64,000 bases of DNA, from contig JASSKH010000023.1 in NCBI GenBank assembly GCA_031763025.1, positions 2,507,501 to 2,571,500 on the forward strand, in the 5' to 3' direction. This document shows positions 1 to 64,000 of the stretch, piece by piece. The stretch is from Macrocystis pyrifera. Its lineage: Eukaryota > Sar > Phaeophyceae > Laminariales > Laminariaceae. The notes beneath the pieces are model-generated. The model was not told where the DNA came from. It did not search any database and saw nothing but the letters and a program-made list of their open reading frames with translations. Position 1 is the first letter of the stretch, and every line of letters begins with the position of its first letter. The translations under genes and the position numbers were made by a program.

Positions 1-674
1 AAAGAGAAAGCGAGGGACGCGAAGAGTTACGGGGCGCTGGAAATTATTCTGGACCTTCTGGACTTTTATCTTGGTGTGAGCGGGTCAGCACTACCCATGC
101 AGACGCGCACGGCAAGCGGGTGGAAGGTCATCGCGCGCACAATAGCGACAAGGACCTTGAGGCGGATGGTAAGCAATTTGGGTAGAACTCCGACGCAGTA
201 CGCCCTACACCCAGGTAGGATTAGTGGAGCTACACAGCTGACGGCACAGGGTGCATCAGGCATTTACATTTAAAGGGCGGGTAGATGGAAGTCACTAGCG
301 TTCATGGTGCGGCCCATGTCCTGCCGATGACGCCATATGTTAAGGTCTTAGTCTGTTGGGCTATTGGTAAAAGGTTAACCGATCGCCTACCCAATTTAAG
401 CCTTATAACAGTGTACGTAAGAGCGGGAGGGGAGGAGGCAGACTTTCCTTCAGAAGGGTTAACAAGGGAAAGCGAGAAGGGAACTAGTAAGATAGGTTCA
501 GAGGTAATCGGGTTAGCCCAAAGCAGAAGAGGGTGGCTAGTGTTTGCGTTTGTCGGTGGTACGGGTCCGAAACGTGAACGTAGGAAGCGGGTTAACGCGA
601 AGGGTATTTTATTCCTGGGAACACGGCATCCCATTGTACCATGTGTGTGCCTCTTAGACATTATTAAATTATGA
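1..674 (+). pseudogene. Tyrosine recombinase C-terminal fragment, interrupted
   Basis: The frame is open from base 1, so the gene enters from the left. It encodes the C-terminal catalytic region of a tyrosine recombinase (DNA strand exchange through a 3'-phosphotyrosine). Visible marks are an H-x-x-R box (LHPGRISGATQL, codons near 208-243) followed by RAGRWKSLAFMV. Two lesions are seen. A TAA at 271-273 stands where a glutamine codon would be expected, just before RAGRW. A 101-bp insertion (310-410) splits the frame after ATG GTG; past it the frame resumes with GTG TAC GTA AGA (411-422), so TAC at 414-416 is the likely catalytic tyrosine. The tail runs to a TGA at 672-674. Similar domains occur in DIRS-, Ngaro- and Crypton-type elements and in virus-derived integrases; which one this is cannot be told from the fragment. 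The family call rests on motif order only. Confidence 0.62.
310..410 (-). mobile_element. SMART family A: solo LTR plus primer-site remnant
   Basis: A 73-bp LTR (338-410) begins TGTTAAGGTC and ends CCTTATAACA. It is joined on its left to 28 bp that match the primer-site side of the fuller copies at 40464-40804 and 46381-46731. It lies inside the tyrosine-recombinase frame, with GTG on both sides (307-309 and 411-413) as a possible short target duplication. The minus orientation follows from the position of the primer site in the fuller copies. Confidence 0.7.
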
Positions 675-676
675 TA

Positions 677-714
677 TACCAGGTACCTGGTAGCAAACAA
701 CATTATACCAGGTA
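677..714. repeat. Cluster of three TACCAGGTA / TACCTGGTA words
   Basis: TACCAGGTA lies at 677-685, its complement TACCTGGTA at 684-692 (sharing a TA), and TACCAGGTA again at 706-714. Sixteen further copies are scattered through the window. See the finding on this word. Confidence 0.8.
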
Positions 715-1894
715 GAAAACAACATTTTAAATTTAATTACTTGAAAAAAATCTAAAATGCGGCCATTGAGACCCAACTCTACTACTGAATGGTGAGGTGG
801 ACATCAAATCCAAACTTACGTAAGTAATAGATACCTGCTACCTTGCGTAAAATACCACTCTGTCCTGAAATATAAGTAAATTTTGTATATTAATATTTAA
901 TCAAAACGATCCTTAAAATTAAGGACAGAGATGAAACCATATATAACAGGTGTATTATACTACTGCTGTACGCAGCCTAAAAACACAAAGTAGATAAAGC
1001 ATGCACCATCTACGAGCCAAGATCTGTCGCCCCTTCCACCCCCCGCCGCTTCGGATGGTGTCGCCACCGGTCCTAGCCTCATAAGCGCTTGCAGGTAGCC
1101 TCGAGGCCGTTTTTCTTGCCCGCGGGCCATGCGAAGCCTTAGTTTTTTGTTTGTTGCCCATATTTGGGTTCTGGCTCCTGGTGTCAAAAGTATGGTATTC
1201 ACTTAAATCGTATGCAAATAAAGCCGAGAGTTGGCTATTTGCTAAAGAGCAGTGAGCCTACCCAGTGGAATTAAATCAAGTGCGGTTTGCTTTAACAGAT
1301 GCCATATATAACCCAGAGAAAATGCTGTCGAGGTTTTTGAGGCAATATGTTCACCATGATTCGGAGATTTGCAGTCGTATATGGAAATGATTTAAAAAAA
1401 AAGAGTTTGGGATGATTTCACCTCTCTGCTTATTCCCGATGTAGCCAAAAACCTTGCCTTATTACATTTGGGTCTGGATATGTACCTAAACGACCAGGAG
1501 AAGACTCATCCTCGATATACGCATTATGTGTTTGGGAAATACGTAATTTAGTACACTAGGATCAAGTTATTCTACGTTGGGTGGAGGCGTCGGCTTTTGG
1601 GGGGAATGTAGTTTTATTTGCTGGTTGTTGTCGCCTTTTTTGTGGACGGTACGTACTAAATACCATCCCTACCAGGTACGTCGATTAGCTACCCCACTAT
1701 TAAATTTCAAGTACTTCGACTTACATCCAATCCACTAAATCCATGTACGTTTCTTCTGACTTCCACCAACTTCATTGTTATTGTTTCTTTTCGTAGAAGT
1801 AGATGGAAGATTCCATGGAAGTACTGTACTTGGAGCTTCCATGGAAGTAGTGGAAGCTTCCAAAGTTATACTCTGTAGTAGGATTGGTGGATTC
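715..1894. other. Non-coding stretch, nothing recognised
   Basis: AT-rich sequence with no plausible coding frame. The only marks are one TACTGCTGTA word at 961-970 and one TACCAGGTA word at 1670-1678. Confidence 0.5.
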
Positions 1895-2285
1895 CGGGTA
1901 CGGGTATGGAATCACGGAACTTAAAAAAGTTCTGGGTACGGGTATTATAGTCTACTTACAGAACTCACAGAAGTTCCCATACCCCGGGGTATAGTGGCAC
2001 GGCCGTACAGAACTCACAGACGTGCCGGGTACGGGTATGAAGGTCGTACAGAACTCACAGAAGTTCCGGGTACGGGTATGAAAGTCTTCCAGAACTCACA
2101 GAAGTTCAACAGATATTGCGGCACGGGCGTACATATCTCAAATAAGCTCCGGGAAGGCATAAACATGTTGTACCCGTACCCGGGGTACTGTGGCACGGGC
2201 ATACATAACGTACAGCAGAAGTTCCGGGTACGGGTACAAGTGTCGCATAGAACTCACCGAAGTTCCGGGTACGGGTAATATACCT
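1895..2285. repeat. Minisatellite, units near 45 bp
   Basis: Imperfect units built around CAGAACTCACAGAAGTTCC and CGGGTACGGGTA recur through this interval, with clear copies near 1960, 2010, 2055, 2095 and 2245. Short frames on either strand are by-products of the repeat. Confidence 0.75.
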
Positions 2286-2947
2286 GGGTAAATACACGAC
2301 TCAACAAGAATAAAAAAAACAGATTGGAACTGATAAAACAAATACAAAAACGTAGTGTATACCTGGTTGGTTTACGGCGCTTGTTATATTCGGAGTAATA
2401 TAAATATTGTATATTGCCAATGCGTTCGAGCGCTGTTCTCAGTTTGCTTGTCTTGTTTTTGTGAAGTCGCAGTCGGAATTGGTGAGATTGTCGAAAGAGA
2501 CCAGTCACCACCGGCACAGACGGCACCCCAGCAGGCGGTGTTTGGCTCAGGCTGAAAGTCTACTTGTTTCCGTTGGAAAACTAAAAAAAAAGGCTCCCGC
2601 TTTCGCGCGCCTCATGATCAAGTTCGAACGGATACTGTATTAGGGGACAGAGTGGTATGCCAGTACAGCAGTACGATAGCACGGCGGGAGCAGGACGCCC
2701 CACCCCCCAACAGCCACCAATAGGTTGTGGCTAGCCTGGTCCATACGGCGGTAGTGTATGCGGGAAACCACGTCTACCGATATCTGTATATCGCAGATGG
2801 TCTCCCCTCGCCTCTAAGAGTTTGAGGCTCACGGCTCCGGTTCCAAGTGACGACGGAAGCCGGAGGCCTACCTGTCCTTTCACCCTCTTTTTACGAAAGC
2901 ATGCTATCATAACGCCATGTAGAGTCCAGGCGATGGTGGGTCAGTAG
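2286..2947. other. Non-coding stretch, nothing recognised
   Basis: No credible gene or repeat unit. It contains one TACAGCAGTA word at 2664-2673. Confidence 0.45.
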
Positions 2948-2951
2948 GTAC

Positions 2952-3509
2952 TGTTACAGCGAGTAGCGCCAGGGAGAGAGGTTCATAGCGCTGCGACTGT
3001 CGTGACCAGCGCTATGGGGAGGATAATACGGCGCGAGACAACTGTCCTGATCAGGGTCACGTGTGGGGTCTATATATTCGATAGGCAGAGGGCAAGCTTT
3101 GGTTAGCACCCTCTGGGCGGATCTTTTAGGGGCAGGGAGGATCCCCGGTGTGCGAACGCCTTCGGTCTCGGGTACAGAGCCAGTAACGAGGTTCCGGGAC
3201 CACCCGGTGTTTAACACCACGTGAAGAAATGAAGTCAAAGCCAATTGATCTGTGATACCTGTCCTATCGACCTCCAGCCCCTTGGGCCCTGCCGTACCCG
3301 TCGTGCCCGTCATCGTGTCTGTGGTGCTTCGTTGATTGTTCACGCTGGCTGCTTGCATCTACCGCAGTGCATCGATCCACTTCCTGCGTGACTCGATCAT
3401 TACTGCTTGAAGGCATCCCTCGAACTCTCAAACAACAGGTGAGCCGGCCTCAGAGATCTAACGAGCGCGGGTCCTTTTTAGGGTCTGGGAGCTATACCCT
3501 GCTGTAACA
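2952..3509 (+). repeat. Left LTR of the 9.2-kb element
   Basis: It begins TGTTACAGCGAG and ends ACCCTGCTGTAACA. It aligns over its whole length with 11564-12126. A minus-strand frame inside it (2954-3358) is only partly kept in the other copy and is not called a gene. Confidence 0.8.
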
Positions 3510-3523
3510 TGGTGAACCCAGAG
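3510..3523 (+). promoter_or_regulatory. Putative primer-binding site
   Basis: TGGTGAACCCAGAG starts directly after the left LTR. The TGG start is what pairing with a tRNA 3' CCA would give. The primer tRNA is not identified. Confidence 0.45.
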
Positions 3524-3594
3524 AGATCGAAGTGCATTGCAGGAGATCGGAGTGTTCGCAATACATGTGCAGGAGATCGGAGTATTTGCAAAAC
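3521..3594. repeat. Short tandem repeat, about 30-bp units
   Basis: Three imperfect units contain GAGATCGGAGT or GAGATCGAAGT, starting near 3522, 3541 and 3571. Confidence 0.6.
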
Positions 3595-3599
3595 TGTGA

Positions 3600-5530
3600 C
3601 GTAATATCATCGTGTTCTTTGTATAATCCCACGTTTGATCTTGGAAAATATTTTTTGGCGCACTTGATTCATGCATATCCATATGTTTTCGTTGTTGCCT
3701 GCCTTGTATGATGGTGATACGTGCAATATGCTGTTATGTATTCACGCCGCCAATGGTGGTCTGCTTGTTTGTTTCGTAAGGCTTTGAAGAGACTTATCTG
3801 GTCAATGCATGCAGGCATACTCGTTGCTCGTGCTCCGTTTGCCTGTTGCTCGTGCTCGTCTGTTCGCTCGTTGTTCATGATCGCACAAACATGCATGTTC
3901 GTTAATTTATGACTGCATGCTATTGACCACATATTGTCTTGAAAATTAAATGCAACCGACAGCTATCGATACAAGCCAAAGGTGCCGTACGTACTAATAC
4001 ACGCATGATCTCGTGTACCGTTTGCCTGGTTAAGTGATACCGGAAACTAACAATGTTGAGCCCTACGCCGTTTGGGCGTATGTAACCCTATAGAACAATG
4101 AATCCCTGGACAACACTGTGCATTGTCGACTGGCAAAGATAGAACTTTCAAGAAAACCACGTACATTTGGGTGAGAAGTATTCTTGCCGCGATGCTTGTA
4201 GACTACACTAGTGGTAATAACACCAATCGTCGTATTATGCACACCAAACGGAAAGTCAGATGCACGTCTGACCCCCTTCGATGTCTCCGGTCGTACCATT
4301 GTGTGTGTTGTATTCCAACCGAGCGTTGCGCTCGAGTACCAGGTACAATACCTGAAGGACTGAAACCTAAGGATAAGAGGAAAGGACAAGAAAAACTGGA
4401 GCAGATGAAGATCGGCTACGCAAGCCCTTGTGGGGCACAGGTCACACGGGGTGAGATAGTTTCAGCTGGACGATGATGAGCTTGCACACAACAGAAGAAG
4501 GTATGGCTTGCTGTGTCCGTAGGGTTCGGGCTAGATGACAGATATACGATGCAGTCCAACCTGATTAGCAACAGGCCAACAGGTATGGCGCGGGTGAGAC
4601 ACAATTGTGGGATTGATCTTTCTCCTTGTTTTGCTGTCGTATCCACAGTCGAAAATACTGATATTTTTCTTGCTGTACGTTATTCCTCGAGCGCAAAAAA
4701 AATGGGGGGGGTAGTCTGTGTCACCCTGATTGACTTAAAATTCAAGTCACACACCAACGCTTGAAAACTCGCGCAGCGCATGCCGTAATATGCTGGGCCA
4801 CCGATGTAAGACTAGGGACATGGACCCAACGAGATACCGGTAGCAAGTATGACATGGTGCATGCCAGCGACGAGCTGCCCGGTGTGTTCGGAAAAGCATG
4901 GAATCTGAGTAGTAAATTGATGTATCTGCTGTATTCATTTAGAGCACTTACCATGGAAAGTATTGCGGTGGGCTGTCAATATATGTACGACTCTATTATC
5001 AATAGTCAGCCCAACCTGATCGACTGCCAGTATTTTTGTTGTCATACATCACATGTACGGCTGTTGTTGGAGAATATCTCGCTGCTGATATCGAAACAAC
5101 AGTAGGGAGCACTTTTGAATCTCATTGCGGGATGAGCACCTCCCGTAGATGGTGCTAAGTGTGAAGCTGGACGTAGTCACTGATCAGCCTACCATGCCAC
5201 GAACACTTGTCTACCGCCGCCCAGGGCAAAGGCGCCTCGACTCGGGAATTACACAGAAAAGCCGTAACTCCGTCTCTACAATGCTGTCAGTAGGCTATAT
5301 ATACACTATAACAGGCACGATGCTCAAAAAGATGAAAAGATAGTACTGACGACCTGCATTGCCGTACACGATTAATATTAATATTAATAATAGTACATGC
5401 AATTTTGGAAAAAAAAAACACAGCAACCATACTGCTGCTGTACGCTGTACCTGCAGTTTTTATATATTTATTTCCCGAACAAGGTTGATTTATCGATACG
5501 GGGTTGGTTGATACCACACCACAGGGGGGG
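3600..5530. other. Interior of the 9.2-kb element, nothing recognised
   Basis: Only unsupported short frames are present, and none shows a recognisable motif. One TACCAGGTA word lies at 4337-4345. Confidence 0.4.
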
Positions 5531-5802
5531 TGGCTCGCAGCTCGCAGTATGATTTTTACACATATGTATATAGAGGACGTATACAATATATCCATAATAC
5601 TAAAACTGTAGGGCAAGATCCCGGGGATCCTTGAGCCTATTAATAGCTCTCTTCTCATCTTGACGAGTCATCGGTGGCTCGCAGTATGCTTTTTATATAT
5701 GTATATAGAGGACGTATACAATATATCCATAATACTGAAACTGTAGGGCAAGATCCCAAGAGACCCTTGAGCCTATCTCTCTTCTCATCTTGACGAGTCA
5801 TC
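5531..5802. repeat. Tandem duplication, units of about 130-140 bp
   Basis: The block from TGGCTCGCAG through ATATGTATATAGAGGACGTA to CATCTTGACGAGTCAT occurs at 5531-5672 and again at 5675-5802. The first copy has an extra CTCGCAG and several point differences. Confidence 0.85.
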
Positions 5803-5969
5803 AATGTTGACTCGTTGAAACATCACTTACGCAGCAGTATCTGCAGGATGCACTACACAACACCGTATGTATATATGGTATTCACACGGGGTATCACTGA
5901 TGAAGTTGGATGAAGCTGGGTAGAAAGGACGATTTAAAGTTAAGACAACAACCTGGAGGATGTATCTAT

Positions 5970-6240
5970 ATATGGGTAATACTGTAGGTCGTACGGCACC
6001 CTTACTATATATAGTGTTCCTTACAACCACAGGAAAGTATCAACACAGCACAGAATCATCACCGCTGCCTCCCGGCATGAAGTACTGTTGTGAAGCCTTT
6101 CTATGTGGTTTTCACACTACTACTAATAGAACTGTTCATGATACTGTAGGTCGTACGGCAAGACCTCTCTCGATCCTTGGGTCCTACTAAAGTGTCCCAT
6201 ACTGCCGCTACCTCCCGGCATGAAGTACTGCTGTGAAGCG
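5970..6240. repeat. Two-copy imperfect duplication
   Basis: ACTGTAGGTCGTACGGCA, then CTCCCGGCATGAAGTACTG and TGTGAAGC, occur in the same order at about 5980-6098 and 6142-6240. Confidence 0.75.
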
Positions 6241-6299
6241 GGTCAGCTGTTCAGCATAGCAAGCAGGTTTTTATTCGGATGAAAGCACCGCATGAAAGC

Positions 6300-7330
6300 T
6301 AGGTTGAAACTGAGAACTATACAACAACTCATATGTTCATCAACATAGCTGGTGTTGTGGTCTTCTCGTACCCGGTACGTTGGCGTCTCACTTGTTTAAC
6401 CGGTTACGGTATGCTCGTACCCGATACGTTGGCATTTCACTTGCTTTACCCGGTATTCACCGGTACGCTGGCATTTCGCTTGCTTTCTTGCTTTACTCAT
6501 TGCTTGGTCTGAAAATTATAATAAATCAGAACCGACACTGGGTTGTACTAATGTAGTTGGGTATAAAGAACGGAAAGACACACATACAAGAAATACGTAC
6601 TCCTACGAATCATATCCGTGGGGTCTCCATACAACAGTAGACATGCAGTAGTATTATACAAAGGATTCTACATCCGTACGATCGCGCGTTATTCTTGCTT
6701 ACTGCAAAGTTTGTTCTCTTCATGCTTGTACTTCTCAGTCTATGGCCGAAGATTCGATTGAAGCATTATAATCTGCTGTAGATTACATAAAAATAATGTC
6801 AGCACAGAAACACAAAGATTATTAGATTTATTAGGGTTCGACCTTCAATATACTTATACCCGATCTGGGTCGTGCCCTGAAAGGGTTTCGTTAGTTTTGA
6901 TTATGGTTCGCCTATTCCTTTCATCTAAAGGCGTGTGGTCTATTAAATAGTGTATCGCTTCTGTTTTTAGCGTTGACCATGGAGCTCGAACCTCAAGATG
7001 GATAAGGCGGGTATTTATGCAATATGTACACTAAAAATGTAAGGAATCAACTGCTGAGATCGCCTAACGAGGGTAGGCGCAACGAAGGACTCAAGTATTT
7101 TCGCAATAAAAATCCAAGGCACAGACCGCAGCGGGGAGGAGAATAAAGAGCTTTCTTTGTGACCCCGGATGTTTATACGAAGGAGGTACAGAGAAAAAAG
7201 GGGCGAAGATAGCAAACGGGATGGAAACCAACAACATATCTATATCGTACATATATAATTACGAAGTGATAGTACAAGGTATGAACAACCAGCAAACGCG
7301 TACGAAGAAACACTGCATGATTGGTGGACG
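6300..7330. other. Interior of the 9.2-kb element, nothing recognised
   Basis: No coding frame or repeat unit that I can support, apart from a loose duplication of CGTTGGC.TTTCACTTG near 6380-6445. Confidence 0.4.
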
Positions 7331-7339
7331 TCGAGAGGC

Positions 7340-7421
7340 TTCAAGATCGGTTTGGTTTGAAGAATACACTGCAACTGCTGTTCAAGATCGGTTTGGTTTG
7401 AAGAATACACTGCAACTGCTG
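7340..7421. repeat. Perfect 41-bp tandem duplication
   Basis: TTCAAGATCGGTTTGGTTTG and the next 21 bases, ending GCAACTGCT, are repeated head to tail with a 41-bp period. The copies look identical, so the duplication is recent. Confidence 0.9.
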
Positions 7422-7887
7422 TGTGAGCCCCCATACCTTTTATAAGTATCATCCGATGATTGGGTTGTCCGAGAACGAATCTGGCCAGCAGTCAACGCTG
7501 TAACTCAGAGTGTGGGGTGTTCAAACGCGTACTACTGTAGTACGTATATCGCATGATGTTCTCACACTACAGCAGTATAATAATTTCTACTGCTGTAGTA
7601 CGTATTTCGTATGATCTCTCACACTACAGTATAATAATAGCTCAAACTCCTGAAATCCTGCCCGTGGTCACAAAACAGGCTGTAAAAACTAAAATGAATC
7701 TCGTGGTATGTACACCCAGCATAGGGCATAGAGCGGGCTAGAACTTTGGAAAAGAATATCAACCTTGATGTGAAAACAAGTGCTTGTTGCATCGTGCCGA
7801 AAGGACCCCGGAGCGTTGGCTCCTATCATAAGTGGTTTTCCTGCAGGAATTGCGACTGCTCTCCCAGAACTGATAGATGCGTCGTAA

Positions 7888-8716
7888 GACCTATGCCAAT
7901 GGCAACGCGAAGTCCAAAATTTTTCATTCAAAAATATCGTTTTGAAAAAACAGCCGAAAATATCCTCGTACCGCCGCTGTGGGAAAAAAGAGAAAAAAAG
8001 TTTGATTTTTTCTTCTCTTCTTTCTAACGGCTGCAGGCGGCGCAATTTGTTTTCTCTCGTTCCAAATTGTCAACACGCTGATAAAAATCAGCTCGTGCGA
8101 CGATAGATGCTCGATCTCGATATAGACTTAGCCCACGGCCAACCCGCTAGGTGTCTGGCAAGACCAACGAGTGTAGATGACGGCATCGAAGAAAGAAAGT
8201 GAACACATGCTCTAGGGGGCGAGAGCTTGCCGGCGGCGTCCTGCGGTATCCTCCCAAACCTGAAAAGAAGCCTGTTTTTTGCCATTCGAGACGAATCGAG
8301 AATTTTTGTCTTCTGTTTTGTACACACCAGCGGCTAATTGTTTTTTTATCGTACGCCTGGCCAGCGCCCGCCGCACGTCACTGGCCATTGTGTGAAGACG
8401 GTGACCCAAGGGTGGGTCGGAGCCCCTAACGAGCGCACTCCGTTCAGAATTCATGACGCAATCGTTGGTTTGGTCGGCCGATGTCTGCCGAGGACTCGGA
8501 ATCTCGCCGCTTCGGACCAAAGATCGGCCTGAGTTTTTCTCAAGCCGATCTTGACCCAACATCGGCCCCAGATTTGCTTTTTTCGGGCTTTTCCAAAAGG
8601 TGGGAACTTTTTTTTTTCTAAACGTGCCCATAGAAAGCGTGTTCTAAAACGTTTTGGCGGGTATCTTTGGAATTCAAACTTTTTATTGGTACTTCGCTTT
8701 CATTTTGGCATAGGTC
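7888..8716. mobile_element. TAA-flanked MITE, family F copy 1 (PIF/Harbinger-like)
   Basis: It begins GACCTATGCCAAT and ends in the complement TTTTGGCATAGGTC, with TAA on both sides (7885-7887 and 8717-8719). Inverted ends and a 3-bp TAA duplication are what PIF/Harbinger-type elements leave. It has no transposase frame. About 8100-8540 also matches, in inverted orientation, the core of the palindrome-rich element near 32440-33100. The right end (8576-8716) matches the sequence at 62977-63080 plus 63979-64000, where a second copy is interrupted by another MITE. Confidence 0.72.
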
Positions 8717-8719
8717 TAA

Positions 8720-9930
8720 GCGGTGGGTTCGAGATACACTACGACAATCAAACTGAGCAGAGAAAACCTGGCCTTTTTTGATAGGAAAAACCCTCCCCAG
8801 GACGCATACTTATTCGCCGCTTTACTCACTAACGCGGTGGACGAAAAGTCAACCGATGTTGACGCTCTTTTAAGTAGTATCTGACACGGTTCCCAATTTC
8901 GACTGGAAATCTTAGCCTATTGAGTACTGCACTGCTGTACATGTACCTAAGTTTGACCCTAATTCCAAGTGTTTCGCCCGCGCAATGGAAGGGCAGTTGT
9001 AAAAGCCACATGTGCCCAATGCCCAAACTAGAGGTTCCCTGAATGTCAAAAGCAATATGCTAACGGCGCGTGAATTTGCGAACGCGATCGTGTAGGTGTT
9101 GAGCGCACCACGCATCTCTGTTTTATTTGTCCGTATCCGAGTAGCGGGTGATCCGCCTGATCAGAGAAGAATGCTTGAAGACACTAAATTGCATGGCACC
9201 GAATGCCGAGAAATATGTTGGGATCATACTGCTGCTCTCCAGGTGACTATCTCTGATCGCAACGCTGGCACAATAACAGTGACAGTCGAATAAGAGGCAA
9301 GTCGGCACAGAACCCCTGCTACGAGAGTGGTATAGCTGGATACGGCCAAGCATCTATTACGACCAACCAGGCTCCGTAACCCAATATCAATGGGACACAG
9401 TACAGATCATCAGTATTTTGCTATACGCTTTCGTGATGATACCTAGGCTTGGGGATTGTTCACACAGATTCAGTTAACATACAGATACTCGACGTCAGGC
9501 GAAAATGAGGTACATGAGAAGGCGTATACCAGGTATCATAACGTTTAAATACCCACATGTAGGAAGGAACGAGTGCATGTGCAAGTCGCCACACCACGCA
9601 CAGGTACACATTTGTGAGACGCTAAACGGAGATGGAACGTGACGAGCTTTGGTATGATCTGGGCAACCTAACAGGATACTATTTGTCGCTCCAAGTATAG
9701 TGGCCTATTGTTGAAGGAACGAATCGACAGGTGTGATTGGCATGCCAGTAGGCAGTAGACAGTTTCCGTTCTGGGGGGTGTTTGTCTCGACCTTGCTGCA
9801 ACTACTTCCACAAAAACCGTTATACGAGGGGTACGATTTGGAAGTGGTTGTGGACGAATGCCGTTTTACACATGATTGATTTTAGCACGAAATAGTCGCA
9901 CGAGTGGACAGTGTCCGTGCTGGGGGGGAG
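8720..9930. other. Interior of the 9.2-kb element, nothing recognised
   Basis: No supported gene. One TACCAGGTA word lies at 9527-9535. Confidence 0.4.
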
Positions 9931-10090
9931 GCGTAAACGTCAGTACCTTCAAACGACTTACTTACTCGGAATCAAATATTAACCTTGGTTCGTGCCAGAA
10001 CTCGAAGTGCCGTAAACGTCAGTACCTTGAAACGTATTTAGTCACTCGGACTCGAATAATAGCTTTGGCTAGTACCAGTAAGTCGAAGCA
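9931..10090. repeat. Tandem duplication, about 80-bp period
   Basis: CGTAAACGTCAGTACCTT, an ACTCGGA.TCGAATA-type block and GTGCCAG/GTACCAG occur twice, starting near 9931 and 10011. Confidence 0.75.
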
Positions 10091-10189
10091 CGTGAAGCAT
10101 ACGAAGTAAAATTCTGAACGATAGGAGGAGGCCGGAGTAGAAAGAGGACTTATGATGAACTAACTTCCTACAGCCCGTGATGAACATAT

Positions 10190-10320
10190 ACATGAAACGA
10201 CCTCCACATTCCCAAGGAATACCTACGTTCAAATGCAGAGAAGTTTGAGATGAACCTACACATAAAGCGACCTCCACATCCGCAAGGAATACCTACTGTC
10301 AATCCAGAGAAGTTTGAGAT
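10190..10320. repeat. Tandem duplication, about 69-bp period
   Basis: CGACCTCCACAT, then CAAGGAATACCTAC and CAGAGAAGTTTGAGAT, occur in two copies starting near 10194 and 10263. Confidence 0.8.
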
Positions 10321-10329
10321 CACCAAAAG

Positions 10330-11060
10330 AAAGGCTTATATAATATAAAACGCGTAGTACGCGCGACCGAAGTATCACAGACAGCTTGCAAAGGACTAGC
10401 GTGGAAGCTGGCAAAGATGAGGTCCACGAAATCCTCGATCTCTCGCAGCTGTTGTTTTACTCGGTAAATATACCAAAACGTGGTATCCATTCCAAGAGAC
10501 TAGAGACATCTGGACAAACTTCTAACTTACGCAGAAACGTTTGTTGAAGGAAGGTACGGTGAGAAACGTCTGGCGAAGGTAAGTGAATGGTATCAACATC
10601 GACGCAGTCCACTGCGCACGTTAAAACGTGGCAAAGGTACGTGAAGTTTTGCCACATCGACACAGTCAAGCACGTGAGTATATTGGAATACTCATCGGTG
10701 AACCGTTATACCAGGTTTGACAGTCAAGCGCGCAGATATACAGAGGGGCAAAGTGGACAGTCACCGCAGTGTCTCGGTAGTGTGGCCACATATAGCCATA
10801 CAAAGGATTGGCAGAGTTATCTGAAGTCTCAGTTAAAGGAGGTGGTGTGGTAGGACGATGGTAGCTTTCAGTGGAATATATGTCTGGCCGAAAGAGCAAA
10901 CGTGTAGGTTATTGTCAAAGTGAAGACGTAGGCTTCGAGGAACCCCCACCTCAGATGCAGCTGAGACAGGAAGAAAACATATTTTTTCGCGGATGAGTAC
11001 ATACTCCGAGCGTGGTAGATAGATGTGGTGCTGGCAGTTGCAAGTGGTGAAGAATGTACG
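10330..11060. other. Interior of the 9.2-kb element, nothing recognised
   Basis: Pieces such as GGTAAGTGAATGG / GGTACGTGAAG near 10577-10650 look locally duplicated. No gene was recognised. Confidence 0.35.
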
Positions 11061-11069
11061 AGGGCCAGG

Positions 11070-11430
11070 TCCGCCGCTCTTCTCAACATTGTCCAAGGTT
11101 AGCACCGCGGGAGCAAGAGGCGCTGCAACATCGGGCCGACGGCGACGGACGGAGGAGGAAAGCTGAAGAACGTCTGGACTAAGGTCAGGACCACCGCTCT
11201 TCTTACTACCGTAGGGAAACACCGCGGAAAGGAAGGGCGCTGCAACATCGGGCCGACGGCGATGGATGGAAGAGGAATGCTGAAGAACGTCTGGACGAAG
11301 GTCAGGATCACCGCTCTTCTTACCACCGTCTGAGGGCAACACTGATGAAAAGAGAGGAGCTGCAACATCGAGCCAACGGCGAGGTGCGGAGGTGGAAGGC
11401 GCACGCGCTGCAGCGGTCCATAATCATAAT
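11070..11430. repeat. Minisatellite, three units of about 115 bp
   Basis: GCTCTTCTTACTACCG-type starts, then GCTGCAACATCGGGCCGACG and GAACGTCTGGAC, recur with a period near 113-118 bp. A 169-codon minus-strand frame (10833-11342) exists only because the unit length keeps it open, and its protein simply repeats SKKSGGPDL-like blocks. Confidence 0.8.
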
Positions 11431-11563
11431 GCCCGCTGGGCACCGTCGCTCATATGCGCCGGGCTGGGGGGGTGTCCGAGGAGGAAAGCGCACACGCTGT
11501 CGCCGGGCTAGTACCGGGGTACCGGCTTTGTGCCAACGATGGTTATGTATCGGGCAGGGGGGG

Positions 11564-12126
11564 TGTTAGAGCGAGTGGCGCCAGGGAAGGAGGTTCATAG
11601 CGCTGCGACTGTCGTGACCAGCACTATGGGGAGGATAATACGGTGCGAGACAACTGTCCTGATCAGGGTCACGCACCGGGTCTATTCGATAGGCAGAGGG
11701 CAAGCTTTGGTTAGCATCCTCTGGAAGGATCTTATAGGGGCAGAGAGGATCCCCGGTGTGCGAACGCCTTCGGTCTCGGGTACAGAGCCAGTAACGAGGT
11801 TCCGGGACCACCCGGTGTTTACTAAACACCAAGTGCAGAAATAAATCAAAGCCAATTGATCTGTGATACCTGTCCTATCGACCCCCCAGCCCCTTGGGCC
11901 CTGCCCTGCCCGTCGTGTCCATCATCGTGTCTGTGGTGCTTCGTTAATTGTTCACGGTGGCTGCTTGCATCGACCGCATTGCATCCACCTTCACTTTTCT
12001 GCGTGACCCAATCAACTACTGTACGAAGGCATTTTCTCGAACTCTCAAACAACAGGTGAGCCGGCCTCAGAGATCTAACGAGCGCGGATCCTTTTTAGGG
12101 TCTGAGAGCTGTACCCTGCTGTAACA
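11564..12126 (+). repeat. Right LTR of the 9.2-kb element
   Basis: It begins TGTTAGAGCGAG just after GCAGGGGGG and ends ACCCTGCTGTAACA, followed by GTAC. It aligns with 2952-3509. Confidence 0.8.
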
Positions 12127-12194
12127 GTACCTTGCAAGAAATAAAATTTATTAATTTTCTGAAATCGGGGAGACGAAATATACGACGGTAAAAA

Positions 12195-12375
12195 GGTGAT
12201 CGACAGAAGAATAGACAGAACATGTCTGTACCACACAGAGGATCACAAAATAAAAAGCGAATTACAGTGTCCCTAACAAGCAGTTACAAAGTAATCGACA
12301 GACCAATGAATAGACAGAAGATGTCTGCAGCACACAGGATCGCAAAATGTAAGCGAATTAAACTTTTTCGTGTTG
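12195..12375. repeat. Tandem repeat, units 75-100 bp, shared with 56735-56945
   Basis: Units contain ATCGACAGAnnAATAGACAG, ATGTCTGTACCACACAGAGG and ATCGCAAAATAAA. Two units lie here, and a partial one (GCTACAAAGTAATCGACA) near 12510. Two diverged units of the same kind lie at 56735-56945. Confidence 0.75.
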
Positions 12376-12379
12376 TTGG

Positions 12380-14000
12380 TAGTGATGCATGCACCAGACT
12401 CCTTCACAGCCTACTATTACTAGAAGAGTGGGAATGACGAACGTGACAGATCTACATCGGCACAGAGGTCTGCAGCGGGGTTTCTTGACATTTATTGCGC
12501 TTGTACGAACGACAGCTACAAAGTAATCGACACTACTGGTGGTCGCACTGGGCGGTGATCTAGGATATTCGTCGTGGTGCTTTTGCTTTTTATTATTTAC
12601 CGCGTGAAATAAACACAAAATTAATTGCACGTATACATACGACCGCGTACGTAGATGTTTGTTCGTGTTGGTTCAGCACAATATAGAATAATCCGTATTC
12701 GCCCAGCCTGATGCATCGCAGATATGACTACAGCAGGTATTACTGAAGTCGCTTCTGGGAATTAGATTTTAATATTGTGGCACGTCCTGCGTGGCCCATC
12801 CAAAACGCACAGCACACGACATAGCTAGCTCTGCAGCAGCATGCAGCAGGAGCAACTACACAACTCTGCAGCAACAGAGGATATATAGCACAGCCATACA
12901 ATCCGAACCTCCAACCCAAGTACAAACCGCTTTTCGGCACAGTATGAACTCGCAGATATCACCCGCAACAGCAGCAATATCGGCAGCGTTGAGGGGCATC
13001 CAGCACTGGTGACTCAACCGACAGCCTCTCGTAGGAACTGGAAAAGATCGACTACAATATTACCCCGACTATATCGAGCACACGCAACACAAAAAACACC
13101 GCACTGCGCTGCACACCCCGGCACATGGGTCGTAATCTCAACGCCGCACCCAACTCACGGCCAACTAGCGGATAATAGGCGTTCACACGATGGCGACCCA
13201 CCCGGTGAATTCTTCGGTCCCAGAGACCTGACACGCTCGTCGCGGGACTGCTCTCATGTTCAGCCTGCGCAGCCTGACTACTGTTCTCAACGCCGCCGGC
13301 ATTGCTGCTGTTGTTGCAAGGTGATGGCTGCTAGTTCATACTTTACACCGAGAAGCGGATTGTACTTTGGTTGGGTTGGGGGTTTGGATTGTATGGCGGT
13401 GCTACATATATGCGCTCCAGCTGCATACTGGTATGCTGCCGCAGAGCTGTGCTCATACGGTTGAACCCCTCGGTTCAACAGCATTATCCTTGATATTGGG
13501 CATGCTCTTCTCACGTCCACGTATGGTTGAGCCCCTCCGGCAGCGTAGGTACATTATGGTTATGGTATGGCACGTGGTACGGTATGGTATGGACGGTATG
13601 TGATATCGTACGTTGGTATGGTATGATGGTACGGTGTGGTGGATCTATTGTATGGCTAAATATGTCATGTTTCAGTATATAAGGTCCGTAAGAGTCGAAT
13701 ACGCCCTACGAATCATCTGTAACGACCTTATGTATCGTGGAACGTGTTCGAAAATATAATACATGCGGACAGACGGACAGACAGACAGGCACATTCGCAA
13801 TTACCGAAACAGAGACTCAGTTTTACAAACTGAAAAATTTCAAGCCAAGGATTCTACTTTCTCCTCTTTTTTGGGCGTTCAGAGTGCAAAAAGTATCCTT
13901 GTCATAATACTGCAGCCAAGCCAAGATATATGTACTAGGTTTGTACAACAACTAGGTAAAGGGCAGTAGGGCGTATCCAATTGAGTACCGGTATGCGCAA
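12380..14000. other. Intergenic, nothing recognised
   Basis: No gene supported. 12691-12760 resembles 28845-28905 (ATTCGCCCAGC, ATGCATCGCAGAT, ACTGAGGTCGC-like words). 13555-13640 is a degenerate TATGG/TACGG simple repeat. Confidence 0.45.
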
Positions 14001-14007
14001 GGTTAGG

Positions 14008-14763
14008 CCGTTTCCTATGCGGTTCGATTTTTGTGCTTCAGATTTTGACCCGATCGCATTTTCTTATGTAAACTTGGCAAATCGAAACAGTCTTCCCATG
14101 TGGAAAAATCAGATTTATTGGGCCTGCAGAGATTCGAGGAAACACCGAGACCAACTGCTGCTATTTTTGTGGTTTGGCGCCGCGAAGAGACACGTGGGTG
14201 CGCTGACCTGCGCCTAGGACCCAAGCGTCCGAACCAAGGCCGACTGCCTCTGGTCTGGCGGCGAAGAGATGTACCGAATGCGCTATTAATAGAGTCAACC
14301 TGTCTTGGTATTTTGTGTTTCATAATGCGACTGACTGATTGCTGCTGCTGCTACTGTACAGCAGTGTAGTCTACGAGTACGTATCCATGTGGAGGTGCGC
14401 GCCGAGTGCGCTTCTCTTGGTCTCGAGACTCACCAGCCGACTGACTGTCGTCTGGCCACGGAGGGACGCCCCGCCCGCCGACCGCGCGTCGGGCGCGAAG
14501 CAACGTCGCTATACAGCTGTGTCGCCATCCAACTCATCGGTCGTTCTGCTACCGATTGCTGTCGTGAAAAACATCTTGAATTTAGAGAGCATGCCATTTT
14601 TCGATTTCAAAATCTGATGACCGAGGTCGCGGATTTTGGGCCAAAATCCGGCGACCCTCAAATCGAAAAAAATTGCATATTTGGGCTGCATACGCAGGAT
14701 CCTTCAATTTTGAGATCGAAATATACAAATCTGAAGCTCGAAATCGAACCGCATAGGAAACAG
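14008..14763. repeat. Inverted repeat arms around a 0.7-kb core
   Basis: GTTTCCTATGCGGTTCGATT followed by GCTTCAGATTT near 14010-14050 is mirrored by the complement near 14730-14763. The core has two diverged GTCTGGC-G-G-AGAGA-type GC-rich blocks (14170-14290 and 14390-14480). It could be a degraded TIR element; no clean target duplication was found. Confidence 0.5.
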
Positions 14764-14769
14764 TCTTAG

Positions 14770-16745
14770 ATCGCAAATCGTGCAAGGATTCGACTTTTTC
14801 TGTTTGAGGTGTACGATGTGTTTCAGCCATGTGTATATCTGGCTGTTTTTGTTGTCTGTGTATTTATTGATGATTTGGCTATATTTGCCTCCCTGAGGTA
14901 TTCTTCCCCTACAGTTTTTCAACCTGTCCTGTGACCAGACTCAATATTTAGGAGATGAGTTAATGTGAGAACAATAACATACGCAGGGAAGGAAAATTGG
15001 TTGAACAACACTTTTATTAATAATTGCTGTATTGGTATTCGACGAATTGCGTCACCTTTTTCATTCTGAATGATCGCGCTGCACGACAACAATATTTTCA
15101 GAAGGGGGATCAAATAACAATACGTGAGTAAAACGTACTAGGTTTTTATTTTGTACGTGTGATAGTGTATACCTAATACTTACTGTCGGTAAACCTACCA
15201 TGGGAAATAATAGTGGTTCAGGGGTTATAACAAGAGGGAATTATGTCCAAAAGACGAGTTGGGTTGCGAAATAGATAGAAAGAACAACGCGAAGCGGCGG
15301 TTGTCGTGGAACCACGATGCGCCGACAATTTTTTCCCTCGCAGATAGTTCTGGCCATTCGAAGGTGTAGAGCGACGACAAAGTGCCATCGTAGAAATCAC
15401 CGCCCGATAAATGCTTCTAAGAGGCAAGCAAGCATTGGTATAAAAAATACAAACAGGTTGGGGTAGGGTAGTGTATGCTTTCAAAGTGAGGGCAAATTCA
15501 CTGCGAACGAGGGGGATACGTACGGTGTGCTTGCTGTCAGACACATCGCCTGTGACTCGCGCAAAATTTGTTAACATACCGTTGGCCAGAAAAGGGTCCA
15601 TCTACGATTATATCGCATCAGGGACGTCCTCTTCCACGAGAAGTCATACCAGGGGCAGCGACCGGAGGTAATCACAAGAGCCTTCCACTGCCAAACCGGC
15701 TAGCTATCTTTTTTTTTTAATTATCCTCCGGCGGATTGGTAAAAATAAAGCTTAAGCTCACCACACTTCCACGTTCAAATTCGTGTCGTGTGTCGATTCA
15801 ACCCATAGCTCCCGTTATAATATCAAAACAGTCTGATGCAGCCACTGGCGTTAGGGCACGTTGACCCGACCTGATCCCCGAGAGGGGCAGGGGCGGTGGA
15901 GATAGCTACCCGGGAGAGTCATCTCAAAACTGGCTGGTGGTAACTCTAAGAACTCGTGCATACCCTCGTAGTTAAGTTATAATAACTCGTGCATACCCTT
16001 GTAGTTATTAATAGGTAGATTTGCCTGCCGCCTGGGACGGAGTGCCAAGAAAGACGGACCGACCGGGGCTGGCGTCACGTAGATTCCGTGTTACTTGGGT
16101 TCCCTAATGTAGGGTCCTGGATGGCTACTAGCTATCTTACTGTGAAACCGAAGTAGTAGAGATGTTCCGTCAAAAACGAAAACAAAATCTGGAAAGGCAT
16201 CGGATTCACACGTTTACGTTCCAGCTCGTGTCATATTTTGCCCTCAACGGTGTTCTGGACAATCCATGATGACGCTTGTCACCCCTTCCCCCGGTACGTA
16301 CCTGTGTTATTATGGCACATACAGTAGGGTTCTGCATTCCTACTGCTCATTGATTATCACAAGACTTTGCCTACTCGCGCTCTAGCACTTTCGGCGATGC
16401 ACGACTCAGAAGGAGTGACATTGTGCAAAAATAACAGACCAGCCGAGGTTGGAAACCCAGCACAACCGCCAGCGAGGGCAACAGTTAACCGTTAGACGAC
16501 AGTCAGCCCCACTCCTTACATCAATAATCCCAGCACTTGCGGACCCAACAGCATCAGGTATCCGCAGTACCATGTCCCTCTGGTACCACTCTGTTTACGC
16601 ACGGACGATATATAAAAGGCATCGCGGTGCGAAACACATGCACAAGATTTTACACCAGCCGAAAGCAGTGTGTAGCACGTCTTCTGCGAACATTGTCCTG
16701 TCCACGCTCTTGCTCAAAAGTTTCGAACGCGAAGCATGATACCTG
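14770..16745. other. Intergenic downstream of the PPR gene
   Basis: No recognised gene. The longest frame is 127 codons on the minus strand (15218-15601); it shows no family motif and may be chance. Two near copies of AACTCGTGCATACCCTNGTAG lie at 15952-15972 and 15984-16005. Confidence 0.4.
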
Positions 16746-16783
16746 TTACCAAACCTCCGGCATCCTCTCCTTCAAACCTCGCC
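16746..16783 (-). CDS. PPR gene last exon
   Basis: Acceptor TTCAGCCGCCAG, then GRGLKERMPEVW and TAA (16746-16748). The two-base start agrees with the phase-1 end of exon 15. It is short, so the end of the gene is likely but not certain. Confidence 0.6.
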
Positions 16784-19700
16784 CTGGCGGCTGAAATCGT
16801 AGGCAGCTCCACACGCAAAACCAAACAGCAGTGATGACCTAACCAGAGCTCTACAGCGCTAGTGGGTGGTGGTGGCGAAGCACCGATATGCGTCACAAGG
16901 TACGTTATAGTCGCGTGCAGTTTCACACGATCGACCTCACAACAAGTCCAGCCTGAATGTTGCACTCAAGAGCAAGCTTTCGTAAGATACCAGTAGGTAT
17001 ACTTGACAAGTGAGGCAACGCTGGGTGCCGATCTCGTGTACAAGCTCAAAAACGAATTATTATTCGCTCGATCGGCAGATTCAAAGGGTCCGAGTGCTTG
17101 GAAATGCCGCAAGTACCTTCAAGCGCATCCTCCATCTGCCGGTGCAACAGCTGCATAACACGAAACGGCGCCCGCCCAGATTGTGTGCCGTCTTCCAATT
17201 GCTTTCCAACCTGTTAATAATGAGGCCACAAGCAACCGTGAAAAGCTCATATCTACAACCTGTCGACCCCACGCGGGAGCGCATATCCCATGAGTCCATG
17301 CATACGACATGTAGAACAAGTGCGAAAAAGACGTCCACACAAAACAATGACACCGCACCTTTTTGGCCTTGAAGTACGAATTAGACAGTGTCGATGAAGG
17401 CGCTATCTTGTCCTTGCGCAGTGCATAAACCACCTTCATCGCGGCATCCGGCCGTTGTGCTCGACCACATCTGTAGCACGGAAGTAGGGAAATCGTTGAA
17501 CCTTGACAATAGCGACACGAGTGACAAAATATTGGTCGTGCACTGGCAAGCCATTGGGGTACTCACACATGCAGCAGTCCACAGTACGCCGAGAACAGGT
17601 CGGCCTTGCGCTTCTTCTCCATTCTCAACGTCTTGATGGAAGCGGCATCGTCGGTGGTCCTGTCGGTTGTGCCAGAGGAAGCTGGACCCAAAGCTGATCT
17701 AATGTGTTGCCGCCAGAACACAACAGCACCCTGTTAAAGGGCCGCTCAGGTGGGTTATTTCAGCGCACAGAAACTTGAGACAAAACTAAGGGCAGTTGTA
17801 CGACATGACATGCTGGTGTATGAACCACTCTCATCAACATTGATGGCCACTCATGGCCATGAGACCGCAGCGCCCATTCATCGGAATTGTTTCCAAGGAG
17901 TGAACGACAGCCGGGCAGAACAGGAAGGCGAACGCGTTGTGTACATGCATTGCGGTAAGTGCGCGTGGTGTAAAGTTGTCTGCTCACCGTCAGATCAGAC
18001 CCGAAGCCAACCATGACCGCGTTGCAGAGTTTGCCGTTGATGCGGATACCTCTGTCCACGGCCTCGGTGTATAACTGTTTGCACATTTCCGCCGACGACA
18101 TCCAACCTGGTCCTCCATTGGCCGAATTTCCTCCTTCCGAAAAAGTCGGGCTCCCGGGCATACGCCACCATTCCTTGACATCGCGTCCGAATCTTCGGGC
18201 GTCCTGAATGATTGCACGACCGAAGGAGTTGGCCGCAGGGCATCACATCAATGACACCCAAGCAGCGTTGGAGGTTGTCGGTACGTCCGACGACCTGGCG
18301 TTGTCTCGAAAGACACGCTTTGAGCAACAAGGCAAGGCGTACTCCTAGGTCAACGCAACGCAAACCAACCCGAGGATCTTCAGGGCAACACCACCAAACA
18401 AGACAAACCTATGGCATGTCACGTGAGATACGTACCAGGTACTAAAACACAATTGGTCAACACCCGGTGCGCATATAATACTACAGATTAAACTGTACGT
18501 ATTCGCATGAAAGCCACGTTAAATATACCAGGTACTGTGTAAAATGCAGAGACAAAAGTCGACAATATCTCCAATGTACAGGGTGCACCTGTACTACGGT
18601 ATGCGTGAAAGCTCCACACGATACGCGCTTGCCCTGTGCTTCAGAGGACAAAGAGACGGAAATAATCACTTTTACACCCTGCCAAGGTCACACCAAGCAA
18701 CGGGCTGATGTGTAGGGTAATGGATTGCGTGCCCGAATCACACTGCAAATAGGTGTATGTACGAAACGCGCAGCATGGCTTGGGCTATATAGATGTAAAA
18801 ACAGTGCGCGTACATGATTGCTAGACGGTTGGAAAGACTGCTCTTTTTTTGTTGCAGTTATACTCAATTTCTTTTTAGCTTGTGTAACTGCTGTAAATAC
18901 TCAACTCGACACCGCGTGAACTGAACGTAAACAAAGTACACACCCAGCTCACAAGCGTACGCACCGACTCAAGTCTGTGCTTTAAGTGCTTCTAACTGTC
19001 AAGATATATAACCACGTTTTAATCCTACGCGAATTCACGCATCATGCCCTCAACGGACATCCCAACCGATCTCTCCCTCGATCCCTCCTTTCTTGTCGGG
19101 CTCACCGAATATGCGGTCCCAGGAAAGACTGAAAGTGCCATTTACCGGTCATACGTAACGGAATAATGATATGCCACAATCCGGTGCGCGTCATAAAACC
19201 CATTGCCGCGAAAGCACAACAAATTGACGACCCAGAAAACTACATATCCGATGCGCATCATAAACTCATCGCCGCGGAAGCACAACAAATTCACGGCCCA
19301 CAAAAATACTATTACGGGGGTCCATAGTTAACGGGACCAAATAATATTGTTAGTAAAAATAGGTAAATATATAGGTTTTTATGTATACCATAGGTCCTAT
19401 TAACTATGGACCCCCGTAATAAACATGCGACTGTCCTCTAATATCCCAACCGCAAAGCTAGAGAGCGCGGCTTGCCGTGCGCGCACCTTCCGCTGGACGG
19501 TAAGAAAGTTAAGAGGGGCAAGAGAGTCTTCCAAGTAATGTTGCCTGCTTAATAATTGCGATATATCATGTACCGGTTCTCCACGCTGCTGCACCACTCA
19601 CTTCGGCGCGTGCCATTCCTGATATGACAGTGGTGTACGTGAAAATATCGGGAACGGTCCCAGATACCTTCATCTCTTCCAACAAAAGGAGAGCTGCTTC

Positions 19701-22700
19701 TGCGCCAATGACTTCCTGAAAGCGACTCGTGCCCCCTGCAAAAATAGGAGTGCACCATGAGCGATGGGCACAATCGTCACGATGCCGCGGATTTGGAACG
19801 CGACGAATGGACACGGTCGTCACCAGCACCCGCGAAAAAAACTGAGCGATCACGTGGTGAGAATGTCGTGTAGGGCGAAGAGTTTAAACTAAAACTTACC
19901 TTTCACCGAGCCACTATTTTCCCTTAATTTTGCCTCAGTTGACAAGGCAATTAACTAGGTAGCTGCATTGTTCGTCGCCGTGCTCACCGAGCGATGACGG
20001 CAGTTCCTGCCTGGAAGCTGCCGATGAGGGCTCTGCATCATTCGGCCCAGATACGGTCGCGATGGACGATGTTATAGCGGGCTTGCGACTGCCATTAGAC
20101 AGGTCTTTTTTCTGGATCACCTGCACAGCGACCGGTATATGGCATCGGATCATATGGCATCGCGACGAAGCACACAGGTCGCGGGGGCCTGCAGATGAAT
20201 ACCAGATACCAGGTAGGTAATACCAGTAGGGGTTAGCCGATGATAACGCCAAATCCTCGGCCAGGAATGCAGCCTCGAAAAAAAAGTGCGGCCACACTGG
20301 GGAACACTGGAGGCTCACTACGCCCGAAAGAGTGCCCCGGTACGCCTATGAATAACTGCAGCCCATAGTGTAGGTACACCGGGAATGTTTCCACGAGCAC
20401 TTCGAATCGGAAAACGAATGGAGCCACCACCGTGTTCGTTGTATTCAACGAAAACATCTAAGCGCATATCGCATCACCACGTGCAATGAAAAAACTGTCA
20501 TGTCGGATCCTGTCGGTACTTTCCATGTCGAAAAAAAGCTTTGCAAGGAAAATGTGAATCAAACAAAATAAACCGGAACGTCCGAACCGATCAGTGGCGC
20601 TTCCAACGACCAGTCTGAGGCTCTGCTCGGTGTCAAGCTACAAGTCGCCTCGACGTCTGAAGTAGTACCTTAAAACGTGCCCCTCATTCGACCTGTCCTG
20701 CAATGAAGCACTAGATGCGGGAATTCGGGAAATTGTGCACAGGAAAAGCAAGCAATCTGACTGACCCACCTCGGAAGCCCACGGCTCTTGGACTAAAGCA
20801 AAAATGAGCGAGTTGTATGAAATCGCGTCAGGCTTCATATTGTCCAAGGACTTTATGCGATCCATGACTTGGCATGCTCCGTACACGTCGTTGTGTTCTC
20901 CCAGTGCCCTGATGCAGCTGTTGAGAAACGCCAGTGACGGCCTAATGCGCAGCTTTCTCGCCGTCTCGATCACGTGGTATACGTCCTCACGGCTACACTG
21001 TAGTCGAACTAGAGCCGTCAACGTGATGCTGTGGTGCACAAGAACACGTGACCGCACGCAAAACATAGCGAAAGACACCCAAGACCCCTTGGTGGATAAG
21101 TCTGAGGTGATGCACGCGAGCAAAATTGGGAACGGGTAAAAAGGAAATCTGTTCACTCGTCTAGCAGGTTCTATCAATAGAACACTGCAACACTATCAGT
21201 AGAAGACAAACACTACTGTAGACCACCTGGTGAATTCTAGAGCTACTCGTATCATATTGTACTAGCTGTTAGGTGGACAGCAGGGAAATTGTGTGCACAC
21301 CCATCGAATGGCCTCCATGTTGAAATCGATGCAATATGTGAAAATGCGTCATCAAGGGTAAAACCGTGCCAGCAACGGGGCTAGAGACTTGTAAATCGAT
21401 GCAGGAGTCAATGAAGACACACTTTAAGCCAAAGTGTAGTAGGTAGGCTTCGTTTTCTTGCGAGGTGACCCTGTACTTCTAACTTAAGGCTCTACCGACA
21501 AAAATGGCGAGAGGGAGATCATCGTCGTCACGCGTGTGTTTTGTGGGACTAAGCAAAAGTCGGAAAGGACAGCACACGGCTACAACAGGAGCGCATATCG
21601 TTGGGTGATCTCGGCCAATTTCAGTTCGTCGGTATTGTTCCGGGCGGACACAGTGTCTGGTTGTGCACCATTTTATGGTTTAGGTATACTACGAGTGTAT
21701 GTAGCGGGAATTGGAATGAGGCGCGAGTATTAGGAAAACAAACTCCACGCAGATGTCGTGCCCCCCTTGGCCCCGCAGTTCCTTACGGATGTGTCAAATA
21801 CTCGTATCTCAAACAAAACATAGTTTACCGTAGTTGGAGTGACGGCCTAGGGGCAGCAAGAAGAATTTATCTAGTCCAAAAACGAGCGAAATATCAAATC
21901 AAATGCGAAACCCTGATACCATGGTACCTGGTATACTGGTGGTATATGTTACTGCTGCACTATTTAAAAAAAAATTGAAATACGTCAGCTGTGAGTTCGA
22001 CTGAATATAAAATGGGCCCTTAACCCTTAAATTAAATTAGAAAAAAAAATCAAGTCAAAGGCTTCTTCCATAGGAAGGTATCGAAATATCGAGCTTAAAT
22101 GTTTGGAATTGTAATGATTATTTATTTTCCGAATTCGGGGAGAAGATATATAGTCAAAACAGAACATAAATGCTAAATAAAATATACCTGGTACAGTACT
22201 TACTTGTCAGGTTTGACGTTCCTTTTCCGCATTTCGGCAATCACTAATCGAGCTTGACCCTTATCATTTTGGAGACAGAGTGCTTGCAGGACCTGAGTAA
22301 GGCAGATATCAGTGACGAAAAACAAAAAGTCAAATAGCAGGCGTTGGGTGTGCAGGTACTAAACGGCATACGGCAAACAGGTGTGTACCGATGCTGGTAA
22401 CCTCGGCCTGAACCCACCCAACCAGGTGGCGAAAAGGAGCATGCGACGACCTACTCGCTGCCACAGCGACCAGCATGGGTAACTTGTATGCTTCTAGAGG
22501 GAGACGACTACACTGTATGTAGTCCTCAATAATACACCGCGTAAATATCACATCACCGCGTAGCTTTCCACAGTGCTCGGCTTGTGTCAAGAGCACTCAA
22601 AATATTGGCCAAAACTTCGTCGTTGGCAGGCAAAAATGTGACAGCACATCGGGTGCTACTTGAAAGAGAACCCTCGGTAGCAGAAAGTACTAAACCATTG

Positions 22701-25700
22701 TGTTGAACGCTTTTCCTGGCACAGCAAACGGTTTAGAAAGGATGCCAAATGTTGATGCTCGTGCTATAGACGAAATGGCCATGCCCAGCGTATGTGTCAA
22801 TGTATATGTTGGCGTTTCTTAGTCATTCCATTTGGCACCACGTGAGGAGAATGGAGAATTACACTACATCACGAACCTCTGAAAAACAGTAGAGTTCATC
22901 GTCACTGTCACCTCCAGCTTAACCATTGTAGTAGAACGTTTTACCCTGAGCGGCCTTCTGAACTATAGCAGACAATAGCAATAGCCGTGGTCAGAGGTGT
23001 CTTCTCTTCTCCCCCCCCGGTATGATATGCCTTCACTTTTATCGCGCAGAGGATTGGTTTAGCATTCCCACTGCTCGTCGATTGCATCGGGTACTGGCAA
23101 CTCGCGCTGACGCACTTTCGGCGACGGCAGAACACTCACAAAAAGTCCACTGCAGACCAAAATACACCAGTCGAGATTCGAACCCCGCCGCGACCGCCGG
23201 CAACAAGATGACCGTTCTACCGCTGACCCATAGTCAAACTTGCTTGCTACGACACCATTGAATGCTTGAGTGTACTCGACGCGTCAACCCGGCCATGACA
23301 TACCAAGTATACCATCAAACGTACCGACCCCCCCGATAATGACAAAGTATAGGTCGATTTCGTGGTATCGGACGACTATAGCGTCTTGGAAGCAGTATAA
23401 CAAAATATCTCCACCGTAGCAGGCGCCTGTACATGCCACAACACATACACACACAATGTCGAATAACGGCAAATATCCGGATCCATTGCTGGGGTTCTGG
23501 CGCAAGACTGACCGCTTTTCGCGCTTCAGATGCAAACTTCAACATACTGACGCCGCATCACGTTCCTCGCTGGCATGCAAGATTCGTGCAGACTGCTCCA
23601 TATAGTCTTTGATCGGAATGCGGTATGATCCGGTGTTGTCTTGAAACATGCACATGTGCACTAAAATACAGTAGATCGTGGAGTGCAAGTCACCGCCGGA
23701 ATAATATGTACGTCTTGTGACATACTCACATACCTGGTACGCGTAGCATGTCAAATAGGCGGTCAAATACAAGAGGTGGTCATGACAAGCCTCGGACGGC
23801 ATTACCCACGAGTGATCTTCAATCGGTACTGACACCAATGCGTTCGAGCTACCGCCACAGACACCGCCCGCCAGTCAGAACGGCGGCAACACAATCTCAC
23901 CAGGTTGTACGAAACAAGCGAAGGCACCACACTATTCTCGTCGCCTGCCTCGTCCTGCCGCAAGTACTTGTTGAACACCTCTATGACGCCCAACGTGTCT
24001 CCCACCTGCAACAAAACGGCGAAGGCACCGATTAGACCTTCTTTACGTCACCATCTGTCAAATGTCAATCAATTGACGATCATCGTCCAGGGTAAATACC
24101 TCGGGCGTTTGTTCACATTAGCCATGCGTACAGTAGCCAGCTGCATCGATGTCTATTTTCAGTAATGAACGAGGAAATTCGTAAATATTTTCATACGCTG
24201 AGACGCTGTGCGAACGTCCATCGTCTATTTCGGCTAGACTCAATCAAGACTCAAGACCCCTACCGTCAACGAGCTTGGCCGAGCACACACCAAAAGGGTA
24301 ATTGAGGAACCAGTCGAGATGATGGCATCTACGCGAGAAGCAATAGGTAGCAACAGGTAGCAACAGCAACGAAGCGCCAACACGACGGGGGTCATCAACT
24401 TCGCGACAATCTACAGTACGCGACCCGTACCGAAAAGGGACCCCAGAGCTGTTGACGACCGATTCGTAGTCGTATCACAGAACAGAGAGGCGCCCACCTT
24501 GGTCATCCCCGTGAGGATCGAATTGAACGTGTCAGCCCTCGGACGAATTCCGCGCCTATGCATTTCGTCTAGTAACTCGAAAGCTTTCTTGTCCATGCTG
24601 TTTGCCATAAAAGCAGCGATCCCCACGTTGAACGATATTACATCCGGGACGACATCGCTGAAGCCCTGCATATCCAGAGGCAGTCCAAACAAAACGTCAG
24701 GTTCACTTCGTACAACCGACAATCAACGGTCACAGGTGGTCGCGTGAGGTCAGCCTCAAAACAGCCGAATTGTACAAGAGGTGCGCTTGGAGATGTCGTA
24801 AGTAAGTGATCTAACACAAAAGGTGAACCGATTGTCGACCGCAACACAAGCTACAATCATATCAACATATGACGGATGCCGCGTACCCTCGCTGCTGCTA
24901 CTCATGTTTAGTGGCTTGCCTGTCTTCCTTAGGGTCGACCGGGGGTAAGACGCAAGCTAGAACGGTACCTCGCAACATGGACGCAAGTTCATTGGGTGGG
25001 TGATACGTTGATGCAGCCTACGCGCAAGTCACATGATAAGTGTGCGACGACTTGGCTTCATGCTTCGGTGTCGATCGATGGTATACCGCGAGGGCGTGAG
25101 TCCAACGGAACAAATACCTCGAGTGGGAAATACTGCTAAACAAAATCAGTGCTGTTATACTGCAACATCTACCTGCTAACGTACACTTAGCATAAAGTGT
25201 GGGCAATGGTGGATAGAGTGAGAAGGGCGCAACGAAACAATGAAGGTTTGATCCGAGTACAAGATCGCTAGAGGCGAACATTGTCGGTGGCCTTCGTTGC
25301 CTTCCTTCTGTTGCCTGTACAGGTCGCGTGGGCAACGGAGATACAAGTGCGAAAACTAAACGCCCCAGCTTGCTGCCTACTCGAAATACAAAATGGGATA
25401 CTCGTACAAGCAGCAGTGTCAGGTTTCGCAAGACGCTGGGGTTCATAGCGAGGACGGTACTCAGGGGCGCCAGGAACTGCAATCTCGTACTTTCCAATAA
25501 AGTCCGAGTATGAGCGGGTACAGCGTACCGTACAATCCCACCGACACCACGAACGAAATGCGTCTCTCATATTTCAAGCCCTGGCCTCACCCCGTCAAGA
25601 AGTCGTCCAAAGGTTTCGATAGCTTCATCCAATCTGCCCTCCTTAACGGCGCGGCTTATTTGTGCGTTGACCGTGATCCTGTCCGGCGCAACCCCCAAGT

Positions 25701-28700
25701 GAGCCATCAGGGCTCGGGCTTCCTTCGCAGCAGCCTTACTAGCACCAGTGTCCTGCTTTGCGGCTGCGCCGAAGAAGATGTTGAAGCTGCCAGGTAGAGG
25801 GCGTGGATGGTTGTTAACGTTGACCATCGGTTCATCCGACAATACGCGAAACCGACTTACAGGGCTCGTGTTCGCTGCCTGGTTCTGTACTACAGCTGAA
25901 CTTTGGCGTGAGTCACGTAAGAGGATTGATGCGAATTCTGTAAAATACATCCGGTCCTCCTCCGTAAACGTTGAATTGGTACAAGTACAAGCACCAGTAC
26001 ATATGTACAGTTTAAACGCACGTACCGTACATACGATTGCAAGTAAAGCAAGGCACAAATATGTGCAAGGTACCAGCACAAAGTACAAGTACAAAAAACA
26101 AGTACATACATATGATATACATGTACAAGCCTCTACTTGTACGAGGTATGATAGTATGATAACTATGTCTGACTAGAGAAACGCGCTACGGAAGGCGTGC
26201 TACCATATTTTTATGAGGCTCCTTAATTGAGGAGAGCTGTATACCTTGTACTTGGCACCCGACTTGGAGAAACACTGTAGGTTAAGCCGACACACAATCC
26301 CATGGGATACTGGTAGGCATTATCAAACATCTACTAATACCGTGGTTGTAATTATAGTAATAGGCTCTAAATATATCGGGCAGTTTGAGGCAGTTGACCC
26401 CTGTCAGTGAGAAACGCTGCCTTTAGTGTCACATTTTAGTCTCCAATTACTCTGCTACTGTTTTGTCTGGATATATAAATCCATTCAGACCAGCATCCGG
26501 TTTTGTTACATCTCAAACGAGCCTCTCACGTGTAGGCATCGGGAGTAACACCCCATCGCGCTGATGCACATTGAAGCATGTCCATTCCTCCAGCGAAGTT
26601 CCCGTCCTGCGATAGCAGAAGTTTGATTGTCACTATGCGGGCTGCCTTGGCTCACGCACGCTTCTCAAGAACGAAGGATGGGTTCGACGAGTGATGGCCC
26701 ACCAACCCGGACAATCCCAACATATTCCGGGCCCGGGCAACACATACCAGTATCAATACTAGGTCACGCCATTTTTCGCGCAAATGTCAACGACAGCACT
26801 TCTCATAAGGAATATCCAGCGCACACTGCACATCGTCTGTTTCCCACAGCAGTCGACACCATTCAAAACTGTAAATGCCGATAGTTTTCTTGGTTTTACT
26901 ATGAACAGCAGCTGTCTATAAACCTGGTGCTTAAAGTATCATACGGGTAGCTGTTCTGTGCTCCCATCTTCCATGGCTACGAATTTCATACCTGCACCAG
27001 GGCCGAAACCACAATGTTGAAGCAAACGCAGCCCAAATCCACGTCACCGTCCACCATTTCGTTATAGACTGCAACACAGCGATCTGCTTGACCATCCAAC
27101 TTCAAGGCGTCCAGGAAAGCCCCGGCCGTGTGTTGAGTCGGGAATTGCCCCGGGCACGCATGGTCTGATAGGCGAATACGATGTATCGGAAGGGAGGCGT
27201 GCGTTAAGGTCTCGTGCAAGCAAACAATAGAAGTTTGTGTTCGGGTGGGTATATCCATATACCCATGTCCTGCGGTGAACAGTTCGTGGGCTGTGTCGCA
27301 GGGTACTGCGGTGAGTAACAAAAGTATGAGCCCGTGGTTAAAAACATGCACATATTGCATACCGGTATGTGAATAGACCGTCTGCCATCGCGCAGTGGAT
27401 CCGACGTGTGATCATGTGATGCAACGCCTTGGTCGGCTGGTAACATAAACAAACGCGGCGGAATTGCTCCAGCCCGGTCGAGCGAGGTCTAAAGATGCAA
27501 GTGGTTTTCGCAGTAAGACCCGGTAACATTCAAAAGGTGTAACAGGGGCGCTACACTGAACAACTATGGCCGTGGCGAATGCACAATGTCGACCACTACA
27601 CCGCGACAACAGTAGACTATATGAGGAGCGTCAAATACACGAATACACGGTGCCGGCGTGATCAAAATATAAATAAGGGCAAATGCCAAAATCAGGTATA
27701 CCTGATCCGTTTGAGCCAAAATCAGGTACAAGCTAAAACCAAGCAAAAAACGCGCGCCACGAGCGGTGCGATGTCCATGGCAATCCGGTGAAAAAAGAAT
27801 GCGCCTAAAGCATTTTAAGCGTGCCACATGGCCTCCAAAACCTGAATTGTTTTGTTTTCTTCAGGTGTAGGTACCACGGGCTCCACTTGGACCTGCAAAG
27901 AGTCACTATAAATATGCTTCGTTTGTTTCGCCACGGCGGGAGCGCCAAGAGTATTTACTCTGGCCCCCCCCCCTCGTGTTGACAGCTTTAAAGCTTCCAG
28001 ACCGGCCTCGCGGAACCGCCTGCTCGGCACGAAATTATCTTGACGTACGTACCAAACCTGAGACCACCTCGACGCGGGGTGGTGCAGACGAAACGCCGAG
28101 TGTCCATAGTGCTGTAAAGACTGCTGTGAACATAGAAAACAACAAAGTACACACAACAACTATTCATAACTGAAGCACATCGCACACCCCAAAGGGGAAA
28201 AAGTGAAACCAGCGTACGCATGTATGCATGTATACACGTACTTTTACGTACGACGTACGAGTACAGAGTTCATACGTCAATAGGCAGACGCATACGGAGA
28301 GAAAACACAGTGTGCGTATGGCCTCTCTGATTGGTTCAAAGTTGGCTAAAGCTAGACAGAGTTGAAAAAATCAGGTGTACCTTGGCCTTTTCGTGCCAAA
28401 ATCAGTTACAATGTCAGCTTGGCCAATAGCAGGGCTCCTGGTGTGTGTTTTGTACTTGATTTCAGTATTACCTGTTTTTGGCACAAAAGTGGCCACGTAT
28501 ACCTGATTTTGGCAAAAACCCTAAAAATAAAGAAACAACGTACGAGCGAATGCAAGTTTCTTGTTTTGACGGCTCATTTTTTAGAGACCCGTTTCCTGCT
28601 TTTGGTAACACCCGCCGCTGCCATAAAGGTTTCAATCCCAGGTATCAGAACAGTACTAGTGGTAGCGTATTGGAGCCTGATCCCATGTCTTCTGTCTTGT

Positions 28701-31700
28701 GACCGAAAAACAACCACAACTGTTTTTACAGGGACTCATATTTTGCGGTGTCGACTATATTAACAAGTACCAGGTATCTTACAAGGTTCCCCTCCGGGAA
28801 GTGCCTAGGAGAGTGGCGCAAGGTGATGATTCAGCGAACACTCCGTATTCGCCCAGCAAATGCATCGCAGATTCGACTACTGAAGGTACTGAGGTCGCGC
28901 CTCAATTCCATCAATTACTAGTTCTCGTATGAAGTACCTGCACACCTGTATAGAACTGCATTCACCCATCAATAATGTGAAGAATACACACACAACAGAT
29001 TTTGGGGACAAACTATACTGATCGTGGAATTAGTCTGGGACCACTACTACAATAACGTGAAAGAGGATACCGGTAGGTGGGTACTGATGCTGAACAGATG
29101 GCTCACGGCGATCAATTCAATGCTTGCGGCGTAAACGTAAATACACAAGAGTTGCGTGAGCTCGAGGTGGCGAAATAATACTTTGTGACCGGATAAGTGA
29201 AAGACAGCACATACTGCTGTATATACATTCCCGCAAAATAAATGTTTCGAGGTGCTCAGGGTAAAATTAAAAGTTTCACAGACAATGCTCCCAGTACTCG
29301 GTGTCCCGAGTTGGAGTTCTGCGGCAAAAACACTGCGAATACCGGGAAGGCCTAATATTGCGAGTACTGAGAAGATCCAAAGACTGAGAATACTGAGAGG
29401 GTGAGCAGCACGGAACTCCGAGAGTACAAGCAAATATGTACCAGCAGTATCGAAACCCGAAACACTTCGGAGTACAGGCACTATCCGCAGTACAGAACCT
29501 CGAGCTACTGGATATTGAGAGTACTCGCAGTACATATTCCCGAAATACTGCCACTACTCTTAGTACTCGAGTTGCCCCCAGCGAAAGTAATTTGCTCCAA
29601 CTCCCACTCGTGTTACCATCTGTAAGTGTTTTCTGCCAAACAACGGGCATGAATTGTCGACGACACGGTGCACAGATGGGCGAAGTATACTTCATACTTC
29701 AAGTATACTGGGCATCTTTTGGGAGTATTTTGGTATTGCGAGTACTCGCAATACGAACATGACCAACTGACGAAATACTGCCAGTTCTCGCAGTACCCGC
29801 AATACAGAACCCCGAGATACTTGAAGCACAGGGAGTTTCCACAGTAGTGAATCCCGAAATACTCAGAGCCCGGAAATATCCACAATAAGTAATACAGAAC
29901 CTCGAAATACTGCGAGTACTCGCAGCATCTGCAGTACAAACCGGAAATACTGCGAATGCACCTACAGTATTTTTCTCGAATATACTTTGCTTTACTCCCA
30001 AGTATTGGGAGCATCTGTGAAAGGGTACGGTTTGAACGCACGCCACACGTAAGCGCGCCCAAACTCCGTGGCCGTGCGTAAAAACACGCAACTTGTATAT
30101 ATCATACGAAGGTAAAAAAAAAAAATCAGAAAAGAAAGGTGGACGTACTGATAGAAAATAAATCGAAATCTGAAAAAAAGGGCAACGTCGGAATCGAACC
30201 TCGGAAATGAAAGCATTTTCGAGCGCAGACACTCTCTACTCTACAACACTCGTACAAGTAGCAAATGAGGGTTTGCGCAATCTAAACACGTTGCAGGATC
30301 TCGTAAGAGTAGCTTATACTGGTACGACTGCATGTACAGCAGTACTGTTGTAAAATACCATGTGAGCAGAAGATACGAGTACTGCGACACAGGAACGTGT
30401 GCTGCTGCCCTTTCAGCTGGCTCTAGGATCGGTCAGCAGTGTAGGACACACCGCAGTCAGTACTACCAGGTAGGCTTTATACGAATGCTGCTGTGCACGA
30501 TGATGTGTGTGTGTTCTTCACATTGTACGAACGATTCGTTGTACTCGACTATATAGTACACATCGATCCGGGGATGATCGGTACGGAGCAAAAAATGCCC
30601 GTCACATTGCGGCAGATGGCAGATACGTGCATGGGTCAATGTCAGTCAATGTCAATCAATGCCAACAACAACGAACACTGGTACTGAGAGTACAGCCTGG
30701 ATCTGCCACACGCGCACAGTACACCGCCTGCTGCTGTTGTTGACGCACTACACAGCTAGAGCAGTGGCGATGATGGATCACACACAGCCACACGCAGAAG
30801 AAGCAGCAGAGAGGTGATTGATGGTGTGGTGGCGGCGTGGCAGAAGATGGATTACCCACCGCAGGCTCCGATAAACACAACCAGTCACAGCAGTACAGCG
30901 GATATGGAAGTGTCGCACACGCACGGCGTATGGGCGGCAGCGTTGTAACGTTGTGGTCCGTGCATGTTGTCTGTTGTCTACCTGGTATATGTTTGGCTGC
31001 GTGCTCATGAGAGCCTAGGGCAAAAAACAGACAACAGTTACCGCTATGTACGTATCATGGTACAAAATAAGGCCTTTCGTACTGAAACCAGGGAAATCGT
31101 CTTGTCCACTCCCGCCGAAAAAACAGTTTGAGCGCATGCCACGCGCTCCAAACTGCACGGATCGCGCCCACCTCGACCAATGTGTCCGGCCGGGCTTCCC
31201 GTGTCGACTACTTGGCGTTTCGTCAAAAAGTGCTCGTACGAAGAGATAAGTTCGAAAAAGTACGAAAACTTCACACCTCGGATAACGTAACACTCGGATA
31301 ACACTATTTACGTTGTGGGGCCTAACACAGGAACGTGGTAACGTACTAACATAGTGTTAGCACTAGAGAAGCGATCACGGCAACGCGGTAACACAGTGTT
31401 AACTGAAAACCCACGAACGTGCACGAGCCTTAACGTTATGTTGCTGCTCGGTCTCGTCCAGCTCTGGTACAGTAACATTATGTTATGCCGTGATCAGTCC
31501 TTGAACTAACACCTTAACACAGCAGTGTTAGGCTTGGACCAAACACGTACGTTGTCACTCTAACATGCCCAGATCGATATCCGCATATTTACTGGCACGA
31601 TAACATAATGTTATTGTCGACGCAGCGTTAGACGTAACACAATAACATGTTACCCCTAGGAGGAGTGTTATACATAGCACCCTAACATAACGTTACCATG

Positions 31701-34700
31701 TTCGCCAGCACTGCTAACACATAACATTGTGTTACAGATAACGCACTAACGTAACATAACGCAATGGCCAGCACTACTAACACTACGATATCTGGACCCC
31801 CCATCTGATTGCCTTAGGGTCGGATAACGTAACACTTAACGTACGTTAGATACGTTACAGTTTTTAGCCGGCCCACACGTGACATTATGTTAGGATGTTA
31901 GCCTAAATGCGGAAGTCTCTGTAACATTATGTTACGGTGTTACCGTCAGTAAAGATCTGATGGTAACATTCCGTTACCGTGTTACCATAAAAACCAATCC
32001 GGGTCTAACTTTATGTTACTGAGTTACCGTTGGGGCCGAAGTCGTTCTAACGTAATGTTACTACGTTACCCTTTGGATCTTCCCGAGATCTAACATGTGT
32101 TACCCGTGTTAGTGGTAAAGCGGGCGTGTGGGAGTAACATAGCGTAGCCGTGTTATCCAATTTCGCCGGCATCCCAATAGGGGATACCTACAAAAAGATC
32201 CCCGGGGGAGGATAGCATGGCATCCCCAGTAAAAACAACGCCTCCATATTTTAAAACCCCAAAACAGGGGATATTTAGGAGGGATCCCCGCAAAAATAAC
32301 GCCTCGTTTTTTTGTGGAAACCCCGCCAGTACGTTATCCATGGCAGATTTTATACGTCACGGGACAGCTTTCGCGGACTTTAATTGCGCGCCGCGCAATG
32401 TATGTAAAACCCCTGTTCTGGCAGGTACTGGAGCAATGTATAGTCATTCCCATTGACTAGAGCCAACTTTTATGAGAATCCTCGGCAGACATCGATCGAC
32501 AAAACCAACGACACCGTCATGAAACCTGAACGGAATGCGCTGGTTAAGGTCTCCGACCCAGCCTAGTGTCGCAGTGCTCACACCTCGGTCGGTGATATGT
32601 GGCGTGGGCTGACCAGGCGTCTGGTAAAAAAACATTTTGGCACCGGTCTGGAGAAGACAGACGACAAAAAATCTCTACCCCTCTCCGATGGCAAAAAATA
32701 GACCATTTTTCAGGTTTGACATCGATCGACAAACCCAGCGATTACGTCACGAACTCTGAATGAAGCGAGAGGCTCCGACCCACACTAGTATCACAGTTCT
32801 CACACCTCGGTCGGTGATATGTGGCGTGGGTGGGCCAGGCGTCTACTAAAAACATATTTGGCAGCTCGTGTGTAGAAAACAGACGACAAAAACTCTCGAT
32901 TCCTCTCCGTTGGCACGAAACAGAACTTTTTGAAAGCTTTGACGAAGAGCATAGGACGCCGCGACCAACCTCTCGCCCCCTAGACCACGGATTCCAATTA
33001 TACCTCCCAGGCCATAATTTACACTCATTGGCCTTGCCCGGTACCAAGCTCGTTGACCGTGGGTGGATTATACGTCGAGATCGAAGGTCAATCGTCGCGT
33101 GACTGCGGGTGTGCGAGCTGCGAGCTGTGTCTTCTAGTTTGTGTGCGGCGTGATTTCACGTGGTTCCCGTGGTTCCCGTTAATACAGCGATTTTATTGGA
33201 TGATGCCCCCGTCGTTCGCGTTATTTCAGCCATTTGATTGGAAGATAGCTGGCGTCAACTGCCCCGTGATATTTTAGACTTGCCGTTATCCATCTATAAC
33301 ACATTACGTTATCCATCTATAACGTAATCTGCACACTCGCACGTACGAGTTAACACGGCAGTAACATATTGTTGACTTTAGATTGGGGGTGTACGTTATC
33401 TACTAACTTGTGTCACTACATACATTGCATACGAGTTGACAGCATTAACATAATGCTATTAATAGTGTTTTATCGATCATATACATACGTTATCCGTTTG
33501 ACGTATGTATGTTATGTTGTTATGGTAGCAAGACTTCCGTAATACCCTCACATAACGTCGCTCGAAACGGACTGCTGCTGCGGCTGATACAGTAACATAA
33601 TGTTAACGTTGTATTGACCATGCACGTCATCTCTCTAACGTCTGTTACGATAGCCCCTAGGAATTTCACTAACACACTAACATAGTGTTATGTACGCGTT
33701 TATTTGGCCGTGTACGTTATCCGTTGAAAGGGTGTTACGGTAGCAGGAAGAATCCCGCTGACACACTAACATAACGTTACTCGCTACGGGCTGATGCCGC
33801 TAACACGGTCACATAATGTTAACGTTTAATTGACCATGTACGTTATCCCTTCAACATGTGTTACGATTGCCACCAGGGATTCCGCTAACACGCTAACATA
33901 GTGCTACTCGCTATGGGCTGCATACCCTAACACCGTAACACATATACTGCGGTCAATACGAGATCAAGGCAAAACTCTAACATAATGTTACGCAATCGCC
34001 CGTCAATATCATAACACACTAACACTATGTTATCACAAAATCCAGAAAATAGTTAACGTAGTAACGTAATGTTACGTTTTTTTTTCGCTGACGCCTAACA
34101 TTAACATGAAACGTTAAGTGTTAACGTTATCCGAGGTGTGAAAACTTCATAAACATGAATATTACAACAACAAACAACAACAGCAGCTACATTATTAATA
34201 AATTGTCCACTGTTCACAATCCACCAACGCACACAAGTTGGCGACAGATATAAGTAACTAGCCACGTACGTGAGTTCCAGCATATATATCTGGAACCTGT
34301 ACGTATAATGGTTGGAGGTACGTATAATACTCACTGAAGTACGTACCTGGTTTGGCGCTGGCACGCCGACACTGGTAGTGCTTGGAACTTCAACTTGGAG
34401 CCCGCAACATTGATGCGCGCGATCGGCGGAAAAAACTGAGCCTTCAGTTACTAAGCCAGTACGTAATTGATACTGCTGCTGTATGTAGTGGACTTTAGGT
34501 CGGCGGCAGTCGTTATGCTTGTTCAGTAATATCCGTAACTGGCATATAGAACGCGATTTAAAATACAATACACAAAGATAGGTACAGTAGTATAGCCACT
34601 TTTCCCCTGGCCTGGCAGGGTCCGGAGATATTCGTCAACATGAGCTATCAACAGCAAAATAGTTATGGTATGACACCAGTAGCCAACAAACCCTGCAACT

Positions 34701-35273
34701 CACTGCGCCTCGTCCAAGTTGCCATGCTACCCGGCATCAAGCCGCCAACAACAGGGCAATATAGACAGCCACGACCACATTTCCAAGGCATCACCTGGTA
34801 GGAACTTCGACAGCGTCAGTGTCACAAACAGCGTCTACGTACAGAAAGAGAACACCTCAATCCCCAGTTATCTCATAACGCACCATAAAAAAATTGTCCG
34901 CCAAGGCCGTCTGTCCGCAGCGACTTGCTGCCTTAAGTAGGACGTCTTGGATGCGCAAAGGGTCCGCGTGCGTTGCATCTGACTGCATCCTCACGTACTC
35001 CGTTTCCTTGTCGAGAGATTTTAAAACTGAGGCGAGAAGCCGCTTGTCACGGTTGCGAGCCGCCGAAAGCAGCTTGAAAAAATACTGCTTGCGCCGCTTC
35101 TCCAGCGCAATGGATGGTACCTCTCTTGCCTGAGGTGAACCCACACCGTCCAGAGGATGGGTGTGATGCTGCCAAGGACGAGGCGGCCGAGAGGCACCAA
35201 AGCGGGCAAACTGCTGCGGGGAGAGGAGACGGCCGACTGTGCTGCATGATGCCACGAACGTAGAACACGTCAT
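16746..35273 (-). CDS. Split gene for a P-type pentatricopeptide-repeat protein
   Basis: About 15 exons on the minus strand rebuild a protein of roughly 790 residues. PPR proteins bind single-stranded RNA in mitochondria or plastids, one helical-hairpin repeat of about 35 residues per base, and act in organelle RNA processing or translation. The start ATG (35271-35273) is the first in frame after a stop at about 35385. The first 40 residues lack acids and are rich in Ser, Arg and Pro, as an organelle-targeting peptide would be. Repeats are clear in exons 3-6, 9-10 and 12-14. No DYW, E or SMR domain is seen. Nearly every exon is bounded by AG and GT, and phases agree along the chain: 0, 1, 0, 2, 0, 0 for exons 1-6 and 0, 0, 2, 0, 1, stop for exons 10, 12-16. 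Doubtful points are exon 2 (40 bp), the exon 7-8 join, the donor of exon 9, and whether another exon lies between 19602 and 18203. Introns 2, 10 and others carry mobile elements. There is no sign of an operon or a close neighbour gene. Confidence 0.8.
17117..17210 (-). CDS. PPR gene exon 15
   Basis: Acceptor ATTATTAACAG, donor GTACTT. It reads VGKQLEDGTQSGRAPFRV then MQLLHRQMEDALE plus one base, a helical C-terminal region. Confidence 0.75.
17359..17470 (-). CDS. PPR gene exon 14
   Basis: Acceptor CCGTGCTACAG, donor GTGCGG. Joined to exon 13 it completes a motif: CGRAQRPDAAMKVVYALRKD then KIAPSSTLSNSYFKAKK. Phase 0 at the end. Confidence 0.82.
17567..17730 (-). CDS. PPR gene exon 13
   Basis: Acceptor CCTTTAACAG, donor GTGAGT, phase 2 at the end. 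It encodes GAVVFWRQHIRSALGPASSG, an acidic linker, then SIKTLRMEKKRKADLFSAYC and GLLHV. Confidence 0.78.
17988..18203 (-). CDS. PPR gene exon 12
   Basis: Acceptor AATCATTCAG, donor GTGAGC, 72 codons, phase 0 at both ends. It reads DARRFGRDVKEWWRM, a Gly/Ser-rich linker, then SAEMCKQLYTEAVDRGIRIN and LCNAVMVGFGSDLT, a late PPR motif. Confidence 0.75.
19200..19300. repeat. Tandem duplication, about 60 bp
   Basis: CCCATTGCCGCGAAAGCACA / CTCATCGCCGCGGAAGCACA, each followed by ACAAATT and ACGxCCCA, with GCGCGTCATAAA / GCGCATCATAAA before. Two units lie beside the MITE in a PPR-gene intron. Confidence 0.75.
19312..19419. mobile_element. 108-bp MITE, family M copy 1
   Basis: Ends TTACGGGGGTCCATAGTTAA and its near-perfect complement, with TA on both sides (19310-19311 and 19420-19421). 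Nearly the whole element can fold on itself. TA duplication and this size fit Tc1/mariner-type MITEs. It lies in a PPR-gene intron. Copies: 39572-39675 (104 bp) and the long relative at 58903-60179. Confidence 0.85.
19422..19491 (-). CDS. Possible extra PPR exon next to a MITE (doubtful)
   Basis: After TTACCGTCCAG the frame reads RKVRARQAALSSFAVGILED, like the second helix of a PPR motif, and it starts in the right phase. No good donor follows before the 108-bp MITE at 19312-19419. Either the MITE truncated this exon or the segment is intronic; exons 10 and 12 already join in phase without it. Confidence 0.25.
19602..19735 (-). CDS. PPR gene exon 10
   Basis: Acceptor CTATTTTTGCAG, donor GTGAGT. 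It encodes GAEAALLLLEEMKVSGTVPD and IFTYTTVISGMARAE, one near-perfect PPR motif. Phase 0 at the end. Confidence 0.85.
20770..21028 (-). CDS. PPR gene exon 9
   Basis: Acceptor GTGCACCACAG. It reads ITLTALVRLQCSREDVYHVI, then ARKLRIRPSLAFLNSCIRAL and VYGACQVMDRIKSLDNMKPD, then AISYNSLIFALVQE: two PPR motifs. The donor may be GTGGGT at 20769 (phase 0) or GTCAGT four bases later (phase 1); only the second joins in phase to exon 10. Confidence 0.82.
21976..22004. repeat. Dispersed 28-bp word, copy at 35551-35580
   Basis: GAAATACGTCAGCTGTGAG followed by TTCGACTGA occurs here in an intron and again inside the SMART-B LTR near 35551. It marks a short shared insertion or repeat. Confidence 0.7.
22418..22570 (-). 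CDS. PPR gene exon 8 (5' end uncertain)
   Basis: Open frame with CIIEDYIQCSRLPLEAYKL and MLVAVAASRSSHAPFRHLVG, ending before GTGGGT in phase 2, which fits the one-base start of exon 9. The start may be near 22570 or, after TACATACAG, near 22510. PPR character is weak here. Confidence 0.5.
23836..24005 (-). CDS. PPR gene exon 7 (3' end uncertain)
   Basis: Acceptor TTTGTTGCAG, phase 0. It reads VGDTLGVIEVFNKYLRQDEA then VVPSLVSYNLVRLCCRRSDW. Possible donors are GTGTCA (exon end 23836) or GTAATG (exon end 23806), both in phase 2. A different frame stays open further down to a GTATGT donor near 23741, but it does not look like PPR. Confidence 0.65.
24498..24665 (-). CDS. PPR gene exon 6
   Basis: Exactly 56 codons between TATGCAG and GTGGGC. 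It holds VVPDVISFNVGIAAFMA, then KKAFELLDEMHRRGIRPRAD and TFNSILTGMTK, the clearest canonical PPR motif in the gene. Both ends are phase 0. Confidence 0.9.
25591..25786 (-). CDS. PPR gene exon 5
   Basis: Acceptor TACCTGGCAG, donor GTGAGG. It encodes FNIFFGAAAKQ, an Ala/Lys-rich insertion, then ALMAHLGVAPDRITVN and AVKEGRLDEAIETFGRLLDG, about one and a half PPR motifs. Phase 0 at the end. Confidence 0.85.
26530..26606 (-). CDS. PPR gene exon 4
   Basis: A 77-bp exon after CTATCGCAG, ending before GTGAGAG in phase 2. It reads DGNFAGGMDMLQCASARW then GVTPDAYT, the second half of the motif begun in exon 3. The phase joins exactly to exon 5, giving DAYT-FNIFF. Confidence 0.85.
26992..27164 (-). 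CDS. PPR gene exon 3
   Basis: Acceptor CCTATCAG, donor GTATGA. It contains one full PPR motif, from TAGAFLDALKLDGQADRC through YNEMVDGDVDLGCVCF to the start of the next (NIVVSALVQ). Phase 0 at the end. Confidence 0.8.
27677..28521. mobile_element. 845-bp TAA-flanked MITE, family E copy 1
   Basis: Ends GGGCAAATGCC-AAAATCAGG and, inverted, GGGTTTTTGCC-AAAATCAGG, with TAA on both sides (27674-27676 and 28522-28524). The internal motif AAATCAGGTATACCTG is palindromic and recurs near both ends. No transposase frame. A TATA-like CTATAAATATGC lies at 27906-27917 region. A second copy in the opposite direction is at about 63083-63978. It sits in the long intron of the PPR gene. Confidence 0.75.
29278..29985. 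repeat. Degenerate minisatellite of CGAAATACTG / GAGTACTCGCAG words
   Basis: Words such as CGAAATACTGC, GAGTACTCGCAGTA and GCAGTACAGAACCTCGA recur with an irregular spacing near 25 or 50 bp over 700 bp. Overlapping frames here on both strands are repeat-derived. Confidence 0.75.
31272..34140. mobile_element. 2.87-kb TIR element filled with TAACAT-ATGTTA palindromes
   Basis: The left end CACACCTCGGATAACGT is repeated inverted at the right end (ACGTTATCCGAGGTGTG within 34122-34140). AAAACTT flanks both ends (31265-31271 and 34141-34147), a 7-bp target duplication. Between them lie more than 25 imperfect palindromes of the form TAACATNATGTTA, spaced about 25-90 bp, in two arms (31300-32158 and 33296-34130). 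A core of about 1.1 kb (32160-33290) lacks them, has no transposase frame, and is partly related to MITE family F. It sits in the PPR gene's long intron. Family unknown; a 7-bp duplication is unusual for the common superfamilies. Confidence 0.75.
32440..33105 (-). repeat. Two diverged copies of a family-F-like segment
   Basis: GACATCGATCGACAAA-CCAnCGA, CTCCGACCCA-nCTAGT, and CACACCTCGGTCGGTGATATG followed by GTGGCG occur twice (about 32490-32690 and 32720-32900), and match 8290-8510 in inverted orientation. This is part of the core of the palindrome element. Confidence 0.65.
34795..34834 (-). CDS. PPR gene exon 2 (tentative, 40 bp)
   Basis: Lies after CTTTCTGTACGTAG and before GTGATG. It reads TLFVTLTLSKFLP plus one base. 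It is proposed because it converts the phase-0 end of exon 1 into the phase-1 start needed by exon 3. The first intron would be only 49 bp, so this exon is a guess that transcript data could settle. Confidence 0.4.
34884..35273 (-). CDS. PPR gene exon 1 (start, targeting peptide)
   Basis: Starts MTCSTFVASC and reads 130 codons to ADNFFM, then donor GTGCGT. Residues 1-45 look like a transit peptide. From about residue 55 the chain is helical and basic (EKRRKQYFFKLLSAARNRDK), then RIQDVLLKAASRCGQTALA, which fits a degenerate first PPR motif. Phase 0 at the end. Confidence 0.75.
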
Positions 35274-35289
35274 GTTGATTTTGTCCCAA

Positions 35290-35509
35290 CGCTCATCTGA
35301 AGCCCACTTGTTTCCACAATCGTGTGACGTTTCGTTGATGGAAGAAGGGTAGGAGCTATATGTCCACGTGCATCCGTATTGCTGCTACACGCACACACTT
35401 GTAGCTTGAGGGCTCTGCTGTGTCACAGCTGGCCTGGGGTCGAAAAGTACTATATTGCACCTCCCGCTATCGTAACGTCAAGGGCTAAGTTGGAACTCCC
35501 TGTGATGGA
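35290..35509 (-). other. Region upstream of the PPR start
   Basis: No TATA box or other promoter mark that I can support. A cluster of cysteine-, threonine-like codons is open up to the TAG near 35385 but has no ATG. Confidence 0.3.
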
Positions 35510-36535
35510 TGTGGTGGAAATCGAGTTTATAAGCCTTATTTTATAAATTTTGAAATACGTCAGCTGTGAGTTCGACTGATTAAATAGTTGATACTCAACT
35601 TTGCAAGCTGCGTAATACGCCTAGCCTTATTATAAAATAAATGTAGCGTTTGTTACGTACCAGGTAACATTTTTAGTCTACATTTCCCTACAATGGCGTC
35701 GCAGGCAGGGCGTGAGATTATGAAGAGCGAGATCCGTGGTTCGATTCTCTCGCCTTCGTCCCCCGAAAAAAAAAAAAAAAAAAAAAAAAAAGGAAAAAAA
35801 GGGGAATATCTCATGTTCAAGAACCTGTAAAACTCACTCACTTAGAAAACACCTAGAAAGGAACGATGAGAGCAATGCGATCATTGCATACTGAGTCCGG
35901 TACCGAAAAGTCGGAGGTAAAACTTGCATACTGAGAGTCTCATCGGGGTTCCTGACTTGCTCGCAAGGAGAGACAAGTCAGGTATAGTGAGGGAGAATGT
36001 GGTGGAAATCGAGCTTGTAAGCCTTAAATTCATGTAGCGTTTGTTACGTAACATTTTTAGTCTACATTTCCCTACATGGATGAATATTCGAATATTCAAG
36101 ATTTTTATATTTTTAGTCTACATTTCCCTACAATGGCGTCGCAGGCAGGGAGTGACATTATGAAGAGCGAGGTCCGTGGTTCGATTCTCGCCTTCATCCC
36201 CCGAAAAAAAGGGAAAAGGGGGAATATCTCATGTTCAAGAACCTGTAAAACTCACTCACTTGCATGGTAGAAAACACCTATTATAATAGAAAGGAAAACG
36301 ATGAGAAGAGCAATGCGATCATTGCATACTAGGTCCAGTACCGAAAAGTCGGAGGTAAAACTTGGATAGTCAGAGTCTCATCGGGGTTCCTGACTTACTC
36401 GCAAGGAGAGATAAGTCAGGTTTAGTGACGGAGAATGTGGTGGAAACCGGGTTTGTAAGCCTTAAAAAGTCATGCATGTTATTATGTGTAGCGTTTGTTA
36501 CGTAACATTTTTAGTCTACATTTATTTTCCCTACA
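35510..36535 (+). mobile_element. SMART family B: tandem array with three LTRs
   Basis: LTRs begin TGTGGTGGAAA and end TTTCCCTACA: 35510-35692 (enlarged by a 100-bp insertion), 35998-36076 and 36436-36535; a bare LTR tail lies at 36110-36132. Two interiors of about 300 bp start ATGGCGTCGCAGGCAGG, whose TGGCGTCGC would be the primer-binding site, and end in a purine tract, GGGAGAA or GGAGAA, before the next LTR. The interiors share GAAGAGCGAG, TCCGTGGTTCGATTCTC, a short poly-A tract, and TCATCGGGGTTCCTGACTT. No coding. Shared LTRs suggest recombination between copies. The first LTR carries an extra ACCAGGT absent from its siblings. Confidence 0.72.
35550..35640. repeat. Insertion inside the first SMART-B LTR
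   Basis: Sequence between AAGCCTTA and ATGTAGCG that the sibling LTRs lack. It includes the 28-bp word also found at 21976-22004. Confidence 0.55.
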
Positions 36536-36544
36536 TGCTTCTAC

Positions 36545-37430
36545 AAACGCCAGACCAGAAAACCCTCGCACCACCGCTCGTCATCGAAGCAGCAGGCCAG
36601 AGGTATAAGCAGACGGCCCAGTTCTTATGCCTATGCGGCATTATCCACGAAAACGCTGACCTCTCGCTCGAAATCGACCGACGGATCCGCCTCATGCGAG
36701 CATGCCTCAAACGGTTCGGCCCGGAGCTGTATGATAGGACGACCGCCCCCCTTAGTTAGCCTGAAAGTCCGAATGCTGAAGACCGAGGTGATTGAGACCC
36801 TGCTGTACGGGTGTGTGACGTGGACCCTCAGAGCGGAACACTTTGCCAAGCTTCGAACGTCTCACCACCAAGTCCTGTTGCGAGTCATTGGCTTCCAGCG
36901 CCGACTTCGTACTGACCATACCACCCTCTCGTACGCGAAGGCCCTCAAGATGACACGCGTTGCGAGAGCATCGAACCGACCATCCGCAAGCGGCGTCTCT
37001 TCTTCGGGGGGGGGGGGTGGCACGGCAAAGCAAGGATCGATTACCCAGTCGGGTAATGTTCGGGACGAGGGCTGGTGGGGAGAACCCGAGACCTGGCGAA
37101 CAGGTTAAGACTTGGCATAGGTGCATAGTCGAAGACCTTAGGGAGTTCCGAGCCACCGAAGGGTCAACGGAACTTGCTCCCTTGGTGTTTGGAGTTGAGA
37201 CGGCGCTGTGGCCCACTGCTGCAAAAAAGGCGGGGAAGTGGTACCGGGGGATCCACGAAGCAGCCGAACGGTTCATGGTGAGGTGGCACGAGGCTGAGGC
37301 TGAGCTGAGTAGGCAGCGCCGCGCATCAGCCGTGGGTGGTGTCCAAGGGAATGGGTGGAGGAGGGGCAACAAGAGGAGTAGCAGAAACCCGACCAAGGGA
37401 ATGCGGAGAGGGGGGGAACAGGAGTAGAAG
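36545..37430 (+). pseudogene. LINE reverse-transcriptase 3' fragment
   Basis: The C-terminal part of a non-LTR retrotransposon polyprotein. Seen in order: ADLSLEIDRRIRLMRACLKR (about 36660), VSLKVRMLKTEVIETLLYGC and VTWTLRAEHFAKLRTSHHQV (about 36755-36870), LLRVIGFQRR, then GVETALWPTAAKKAGKWYRG and HEAAERFMVRWHEAEAELS (about 37190-37310). These are the post-catalytic end of a jockey/CR1-like reverse transcriptase and a short C-terminal tail. The fragments sit in different frames, so at least two frameshifts are present; the catalytic domain and the 5' part are missing. It abuts the third SMART-B LTR. A related piece lies at 52190-52350. Confidence 0.7.
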
Positions 37431-37439
37431 GGAAACTGC

Positions 37440-37827
37440 AATGGACGAAAGTAGGAAGGAGATGGCAGACAGGGTAGCAAGGTACCGGGCAGACTAAGAA
37501 GTAGAACATGCCTATACTACTCGTACCACCAACTAGTGCAACTGGTTCGAACGTGGTCTTCCTTTGTCTTCCTTTTGTTTTTGTTTATTTTTGTTTCATT
37601 TTATTTTCTTCTTTTTGCGCTGACCTTATGTGATTTTCATTTTATTTTCTCTCTTCCTTTCTCCGATTGATAAGCCTTATTGAAGGAGTCGTGTGGCGTG
37701 GGTGGATGACAAGCCTGCTTTGCTTGTTTCGTATTGTGTGACGCCGAGGGGCCGGGCATAGTTGACGAACGCTGGACGAAGGTGGCAGACAGGGTAGCAA
37801 GGTACCAGGTGGACCAGCAGGGAGACC
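37440..37827. other. Possible 3' tail of the LINE, non-coding
   Basis: T-rich sequence without a gene. GGCAGACAGGGTAGCAAGGTACC occurs in nearly the same form near 37463 and 37785, a local duplication. Confidence 0.4.
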
Positions 37828-37831
37828 CTAA

Positions 37832-38108
37832 CGTTAAGATCCCGGGTTGCGGGACACTTTGTATCCCTGGACAGGTCTGCCTTTTAAGTCGGTAAACATT
37901 GCACTCACATGTGTTGTTTGCTTAGCTATAGAGAAGAGTAGTTTTATTCCTTTCGTGCACGCGGAGACTGAGACCAAGCTCGTGCTCCTCTGGAAAACCC
38001 CTGGTTTTCCATCTAAGATACGCCTTCCAAGTACTACAAATACGTTCCCAGTGACTGAACCCAGGTAGTTACCGGGCTTTCAATCTCATACAAGACCATA
38101 TCTTAACA
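37832..38108 (-). repeat. 3' LTR of the 1.72-kb element
   Basis: Identical by eye to 39276-39552. A 73-codon frame inside it (37847-38068) recurs exactly in the partner and is LTR sequence, not a gene. Confidence 0.85.
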
Positions 38109-38431
38109 CTAGCCCACTCTGATGAGCCGTATATGCAGAATTATGGGAAATTCGTGGAAACCCCGATTCCACGAACTAGAACATGAGTCGAAGATGCGGC
38201 TCCTCAAAACCCACTCCCACACTTCTGAATGGCGTAGTGCCCGCCGACTGGCGCGCCAGGCCTTGATCACAGCTATACAAGTTGTTGAAGCACAAGCTGC
38301 AGCTCCTGCCGCCGCTGTTTCTACCCACCGCGACCCTGAGAGCCGCCATTTTCCGTCCTACCCCGCCTCGGTGTCCCCCCTGCCCCGGCGTCGCCCTTTG
38401 CCCTGGTGTTTTCCGCCCGCCCCGCCTCAGC

Positions 38432-39331
38432 ATGTCACGGACAAAAAAAGCATGGGAGGGATCACCCAGCCCCGCCAGGTCCTCCAGAGACCTGAGGATT
38501 TACGGCTCCTCCCCCTCTTCGGGAGCGAGGACACCCGAGCCCGCGGGCCCCACGTCTCTGGACGACGCCGTGGACTTCGAGCCCCCGGACTCTGAGGACG
38601 AGCGGCTGGCAACCGGGAAGGCCGCAGCACCGGCGGCCGAGGACCCGGGCAGTACCCAGGCGCCCCCCCAACTACCTGGGGCGTGGACCTCCCTCTCGCC
38701 AGAGGAGCAGGCGGCGGTCATTCAGCGCTGGGCCAACCAATCCAGCCTCGAAGCGGGGACAACCGCCGATCGCCCCGCGCCCGGCCAGGCCGACACTGTC
38801 ACGGCCGTGCGGGCTCCTGATGCCACAGACACCCACCCCGACGTCCTCGCAGCCGAGCAGGCTTTGGCCTCCGCCGAGGCCCTTGGGGCTGCCTCGGCGA
38901 CAACGGCTAGCCATCGAGCACGGACGCGTGTATCGGCCGAGCTCGAGGCCGCAGCTGCCGCCCGCGCTTCCACGGCCGCCGCCGCCATCGCCACGGCTGC
39001 CGCCACGGCTTCCGAGGAAGCCGCTCGCTCCGCCTCTTGTGCGCGAGACTCCATATCTCGGACCAGTAAGGCGCTGCGGGCTGCCCGGGAGGCTGCTTCC
39101 TCCGCGACCAGCCGGGCCGGCGAGACGAGGGCATCAGCGGAGAACCTTCCACTTGCCTCCACCACCGCGAAGGCCGCTCCAGCCCCCGGCCAAATAGGAA
39201 AGCAAACAAATAAAAACAGTGACAAACAACGCAAACCGACAAAAAAGCGGAAAGTCCTAAGCCGACGACGCCACTTGTTAAGATCCCGGGTTGCGGGACA
39301 CTTTGTATCCCTGGACAGGTCTGCCTTTTAA
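38432..39331 (+). CDS. Alanine-rich open frame antisense to the element
   Basis: A 299-codon frame from the ATG of MSRTKKAWEG; it is open upstream to 38282. The first third has a Ser/Pro region and an acidic stretch (DDAVDFEPPDSEDER), then WTSLSPEEQAAVIQRWANQ, followed by about 130 residues of Ala-rich, probably coiled-coil chain, and a Lys/Arg-rich tail (KQRKPTKKRKVLSRRRH). It runs into the LTR. Its direction is opposite to the element's pol direction. Strong GC at third positions suggests coding, but the same bias leaves the minus strand open too (38722-39234). It could be a gag-like or accessory protein of the element or a by-product of GC-rich repeats. I do not recognise a family. Confidence 0.4.
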   Translation: MSRTKKAWEGSPSPARSSRDLRIYGSSPSSGARTPEPAGPTSLDDAVDFEPPDSEDERLATGKAAAPAAEDPGSTQAPPQLPGAWTSLSPEEQAAVIQRWANQSSLEAGTTADRPAPGQADTVTAVRAPDATDTHPDVLAAEQALASAEALGAASATTASHRARTRVSAELEAAAAARASTAAAAIATAAATASEEAARSASCARDSISRTSKALRAAREAASSATSRAGETRASAENLPLASTTAKAAPAPGQIGKQTNKNSDKQRKPTKKRKVLSRRRHLLRSRVAGHFVSLDRSAF

Positions 39332-39552
39332 GTCGGTAAACATTGCACTCACATGTGTTGTTTGCTTAGCTATAGAGAAGAGTAGTTTTATTCCTTTCGT
39401 GCACGCGGAGACTGAGACCAAGCTCGTGCTCCTCTGGAAAACCCCTGGTTTTCCATCTAAGATACGCCTTCCAAGTACTACAAATACGTTCCCAGTGACT
39501 GAACCCAGGTAGTTACCGGGCTTTCAATCTCATACAAGACCATATCTTAACA
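39276..39552 (-). repeat. 5' LTR of the 1.72-kb element
   Basis: On the minus strand it reads TGTTAAGATATGG to GATCTTAACA, then AAG and the primer-site sequence TGGCGTCGTCGGC. Confidence 0.85.
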
Positions 39553-39571
39553 CTAAGCTGTGCTACTCGTA

Positions 39572-39675
39572 TTACGGGGGTCCATAGTTAACGGGACCAA
39601 ATTTTGTTAGTAAAAGTAGGTAAATATATATTTTTTATGTATACCATAGGTCCTATTAACTATGGACCCCCGTAA
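39572..39675. mobile_element. 104-bp MITE, family M copy 2
   Basis: Ends TTACGGGGGTCCATAGTTAA and complement, with TA on both sides. It differs from 19312-19419 mainly by the loss of AATA and a few point changes. It lies 20 bp from the gypsy-like element. Confidence 0.85.
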
Positions 39676-39679
39676 TACC

Positions 39680-40135
39680 ATAAACTGCTATACCGCTACC
39701 TGGAGGATGCTTTGTGCTTTGTTTGGTTTGCCTGTTATTTTCCCTTGGTTCTTGGTCTTACTCTGTTGACGACGACTAGTGGTGTTTTTCTTCTTTTTTC
39801 CTTTTTTTCCAGCTCGTTCTTTTCAAGTGTCTGCCAGATCCCCTGCGGGGGGGGCACGATGGTTTGTTGTTAAATATATATATTTGTTTTTTTCTTGTTT
39901 CTTTTTCTCTTTCGAATTGTCTTCTTTGTTTTTGTTTTTTTTTCTCATTGTTTCGTTTGGTTTCTCTAGGTCATGGAATGTGTATGTCGTGCCTGTCGTA
40001 CGCAGTATGATGACATGGCATTGCATTGCATACGTGGCAACGTAGTATCTCTGTGGCGTAGCTTTGTGACCACAGAACTTGTATCTCTCTAGGATTGAAG
40101 AATCGGCACGGACACTGGTTGTGCTAGATGTCGAG
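39680..40135. other. Non-coding, T-rich
   Basis: Long T/C runs; no gene recognised. GACACTGGTTGTGCT near the right end recurs at 56549. Confidence 0.4.
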
Positions 40136-40413
40136 TGTTAAGATATGGTCTTGTATGAGATTGAAAGCCCGGTAATTACCTGGGTTCAGTCACTGGGAAC
40201 GTATTTGTATTACTTGGAAGGCGTATCTTAGATGGAAAACCAGGGGTTTTCCAGAGGAGCACGAGCTTGGTCTCAGTCTCCGCGTGCACGAAAGGAATAA
40301 AACTGCTCTTCTTCTATAGCTAAGCAAACAACACATGTGAGTGCAATGTTTACCGACTTAAAAGGCAGACCTGTCCAGGGATACAAAGTGTCCCGCAACC
40401 CTTGATCTTAACA
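40136..40413 (+). mobile_element. Solo LTR of the gypsy-like family
   Basis: A complete 278-bp LTR in plus direction (TGTTAAGATATGG to GATCTTAACA) with no interior on either side. CGAG precedes and CGAC follows it, a near target duplication. Formed by recombination between two LTRs of one element. Confidence 0.85.
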
Positions 40414-40419
40414 CGACGG

Positions 40420-40443
40420 TGTTAAGGTCTTAGTCCGTTGGGC
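40420..40443 (-). repeat. Truncated SMART-A LTR
   Basis: TGTTAAGGTCTTAGTCCGTT and GGGC, the first 24 bp of the 73-bp LTR, cut off and followed directly by the primer-site side of the next copy. Confidence 0.75.
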
Positions 40444-40463
40444 GTCCTGCCGTCGACGCCATT

Positions 40464-40804
40464 TGTTAGGGTCTTAGTCCGTTGGGCTAAAGGTAAAAGG
40501 TTAACCAACCGCCTACCCAATCTAAGCCTCATAACACTCTCCCCCCCTGGAACGGACCGGATATACGGGTCGACGCGTGACACCACACGCGGTTCCAATT
40601 TCTGGGGATCCAGAAGTATTTTTTCAGATTCTTGACATGAGGAAATTCACTTTTCTTTAAAAGGCGATTTCAAGGTGGACGTGAGATTCGAACTCACGAC
40701 CAACGACCCATGTTCTGCCGTCGTCGCCATTTGTGAAGGTCTTAATCCGTTGGGCTAAAGGTAAAAGGTTAACCAATCGCCTACCCAATCTAAGCCTCAT
40801 AACA
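40464..40804 (-). mobile_element. SMART family A, complete 341-bp element
   Basis: LTRs of 73 bp at 40464-40536 and 40732-40804 enclose 195 bp. On the minus strand the interior starts TGGCGACGACGGCAGAAC, a primer-binding site, followed by GTGAG-TTCGAAT-CTCAC, a perfect tRNA T-arm-like hairpin. No coding. It is among the smallest arrangements an LTR element can have. It depends on other elements for reverse transcription and integration. Confidence 0.82.
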
Positions 40805-40854
40805 ACGGGTAGAAAGAACGGTTTAATGTGAAGAAAACAACAACAACAAATAAC

Positions 40855-41240
40855 ATGGATGGGGGAAATCGAGTGTATAAGCCTTAATAAACTCGGGTAG
40901 CGTTTGTTGTGAAAAAAAAATCATCCTAGAACTTTTCCCTACCTTCTACAAAGGGCGTGAGATTATGAAGAGCGAGGTCCGTCCGTGGTTTGATTCTCGC
41001 CGTCATCTCCCGAAAAAAGGAAGAAAAAAAAGGGAATATATCTCATGTTCAAGAACCATGCTGTCAAACTCACTCACTTAGAAAAAAAACACTCAGGAAA
41101 GGACGATGAGAGCAATGCGATCATTGTATACCAGGTATAGCGAGTCCGGTACCGAGAGAGTCGGAGGTAAAACTTGGATATATACTCAGTCTCATCGGGG
41201 TTCCTGACTTACTCGAAGAACAAATAGATAAAAATCAGGT
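40855..41240 (+). mobile_element. SMART family B relic
   Basis: GGGGGAAATCGAGTGTATAAGCC, GGGTAGCGTTTGTTGTG, GGGCGTGAGATTATGAAGAG and CTCATCGGGGTTCCTGACTT match the arrays at 35510-36535 in order. The right LTR is missing. It carries TACCAGGTA at 41129-41137 where the two sibling interiors have only a TA. Confidence 0.7.
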
Positions 41241-41489
41241 GGCTTTTAGTAGTAGGTGGTCCGCGTGCCTACTTAGATCAATTTCGTGGGTTCAAGTCTC
41301 ACCGAGTGCATGCTCGACTTTTTCTTGCATAAGAAATGATTAGGGGGGGGAAAGCGCGAAAGCGTGAGTTAGCTATACATTTCGATGAAAATCGACGAGC
41401 AGTGAGAATGCTGAACCCTATACGCGACAAAAATTGAAGGCACGTACCGGGGGGGAGAAGGGACGGCACCTGTGACCACGGCTTGTTGT

Positions 41490-41551
41490 CAAGCTCATGC
41501 AGGCGGGATATTTCGTATCCCTGGAGAAGTTTGCCTATTTAGTCGGTACTC
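41490..41551 (-). repeat. Truncated gypsy-like LTR piece
   Basis: CAAGCTCATGCAGGCGGGA through GTATCCCTGGAGAAGTTTGC to GTCGGTACTC matches the start of the LTR at 45273, then stops where the next full LTR begins. Confidence 0.7.
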
Positions 41552-41829
41552 TGTTAAGATCAACGGTTGCGGGACACTTTGTATCCCTGGACAGGTCTGC
41601 CTTTTAAGTCGGTAAACGTTGTACTCACATGTGTTGTTTGCTTAGCTATAGAAGAAAAACAGTTTTATTCCTTTCGTGCACGCGGAGACTGAGACCAAGC
41701 TCGTGCGCCTCTGGAAAACCCCTGGTTTTCCATCTAAGATACGCCTTCTAAGTACTATAAATACGATCCCGGTGACTGAACCCAGGTAGTTACCGGGCTT
41801 TCAACCTCATTCAAAGCAGTATCATAACA
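41552..41829 (-). repeat. 3' LTR of the integrase-bearing gypsy copy
   Basis: The same sequence class as 45273-45544 with scattered differences. The segment just inside it (41830-41935) is nearly the same as 38109-38220 in the 1.72-kb element. Confidence 0.8.
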
Positions 41830-42417
41830 CTAGCCCACTCTGATGAGCCGTATATGCAGAATTATGGGAAATTCGTGGAAACCCCGATTCCACGAACTAG
41901 AACATGAGTCGAAGATGCGGCTCCTCAACACTCCCACACCTCTGAACGGCGAGGCAACGAAGCCGGCAAACTACGTAAAAAAAAAGGGAAGACCTAGCCT
42001 TGAGGGGCAGGAAGAAATCGTCGATGAGAGCCATCGCCATGCCGCCCGCGGGGGGGGGGGGGGGCGAGGAAGATGCACGGAAAAGCGAAAAGTGAGTAGG
42101 GGAAGGAAAAGAAAAAATAACACGGAAGACGGCAAGAACCACCTAAACCCAGTCCACGACTCTGAAAGCGCGTCCTGGGCCGCAATTGAGCAGCCGAGCG
42201 CCGCAATTGAGCGGCCGAGTGCCCAGACCAGGCCCAACACTGAGCGGGGGGGGGGGGTAGGCAGGACAGAATACGCTAAAACACATGCCTAACCAAGTCC
42301 AAAAAAAAAAAGAAAACACACCAGAAACATATCGGGCAGACAAAAATTCATCCCCCAAGGTCCAGGAAGAAGACAAAAATAAATAAATAAATAACGAGTG
42401 CAGTCAAGAAGCGAAAA

Positions 42418-43596
42418 TCAGCTATCCACGGCGGCACCTCGAGGTTCATCTACGTTACGCTGGACCCCCCGTGCAAACGCGCTAGCCAAGTGAATTTGCA
42501 GACACCAAGAACCTCGTACAGCTCTCGTCGAAGTCGTGTAGCGCGCCGGAGAAAGAGGAAGCTTGATTGGTCCCGGGTCGTCCAAAAATCGAACCAGATA
42601 TACTCCATCCGTCGGTGTAGTTGCGCTGATTTTCCCGAGCCACCACAGACCGTCGTCGCCCTTGTACCAAAAGTGGGCCCCGTTGGGAAGTACAGTGTTG
42701 CTGTATCGGCGGAGCCAATCGGCGTGCGATACGCAACCGTAACCGGGTGCCAGATACCGCTCGCCGTTACTCCGAGAAAGCTCCCGTTGTGCCGCGCCAA
42801 TTCTCATTCGGCGATACAGGCGGTTGGTTTGGCGGTGTTGATTCGGGGTGCCGGCCCAGTAGCGCAAAATGGCGTGGCGAGAAAGCTGAAGGTCCATTTC
42901 CCGTTCCCAGGATGGCCGGGATAGTCCCTTCCAGTGTGTCTCGTACATCACCGCGATGACGCCACCTCGACCTCTAACCGATTGATGTCCAGTAATCTTT
43001 TCCACTTCGAGTCGTTCAAGAGGGGTCGAAACGTCGTCCTCGGTGACGTGGTACGGAGGGGATTTCTTGGAGAAATTGTTGAGCACGTATTGCGTCAACC
43101 CCGCCGGCAAATACTTCGGCATGTCGCCACGGTCGTGGGGGTTGGCACAGGGCTTGCAGCGTTGAACAGATACGCGCCGGCGAGCCTCAGCGCCGGGCAT
43201 ATCGGAAGGAAGATCCAAATACAGGAGCTTTGCTCCGAGAGGAGATCCATCCGGGGTGTCCGTTGAGGAGCAGGGGCCAACTGCGAGAACTTTGTAGGGG
43301 CCCGTCCAGTTGAGTGAGAGTTTGGCCTTGAGGACCTTGGCGTCCGTGTCTGGTTTCGCGCCCTGCCGGATGGTGGCCGCCGTATTGTACACCCACACCC
43401 AACCACCAACGTCAAATTTGGGGACCGGACGCAGAGCGTCGGAGAGGGCGGAGTTGCGGCGGTTCACGCGAGCGACAGTGAGGGCGTGGTGTTCTCGAAC
43501 GATTTCGTACGCGCGCGCTGCTGGTGGTCCGTCGCCAAGTCGCAGTAGGCGAGGTGGTCGCGGGCTAAGCTCCGGTGGCCGGCGACTCCAGCACAT
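42418..43596 (-). pseudogene. Gypsy integrase C-terminal part with chromodomain
   Basis: Continues the integrase after a frame change near 43510-43520. From about residue 28 (RAYEIVREHHALTVARVN) it reads the integrase tail, then the GPY module (LNWTGPYKVL, about 95-104), a chromodomain-like segment (about 195-248: LEVEKITGHQ, YETHWKGLSRPSWEREMDL), and a Tudor/SH3-like stretch (about 305-350: HFWYKGDDGLWWLGKIS). Chromodomains target such elements to marked chromatin; the extra Tudor-like end is less usual. The stop lies at 42418-42420. The domain calls rest on residue patterns, and the Tudor-like one is the least sure. Confidence 0.75.
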
Positions 43597-45284
43597 TCGA
43601 AAATCGTGAGTGGGAGGCGCGGGAGCCGACCCATATGTACCCCGTTGGGAGCCAGACCCGTGGCGGCACTGACGGAATTGTTGTACGCAAATTCGACGTG
43701 AGGGAGCTGTTCATCCCAGTCGTTTTGGAGCTCGTTGACGACCATTGCCAACATCTGGGCCATCGTGTGGTTTACACGTTCCACCCCACCGTTGCCGTTT
43801 GGGTGGTAGGAGCTGGTGACAATTTTTCGAACCCCGAGAAGCTGATATACGGCGTGCGAAAGCTTGGAGCAGAACTGGAGGCCGTTGTCCGAGAGGATAC
43901 TGCGCGGGCACCCCCAATGAGGGATATACCGGTAGATGAGAATGTTAGCCGTGCCCTCAGCGGTGAACTCTGCCGCTGTGACGGCGTACATGTCAGTTCG
44001 GCGGTTAAAACGATCAGTGAAAAGCAAGATGTAGGTATTTCCTCGGGGCGTCACCGGGAGGGGGCCGAAATAGTCGATGCTGACGGCGATGCCGGGCCCT
44101 TCTGGCAAGGGCAACGTGATGGAGGGCCACCGGACCGTCTGCCGCGAGGTTTTCCGTGTCTGGCACTTTAAGCAGTTGCGTAGCCACCACCGGGTGCAGA
44201 TGCTCATGCCGATCCACCAGTAGAAACGTTCGAGCATACGTAGGGTGCGCGCGGTTCCTAGGTGGCAGGAAGCCATAGAATGGCAAGCCTGCATGACCCA
44301 GGGGCGCATGAGCAGCGGAACATAAATGCGAATAGGCTCGTCGTTCAACAAGCAGGCCGTACGACCCACCGGGCGTTGCGTATCCAACGCAGGGGGGGGA
44401 GACGGCTGTCGGACAACTAGAACGATGCCCGCGTCAGTGGTGTGCAAGCGGCCTTTGTTGGCCAGCTCTTGAACTTCCGAAAAGGGAGGGCGCTGGTGGG
44501 AAGGAAAACCTGATAAAAAGTCGTCTGGCAAAACTTCCGGTCGGCCAAGGGCTATGTAGCGCATGGCGGCATTGCACGCGGGCTCAGCCTGTTGTTCCCG
44601 AGCCCAGTCGGCGTGCGAATAGCGCACTGCGGAATCACCGAACTGAAACTCGGCAGCTGCGCCGAGGGCGTCCAAGTCGGTCGAGGTGACGGGAGGTGCG
44701 TCAGTTGGCGGTGGAAGTCGTAAAAGAGGAGTTCCCACGGGCTCGGTGCAGTTGCGGCCGGACGGGATGGGTACCGTCGGGACGGACGAGGCGGCAGGAG
44801 TCGGGGCCAAAACGACGGGTGCGGGCGGTCGCGGCCGTGGGGCTCGCAGCGGGGTGATAGCACGCCGGGCTGGTGGTCTAGGGGTCCCGCCGGGCCCGAA
44901 GCCATAATCAACAGCAGGCGGCACGGCGCCAGCGGCGGCGGCTGTTCGTCGGCGCGTCCGCGATGAGATGCGGCCTGAAGACGGCAAAACGTTCGGAGGC
45001 GCCGGGTTGCCAGGCGGCGATGGGGTAGACGCGGCCGGATCAGTGATCACGGCGGAATCTTCTCCCTGTAGAGTGCTCGTCGGGAGAGGAGCGCGCTGGG
45101 CGACAACCGTCGCTGCAGCGGGGGCTTCTACAGAGCCCTGGTCGCCCCTGGAGGGTACGACAAGAACCGAAGCAAAAGCGGAGTTGGCGGTGGGGGAGAA
45201 AGCCCTCACGCCAAGACGGCGAACGACGGTGGCGACGGAAGCAGATACACGAGTCCTGACGACGACGCCACTTGTTAAGATCAT
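43464..45284 (-). pseudogene. Gypsy integrase frame, N-terminal part
   Basis: A 606-codon frame. The proposed start ATG lies inside the LTR, so the true N-terminus is unclear. Residues 1-200 are Ala/Pro-rich and of low complexity. Residues 335-374 hold the HHCC zinc-binding domain (H335, H341, C371, C374). The catalytic core has D404 (SIDYFG), D466 (LSDNG) and E502 (GGVERVN), with 35 residues between the last two, the classic DD35E spacing. Integrase cuts and joins the cDNA copy into host DNA. The frame ends in the wrong register near 43515, within a GCGCGCGC run, and the protein continues in the overlapping frame 42418-43596. No protease or reverse transcriptase precedes it. Confidence 0.85.
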
Positions 45285-45544
45285 GCGGGCGGGACACTTT
45301 GTATCCCTGGAGAGGTTTGCCTATTTAGTCGGTACTCGGTGGGACTCACGTGTGATGCTTAGATGGAAGAGGAGCAGTTTTATTCCTTTCGTACACACGG
45401 AGACTGAGACCAAGCTCGTGGCCCTCTGGAAAACCCCTGGTTTTCCACCCAAGATACGCCTTCCAAGTATTATAAATACGATCCCAGTGCCTGAACCCAG
45501 GTAATTACCGGGCTTTCAACCTCATTCAAGGCAGTATCATAACA
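45273..45544 (-). repeat. 5' LTR of the integrase-bearing gypsy copy
   Basis: On the minus strand, TGTTATGATACTGCC to GATCTTAACA. Confidence 0.8.
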
Positions 45545-45631
45545 TTGTCCAGAAGAAGACCGCGGAGGGTAAAACCTCTTACGAGTTAAGCTGGAAAGTA
45601 AAAGTGATGATTAAAAAGAAAAAAAAAAGTG

Positions 45632-45720
45632 GGGGGGAATGAGGGGGAAATCGAGTTTATAATCCTCAACTCGGGTAGCCTATGTTGTGCAACATTTGTA
45701 GTCTAATTTTCTCGTGATGG
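45632..45720 (+). repeat. SMART family B LTR fragment
   Basis: GGGGGAAATCGAGTTTATAA, CTCGGGTAGC and CATTTGTAGTCTA match the family-B LTR in order, without an interior. Confidence 0.6.
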
Positions 45721-45804
45721 AGATACGTACTGCTGTAAAGTGTGTAATATGACTTTTTTAGTACACAACTGTGATACGAATATAGCAGCTAACGATTGTT
45801 TTTG

Positions 45805-45875
45805 TGCTTGCCATCCGACAATGTGCAGCATGAGCTTCAACGTTGATCGCTCAAAACATTCCTGAAAGAAGAAAA
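45805..45875. repeat. Dispersed 60-bp repeat, copy at 47229-47300
   Basis: CTTGCCATCCGACAATGTGC, AGCATGAGC and AACGTTGATCGCTCAAAA occur here and at 47229-47300 with few differences. A weak third piece is at 48867. Confidence 0.75.
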
Positions 45876-46380
45876 CGACGGAAATAAAGGAAGCCTATAT
45901 GCTGTGGATACCAGGTCCTATCCCCTAGATCGTCGTCGTCGTCGGCAGGATTGAGGTCTACATACCTTTTATGTCTACTTCCCGCTTTATGCTTTATCTA
46001 CGACAATATAATCCATCGTTGTTATCCTTGCTCCGTCCTCCGCCTCAGCTAAAACGATTAAAGAACATAATCACAGGTCGGGCATTCTGTGCAGGATCTA
46101 TCTGTACCTGGTAGGTTTTTTTTCAGGGATTGGTGTGCAGCTCCAGGGAACTTTTATACAAGATCATGCAGACTTTACGACTCCCACGCTGGGTATATAT
46201 ACAGGAGGAGCTAAATCATACAGGTCAGGAATATACACATCTATCTACGATCTATCCTCTGAATAATATCTACACAGTTGCAATAACTATTAGTAGTGAA
46301 GTGGGGGGATCGGTGACCTCTGTCCGTAGTGGGGGGATCGATGACCTCTGTCCGATGTATATTTTACATATAACTCGTAA

Positions 46381-46731
46381 TGTCAAGGTCTTAGTCCGTT
46401 GGGCTATTGGCAAAAGGTTAACCAATCGCCTACCAACCAATCGCCTACCCAACCTAAGCCTTAGTACACTTTCCCCCCCTGGAACGGACCGGATATACGG
46501 GTCGACGTGCCACACGCGGTTCCAATTTCTGGAGATCCACAAGTATTTTTCAGATTCTTGACATGAGGAAATTCACTTTTTCTTAAACAACGATTTCATG
46601 GTGGACGTGAGATTCGAAACTAACGACCAACGACCCATGTACTGCCGATGACGCCATTTGCTAAGGTCTTAGTCCGTTGGGCTATTGACAAAAGGTTGAC
46701 CAATCGCCTACCCAACCTAAGTCTTACAACA
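46381..46731 (-). mobile_element. SMART family A, second complete element
   Basis: LTRs at 46381-46468 (lengthened by a repeated ACCAATCGCCTA) and 46659-46731. The interior matches 40537-40731, with the same primer site and the T-arm-like word, slightly damaged (GTGAGATTCGAAACTAAC). It is more diverged than 40464-40804. Confidence 0.78.
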
Positions 46732-46859
46732 GTAACAAATACCAAGGCAATCCTCGGGACCCCGTTTCGACTCCCCGGAACGATATCCCGCGGGACTCGG
46801 GTCACCCCGAGACCAAACGGTGTACTATTCGCATGGGATGTGGCCACTACACGTCCTGC

Positions 46860-47480
46860 ATGCGAGACGTGTTTGTGCGGAAACTAGATTTACACCTTTT
46901 TTTTCCTGCGGAACGGGCGCAGGATATTACAATTTGTGCAGGACGCGTTTGTGCGGGAACGGATTTTTACACTACTCCATGGCGCGGGACCGTGGGATTT
47001 CTGGCTGGCGTCGACTGCTGTGTGGTGTATCCGATGTGCCTTCGTACACCTCAAAAGAAACGTGACCTAATTTCGGTTGTTGGGGTTTTTTATGGGGAGC
47101 TGTATTATACCAGGTAATAGTTACACTAGTGTTGTCCAAGTAAATGAAGTAAAGCGTTCAGTTGGTGGTTGTTTTTTGTCTCCTTTTCGTGCGGGACATG
47201 TTTGTGCGGGAACGGGATATTACTATTATGCTTGCCATCCGACAATGTGCAGCATGAGCCTGAACGTTGATCGCTCAAAAAAATCCTGAAACAAGAAATC
47301 CCCGGAAACAAAGGAAACCTAAACCTATGCACAATTATATTTTTCGCGGAACGCGTTTGGAACGGGTTTTACACTACTCCATGGCGCGAGAGCGGGATAG
47401 TAGAATCTGTGCAACACGCGTTTGTACGGGCACGGGATTTCACATTTATCACAGGACCGTGGGATTATCCCGAACCCCGC
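46860..47480. repeat. Degenerate repeats of a GCGGGAACGG-type unit
   Basis: ACGCGTTTGTGCGGGAACGG, TTTACACTACTCCATGGCGCG and GACCGTGGGATT recur at about 46865, 46945, 47190, 47345 and 47415. Overlapping short frames here follow from the repeat. Confidence 0.65.
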
Positions 47481-47499
47481 CCAAAACCGCGGGATAAAT

Positions 47500-47825
47500 C
47501 CGGGAAAGATCCCGAGGAATTCCTTGACTATAGCTGCCAAATACCAGTATAGTACTTGGTACCAGTAGGGTACGAGTATACTGATGTACTGCTACTGTAT
47601 ATGCACCGGTAGTCTATTATCAGGTAAACAGTAGGGTACGCAGTATACGGTAAATACGTACTTATTGTAAATACGTAGTATATATATCGTGTGCAAACCT
47701 TAAATTCAGGCCTTTGTCACACCTTATCACGGCGGGCTGGCGCTGGCGCTACTATCGTACTGTGCTTGTTGTGTAGTCCCGACATTGGTTGGGATTTCGT
47801 TTATTTTTGTTTGGCTCGACGTTTA
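47500..47825. other. Non-coding stretch
   Basis: Many TACCAGTA, TACTGTA and GTACGAGTA-like words; no gene. Confidence 0.4.
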
Positions 47826-48706
47826 TGTTATGATACTGCCTTTAATAAGGTTGAACGCCCGAAATTACCTGGGTTCAGGCACTGGGATCGTATTTGTAGT
47901 ACTTGCCACTCGATATTTTTTCTTGTCGTTTTCCTGGACTTTGGGGGGTGGTTTTTCTGCCAGGTGTGTTTCTGGTTCGTTTTTCTTGGGCTGGGTTGGG
48001 GATGGTTTTGCGTATTTTGTCCTGCCTACCCCCCCGCTCAGTATCAGGGCTGGTCTTGGTAATCGGGCCACTCATTTGTGGCCCAGGACGCGTTTCCAGA
48101 GTTGTGAACTGGGTTTAGGTGGTTCTTGGCGTCTTCCGTGTTATTTCTCTTCTCGTTTTTGGTATTCACTTTTCGCTTTTCCATGCATCTTCCTCGCCTT
48201 CCCCCCCCTTGCGGATGGCATGGCGATGGCTCTCATTGACGATTTCTTCCTGCCCCTTGAGGCTAGGTCTTCCTTTCATTTTTTTAGCGTACTTTGCCGG
48301 CTTCGTTGCCTTGCCGTTCAGAGGTGTGGGAGTGGGTTTTGAGGAGCCGCATCTTCGACTCATGTTCTAGTTCGTGGAATCGGGGTTTCAATGACTTTCC
48401 CATAATTCTGCATATACGGCTCATCAGAGTGGGCTAGTGTTATGATACTGGCTTGAATGAGGTTGAAATCCCGGTAATTCCCTGGGTTCAGGCACTGGGA
48501 TTATATATGTAGTACTTGGAAGGCGTATCTTAGGTGGAAAACCAGCGGTTATGCACGAGCTTGGTCTCAGTCTCCGCGTGCACGAAAGGAATAAAACTGC
48601 TCTTCTTCTATCTCTCAGCAAGCATCACACGTGAATACCAACGAGTACCGACTGAATAGGCAAACCTCTCCAGGGATACAAAGTGTCCCGCCTGCTGGTC
48701 TTAACA
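47826..48706 (+). mobile_element. Internally deleted gypsy-like element
   Basis: Starts with the first 80 bp of the LTR (TGTTATGATACTGCC to GTAGTACTT), jumps to the 3' untranslated part of the element (matching 41835-42390 in inverted orientation), and ends in a full LTR at 48438-48706. No coding remains. Plus orientation, opposite to the copy at 41552-45544. Confidence 0.75.
48438..48706 (+). repeat. 3' LTR of the deleted gypsy-like element
   Basis: TGTTATGATACTGGC to GGTCTTAACA, 269 bp. Confidence 0.8.
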
Positions 48707-49049
48707 GTTTATAAGAAACGTACGAAACATAATCCATATTTATGCTGATTGATACCGTATTATATACTGAAATTGCACTAGTATAGTCTGCCCGACCATG
48801 TTAACTATTTTTTTGGTACGAAAAATGCTCCATAAAAAATGGAAGGTAAAAAAAAAATGCTTTTCACGTTGCCATCCAACAATGTGTACGTAGCGTTAGT
48901 GTCAACACAACCAAAAACATGATGAAATAACAAAGAATCCAGACCACGAAAAGCAAAAGCGTAAAAAAATGCTTCCAACAACCATAAACTCCGAAAACCG
49001 TACGTACCGCCCTCTGTTCTCTCCTTCTCCCGACCCTACCCCCTCCAGA

Positions 49050-49415
49050 CATAAGGGCCGAGTCCTCCTCCCCAATCACTTCTACCGGGGAAGCATCGAA
49101 TGACAACCCGCTGTCTATAAAAACATAAAAATAAATGGCTGGTTATTTTAGTAACTTCTGCGCGCATGTTGCAACTCGCAGAGGCTGCGCGATATTATTA
49201 TTTATTGATGTTTAACACTACTATCGGTTGTACCAAGGAAATAGTCTCCGCCGTCTCGCTTTATCTGTAGCTCTGCCCTCTTCACTCCCTGCCCCTAAAC
49301 ACTACTGGTCTCACCCCTAACCTTGCCACTTCCAAGTCGTCCCCCCGTATACCCTTCCGAAGAAGCATCGGACGACAACCCGCTGTCCATAAAAATCCAA
49401 AAATAATATTGATAT
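49050..49415. repeat. Two copies of a 75-bp block, 285 bp apart
   Basis: GAAGCATCGAATGACAACCC / GAAGCATCGGACGACAACCC, each followed by GCTGTC-ATAAAAA and A-rich sequence, near 49086-49134 and 49364-49410. The A-rich tail after each could mean retroposed pieces. Confidence 0.65.
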
Positions 49416-49740
49416 GGGATAGGGGATTGGGGACTGACTGTACGCGTATTGGGCACTATCCCAAAGCGGGTAACCCCGATCACTTCCCACTCAAAAACGG
49501 GTACAGGCTGGAATCAAGTAAAAACACACACTCCACGAGCCATGATATTGGCCAAAACAAACGATACTTGTTTTTTAGGGATATCGTCCTGGATACGCCT
49601 GTAAATGTCTGTCCTGCTTGGCTTTCAACCGCTTCTGGTCATGTGTTTTACTTAATTAACCACTCGCCTATAGTGTGATGTGTTTTTCACTGCCTCTGCG
49701 GCCGCTTTTTAGTTGTTTCGTTTTTTTCCAGGCTTGGTGC
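49416..49740. other. Non-coding stretch before the relic
   Basis: No gene supported. Confidence 0.35.
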
Positions 49741-51150
49741 GGAATGTCACCCAAGAAACTTCCGAGGAAGCGAAGCTCGAACGTGCGTCGGCGGCGTGCG
49801 GGAGGAGCGGAAGTTGTAGCACACACCCTGCTGACAGAGCCGTGCTCGCAAGCAACGAAGAAACGTGGGCCTCTCCTGTCCGAAGATCACACCGCCGTTT
49901 TCGCGGCCGCGGCAGCCGCAGTGCTGGCGAACGCTATCGAGGCAGAGGACGGAAGCGCTGCTCCGTTGCATCCAGACGATGCGTACGCCTCCCAGGTGTT
50001 CTTCGACATCGCCAGCTCCCGCAGCCTTCTACAGGACCCGCGCAATATGATTCGCGCACCTCCAGGTCATCATCTACACCGACATCGAGCGGGTGGAGTT
50101 CGGCCGGAGCATGACACAGGTTTCTGGCGGAGAATCGCCAAGGAGTCGGACGCGTTCCGGCTGGAGTTCTTGCAGCTCTTGTTACAATCGAGCATCACCG
50201 CATTGGGGGGAAACTGTCCGCCGGTTTGCCTGGGCATGACGTGAAAACGGCTCGTCACCGCAGGGACTTCGCTTACTACATAGACGACATATCCTTCGGC
50301 CGTATGGGGGTCACAACCAACAGGAATAGAGATATTGCAATAATAATCGGGCTCGAGCTATTGGTAGATGACGTGGCTTCGTGGTCAACCCTGCCAAGAC
50401 CGTGGTGATACTCCCGAAAGGGCGCGCCCGAACGGTGGTGGAGATATTACTCATAGAAATTGTCGACGTCAATATTGCTCAAAGATGAGGGGTGACGGTG
50501 GTGAGCGTCCCGATCGGCACCGAGAGTACACCCTTGAGCGCACATTGGGTGTAGCGAAGCGCCTTGCGCGCTGCCTCGCTGGCATGCCGGGCAAGCAGGC
50601 GGCGGCCCTCATCATCACCGAATCTCCTGGGCTTGTAACAAGCTACGTACCCACGACAGGTCCTAGATACGGGTTTGCCCCTCGAACCATGCAGGAGGGT
50701 AGACAACGGAGTGCAGTCGATCTGGACAGGACACACCATCGAGCTACCGGGAGAGGCGGTGGCACAACCGTTCATCCAGGAGGAGTGTCCGGATGATCGG
50801 CTGATACCGCATCAGCAAAAGCCCACAAGTCATTTCTAGGGGGGCGGCAGGGTTTGGGTTGTTGTTGATGGAAAAGAGCAGAATTCCGCTTCTGTTGGGA
50901 GCAGGGTTGGGGAAATGCCGGAGGTTCTGGCGGACCTTACCGGCCCGTTACAGGAGACCGAGTGAGGAGGGGGTTACCTGAATCGAGCATCATCGCTTGA
51001 GCTTGGAAGAAGTACACGTGTGATTCGAGGAACACATGGGGGTCCAAAAAGGAGCGATTGGACAGATGCCGCAAGGCAACGAAGCCGCTCGCGCAGGAAG
51101 CCTTGTGTCATCGGTACATCTATTCTGCTGTAGTATCAAAATAATAATGA
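49741..51150 (+). pseudogene. Decayed reverse-transcriptase-type retroelement reading frame
   Basis: Pieces in different plus-strand frames line up as one protein: a basic start (MSPKKLPRKRSSNVRRRR, 49744 on), an Ala-rich stretch, HPDDAYASQVFFDIASSRSL, then around 50270-50560 FAYYIDDISFG, NPAKTVVILPKGRARTVVEI and GVTVVSVPIGTE, then ARCLAGMPGKQAAALIITES, and beyond 50750 EAVAQPFIQEECPDDRL and SVGSRVGEMPEVLADLTGPL. The order and the NPAKT-type block resemble the end of reverse-transcriptase-like retroelement frames described from algae and other protists. YIDD would be the catalytic box, but the surrounding residues are unlike a working one. At least five frame breaks or stops make it a relic. 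Confidence 0.5.
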
Positions 51151-51159
51151 AATGTTGGG

Positions 51160-52180
51160 GTTCCTCAATCGAAAATAAAGGAGTAGTCGACACAGCATGC
51201 GGTCCCTGAGGAGCGATCGGCTTTCCAGTGGCGGGAGACGCAACTACCTAGACTCATCATATTGTGCGGCCGAGACGGCCCCCGGCGTTGTCGAGTACGG
51301 CGCACACCAGGTACAGTAGTAGAAAAAGCGAACGGAAAAGCACACCTAGTCCCGAGAAACCGTTCGCGAAGCGCTGCGATGAGACCATCCCCTGGAATGA
51401 GGCCACATGGGTGGCCGACGTGTATAATACACATGTGTGTTGTCTTGACCTTGAACCGTTGTTTCTGCCCAACTACATCAGTACACCCAGTGTCTTTCCT
51501 GATTCCTTACCCTCAAGAGAAAACAAATTATGCTGGTCACGGACTGTGAGACAGAGAAAAAACACACCAAAAACAATCGCAAATGAATGGGTAAAGCAAG
51601 TGAAATGCCAACGTACCGGGTATGAGCACACAACAAGCCAGACCAGAAAGTAAAACAAAAAGACAACGAAAAAAAGTATGGTAATGAAACGTATTGCAAG
51701 TGACGCAAGTATATCAGAAAGGCTGCTAGGAGTAAAGCATACATGCCCAAGAGGAACACATAACTGCTGCACGAACGAAGCGACACGAAGGAGAAAAATA
51801 TATCGGTGTAAGAACGGCGGGGGTGGGGAAAAAAAAAAACGAGAGAAGCAAGACGAAAAGCGGGAGCAAAGAGAGACAAGAGAAAATCGTAATCAAGGCG
51901 GTGATGATATTAACATGGATTCCCGTTTCGGCTGCAAAACCGATTCGGGGACCTTGCCACACCCTCTACCGTCCCCTTCCTATTCTCGTCAATAGCGATG
52001 TCAAGTGTCAGTACTACCGCTATCGCACACCCCCCATTGAACAGCTCAACATGAAACAAACAAAATACAAGAAAATAAGGGCTAGTCGGATCGATGCCTT
52101 GCCACGCCCGATGTATCATTTCGTTTCTGTACTCGTCGACAGCTGTATCAGTACGGCTGCCCCCCCCCCCCTCCCCTTGT
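51160..52180. other. Non-coding stretch, nothing recognised
   Basis: A/G-rich on the plus strand (51550-51900), which leaves long chance frames on both strands. No family motif. Confidence 0.4.
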
Positions 52181-52189
52181 CGCCGCTCT

Positions 52190-52365
52190 TGGAGTCCTGA
52201 GCTGCGTGGTGTATCAAGCTCATCTCCGCCTCCTCTTTGTGCCACTTCGCCATGAAACAGCCCGCCGCTTCCACGACCCCACGATACCACTTTCCACTCT
52301 GCTTAGCCGCCCTCGGCCAAAACACCTTCTCTGGCCCGAACAGCAAAGGGGAGTTTTCCGTTGAC
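52190..52365 (-). pseudogene. LINE 3' fragment, second copy
   Basis: Reads GSTENSPLLFGPEKVFWPRA, AKQSGKWYRGVVEAAGCFMA and KWHKEEAEMS, which matches the tail of the fragment at 37160-37310 (GVETALWPTAAKKAGKWYRG). It is the same LINE family in the opposite direction, cut down to about 60 codons. Confidence 0.65.
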
Positions 52366-54335
52366 CCTCGGCAGCTTGAAAAACCCTGAGGTCATCTGCT
52401 AGACATTGCTCCCAATTATTTTCTGGTCAGCCTGGTCCCGGGTTCTCCATTAGCCAATAACTGTTGTGATTTGTGCGGATGACAAAATCACATAGATAAA
52501 GGACGCACGTGATGCGTGAACCTACCAAAAAGCAAATGATTTTTAGCGGAACTTGTAATTTTCGTACATAGGAGGTACGCAGAGAGACGAAGGAAGGGCT
52601 GAACGCCTCGTCAAAATGTACGCATCAGCAACCTAGAAAACCAAAAGGACTAGCGAATAATCCGATGACCGTTGGATGTGAACCTTTGGTGGTTTAATAC
52701 GGGTGCTTCCCGAACGACTCTTTTCTCCTGTGAATTGAGCCTTACATGCTAAATCAATGAGCGTATAACAAATTTAGTTACGGCGGAGTCTGAAACACCC
52801 ACTCCACTGGCCAGCTTCGTTGACGGGGTGGTTTGTACGAAGCTGGCACATATTTTTATGTGCAAGTTACACCGATAGTTTCGGGCATCGACCAACGCAG
52901 TAGGGTCGTATTTACACATCGAACTCGGCTGGAAAAACTGTGGAACGAGCACATACGGCCGGTAGTGAGAGCCGAACCTCTTTAAGTTTGGGAGTAACAT
53001 GATTGTCTCGGGCATTCAATGGGATCTCGTGTGGGTAGCAAACAATATTTTCAAGAATAAACATCGAACCATGAGAGCTTTTTAGGAGCGGCAGTTCTTT
53101 CGCCAACCTTGGAGCTTGGGTATCGCGCAGGTAACCTTTTGCTACTTCATTTTTTGTCCAGACCAAGTCCAAGTAGTTCGCCCCCAAAAACATCGGTGCA
53201 ATTATGAGAAGGGCAACTCTCCGCAATCGGTAGGCCCACCATCCCCTATCCTTCAGGATACACCCAATTTCGAGACAGCTGCATCACCAATCGATCGATT
53301 GCGTCCGTCCCCCGACACGAGTCTCGGCAGGTACATCTATGATACGAGGTATCATACACTAGGTTTTAGGCAAAAATATGACGTCAGCCGCAATAAACGA
53401 ACGAGGCTGTCCTCAATCGCGGTAGAGCAAAAAAAGAAGCGGAGCCCTTATCATGCTTTAAACCCGGCATGAAACATATGCATGCGTGCAAAGCGCAGGT
53501 ACAGTACGCAGAAAGCGGTTCGCTCCGGTAGTAAAGATCTGCAAAACCGTTCGTTATGAGCGCGTTATAACTCTATCGACTCTCGACGGCTATCACAGCA
53601 CCACGTACGTTCAGTATTCTCATCGAACACAACCGCGCCCGATGCTCGTACTCGGGGTGGCCATCAGTACATCTTCGAATTCGTGCAATTTGCAAAACTA
53701 CGTTATTTCTGAAGCACTCTCGCTAAATGCACAGAAGTCAGTAGCTGTAGATCTGGTGGTGTGCCATCAGCCAGAACCAAGCATCCACATTATCTTCTTC
53801 TTTTGCTTTCCTTGGATCAGCCGGGTCTGCCCCAACGACCGTAACCGCGAACGAGGTTTAGGTCCAGTCCCGTGTCGCATGCCCGCCTGTCCTCGCTTCA
53901 AATTTCCAGAGCCCGTGATCCGCACGCGCTTCTTTACAGAGGAAACCTGCCGGTACACACCAATCAACGAAACAAGGGTTGCATGATTAACTATTAATAT
54001 TAACTAATTCGTTGACACCCCATGTAAAAACGTACACATTGGTATTCCTCGTTATTATGGATAATTGCGTTGTACCCTGGCAATGTAGACAGAGGCTGTG
54101 TCCTCGGTGTTACCCGAGATATGACACCGGGCTAGCGATGGCCCGGGGAGTAAGATACTCCCGTGCTGTAGAGAGAAGAAGACGTGATAACACGTAAACA
54201 CTGGCGCTTAGATGGCCAACACACACAGATGTACTCCACAGAGAATGCAAGAGTCCAGACGACGGCAGCTTCCAGAGATGGATAGGCAGCTAGGATACCA
54301 TCACGATCCGGATAAAGGTCACATCAGAGAGTGAG
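52366..54335. other. Non-coding stretch, nothing recognised
   Basis: No gene supported. A 166-codon plus-strand frame (53486-53986) shows no motif. Confidence 0.4.
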
Positions 54336-54410
54336 ATACTCGGTCCTACGAGCAGAGACGATACGGCTGCGATACTCAGTCCTACGAGCAGGGACGATAC
54401 GGCTGCTATT
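54334..54410. repeat. Tandem duplication, 37-bp period
   Basis: GATACTCGGTCCTACGAGCA followed by GAGACGATACGGCTGC, and again GATACTCAGTCCTACGAGCA with GGGACGATACGGCTGC. Confidence 0.85.
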
Positions 54411-54869
54411 CCTCCGCATAATATACGTTACAAGCCGAAACGGTACATAGACTATGATCTACGACACAAGAGCGGTGCTACTTGAACATTGACACAAACA
54501 TGGTCATGTGCTAACATTTCCATAACACTCGTCGTGTCTGCCCAAGACAAAAGGTAAACAGTCTGGCACCATTCAGCTCAATCGTCTGGGATAGGGAATG
54601 CAAAGCCTCGAACCCCCCCTGCAACTAACCGCACCCACGTGGAGATAAACTACGTACGTGGGACGAACTTTGTGGATTAAGCCATTTCTGTCGCGTAATG
54701 CGTGTGATGGACAATATCTGCCGACAACAGACAGTGAGAATCAAGTATGTGAAACAGCAATTGCTGACAAAAATACTTACCTGTGGAACAATACGGATGC
54801 GGATATAATGCATCTGTTTCGCACCCTTGCAAGCTTTTCTCCGGCGGCCGCCGGTTTTTTTTTTTCCGG

Positions 54870-55230
54870 CAGGGGGGCCGACGGTACAATGCGACGCACG
54901 CCTGTGACCCGGTCAGCTTTGTGGCGCGTGCGCTGGGCGCCCAAAGTCGAGCGAGCTGGCTATTTCTCAATGGATTGTGTTCCGCCCCCCCGAGCCGCAC
55001 ACGGCCATTGCAACCCTAAAAATATTTTATTTTTATTGATCTGCTGTTCTGCTACATCATTTATCACATCGCCCTTCAAGCTCTATACTGTGAGGCAAAC
55101 ACGGTACAACGGCAGCCGCTCTTCAAGCTTTTCCCTTTGCGACAGCCACGAACGGTGCTCCTGCTGCGTGTGTGCGTTCGATTGCGTGTGCGTGCCATCT
55201 TATTCACAGGACCAATTGATAGGAGCGTAG
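54870..55230. repeat. Diverged dispersed repeat, copy 1 of 3
   Basis: CGTGCGCTGGGCGCCCAAAG and GTCGAG, then CTTCAAGCTCT and GACAGCCACG, occur in the same order at 61080-61545; the later part also at 55880-56215 (GCGCTTCAAGCTCTTGCCTT, GTGTGTGTG). The copies are much diverged. Nature unknown. Confidence 0.5.
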
Positions 55231-55880
55231 GACCACAATATTAATTCCCACTACTTTACAATGAGTATTTTGAGTGCCCAAATCCTGTTATTTTCAACTC
55301 TAATGCGAGGTTTAATTGCGTATTTTTTCATCAATACTTCACCTCGCTTAGTTCAACTTAAAACACGATTAGGTTTAGGTATAGACCACCAATCATCTAC
55401 ATTTCATCTGACTTATAAATTTCGGCTCTGTAGACTCCCCGTCGCCAATGGCTCATGAAATCATCGCTACTCCGCTTGTCTTGCTAAATGAAATCAGCTT
55501 TGGTTCGTGTCAATATTTTGTTTTCTTTCGTTCGGGACCAAAGGCTGCCTCAGTTTTTAGATCAGTACAACATAAAAAAATGGCCACCATTTATTATATT
55601 ATGGGCTACGATTATGACGCTACTGACAACACGTCACAGGCGCGGCGGCGGGGAGCTGGTCGGGGAGAAGCCTCGACCCGCGGCTTAACCTGCGGCCCCG
55701 ACCGACCCGCGTCCCATCCGCTAACAAACCCCGCGTGCGTGCCAAGGATGGCCTCAGACTCCGTGGATTCTTGATGCAGGAAGGGGCAGACTCTTTTACA
55801 CAATAAATATCCGACGAACGGTAGAGCTCTACGATTAATGATCAACGGATTACTCATCTACACCCTACGCCTCCTGTGTA
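55231..55880. other. Non-coding stretch
   Basis: No gene supported. Confidence 0.35.
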
Positions 55881-56215
55881 TCACAGCATTCCAGGCTATC
55901 TCGAACAAAGTGTCGCTGGGAGCCACGTGCAGGAGCAGCCCCTCTGAACGCTATGCAATCCTCAAGAAGTGCGGTGCTGGTTTCCCTGAGATGCCGCGCA
56001 AGACGATGAAAACCTGCACTTGCTCTGAATTTCTAAAGCAGCCGCGCAGCCACAGTATAGTACACATCAGTACATCAGCAGCGGTACAACAGCACCAGCC
56101 GCGCTTCAAGCTCTTGCCTTTGTCGGTGACTCACCGTGGTTTCGTCTGTGTGTGTGGTTGCCCGCAGGAGACCCAATCACGACGACTCCATGACCAATTT
56201 AAACAATAAACACAG
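55880..56215. repeat. Diverged dispersed repeat, copy 2 of 3
   Basis: Contains GGTACAACAGCACCAGCCGC, CTTCAAGCTCTTGCCTTTG and the GT-rich stretch, in the same order as 55080-55200. Confidence 0.45.
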
Positions 56216-56734
56216 CACTCACAAATAATATACCTCGAAGTAGGAACGCCTGGGTGTTGACCCTTTGCAACTTGCGACACCCCCGGGATTCAAAGCATCC
56301 ATACACATCATGAAGACGACACCCTCAACCTTGTACCTGGTGTAAAATATGATATACGAGCGAGTACAAAATTATGTAATGATGTCGCAATCGGTAGTTT
56401 TTCTGATTATCTATACTGCACCTGCGGCGAAAATTACGGGTGGAAAGATACAATGGACATACACATGAAAATTTATATGAAAATATAGTCTGTGTTACGC
56501 TTTGATAATTCGTACATTTTCCCAAACTGCGTACGGAGGTTAGGCACGGACACTGGTTGTGCTGGTATCGACTAAAGCAACAGAAATGAACACGGGCAAG
56601 AGTAGTACAAGTGGGGCTATCATTTTGCTCAACAGGGAGGAGTCTACACAGAGGTAGTAAGGGGACCCCCGCTTTATATAAAAACACAAGAGTGTGTTCT
56701 TCTTACTGCTGAATTTCAGAACGATGACGGCGTT
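56216..56734. other. Non-coding stretch
   Basis: ACACCCCCGGGATTCAAAGC at 56276 resembles GATACCCCCGGGATTTTAAG at 61683 and GACGCCCCCGGGAATCCATG at 61962. No gene. Confidence 0.35.
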
Positions 56735-56945
56735 TGTACCCACGACGATTGCAAAGTAATCGACAGACGATAGACAGAAGATGTCCGTACCACACAGAGG
56801 ATCGCAAAATAAAAGCAGTTATAAGGTCCCGAACAAGCAGATACAAAGCAATCGACAGACGAATAGACAGAATATGTCTGTACCACTCAGAGCATCGCAA
56901 AATAAACGCGAATTACAAGGTCCCCAACAAGCAGTTCCATCGTGA
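56735..56945. repeat. Tandem repeat shared with 12195-12375
   Basis: Two units with AATCGACAGACGAATAGACA / AATCGACAGACGATAGACAG, ATGTCTGTACCAC-CAGAG and ATCGCAAAATAAA. Confidence 0.75.
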
Positions 56946-57224
56946 CAGGAGATCTCTGGTCCCCCGTCTCTGTCGGTATGTGATATGGTGTTTTGGTAGT
57001 TTGCTGCTGCTGTTGCTGTTGTTGCCTGTTTGATAATTACTCCGATTTACTGTACAGCAGGAAGCGACCCTACCGAAAAACGCCACAGAATAGATTGCAA
57101 ACCCCATGGGGTCAAGACTTTGCAGCCCAGTAGTGGACAAACCTTGATAGTAGATCTTCCTGGGGTAGCTAATTAGGCACTCTGATTGGCTAGGGGTATG
57201 TTTTACGCGGCTCAATCAACTTTC

Positions 57225-57345
57225 GAGTATTTCCCAGCCACAGCATCCCGAGTCATCCCGAGTCAACCTAGAGTCTTCCCAAGCTCAGCATCCACGCCGG
57301 CCGAGCCAACCTAGAGTCTTAACAAGCACAGCATCCCAGCACTGA
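57225..57345. repeat. Imperfect tandem repeat beside a telomere-like tract
   Basis: CACAGCATCCCGAGTC, AACCTAGAGTCTT and AAGC.CAGCATCC recur three times with about 45-50 bp spacing. Confidence 0.6.
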
Positions 57346-57358
57346 CCACTGGCATAGG

Positions 57359-57393
57359 GTTCGGGTTAGGGTTAGGGTTAGGGTTCGGGTCGG
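57359..57393. repeat. Short interstitial telomere-like tract
   Basis: GGTTCGGG, then three TTAGGG units, then TTCGGG. TTAGGG is the telomere repeat of many eukaryotes. It is short and internal, so a relic of repair or fusion, not a chromosome end. Confidence 0.75.
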
Positions 57394-58080
57394 AGGGTCG
57401 GCTTCAGGCGTCCAACACAAAACCCCCATAAAGATCTACTATCAAGGTCTGTCCACCCCTCTTGCAGCCAGGAGCGACCTTGCACGACCGTTTGCGAGCG
57501 GCGGGAAACGACCTCATTAACGCCGTTAGCCAACCGCGCTGAGCGAGCCATGCTTCTATACGGTGATCCCACTTTTGTTACGATCGATGCGCTGTAGCCA
57601 AATTGCGAAATATTTCGCCGCTCGTACCGACTCTGGCACAAGCGATTGTCTACAAGCGATTGCCCCCCCGGTGAGGCTGGGTCGAGTAGCTCAAGGCGCA
57701 GGGCTCCGTTGGATCCGAGAGTTGACCAAGACTGCTTGTATGTGTGTCCGCTATCGATTCGCGCGGGATACACGTCAACGTCGGGAGCGGTTTGGGACCA
57801 GATTTTGCGAGGATTGGAGTTTCCCTGTGACTGCGGACAGACAGACAGATTTGCAACTAACAAAACGAGACCAGTTTTACAAACGAAGAATATCGTGTGT
57901 ACGAAGTACGAAGTAACACATAGAATACTGTGACAAGAAAGAAAGGAACCGCCCGCTACGCGAAGCGCCTTGTATATACTAGCCTACCATATGGATAATA
58001 TTATTGATAAGTACACACCAGGTGCCAGGTGTTTGATGCCCAACCTGGTACCTAGTACGTGATATTTCGTACGGAGTATA
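57394..58080. other. Non-coding stretch
   Basis: A 161-codon minus-strand frame (57378-57863) shows no family motif. CGCCCGCTACGCGAAGCGCCTTG at 57950-57971 is a loose copy of the GC-rich palindromic word in the inverted arms. Confidence 0.4.
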
Positions 58081-58107
58081 TACACTGGTACATAGCATGC
58101 CCTTCGG

Positions 58108-58135
58108 TGTATGTATGTATGTATGTATGTATGTA
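58108..58135. repeat. (GTAT)n microsatellite
   Basis: Six GTAT units. A second, (CGTA)n, lies at 58379-58398. Confidence 0.85.
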
Positions 58136-60545
58136 CAAGGCGCTTCGCTCCGCGGGCGGCCTACGCCGCCCGCTACGCTCGGTCACGAAGGAAAAGCGCA
58201 TCAAATTATGCGAAGCAGACAGAGGTCCATGATTAAATACAGTTTTTTTCATATTGTAGTTGCAAACTGGCAACATGATAATGCCGAGAGTCCCGCCGCC
58301 ATGCTTCAGGAGAAAACAGCTCGGACGCCACATACGCTTCGCGTCGCGGGCGTTTTTCCGCTACGCTCGCTCACATGTCGTACGTACGTACGTACGTACC
58401 ACAGGTAGGGTACTTATTTTCTTCTTTTGATATGCTCTATGTTTTCACTCGTATGTACAAAAGAGAAAGCACAGCACGGCACAGCAGCACCGCAAAAACA
58501 ATGAAAATGAAACCGCAAATTTCGGAAAGAAAAAAAATCCCCGGCCCCTCTCGTGTAATAATTTCCTGCCTGATTGGAACACCTTACACCGGTGAAAAAG
58601 AAAAAGAAAAAAATCGAACAGCAGAGCTTCTCTCTCAGCCTCGTACGCCGCCCGCCCCTCTCGTGACCATCTCGCCACCGATTCGGTCTGGGTAAAGCTT
58701 TCCTCCCTCTCTTCCACAGTAGTGAGCTCCGTCGTCCGCCTCGCGTGAAGCCCGGTGCTAACCGTGGACCTCGTTCGCCAGCTCGACAACGTTGGTGCTC
58801 AGACTGTGTAGTTCTCTCGGTGAATTTCAGGTTGGTCGCAAAAATAAGCACCGCTTGAATTTTATTTTGCATATCAAAACGGCCCTTATATACTCGTACA
58901 TATTACGGGGGACCATGGTAAATAGGACCTACGGCACACACAAAAACCTATATATAGAACGACTTATAGATATCTCAACCTCTGAGCGTGCTCGGTTGGT
59001 ACATCCCTGGCCTCTGAGAGCTCCCACTTGGGAATCGCCTCCGTTTATTACTTGCCGGACCGTTCCAGCGAGTCTTTGTTTTCTCCATTTCTCGTCGTAC
59101 TTTCAGTCCTTCTTTCCTTTTTTCTTCTTTCGTTTCGTGTGCGTGCGTGTACTCCGAGCACGGTTGCGCGGGCGAACCCGGCACCGTCGCGGGTGTCAGC
59201 GGATGCTGGCGAGTAGAGGGGGAGTTGCAAGGAGCGCGGTCGCCGCTTTCGTGCCTAGGCGTCGCTTGTGCCTCGAGACACGAGGGATGCATCAATAGGC
59301 TCTGTCTGGCCTCCGTTTATGATTTTGGATAGAGTACGTACGAGTATTTAAGGGTCATTCGGGATTGTAAGATCATATTCAAGCGGTGCTTATTTTTGCG
59401 ACCGGGATGAAAGTCACAAGAGGGAGGTACCCCGAATGAGCACCAACATTGTCGAGCTTGCGTCGAGGTCCGCGGTGAGCACCGGGCTTCACGCGAGGCG
59501 GGCGACGGGGCTCACTGTGGAAGAGGGGGAGGGAAGCTTTACCCGGACTGAATCGGTGGCGAGATGGTCGCGAGAGGGGCGGGCGGCGTACGAGGCTGAG
59601 AGAGAAGCTCTGCTGTAAGATTTTTTCTTTTTTTCATTTTTTTCTTTTTTTGACTGGTGTAAGGTGTTCCACTCAGGTAGTAAATTGTTACAACAAAGGG
59701 GACGGGGATTTTTTTTCTTTTAGAAATTTTCAAAATTTTCGATTTCATTTTCATGGTTTTTGCTGTGTTGCTGTGCCGTTCTGTGCTCTATCTTTCGTAC
59801 ATACGACGAGTACACAGACACAGAGCATATCGAAAGAAGAAAATAAGTACCCTACCTGGGGTATGTACGTATGTACGACGTGTGAGCGAGCGTAGCGGAA
59901 AACCGCCCGCGACGCGAAGCATATGTGGCGTCCGAGCTGTTTTCTCCTGAAGCATGGCGGCGGGACTCTTGGCATTATCAAGTCGCCAGTTTGCAGCTAA
60001 CTACAGGGGCCATAAAAAGAACAATATTCAATCATGGACCTCTGTCCGCTTCGCATAATTTGATGTTTCCTTCCTGAGCGAGCGTAGCGGGCGGCGTAGG
60101 CCGCCCGCGGAGCGAAGCGCCTTGTATTTACCTATTATTACCAACAATATTTGGTCCTATTTACTATGGTCCCCCGTAATAGTATAACCGGAACCACACC
60201 AGGAGGCCAGACAGAGCCCATTTATGCTTCCCTCGTGTCTCGAGGCACACGCGACGCCTAACCACGAAAACGGTGAGCGCGCTCCTTGCAACCCCCTCTC
60301 TACCCGCCAGCACCCGCTGACACCCGCGACGGTGCCGCGCTCGCCCGTGGTGCCGTGGTCGGAATACACGCACGCACACGAAACGAAAGAAGAAACAAGG
60401 AAACAAGGACTGAAAGTGCAAAGAGAAATGAAGAAAACAAAGACCCGCTGGAAAGGTCCGGCAAGTAATAAAAGGAGGCGATTTCCAAGTGGGAGCTCTG
60501 AGAGGCCAGGGATGTACCAACCGAGTACGCTCAGAGAGTGAGATA
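58133..60545. repeat. Nested, overlapping inverted repeats
   Basis: Arm A1 (58133-58860) is repeated inverted at 59365-60122, and segment A2 (58960-59330) is repeated inverted at 60185-60545, so the order is A1, A2, A1 inverted, A2 inverted. Similarity looks to be around nine-tenths. The A1 arms carry a GC-rich palindrome, CGGGCGGCCTACGCCGCCCG. A2 has frames of 106 and 105 codons (58975-59295 minus, 60224-60541 plus) whose predicted proteins are alike but change about as much as the DNA, so selection for protein is not evident. Confidence 0.7.
58903..60179 (-). mobile_element. 1.28-kb TA-flanked element, family M long relative
   Basis: Ends TTACGGGGGACCAT and complement, with TA outside both (58901-58902 and 60180-60181). 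On the minus strand the first 50 bp match the left end of the 108-bp MITE and the last 45 bp match its right end, so the small MITEs look like this element with its middle removed. The middle consists of A2 and inverted A1 from the surrounding inverted repeats, with no transposase frame. A 60-codon frame (59436-59618, plus) is kept only in part by the other A1 arm. Confidence 0.7.
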
Positions 60546-61075
60546 TCTGTAAGTAGTTCTATGTATATATTCTCGAATTACACAGGACGGAATCTGTCGC
60601 CGCAGGAACGTGCGGGCCGTGCGCCGTGCGGGCAGGGAAAAAACTGTGTGCAACGAAGTACACGACACGGAGTGTCTCACCCCTTGAGACGCACAGCTCG
60701 GGACCTCAAAAACCCTTAGAACGGCATCACCACGTACTATAATAGGGCAGTACTGTACAGCAGTCGTATACAGTATGGGCCCGCCAAAAAGAAACATCTA
60801 ATCTGAACATAGGCTATTATATAGGACTTAGTGTAGATTTCACCACTGAGCCGTTTTGCTTAACCCAATTTTCCAAGCGTTCTTCAAAAAATGAGCATTA
60901 TGTTCTTATTGGGCACTTTCTTATTGGCGGGCCTATATTACTTTGTACCAAATTGACTTTTTTTCCGAAATACTCTACTTTTTCGTCCGGTCGCGGGTCT
61001 TCTCTCGCACCCTAGGCTGCGTGGCACACAGGGAGCCCGCGTGTACACCACGGCGCAAATGCGAGCCCCGGCCGA
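60546..61075. other. Non-coding stretch
   Basis: No gene supported. Confidence 0.35.
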
Positions 61076-61079
61076 GGTC

Positions 61080-61545
61080 CGTGGCGCGTGCTCTGGGCCT
61101 CCGAAGTCGAGAATTCTGGCAAATAACTGCGGGGAGTCATTCCGACCTGCTAGAGCCAAGCAGGACAATGAAGATCCCACAAGTTCAAATAATTTGGTCT
61201 GGCTGCTGCTGTATCATGTCTGATCACACCGTCCCTCGAACTCTCTACAGAGGCAGCCACGGCACAGCAACAGCAGTCGTTCATCAAGCTCTCCCTTTTG
61301 TGGCGGCCACGGATAGCGCATTTTTCGTGTGTGTGGACCGTGATTCCTGTCGACCTAGGAAGTAGGAACGAACACATACATAATCTCGAGAAAGGTGCAA
61401 TTAATTGGATGCTGCGCAGGGGCAGGACGACGATTCGAACGAAATCACACTTCCTCCGTATTTCAAAAGCAAAACGCGCAGCCACGGTGCGCACAAAGTA
61501 TCACAAGAATCAGCAGCAGTACAACAGCGGTGTTCTGTGTGTGCA
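61080..61545. repeat. Diverged dispersed repeat, copy 3 of 3
   Basis: GGCGCGTGCTCTGGGCCTCC and GAAGTCGAGAATTCTGGC, then GGCAGCCACGGCACAGCAAC and TCAAGCTCTCCCTTTTGTGG, in the order seen at 54920-55200. Confidence 0.5.
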
Positions 61546-62970
61546 ACCACGAGACAAAACACTACAATTTAAAAATACAGCACATGTCGTCAACTTCGTC
61601 CTGTCACACAGCAGTATACAGCATTACTCGGAGTAAATAGGGATGACTGACCATGATGCTGCTCCCCCCAATTTCAACTCGCGATACCCCCGGGATTTTA
61701 AGTCAACGACATCCCGCTTCCTGCTGCGGGGCCCGCAGGGGGACGGCGTGCACAGCAGTACGTACGGTTCAAGCGACGGTATAGTAGTCAACCCAAGGTA
61801 CCGCGTACATGGTGTAGTATTCACCACAGAAAGAGTACCTGTACTCAGTTCCTGCCGAATACTAAAATTACTCTTTCCTTCAAGCAATACTCGAACCCAT
61901 GGCTCCCGTTTCCACCAAGAACAGCTACACGGGTGTTACCTGTGACTCCCTTTTCGCCTTGCGACGCCCCCGGGAATCCATGTTTACCCACATCCCGAAG
62001 GGGAACCTTGTACTGCTGTATCCCAGGTATATGGCTGCGCGATTCTTTCTGGCATCGTCGCTTCGTGGGGGCATCAAGTGCTACATCGTCTATACATTGT
62101 GCCACTGTATTCGACACAACAACCGACACCTGCTTACCGTTTTATGCCCTCTCCAGTAGCCGATACTGAGAGAAGTCGACGACCCTGTCGGACTATACAA
62201 GAGGGAAGCCACAGCGCCCATTGCTCTTGGTGGCATCCGCAAGGCCGTCCCGCCTCGTAATCGCCATGCGTCCAACACCCGCCCTCCGAGGAGGGCAAAC
62301 ATTCTCGTTCAGCTTATCAAGACCAGCAGGTAAAACTACACTCCAACAACAGAACTTGTGTTGTACCCACGGGGAGTGAATCGTGAATCTCTGAGAGCTG
62401 ATGAGCTGGGCACAATGCCATGAGCCGCAGAAACAAAGCAACAACTAGTAGAATGCAGGTTTTTTGTATTTATGAAGAGGCGTTATTACTACGGGGGGCG
62501 TATGATGAAGTTGGCTTCCTGTCTCCTGGACCCCGATCCATAGCCAGCAGGTTTGAGACAGACCTGCTACACAGCAGTAGAGCTATCGTCTCGGAGTTTG
62601 AAGCCCCGAGTAAACGAGAAGATACCCTATAGCGCTCTGCTACTGCTGGCGTTGCTGCTGGTTTTTCCTCGCCCGCGTGCAGTTCTCATTTGTGCTGCTA
62701 GTGTTGATGGCCATTCTGGCTGTTGGCTGCTCACCAATTTGTCATGGGACAGCAAGGCCGGCACCGGGGTGTATCGACCGTCGAAGCTAGGCGAACATTG
62801 GTGGCGGTGGCGCAAAGGTGTGTTGCCAACGGTAGTAAACACGTGAGTGGTGCATGTTAGCGTCGCGCACGTGCAGTTTTAGTCATGTTTAATTTTTTCA
62901 AGTTCAAATTATTACCCCATGTTATACTTGATTACTGATTACGGCACAGGCCCACCAATAAGCAAGCGCC
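61546..62970. other. Non-coding stretch, nothing recognised
   Basis: No gene supported. One TACTGCTGTA word lies at 62011-62020. Confidence 0.4.
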
Positions 62971-62976
62971 CAGTAA

Positions 62977-64000
62977 GACCTATGCCAATGGGAGCGCGAA
63001 GTATCAATAAAAAGTTGGAATTCCAAAGATACCCGCCAAAAAAATTTAGAACACGCTTCCTATGCAGTATGGGCACGTTTAGAATTTTTTTTTTTTGCCA
63101 AAATCAGGTATACCTGGCCACTTTTGTGCCAAAAACAGGTACATACTGAAATCAAGTACAAAACACACACCAGGAGCCCTGCTATTGGCCAAGCTGACAT
63201 TGTAACTGATTTTGGCACGAAAAGGCCAAGGTACACCTGATTTTTTCTACTCTGTCTAGCTTTCAACTGATTTTGGCCAACTTTGAACCAATCAGAGAGG
63301 CCATACGTACACTGTGTTTTCTCTCCGTATGCGTCTGCCCTCCCTCGCTTGAAATTCTTTTGTATTGACGTATACACTCTGTACTCGTACGTCGTACGTA
63401 AAAGTACGTGTATACATGCATACATGCGTATGCTGGTTTCACTTTTTTTTCCCCTTCGGGGTGTGCGATGTGCTTCAGTTATTAATATTAATAGTGTACT
63501 CTGTTGTTTTCTATGTTCACAGCAGTCTTTACAGCACTATGGACACTCGGCGTTTCGTCTGCACCACCCCGCGTCGAGGTGGTCTCAGGTTTGGTACATA
63601 CGTCAAGATAATTTCGTGCCATGCAGGCGGTTCCGCGAGGCCGGTCTGGTAGCTTTAAAGCTGTCAACGGGGGGGGGGCGCCAGAGTAAATACTCTTGGC
63701 GCTCCCATCGTGGCGAAACAAACGAAGCATATTTATAGTGACTCTCTGCAGGTCCAAGTGGAGCCCGTGGTACCTACACCCTGAAGAAAACGAAACAATT
63801 CAGATTTTGGAGGCCATGTGGCACGCTTAAAATGCTTTAGGCGCATTCTTTTTTTACCGGATTGTCATGAACATCGCACCGCTCGTGGCGCGCGTTTTTT
63901 ACTTGGTTTTAGCATGTACCTGATTTTGGCTCACCACGGATCAGGTATACCTGATTTTGGCATTTGCCCAAAAAAAAAGTTCCCAACTGTTGGAAAAGCC
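62977..64000. mobile_element. MITE family F copy 2, interrupted and running off the window
   Basis: Begins GACCTATGCCAATGGGAG after TAA (62974-62976) and follows the complement of 8576-8716 to about 63080. It resumes at about 63979 (GTTCCCAACTGTTGGAAAAG). Between the two lies MITE family E. Confidence 0.7.
63083..63978. mobile_element. MITE family E copy 2, inserted in family F
   Basis: Matches 27677-28521 in inverted orientation along its length, with ends GCCAAAATCAGGTATACCTG and complement. It is inserted in a poly-A run of the family-F copy, so no clear target duplication can be read. The internal short frame (63283-63738) has a counterpart in copy 1 only as parts in different frames. 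Confidence 0.72.

Follow-up and report, generated by a model that had tools for sequence, protein, structure and literature searches.

A high-copy transposon family with phased arrays of palindromic half-sites in Macrocystis pyrifera

The 64-kb window, that is, the whole stretch of DNA analysed here, contains a 2.87-kb unit packed with imperfect palindromes, which raises the question of what this unit is and what its palindromes serve. The inverted ends, AAAACTT flanks and packed palindromes described in the original prediction are all real. The 17-bp terminus CACACCTCGGATAACGT is exact at 31272-31288 (+) and 34124-34140 (−), and with up to three mismatches it has just two matches in the window, both of them unit ends (0.29 expected); AAAACTT flanks the unit at 31265-31271 and 34141-34147. 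The predicted location in an intron of a PPR gene is likewise borne out: frames 34857-35384 (−) and 26986-27411 (−) are exon pieces consecutive in one brown-algal PPR protein (P0122; compared by eye, with a short unmatched stretch between the two pieces), so the element sits in the intron between them.

The element in the window

The core of the unit had been taken as part of the element, a view that does not hold. The unit comprises an element of ~1.92 kb and a 943-bp nested transposon flanked by GTTATCCAT at 32333-32341 and 33285-33293 (9 bp, or 10 bp if read as CGTTATCCAT). The interior of the nested transposon is 71-77% identical to window positions 8097-8497 (−), and a related piece lies at a different position in another family copy, L042. 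The core was also considered as a transposase remnant and rejected, having no Pfam match and proving to be a nested element. The features are as follows.

31264..31271, no strand: left copy of the target duplication, GAAAACTT, read directly, with the 8-bp length set by other copies
31272..31288, + strand: left terminal inverted repeat, 17 bp exact, from sequence reading and genome-wide matches
31323..31800, + strand: outer left TAACRY array of forward-forward-reverse triads
31820..31836, + strand: internal copy of the terminus, TCGGATAACGTAACACT (repeat family D16), which starts a second array within the left arm
31880..32155, + strand: inner left array of forward-reverse-reverse triads, with 42-bp steps at 31880, 31922, 31964, 32006 and 32048
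32161..32341, no strand: element centre, short and nearly without array, with GGGGAT/ATCCCC repeats, also in the family consensus
32342..33284, no strand: nested transposon, 943 bp, ends GGCA..., at a point where the family consensus is uninterrupted
33294..34115, + strand: right TAACRY array of forward-forward-reverse triads, with 42-bp steps near its end at 33978, 34020 and 34062
34124..34140, − strand: right terminal inverted repeat, exact by sequence reading
34141..34147, no strand: right copy of the target duplication, AAAACTT, explained most simply as GAAAACTT after loss of its G

The palindrome TAACATNATGTTA, allowing three mismatches, occurs 51 times in the window versus 29.0 ± 5.5 expected (0 of 100 shuffles reach 51), the unit containing 26 of them. 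All 22 matches with at most two mismatches are inside it, and all 25 outside have three. TAACRY half-sites number 104 in the unit (36.2 per kb) versus 78 elsewhere in the window (1.28 per kb). They follow a grammar in which a palindromic pair, TAACRY-N-RYGTTA, in most cases has a third half-site on one flank, displaced by a single 8-bp step. The units repeat with a 42-bp step, which corresponds to about four helical turns and thus places each unit on the same face of the helix as the one before. Same-strand pairs of half-sites in the window element number 31 at 42 bp, 21 at 84 bp and 16 at 126 bp, whereas no spacing exceeds 12 under the null. With 23 units in register, pairwise identity is 28%, near chance, in the 21-bp spacers and 72% in the half-site columns, where the palindrome columns are biased upward by the choice of units by palindrome and the third site (61% identity) is free of that choice. 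The inner left array aligns with the inverted right arm at a score of 84 (maximum 41 in 100 shuffles), and half-sites, present in both arms, extend into the terminal repeats (TAACGTAACA). Larger internal duplications (D5 and D10) also occur in the window element.

The family across the host genome

Mobility had been proposed from the ends and flanks, together with the expectations that other copies would share these ends and that the arrays would go with them. The 17-base end, allowing one mismatch, has 1,228 matches (595 + 633) in the 537-Mb host genome, and the reversed-pattern control has none (0 + 0), which identifies a high-copy transposon family. Both ends are contained in 28 of 34 fetched regions; these 28 carry 56-107 half-sites each, with 0-2 in the flanks, and 42 bp is the commonest half-site spacing in 26 of them. 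A consensus of 13 copies (1,912 bp) holds 113 half-sites, amounting to 34% of its bases, and 15 of its 20 palindromes have exactly one third site, none having two. The family ends in CA...TG, with inverted repeats of at least 17 bp. One copy is inserted in an older family copy; no far end appeared within the fetched stretch.

Because most copies were fetched by their ends, common ends among them are unsurprising. The strict triad has 975 + 907 matches genome-wide (control 0 + 0). Contigs C124-C132 account for 96 listed triads; 60 of these are found inward of an exact end at a distance of no more than 3 kb, a zone that covers at most 0.57% of C125-C132. Five loci chosen from the other 36 triads, and thus fetched by arrays alone, all proved to be members of the family, each carrying one end or more at 1-3 mismatches. 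Scans of viral contigs gave no match to a core piece, one end match (L001, phage-like by eye and without an array) and three array-pattern matches (L002-L004). The full 17-base end was not found in the literature searched, where 56 papers contain a 10-base piece of it, and among the matches listed for kelp none was on point.

Among 19 non-redundant insertions, an 8-bp target duplication is exact in 8 and present with at most one mismatch in 13. The originally predicted length of 7 bp fits two of them, the window copy and L050 (inside an AAAT repeat), and four (L035, L042, L043 and L057) fit no length from 5 to 10 bp. The family length is 8 bp across the other copies, and the window repeat is best read as the 8-bp GAAAACTT of the left flank having lost one G on the right. 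An exact 8-bp duplication (GTATTTAC) also flanks L060, left out of the 19 by loose grouping; of the array-found loci, L097 has an exact one (AAACTTAC) and L098 one with a single mismatch. The 13 duplications of 8 bp among the 19 insertions have A at position 2 in 13/13 and T at position 7 in 11/13; outside this set, L060 fits nTnnnnAn and L097 has A at position 7. Independent insertions with 8-bp duplications, together with the number of end matches, give the proposed mobility good support.

Other duplication lengths were considered and rejected. For the window, a 9-bp repeat (AAAACTTCA at either flank) is ruled out by the other copies, and the length argument for 7-bp types (hAT7, Kyakuja), considered first, was dropped because other copies show 8 bp. 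Mutator membership would call for a duplication of 9-11 bp; at 9 bp and at 10 bp, 0 of 19 insertions have one, even with one mismatch allowed.

Screening of 30 + 20 ends revealed no autonomous copy behind any of them, though the interiors of L069 and L071, which have one end each and no second end within 9.8 kb, remain unexplained. Ten frames from seven long, interrupted or single-ended copies (L041, L042, L053, L069, L070, L071 and L093; smaller frames judged by eye only) contained no transposase in Pfam, where that of L041 alone matched, as reverse transcriptase. Array-free stretches in L041, L053, L070 and L093 represent insertions into family copies, array being present to either side of them.

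Possible roles of the arrays

Based on these data, we consider it fairly likely that the window unit belongs to a high-copy family of cut-and-paste DNA transposons that are non-coding and non-autonomous, and that its arrays recruit a putative trans-acting transposase. Ac, Hermes and Galileo provide working precedents. Weighing against this reading are the lack of an autonomous copy among the ends screened, singleton changes that are as numerous in sites as in spacers, and the mixed outcome of the site-conservation test described below. The superfamily is probably hAT- or KDZ-like, and the gene-less element probably spreads by strongly attracting the transposase of another element. The ~1.9-kb body is made up almost entirely of two inverted TAACRY arms. 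In the mechanism that we propose, a transposase produced elsewhere, or one of its partner proteins, would dock on each pair as a dimer, using a small DNA-binding domain. Cooperative loading along the phased arms could then bring the two element ends together, and long arrays would allow gene-less copies to compete strongly for scarce transposase. The original reading of the palindromes as an array of binding sites for a dimeric protein is strengthened by the 42-bp register, the conserved half-sites and the near-random spacers, the binding itself staying putative.

A possible further reading, advanced tentatively, is that the element body acts as a phased protein lattice, in which ~113 half-sites at four-turn steps along both arms would carry a transposon-encoded protein assembled into a filament or condensate. 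Such a mobile centromere- or partition-like array might capture transposase or shield the element from silencing, far beyond the need of end recognition.

It seems rather unlikely that the arrays are landing sites for an accessory protein of a parent transposon that protects or marks DNA, in the manner of the VANC anti-silencing proteins of Arabidopsis VANDAL elements or the ParB/DNA-methyltransferase protein of a brown-algal Sola element. Precedents exist: VANC21 recognizes a 9-base motif that is densely arrayed in the non-coding DNA of the element family to which it belongs (PMC5735166), and Ectocarpus Sola1-1 encodes a ParB-like and DNA-methyltransferase protein of a kind that may bind and modify its own transposon (PMC12477816). 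The number of sites here also lies far above the three required in Ac. However, half-sites that enter the terminal repeats and occupy both arms suit a transposase; VANC motifs are described as sharing one orientation, whereas those here are palindromic; and marking would help gene-less copies only if silencing limits their transposition.

A functionless array, produced when a short tandem repeat expanded locally within a transposon, is already disfavoured, and we regard it as improbable. Such an origin would agree with the 42-bp tandem structure, with the larger internal duplications and with the behaviour of single copies: relative to the 13-copy consensus, singleton changes are as many in sites as in spacers, consistent with neutral decay after insertion. 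The spacers, at 28% identity versus 72% for half-sites, argue against such an expansion. A site-conservation test over eight diverged copies was mixed. Five keep sites better than spacers (L078, 81% vs 66%; L011, L007, L055 and L005), each difference being reached by 35 or fewer of 1,852 shifted masks and the pooled one by 28, whereas a neutral repeat would lose sites and spacers alike. The other three lack better site keeping: L051 and L079 show nothing special (616 and 334 of 1,852 masks) and L042 keeps sites worse than spacers (1,823 of 1,852). No better site keeping was seen in the 1.6-kb group, and among consensus bases T shows no site-versus-spacer difference.

That the palindromes serve DNA or RNA structure in a foldback or hairpin element is very unlikely: the arms are mutually inverted and the sites are dyads, but hairpins need neither direct-orientation third half-sites nor a strict 42-bp register, and the arms fall well short of matching each other base for base when inverted. 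Host transcription-factor sites spread by the element to drive or time expression would suit the short half-site, dimer geometry and high copy number, but are highly doubtful given copies without a gene to express and a density limited to the element (1.28-1.65 per kb outside).

Subterminal repeats are already known in several superfamilies, where transposons carry them in surplus over the need of end recognition. Brown-algal transposon biology has been described as underexplored (PMC12477816), and the exact 17-base end and triad offer a handle for tracing the brown-algal partner protein. With its many copies and clear-cut grammar of half-site, pair, triad and 42-bp step, the family provides an extreme natural example that is amenable to binding and excision assays.

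Comparison with known systems

The original prediction set these arrays apart from the few subterminal sites of hAT elements, a contrast overstated in kind, since Ac and Hermes also attract their transposase by way of repeated short subterminal sites; the number, phasing and near-complete filling of the element do stand out as unusual. Ac and Hermes make 8-bp target duplications, and hAT elements prefer nTnnnnAn targets, whereas this family mostly shows nAnnnnTn. The 8-bp duplication, short CA-type inverted repeats and many short subterminal sites resemble hAT. Ac transposase is recruited through repeated AAACGG sites in Ac/Ds, three of them shown to be required; Hermes uses AAGT/BED sites, a quasi-palindromic pair being bound by two BED domains at rigid spacing; an 8-bp duplication is usual for hAT (PMC12730594); and non-autonomous copies likewise retain little but their ends. 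Here, in contrast, arrays of 113 half-sites in triads and 42-bp steps fill nearly the whole ~1.9-kb element.

The brown alga Ectocarpus is rich in KDZ elements, with 6,403 copies. According to PMC12730594, Kyakuja has CA...TG ends and a 7-bp duplication and Zisupton an 8-bp one, so that the ends and duplication of this family match KDZ (CA..TG, 7 or 8 bp); fungal Kyakuja is described there without inverted repeats, which this family has. The KDZ literature searched yielded no report of such arrays.

Galileo, of the P superfamily, has long, internally repetitive inverted arms with several THAP transposase sites (PMC3688188). The Galileo-G terminal repeat has three mapped THAP sites, in contrast to ~fifty half-sites per arm here, and Galileo repeats are long direct repeats. 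The likeness to Galileo and Foldback lies in long, internally repetitive inverted arms with repeated sites, putative here. VANDAL elements differ from this algal family in their duplication and ends. They share with it family-specific dense arrays of short motifs in non-coding DNA, but the VANC motifs (PMC5735166) lie in one orientation and are bound by an accessory protein.

An array-bearing transposon family

For the unit at 31272..34140, the original prediction gave the correct positions of the 17-base inverted ends, of the repeat that flanks them and of the palindromes, and at up to two mismatches all 22 palindromes in the 64-kb window (22/22) fall inside the unit. The same prediction called for further copies with these ends. 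These were found in the host assembly (G000, 537,376,219 bases), where the 17-base end with at most one mismatch gave 595 + 633 matches versus 0 + 0 for the reversed pattern. The unit belongs to a transposon family and is not a chance palindrome patch.

In the two arms of the window copy, TAAC occurs 111 times counting both strands, whereas the remainder of the window would predict 8.2. It is followed by A or G in 105/111 cases and has C or T at the sixth place in 105/111; the half-site is therefore TAACRY. A palindrome is an inverted pair of half-sites, and a triad adds a third half-site one 8-bp step aside, which at 20 consensus palindromes lies upstream in 12, downstream in 3, at neither side in 5 and at both in 0. 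Same-strand pairs at 42, 84 and 126 bp number 31, 21 and 16, compared with a null maximum of 12. When 23 units are placed in register, pairwise agreement is 72% in half-site columns, 50% in the three-base gaps within the triad, which contain R and Y places, and 28%, near chance, in the 21-bp spacers. Within the left arm, two arrays run with opposite polarity. A copy of the terminus stands at the start of the inner array, which aligns with the right arm when that is inverted.

Both ends are present in 28 of 34 fetched regions, window copy included; of the other six, two are halves of one 10.8-kb pair, two are short stretches and in two the ends do not face each other. Each two-ended copy carries 56–107 half-sites, with 0–2 in its flanks, and the commonest spacing is 42 bp in 26/28, the exceptions being L042, which has no intact palindrome, and L051, both among the most diverged copies. 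At 30 end loci, several of which pair up as the two ends of copies also counted among the 28, half-sites number 37.6 per kb over the first 600 bp inside the end, compared with 1.65 per kb outside.

The strict triad occurs 975 + 907 times genome-wide (reversed control, 0 + 0). As to whether the array is restricted to such ends, as had been proposed for checking, 96 of the 100 triad places listed were compared with exact ends, all on contigs C124–C132, for which the exact-end list is complete; the 4 on different contigs were set aside. Of the 96, 60 sit on the inward side of an exact end at a distance of up to 3 kb, 1 is on the outward side only and 35 are on neither. Five loci sampled from the 36 not inward of an exact end all proved to be family copies (5/5): an end could be recognised in every one at 1–3 mismatches, and both ends in two of them. 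The TAACRY arrays belong to the element.

Element size, target duplication and nested insertions

Aligned to L060, a 1,902-bp copy, the window copy matches at 93–94% over two outer parts with an extra stretch between them. This 943-bp stretch starts with GGCAGATTTTATACGTCACGGG and carries GGCAAGTCTAAAATATCACGGG, inverted, at its other end (GGCA ends); it is flanked on both sides by GTTATCCAT, a 9–10 bp duplication; the 13-copy consensus is uninterrupted there. The core, previously taken as part of the palindrome element, is thus a separate nested element, apparently of Mutator-like habit. Minus this element and one flank repeat, the window copy measures ~1,917 bp (consensus, 1,912 bp). A related piece is present at another position in L042. 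The related features of the window are:

32342-33284: nested element
7887-8717: inverted-repeat stretch with arms AGACCTATGCC..., with which the nested element has its interior in common
8097-8497, minus strand: recurrence of the nested element's interior
8212-8640, minus strand: frame partly shared with the nested element, its stop recurring in the second core unit; no Pfam match; perhaps an old coding piece

An exact 8-bp duplication flanks 8 of 19 non-redundant insertions, and 13/19 show one with at most one mismatch; lengths of 5, 6, 9 and 10 bp were found in 0/19 and 7 bp in 2/19, and four (L035, L042, L043 and L057) have no duplication at any length tested (5–10 bp). L060 is an exact 8-bp insertion lost in the non-redundancy grouping and lies outside the 19; among array-found copies, L097 and L098 have 8-bp duplications with 0 and 1 mismatch, respectively. 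The 7-bp duplication originally described is accordingly not the family length. Since other copies fit 8 bp, the window flanks GAAAACTT / AAAACTT are interpreted as an 8-bp duplication that has lost one G beside GTGTG, although the window insertion may instead be a true 7-bp event. The target preference is A at position 2 (13/13) and T at position 7 (11/13); these positions are T and A in L060, A and A in L097, and A and T in L098. Nine fetched copies (L036-L041, L044, L056, L064) have one common flank, TGTTGTGAAGTTTG / GAAGTTTGATCACT, and were counted once. They lie on C126 (2.92-3.24 Mb), C127, C129 and C138 of G000 and probably go back to one insertion that was multiplied by duplication or as part of another repeat.

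L043, L048, L053 and L064 carry insertions of another common repeat (~0.5–2 kb) at differing positions, and the family is therefore a repeated target of nested insertion. Array-free interiors of L041, L053, L070 and L093 are likewise insertions, with array on either side; L069 and L071 have a single end only, and their interiors fall outside this reading. In L041, a long open LINE-type frame (672-4421; reverse transcriptase and endonuclease in Pfam) is nested in the family copy. By eye, the L070 reverse complement carries frames like histones H2A and H2B at 8064-9265, ~0.7 kb or more past the copy's right end. Other features in the window are:

36515-37105: LINE fragment related to the L041 frame (by eye)
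43464-45317, minus strand: Gypsy-type integrase frame with an H2C2 zinc-binding domain; organism-named relatives only in Ectocarpus among the best 120 of 183 matches

The PPR protein of the host gene has a relative in Hapterophycus. Taken with the integrase relatives, this points to a brown alga as host.

Conservation of the sites

Singletons per column across copies are alike in sites (0.240) and spacers (0.245); the array is therefore a property of the source and is not kept in each copy. The 1.6-kb group with a common flank showed no difference in mismatch between sites and elsewhere. Eight diverged copies differ from the consensus at 14.6% of positions in site cores, compared with 18.2% of the remaining positions, a pooled difference reached in 28 of 1,852 shifted masks. 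Individually, site conservation was reached by 0/1,852 masks for L078 and L011, and by 16, 25 and 35 for L007, L055 and L005; under this control L051 and L079 were unremarkable, and L042 went in the opposite direction, its sites being worse kept than the rest. Split by base, the better conservation within sites holds for A, C and G but not for T. Because the choice of these copies was guided by divergence instead of being random, and because a repetitive array may bias alignment towards sites, the better conservation is only suggestive. The register comparison of the 23 units is the stronger evidence.

Superfamily and comparison with known systems

The full-length, transposase-encoding relative sought after the original prediction did not appear: no autonomous copy was found among the 30 end loci and 20 further ends screened, of 1,228 end matches. 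Ten frames from L041, L042, L053, L069, L070, L071 and L093 gave no transposase in Pfam, and one, from L041, gave a reverse transcriptase. The CA...TG ends and 8-bp duplication are compatible with both hAT and KDZ. The hAT target preference is nTnnnnAn, which the family's preference mostly does not resemble. Because of this difference, and because KDZ elements are described as abundant in Ectocarpus (PMC12477816), we lean slightly towards KDZ.

The 17-base end did not occur in the literature searched, and searches on brown-algal inverted-repeat transposons, subterminal arrays and algal KDZ turned up no description of such arrays. The family may already be an unnamed entry of the Ectocarpus library, which is described in supplementary files.

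By analogy, the simplest reading is that a dimeric DNA-binding domain would sit on TAACRY-N-RYGTTA, with the array units positioned on one helix face. The main rival is that the arrays are analogous to the VANC arrays described in PMC5735166. Reported parallels for the binding-domain reading are Hermes, in which a quasi-palindromic pair of sites is occupied by two BED domains at rigid spacing (PMC10368747), and Galileo, whose long arms carry extra THAP sites thought to confer specificity (PMC3688188).
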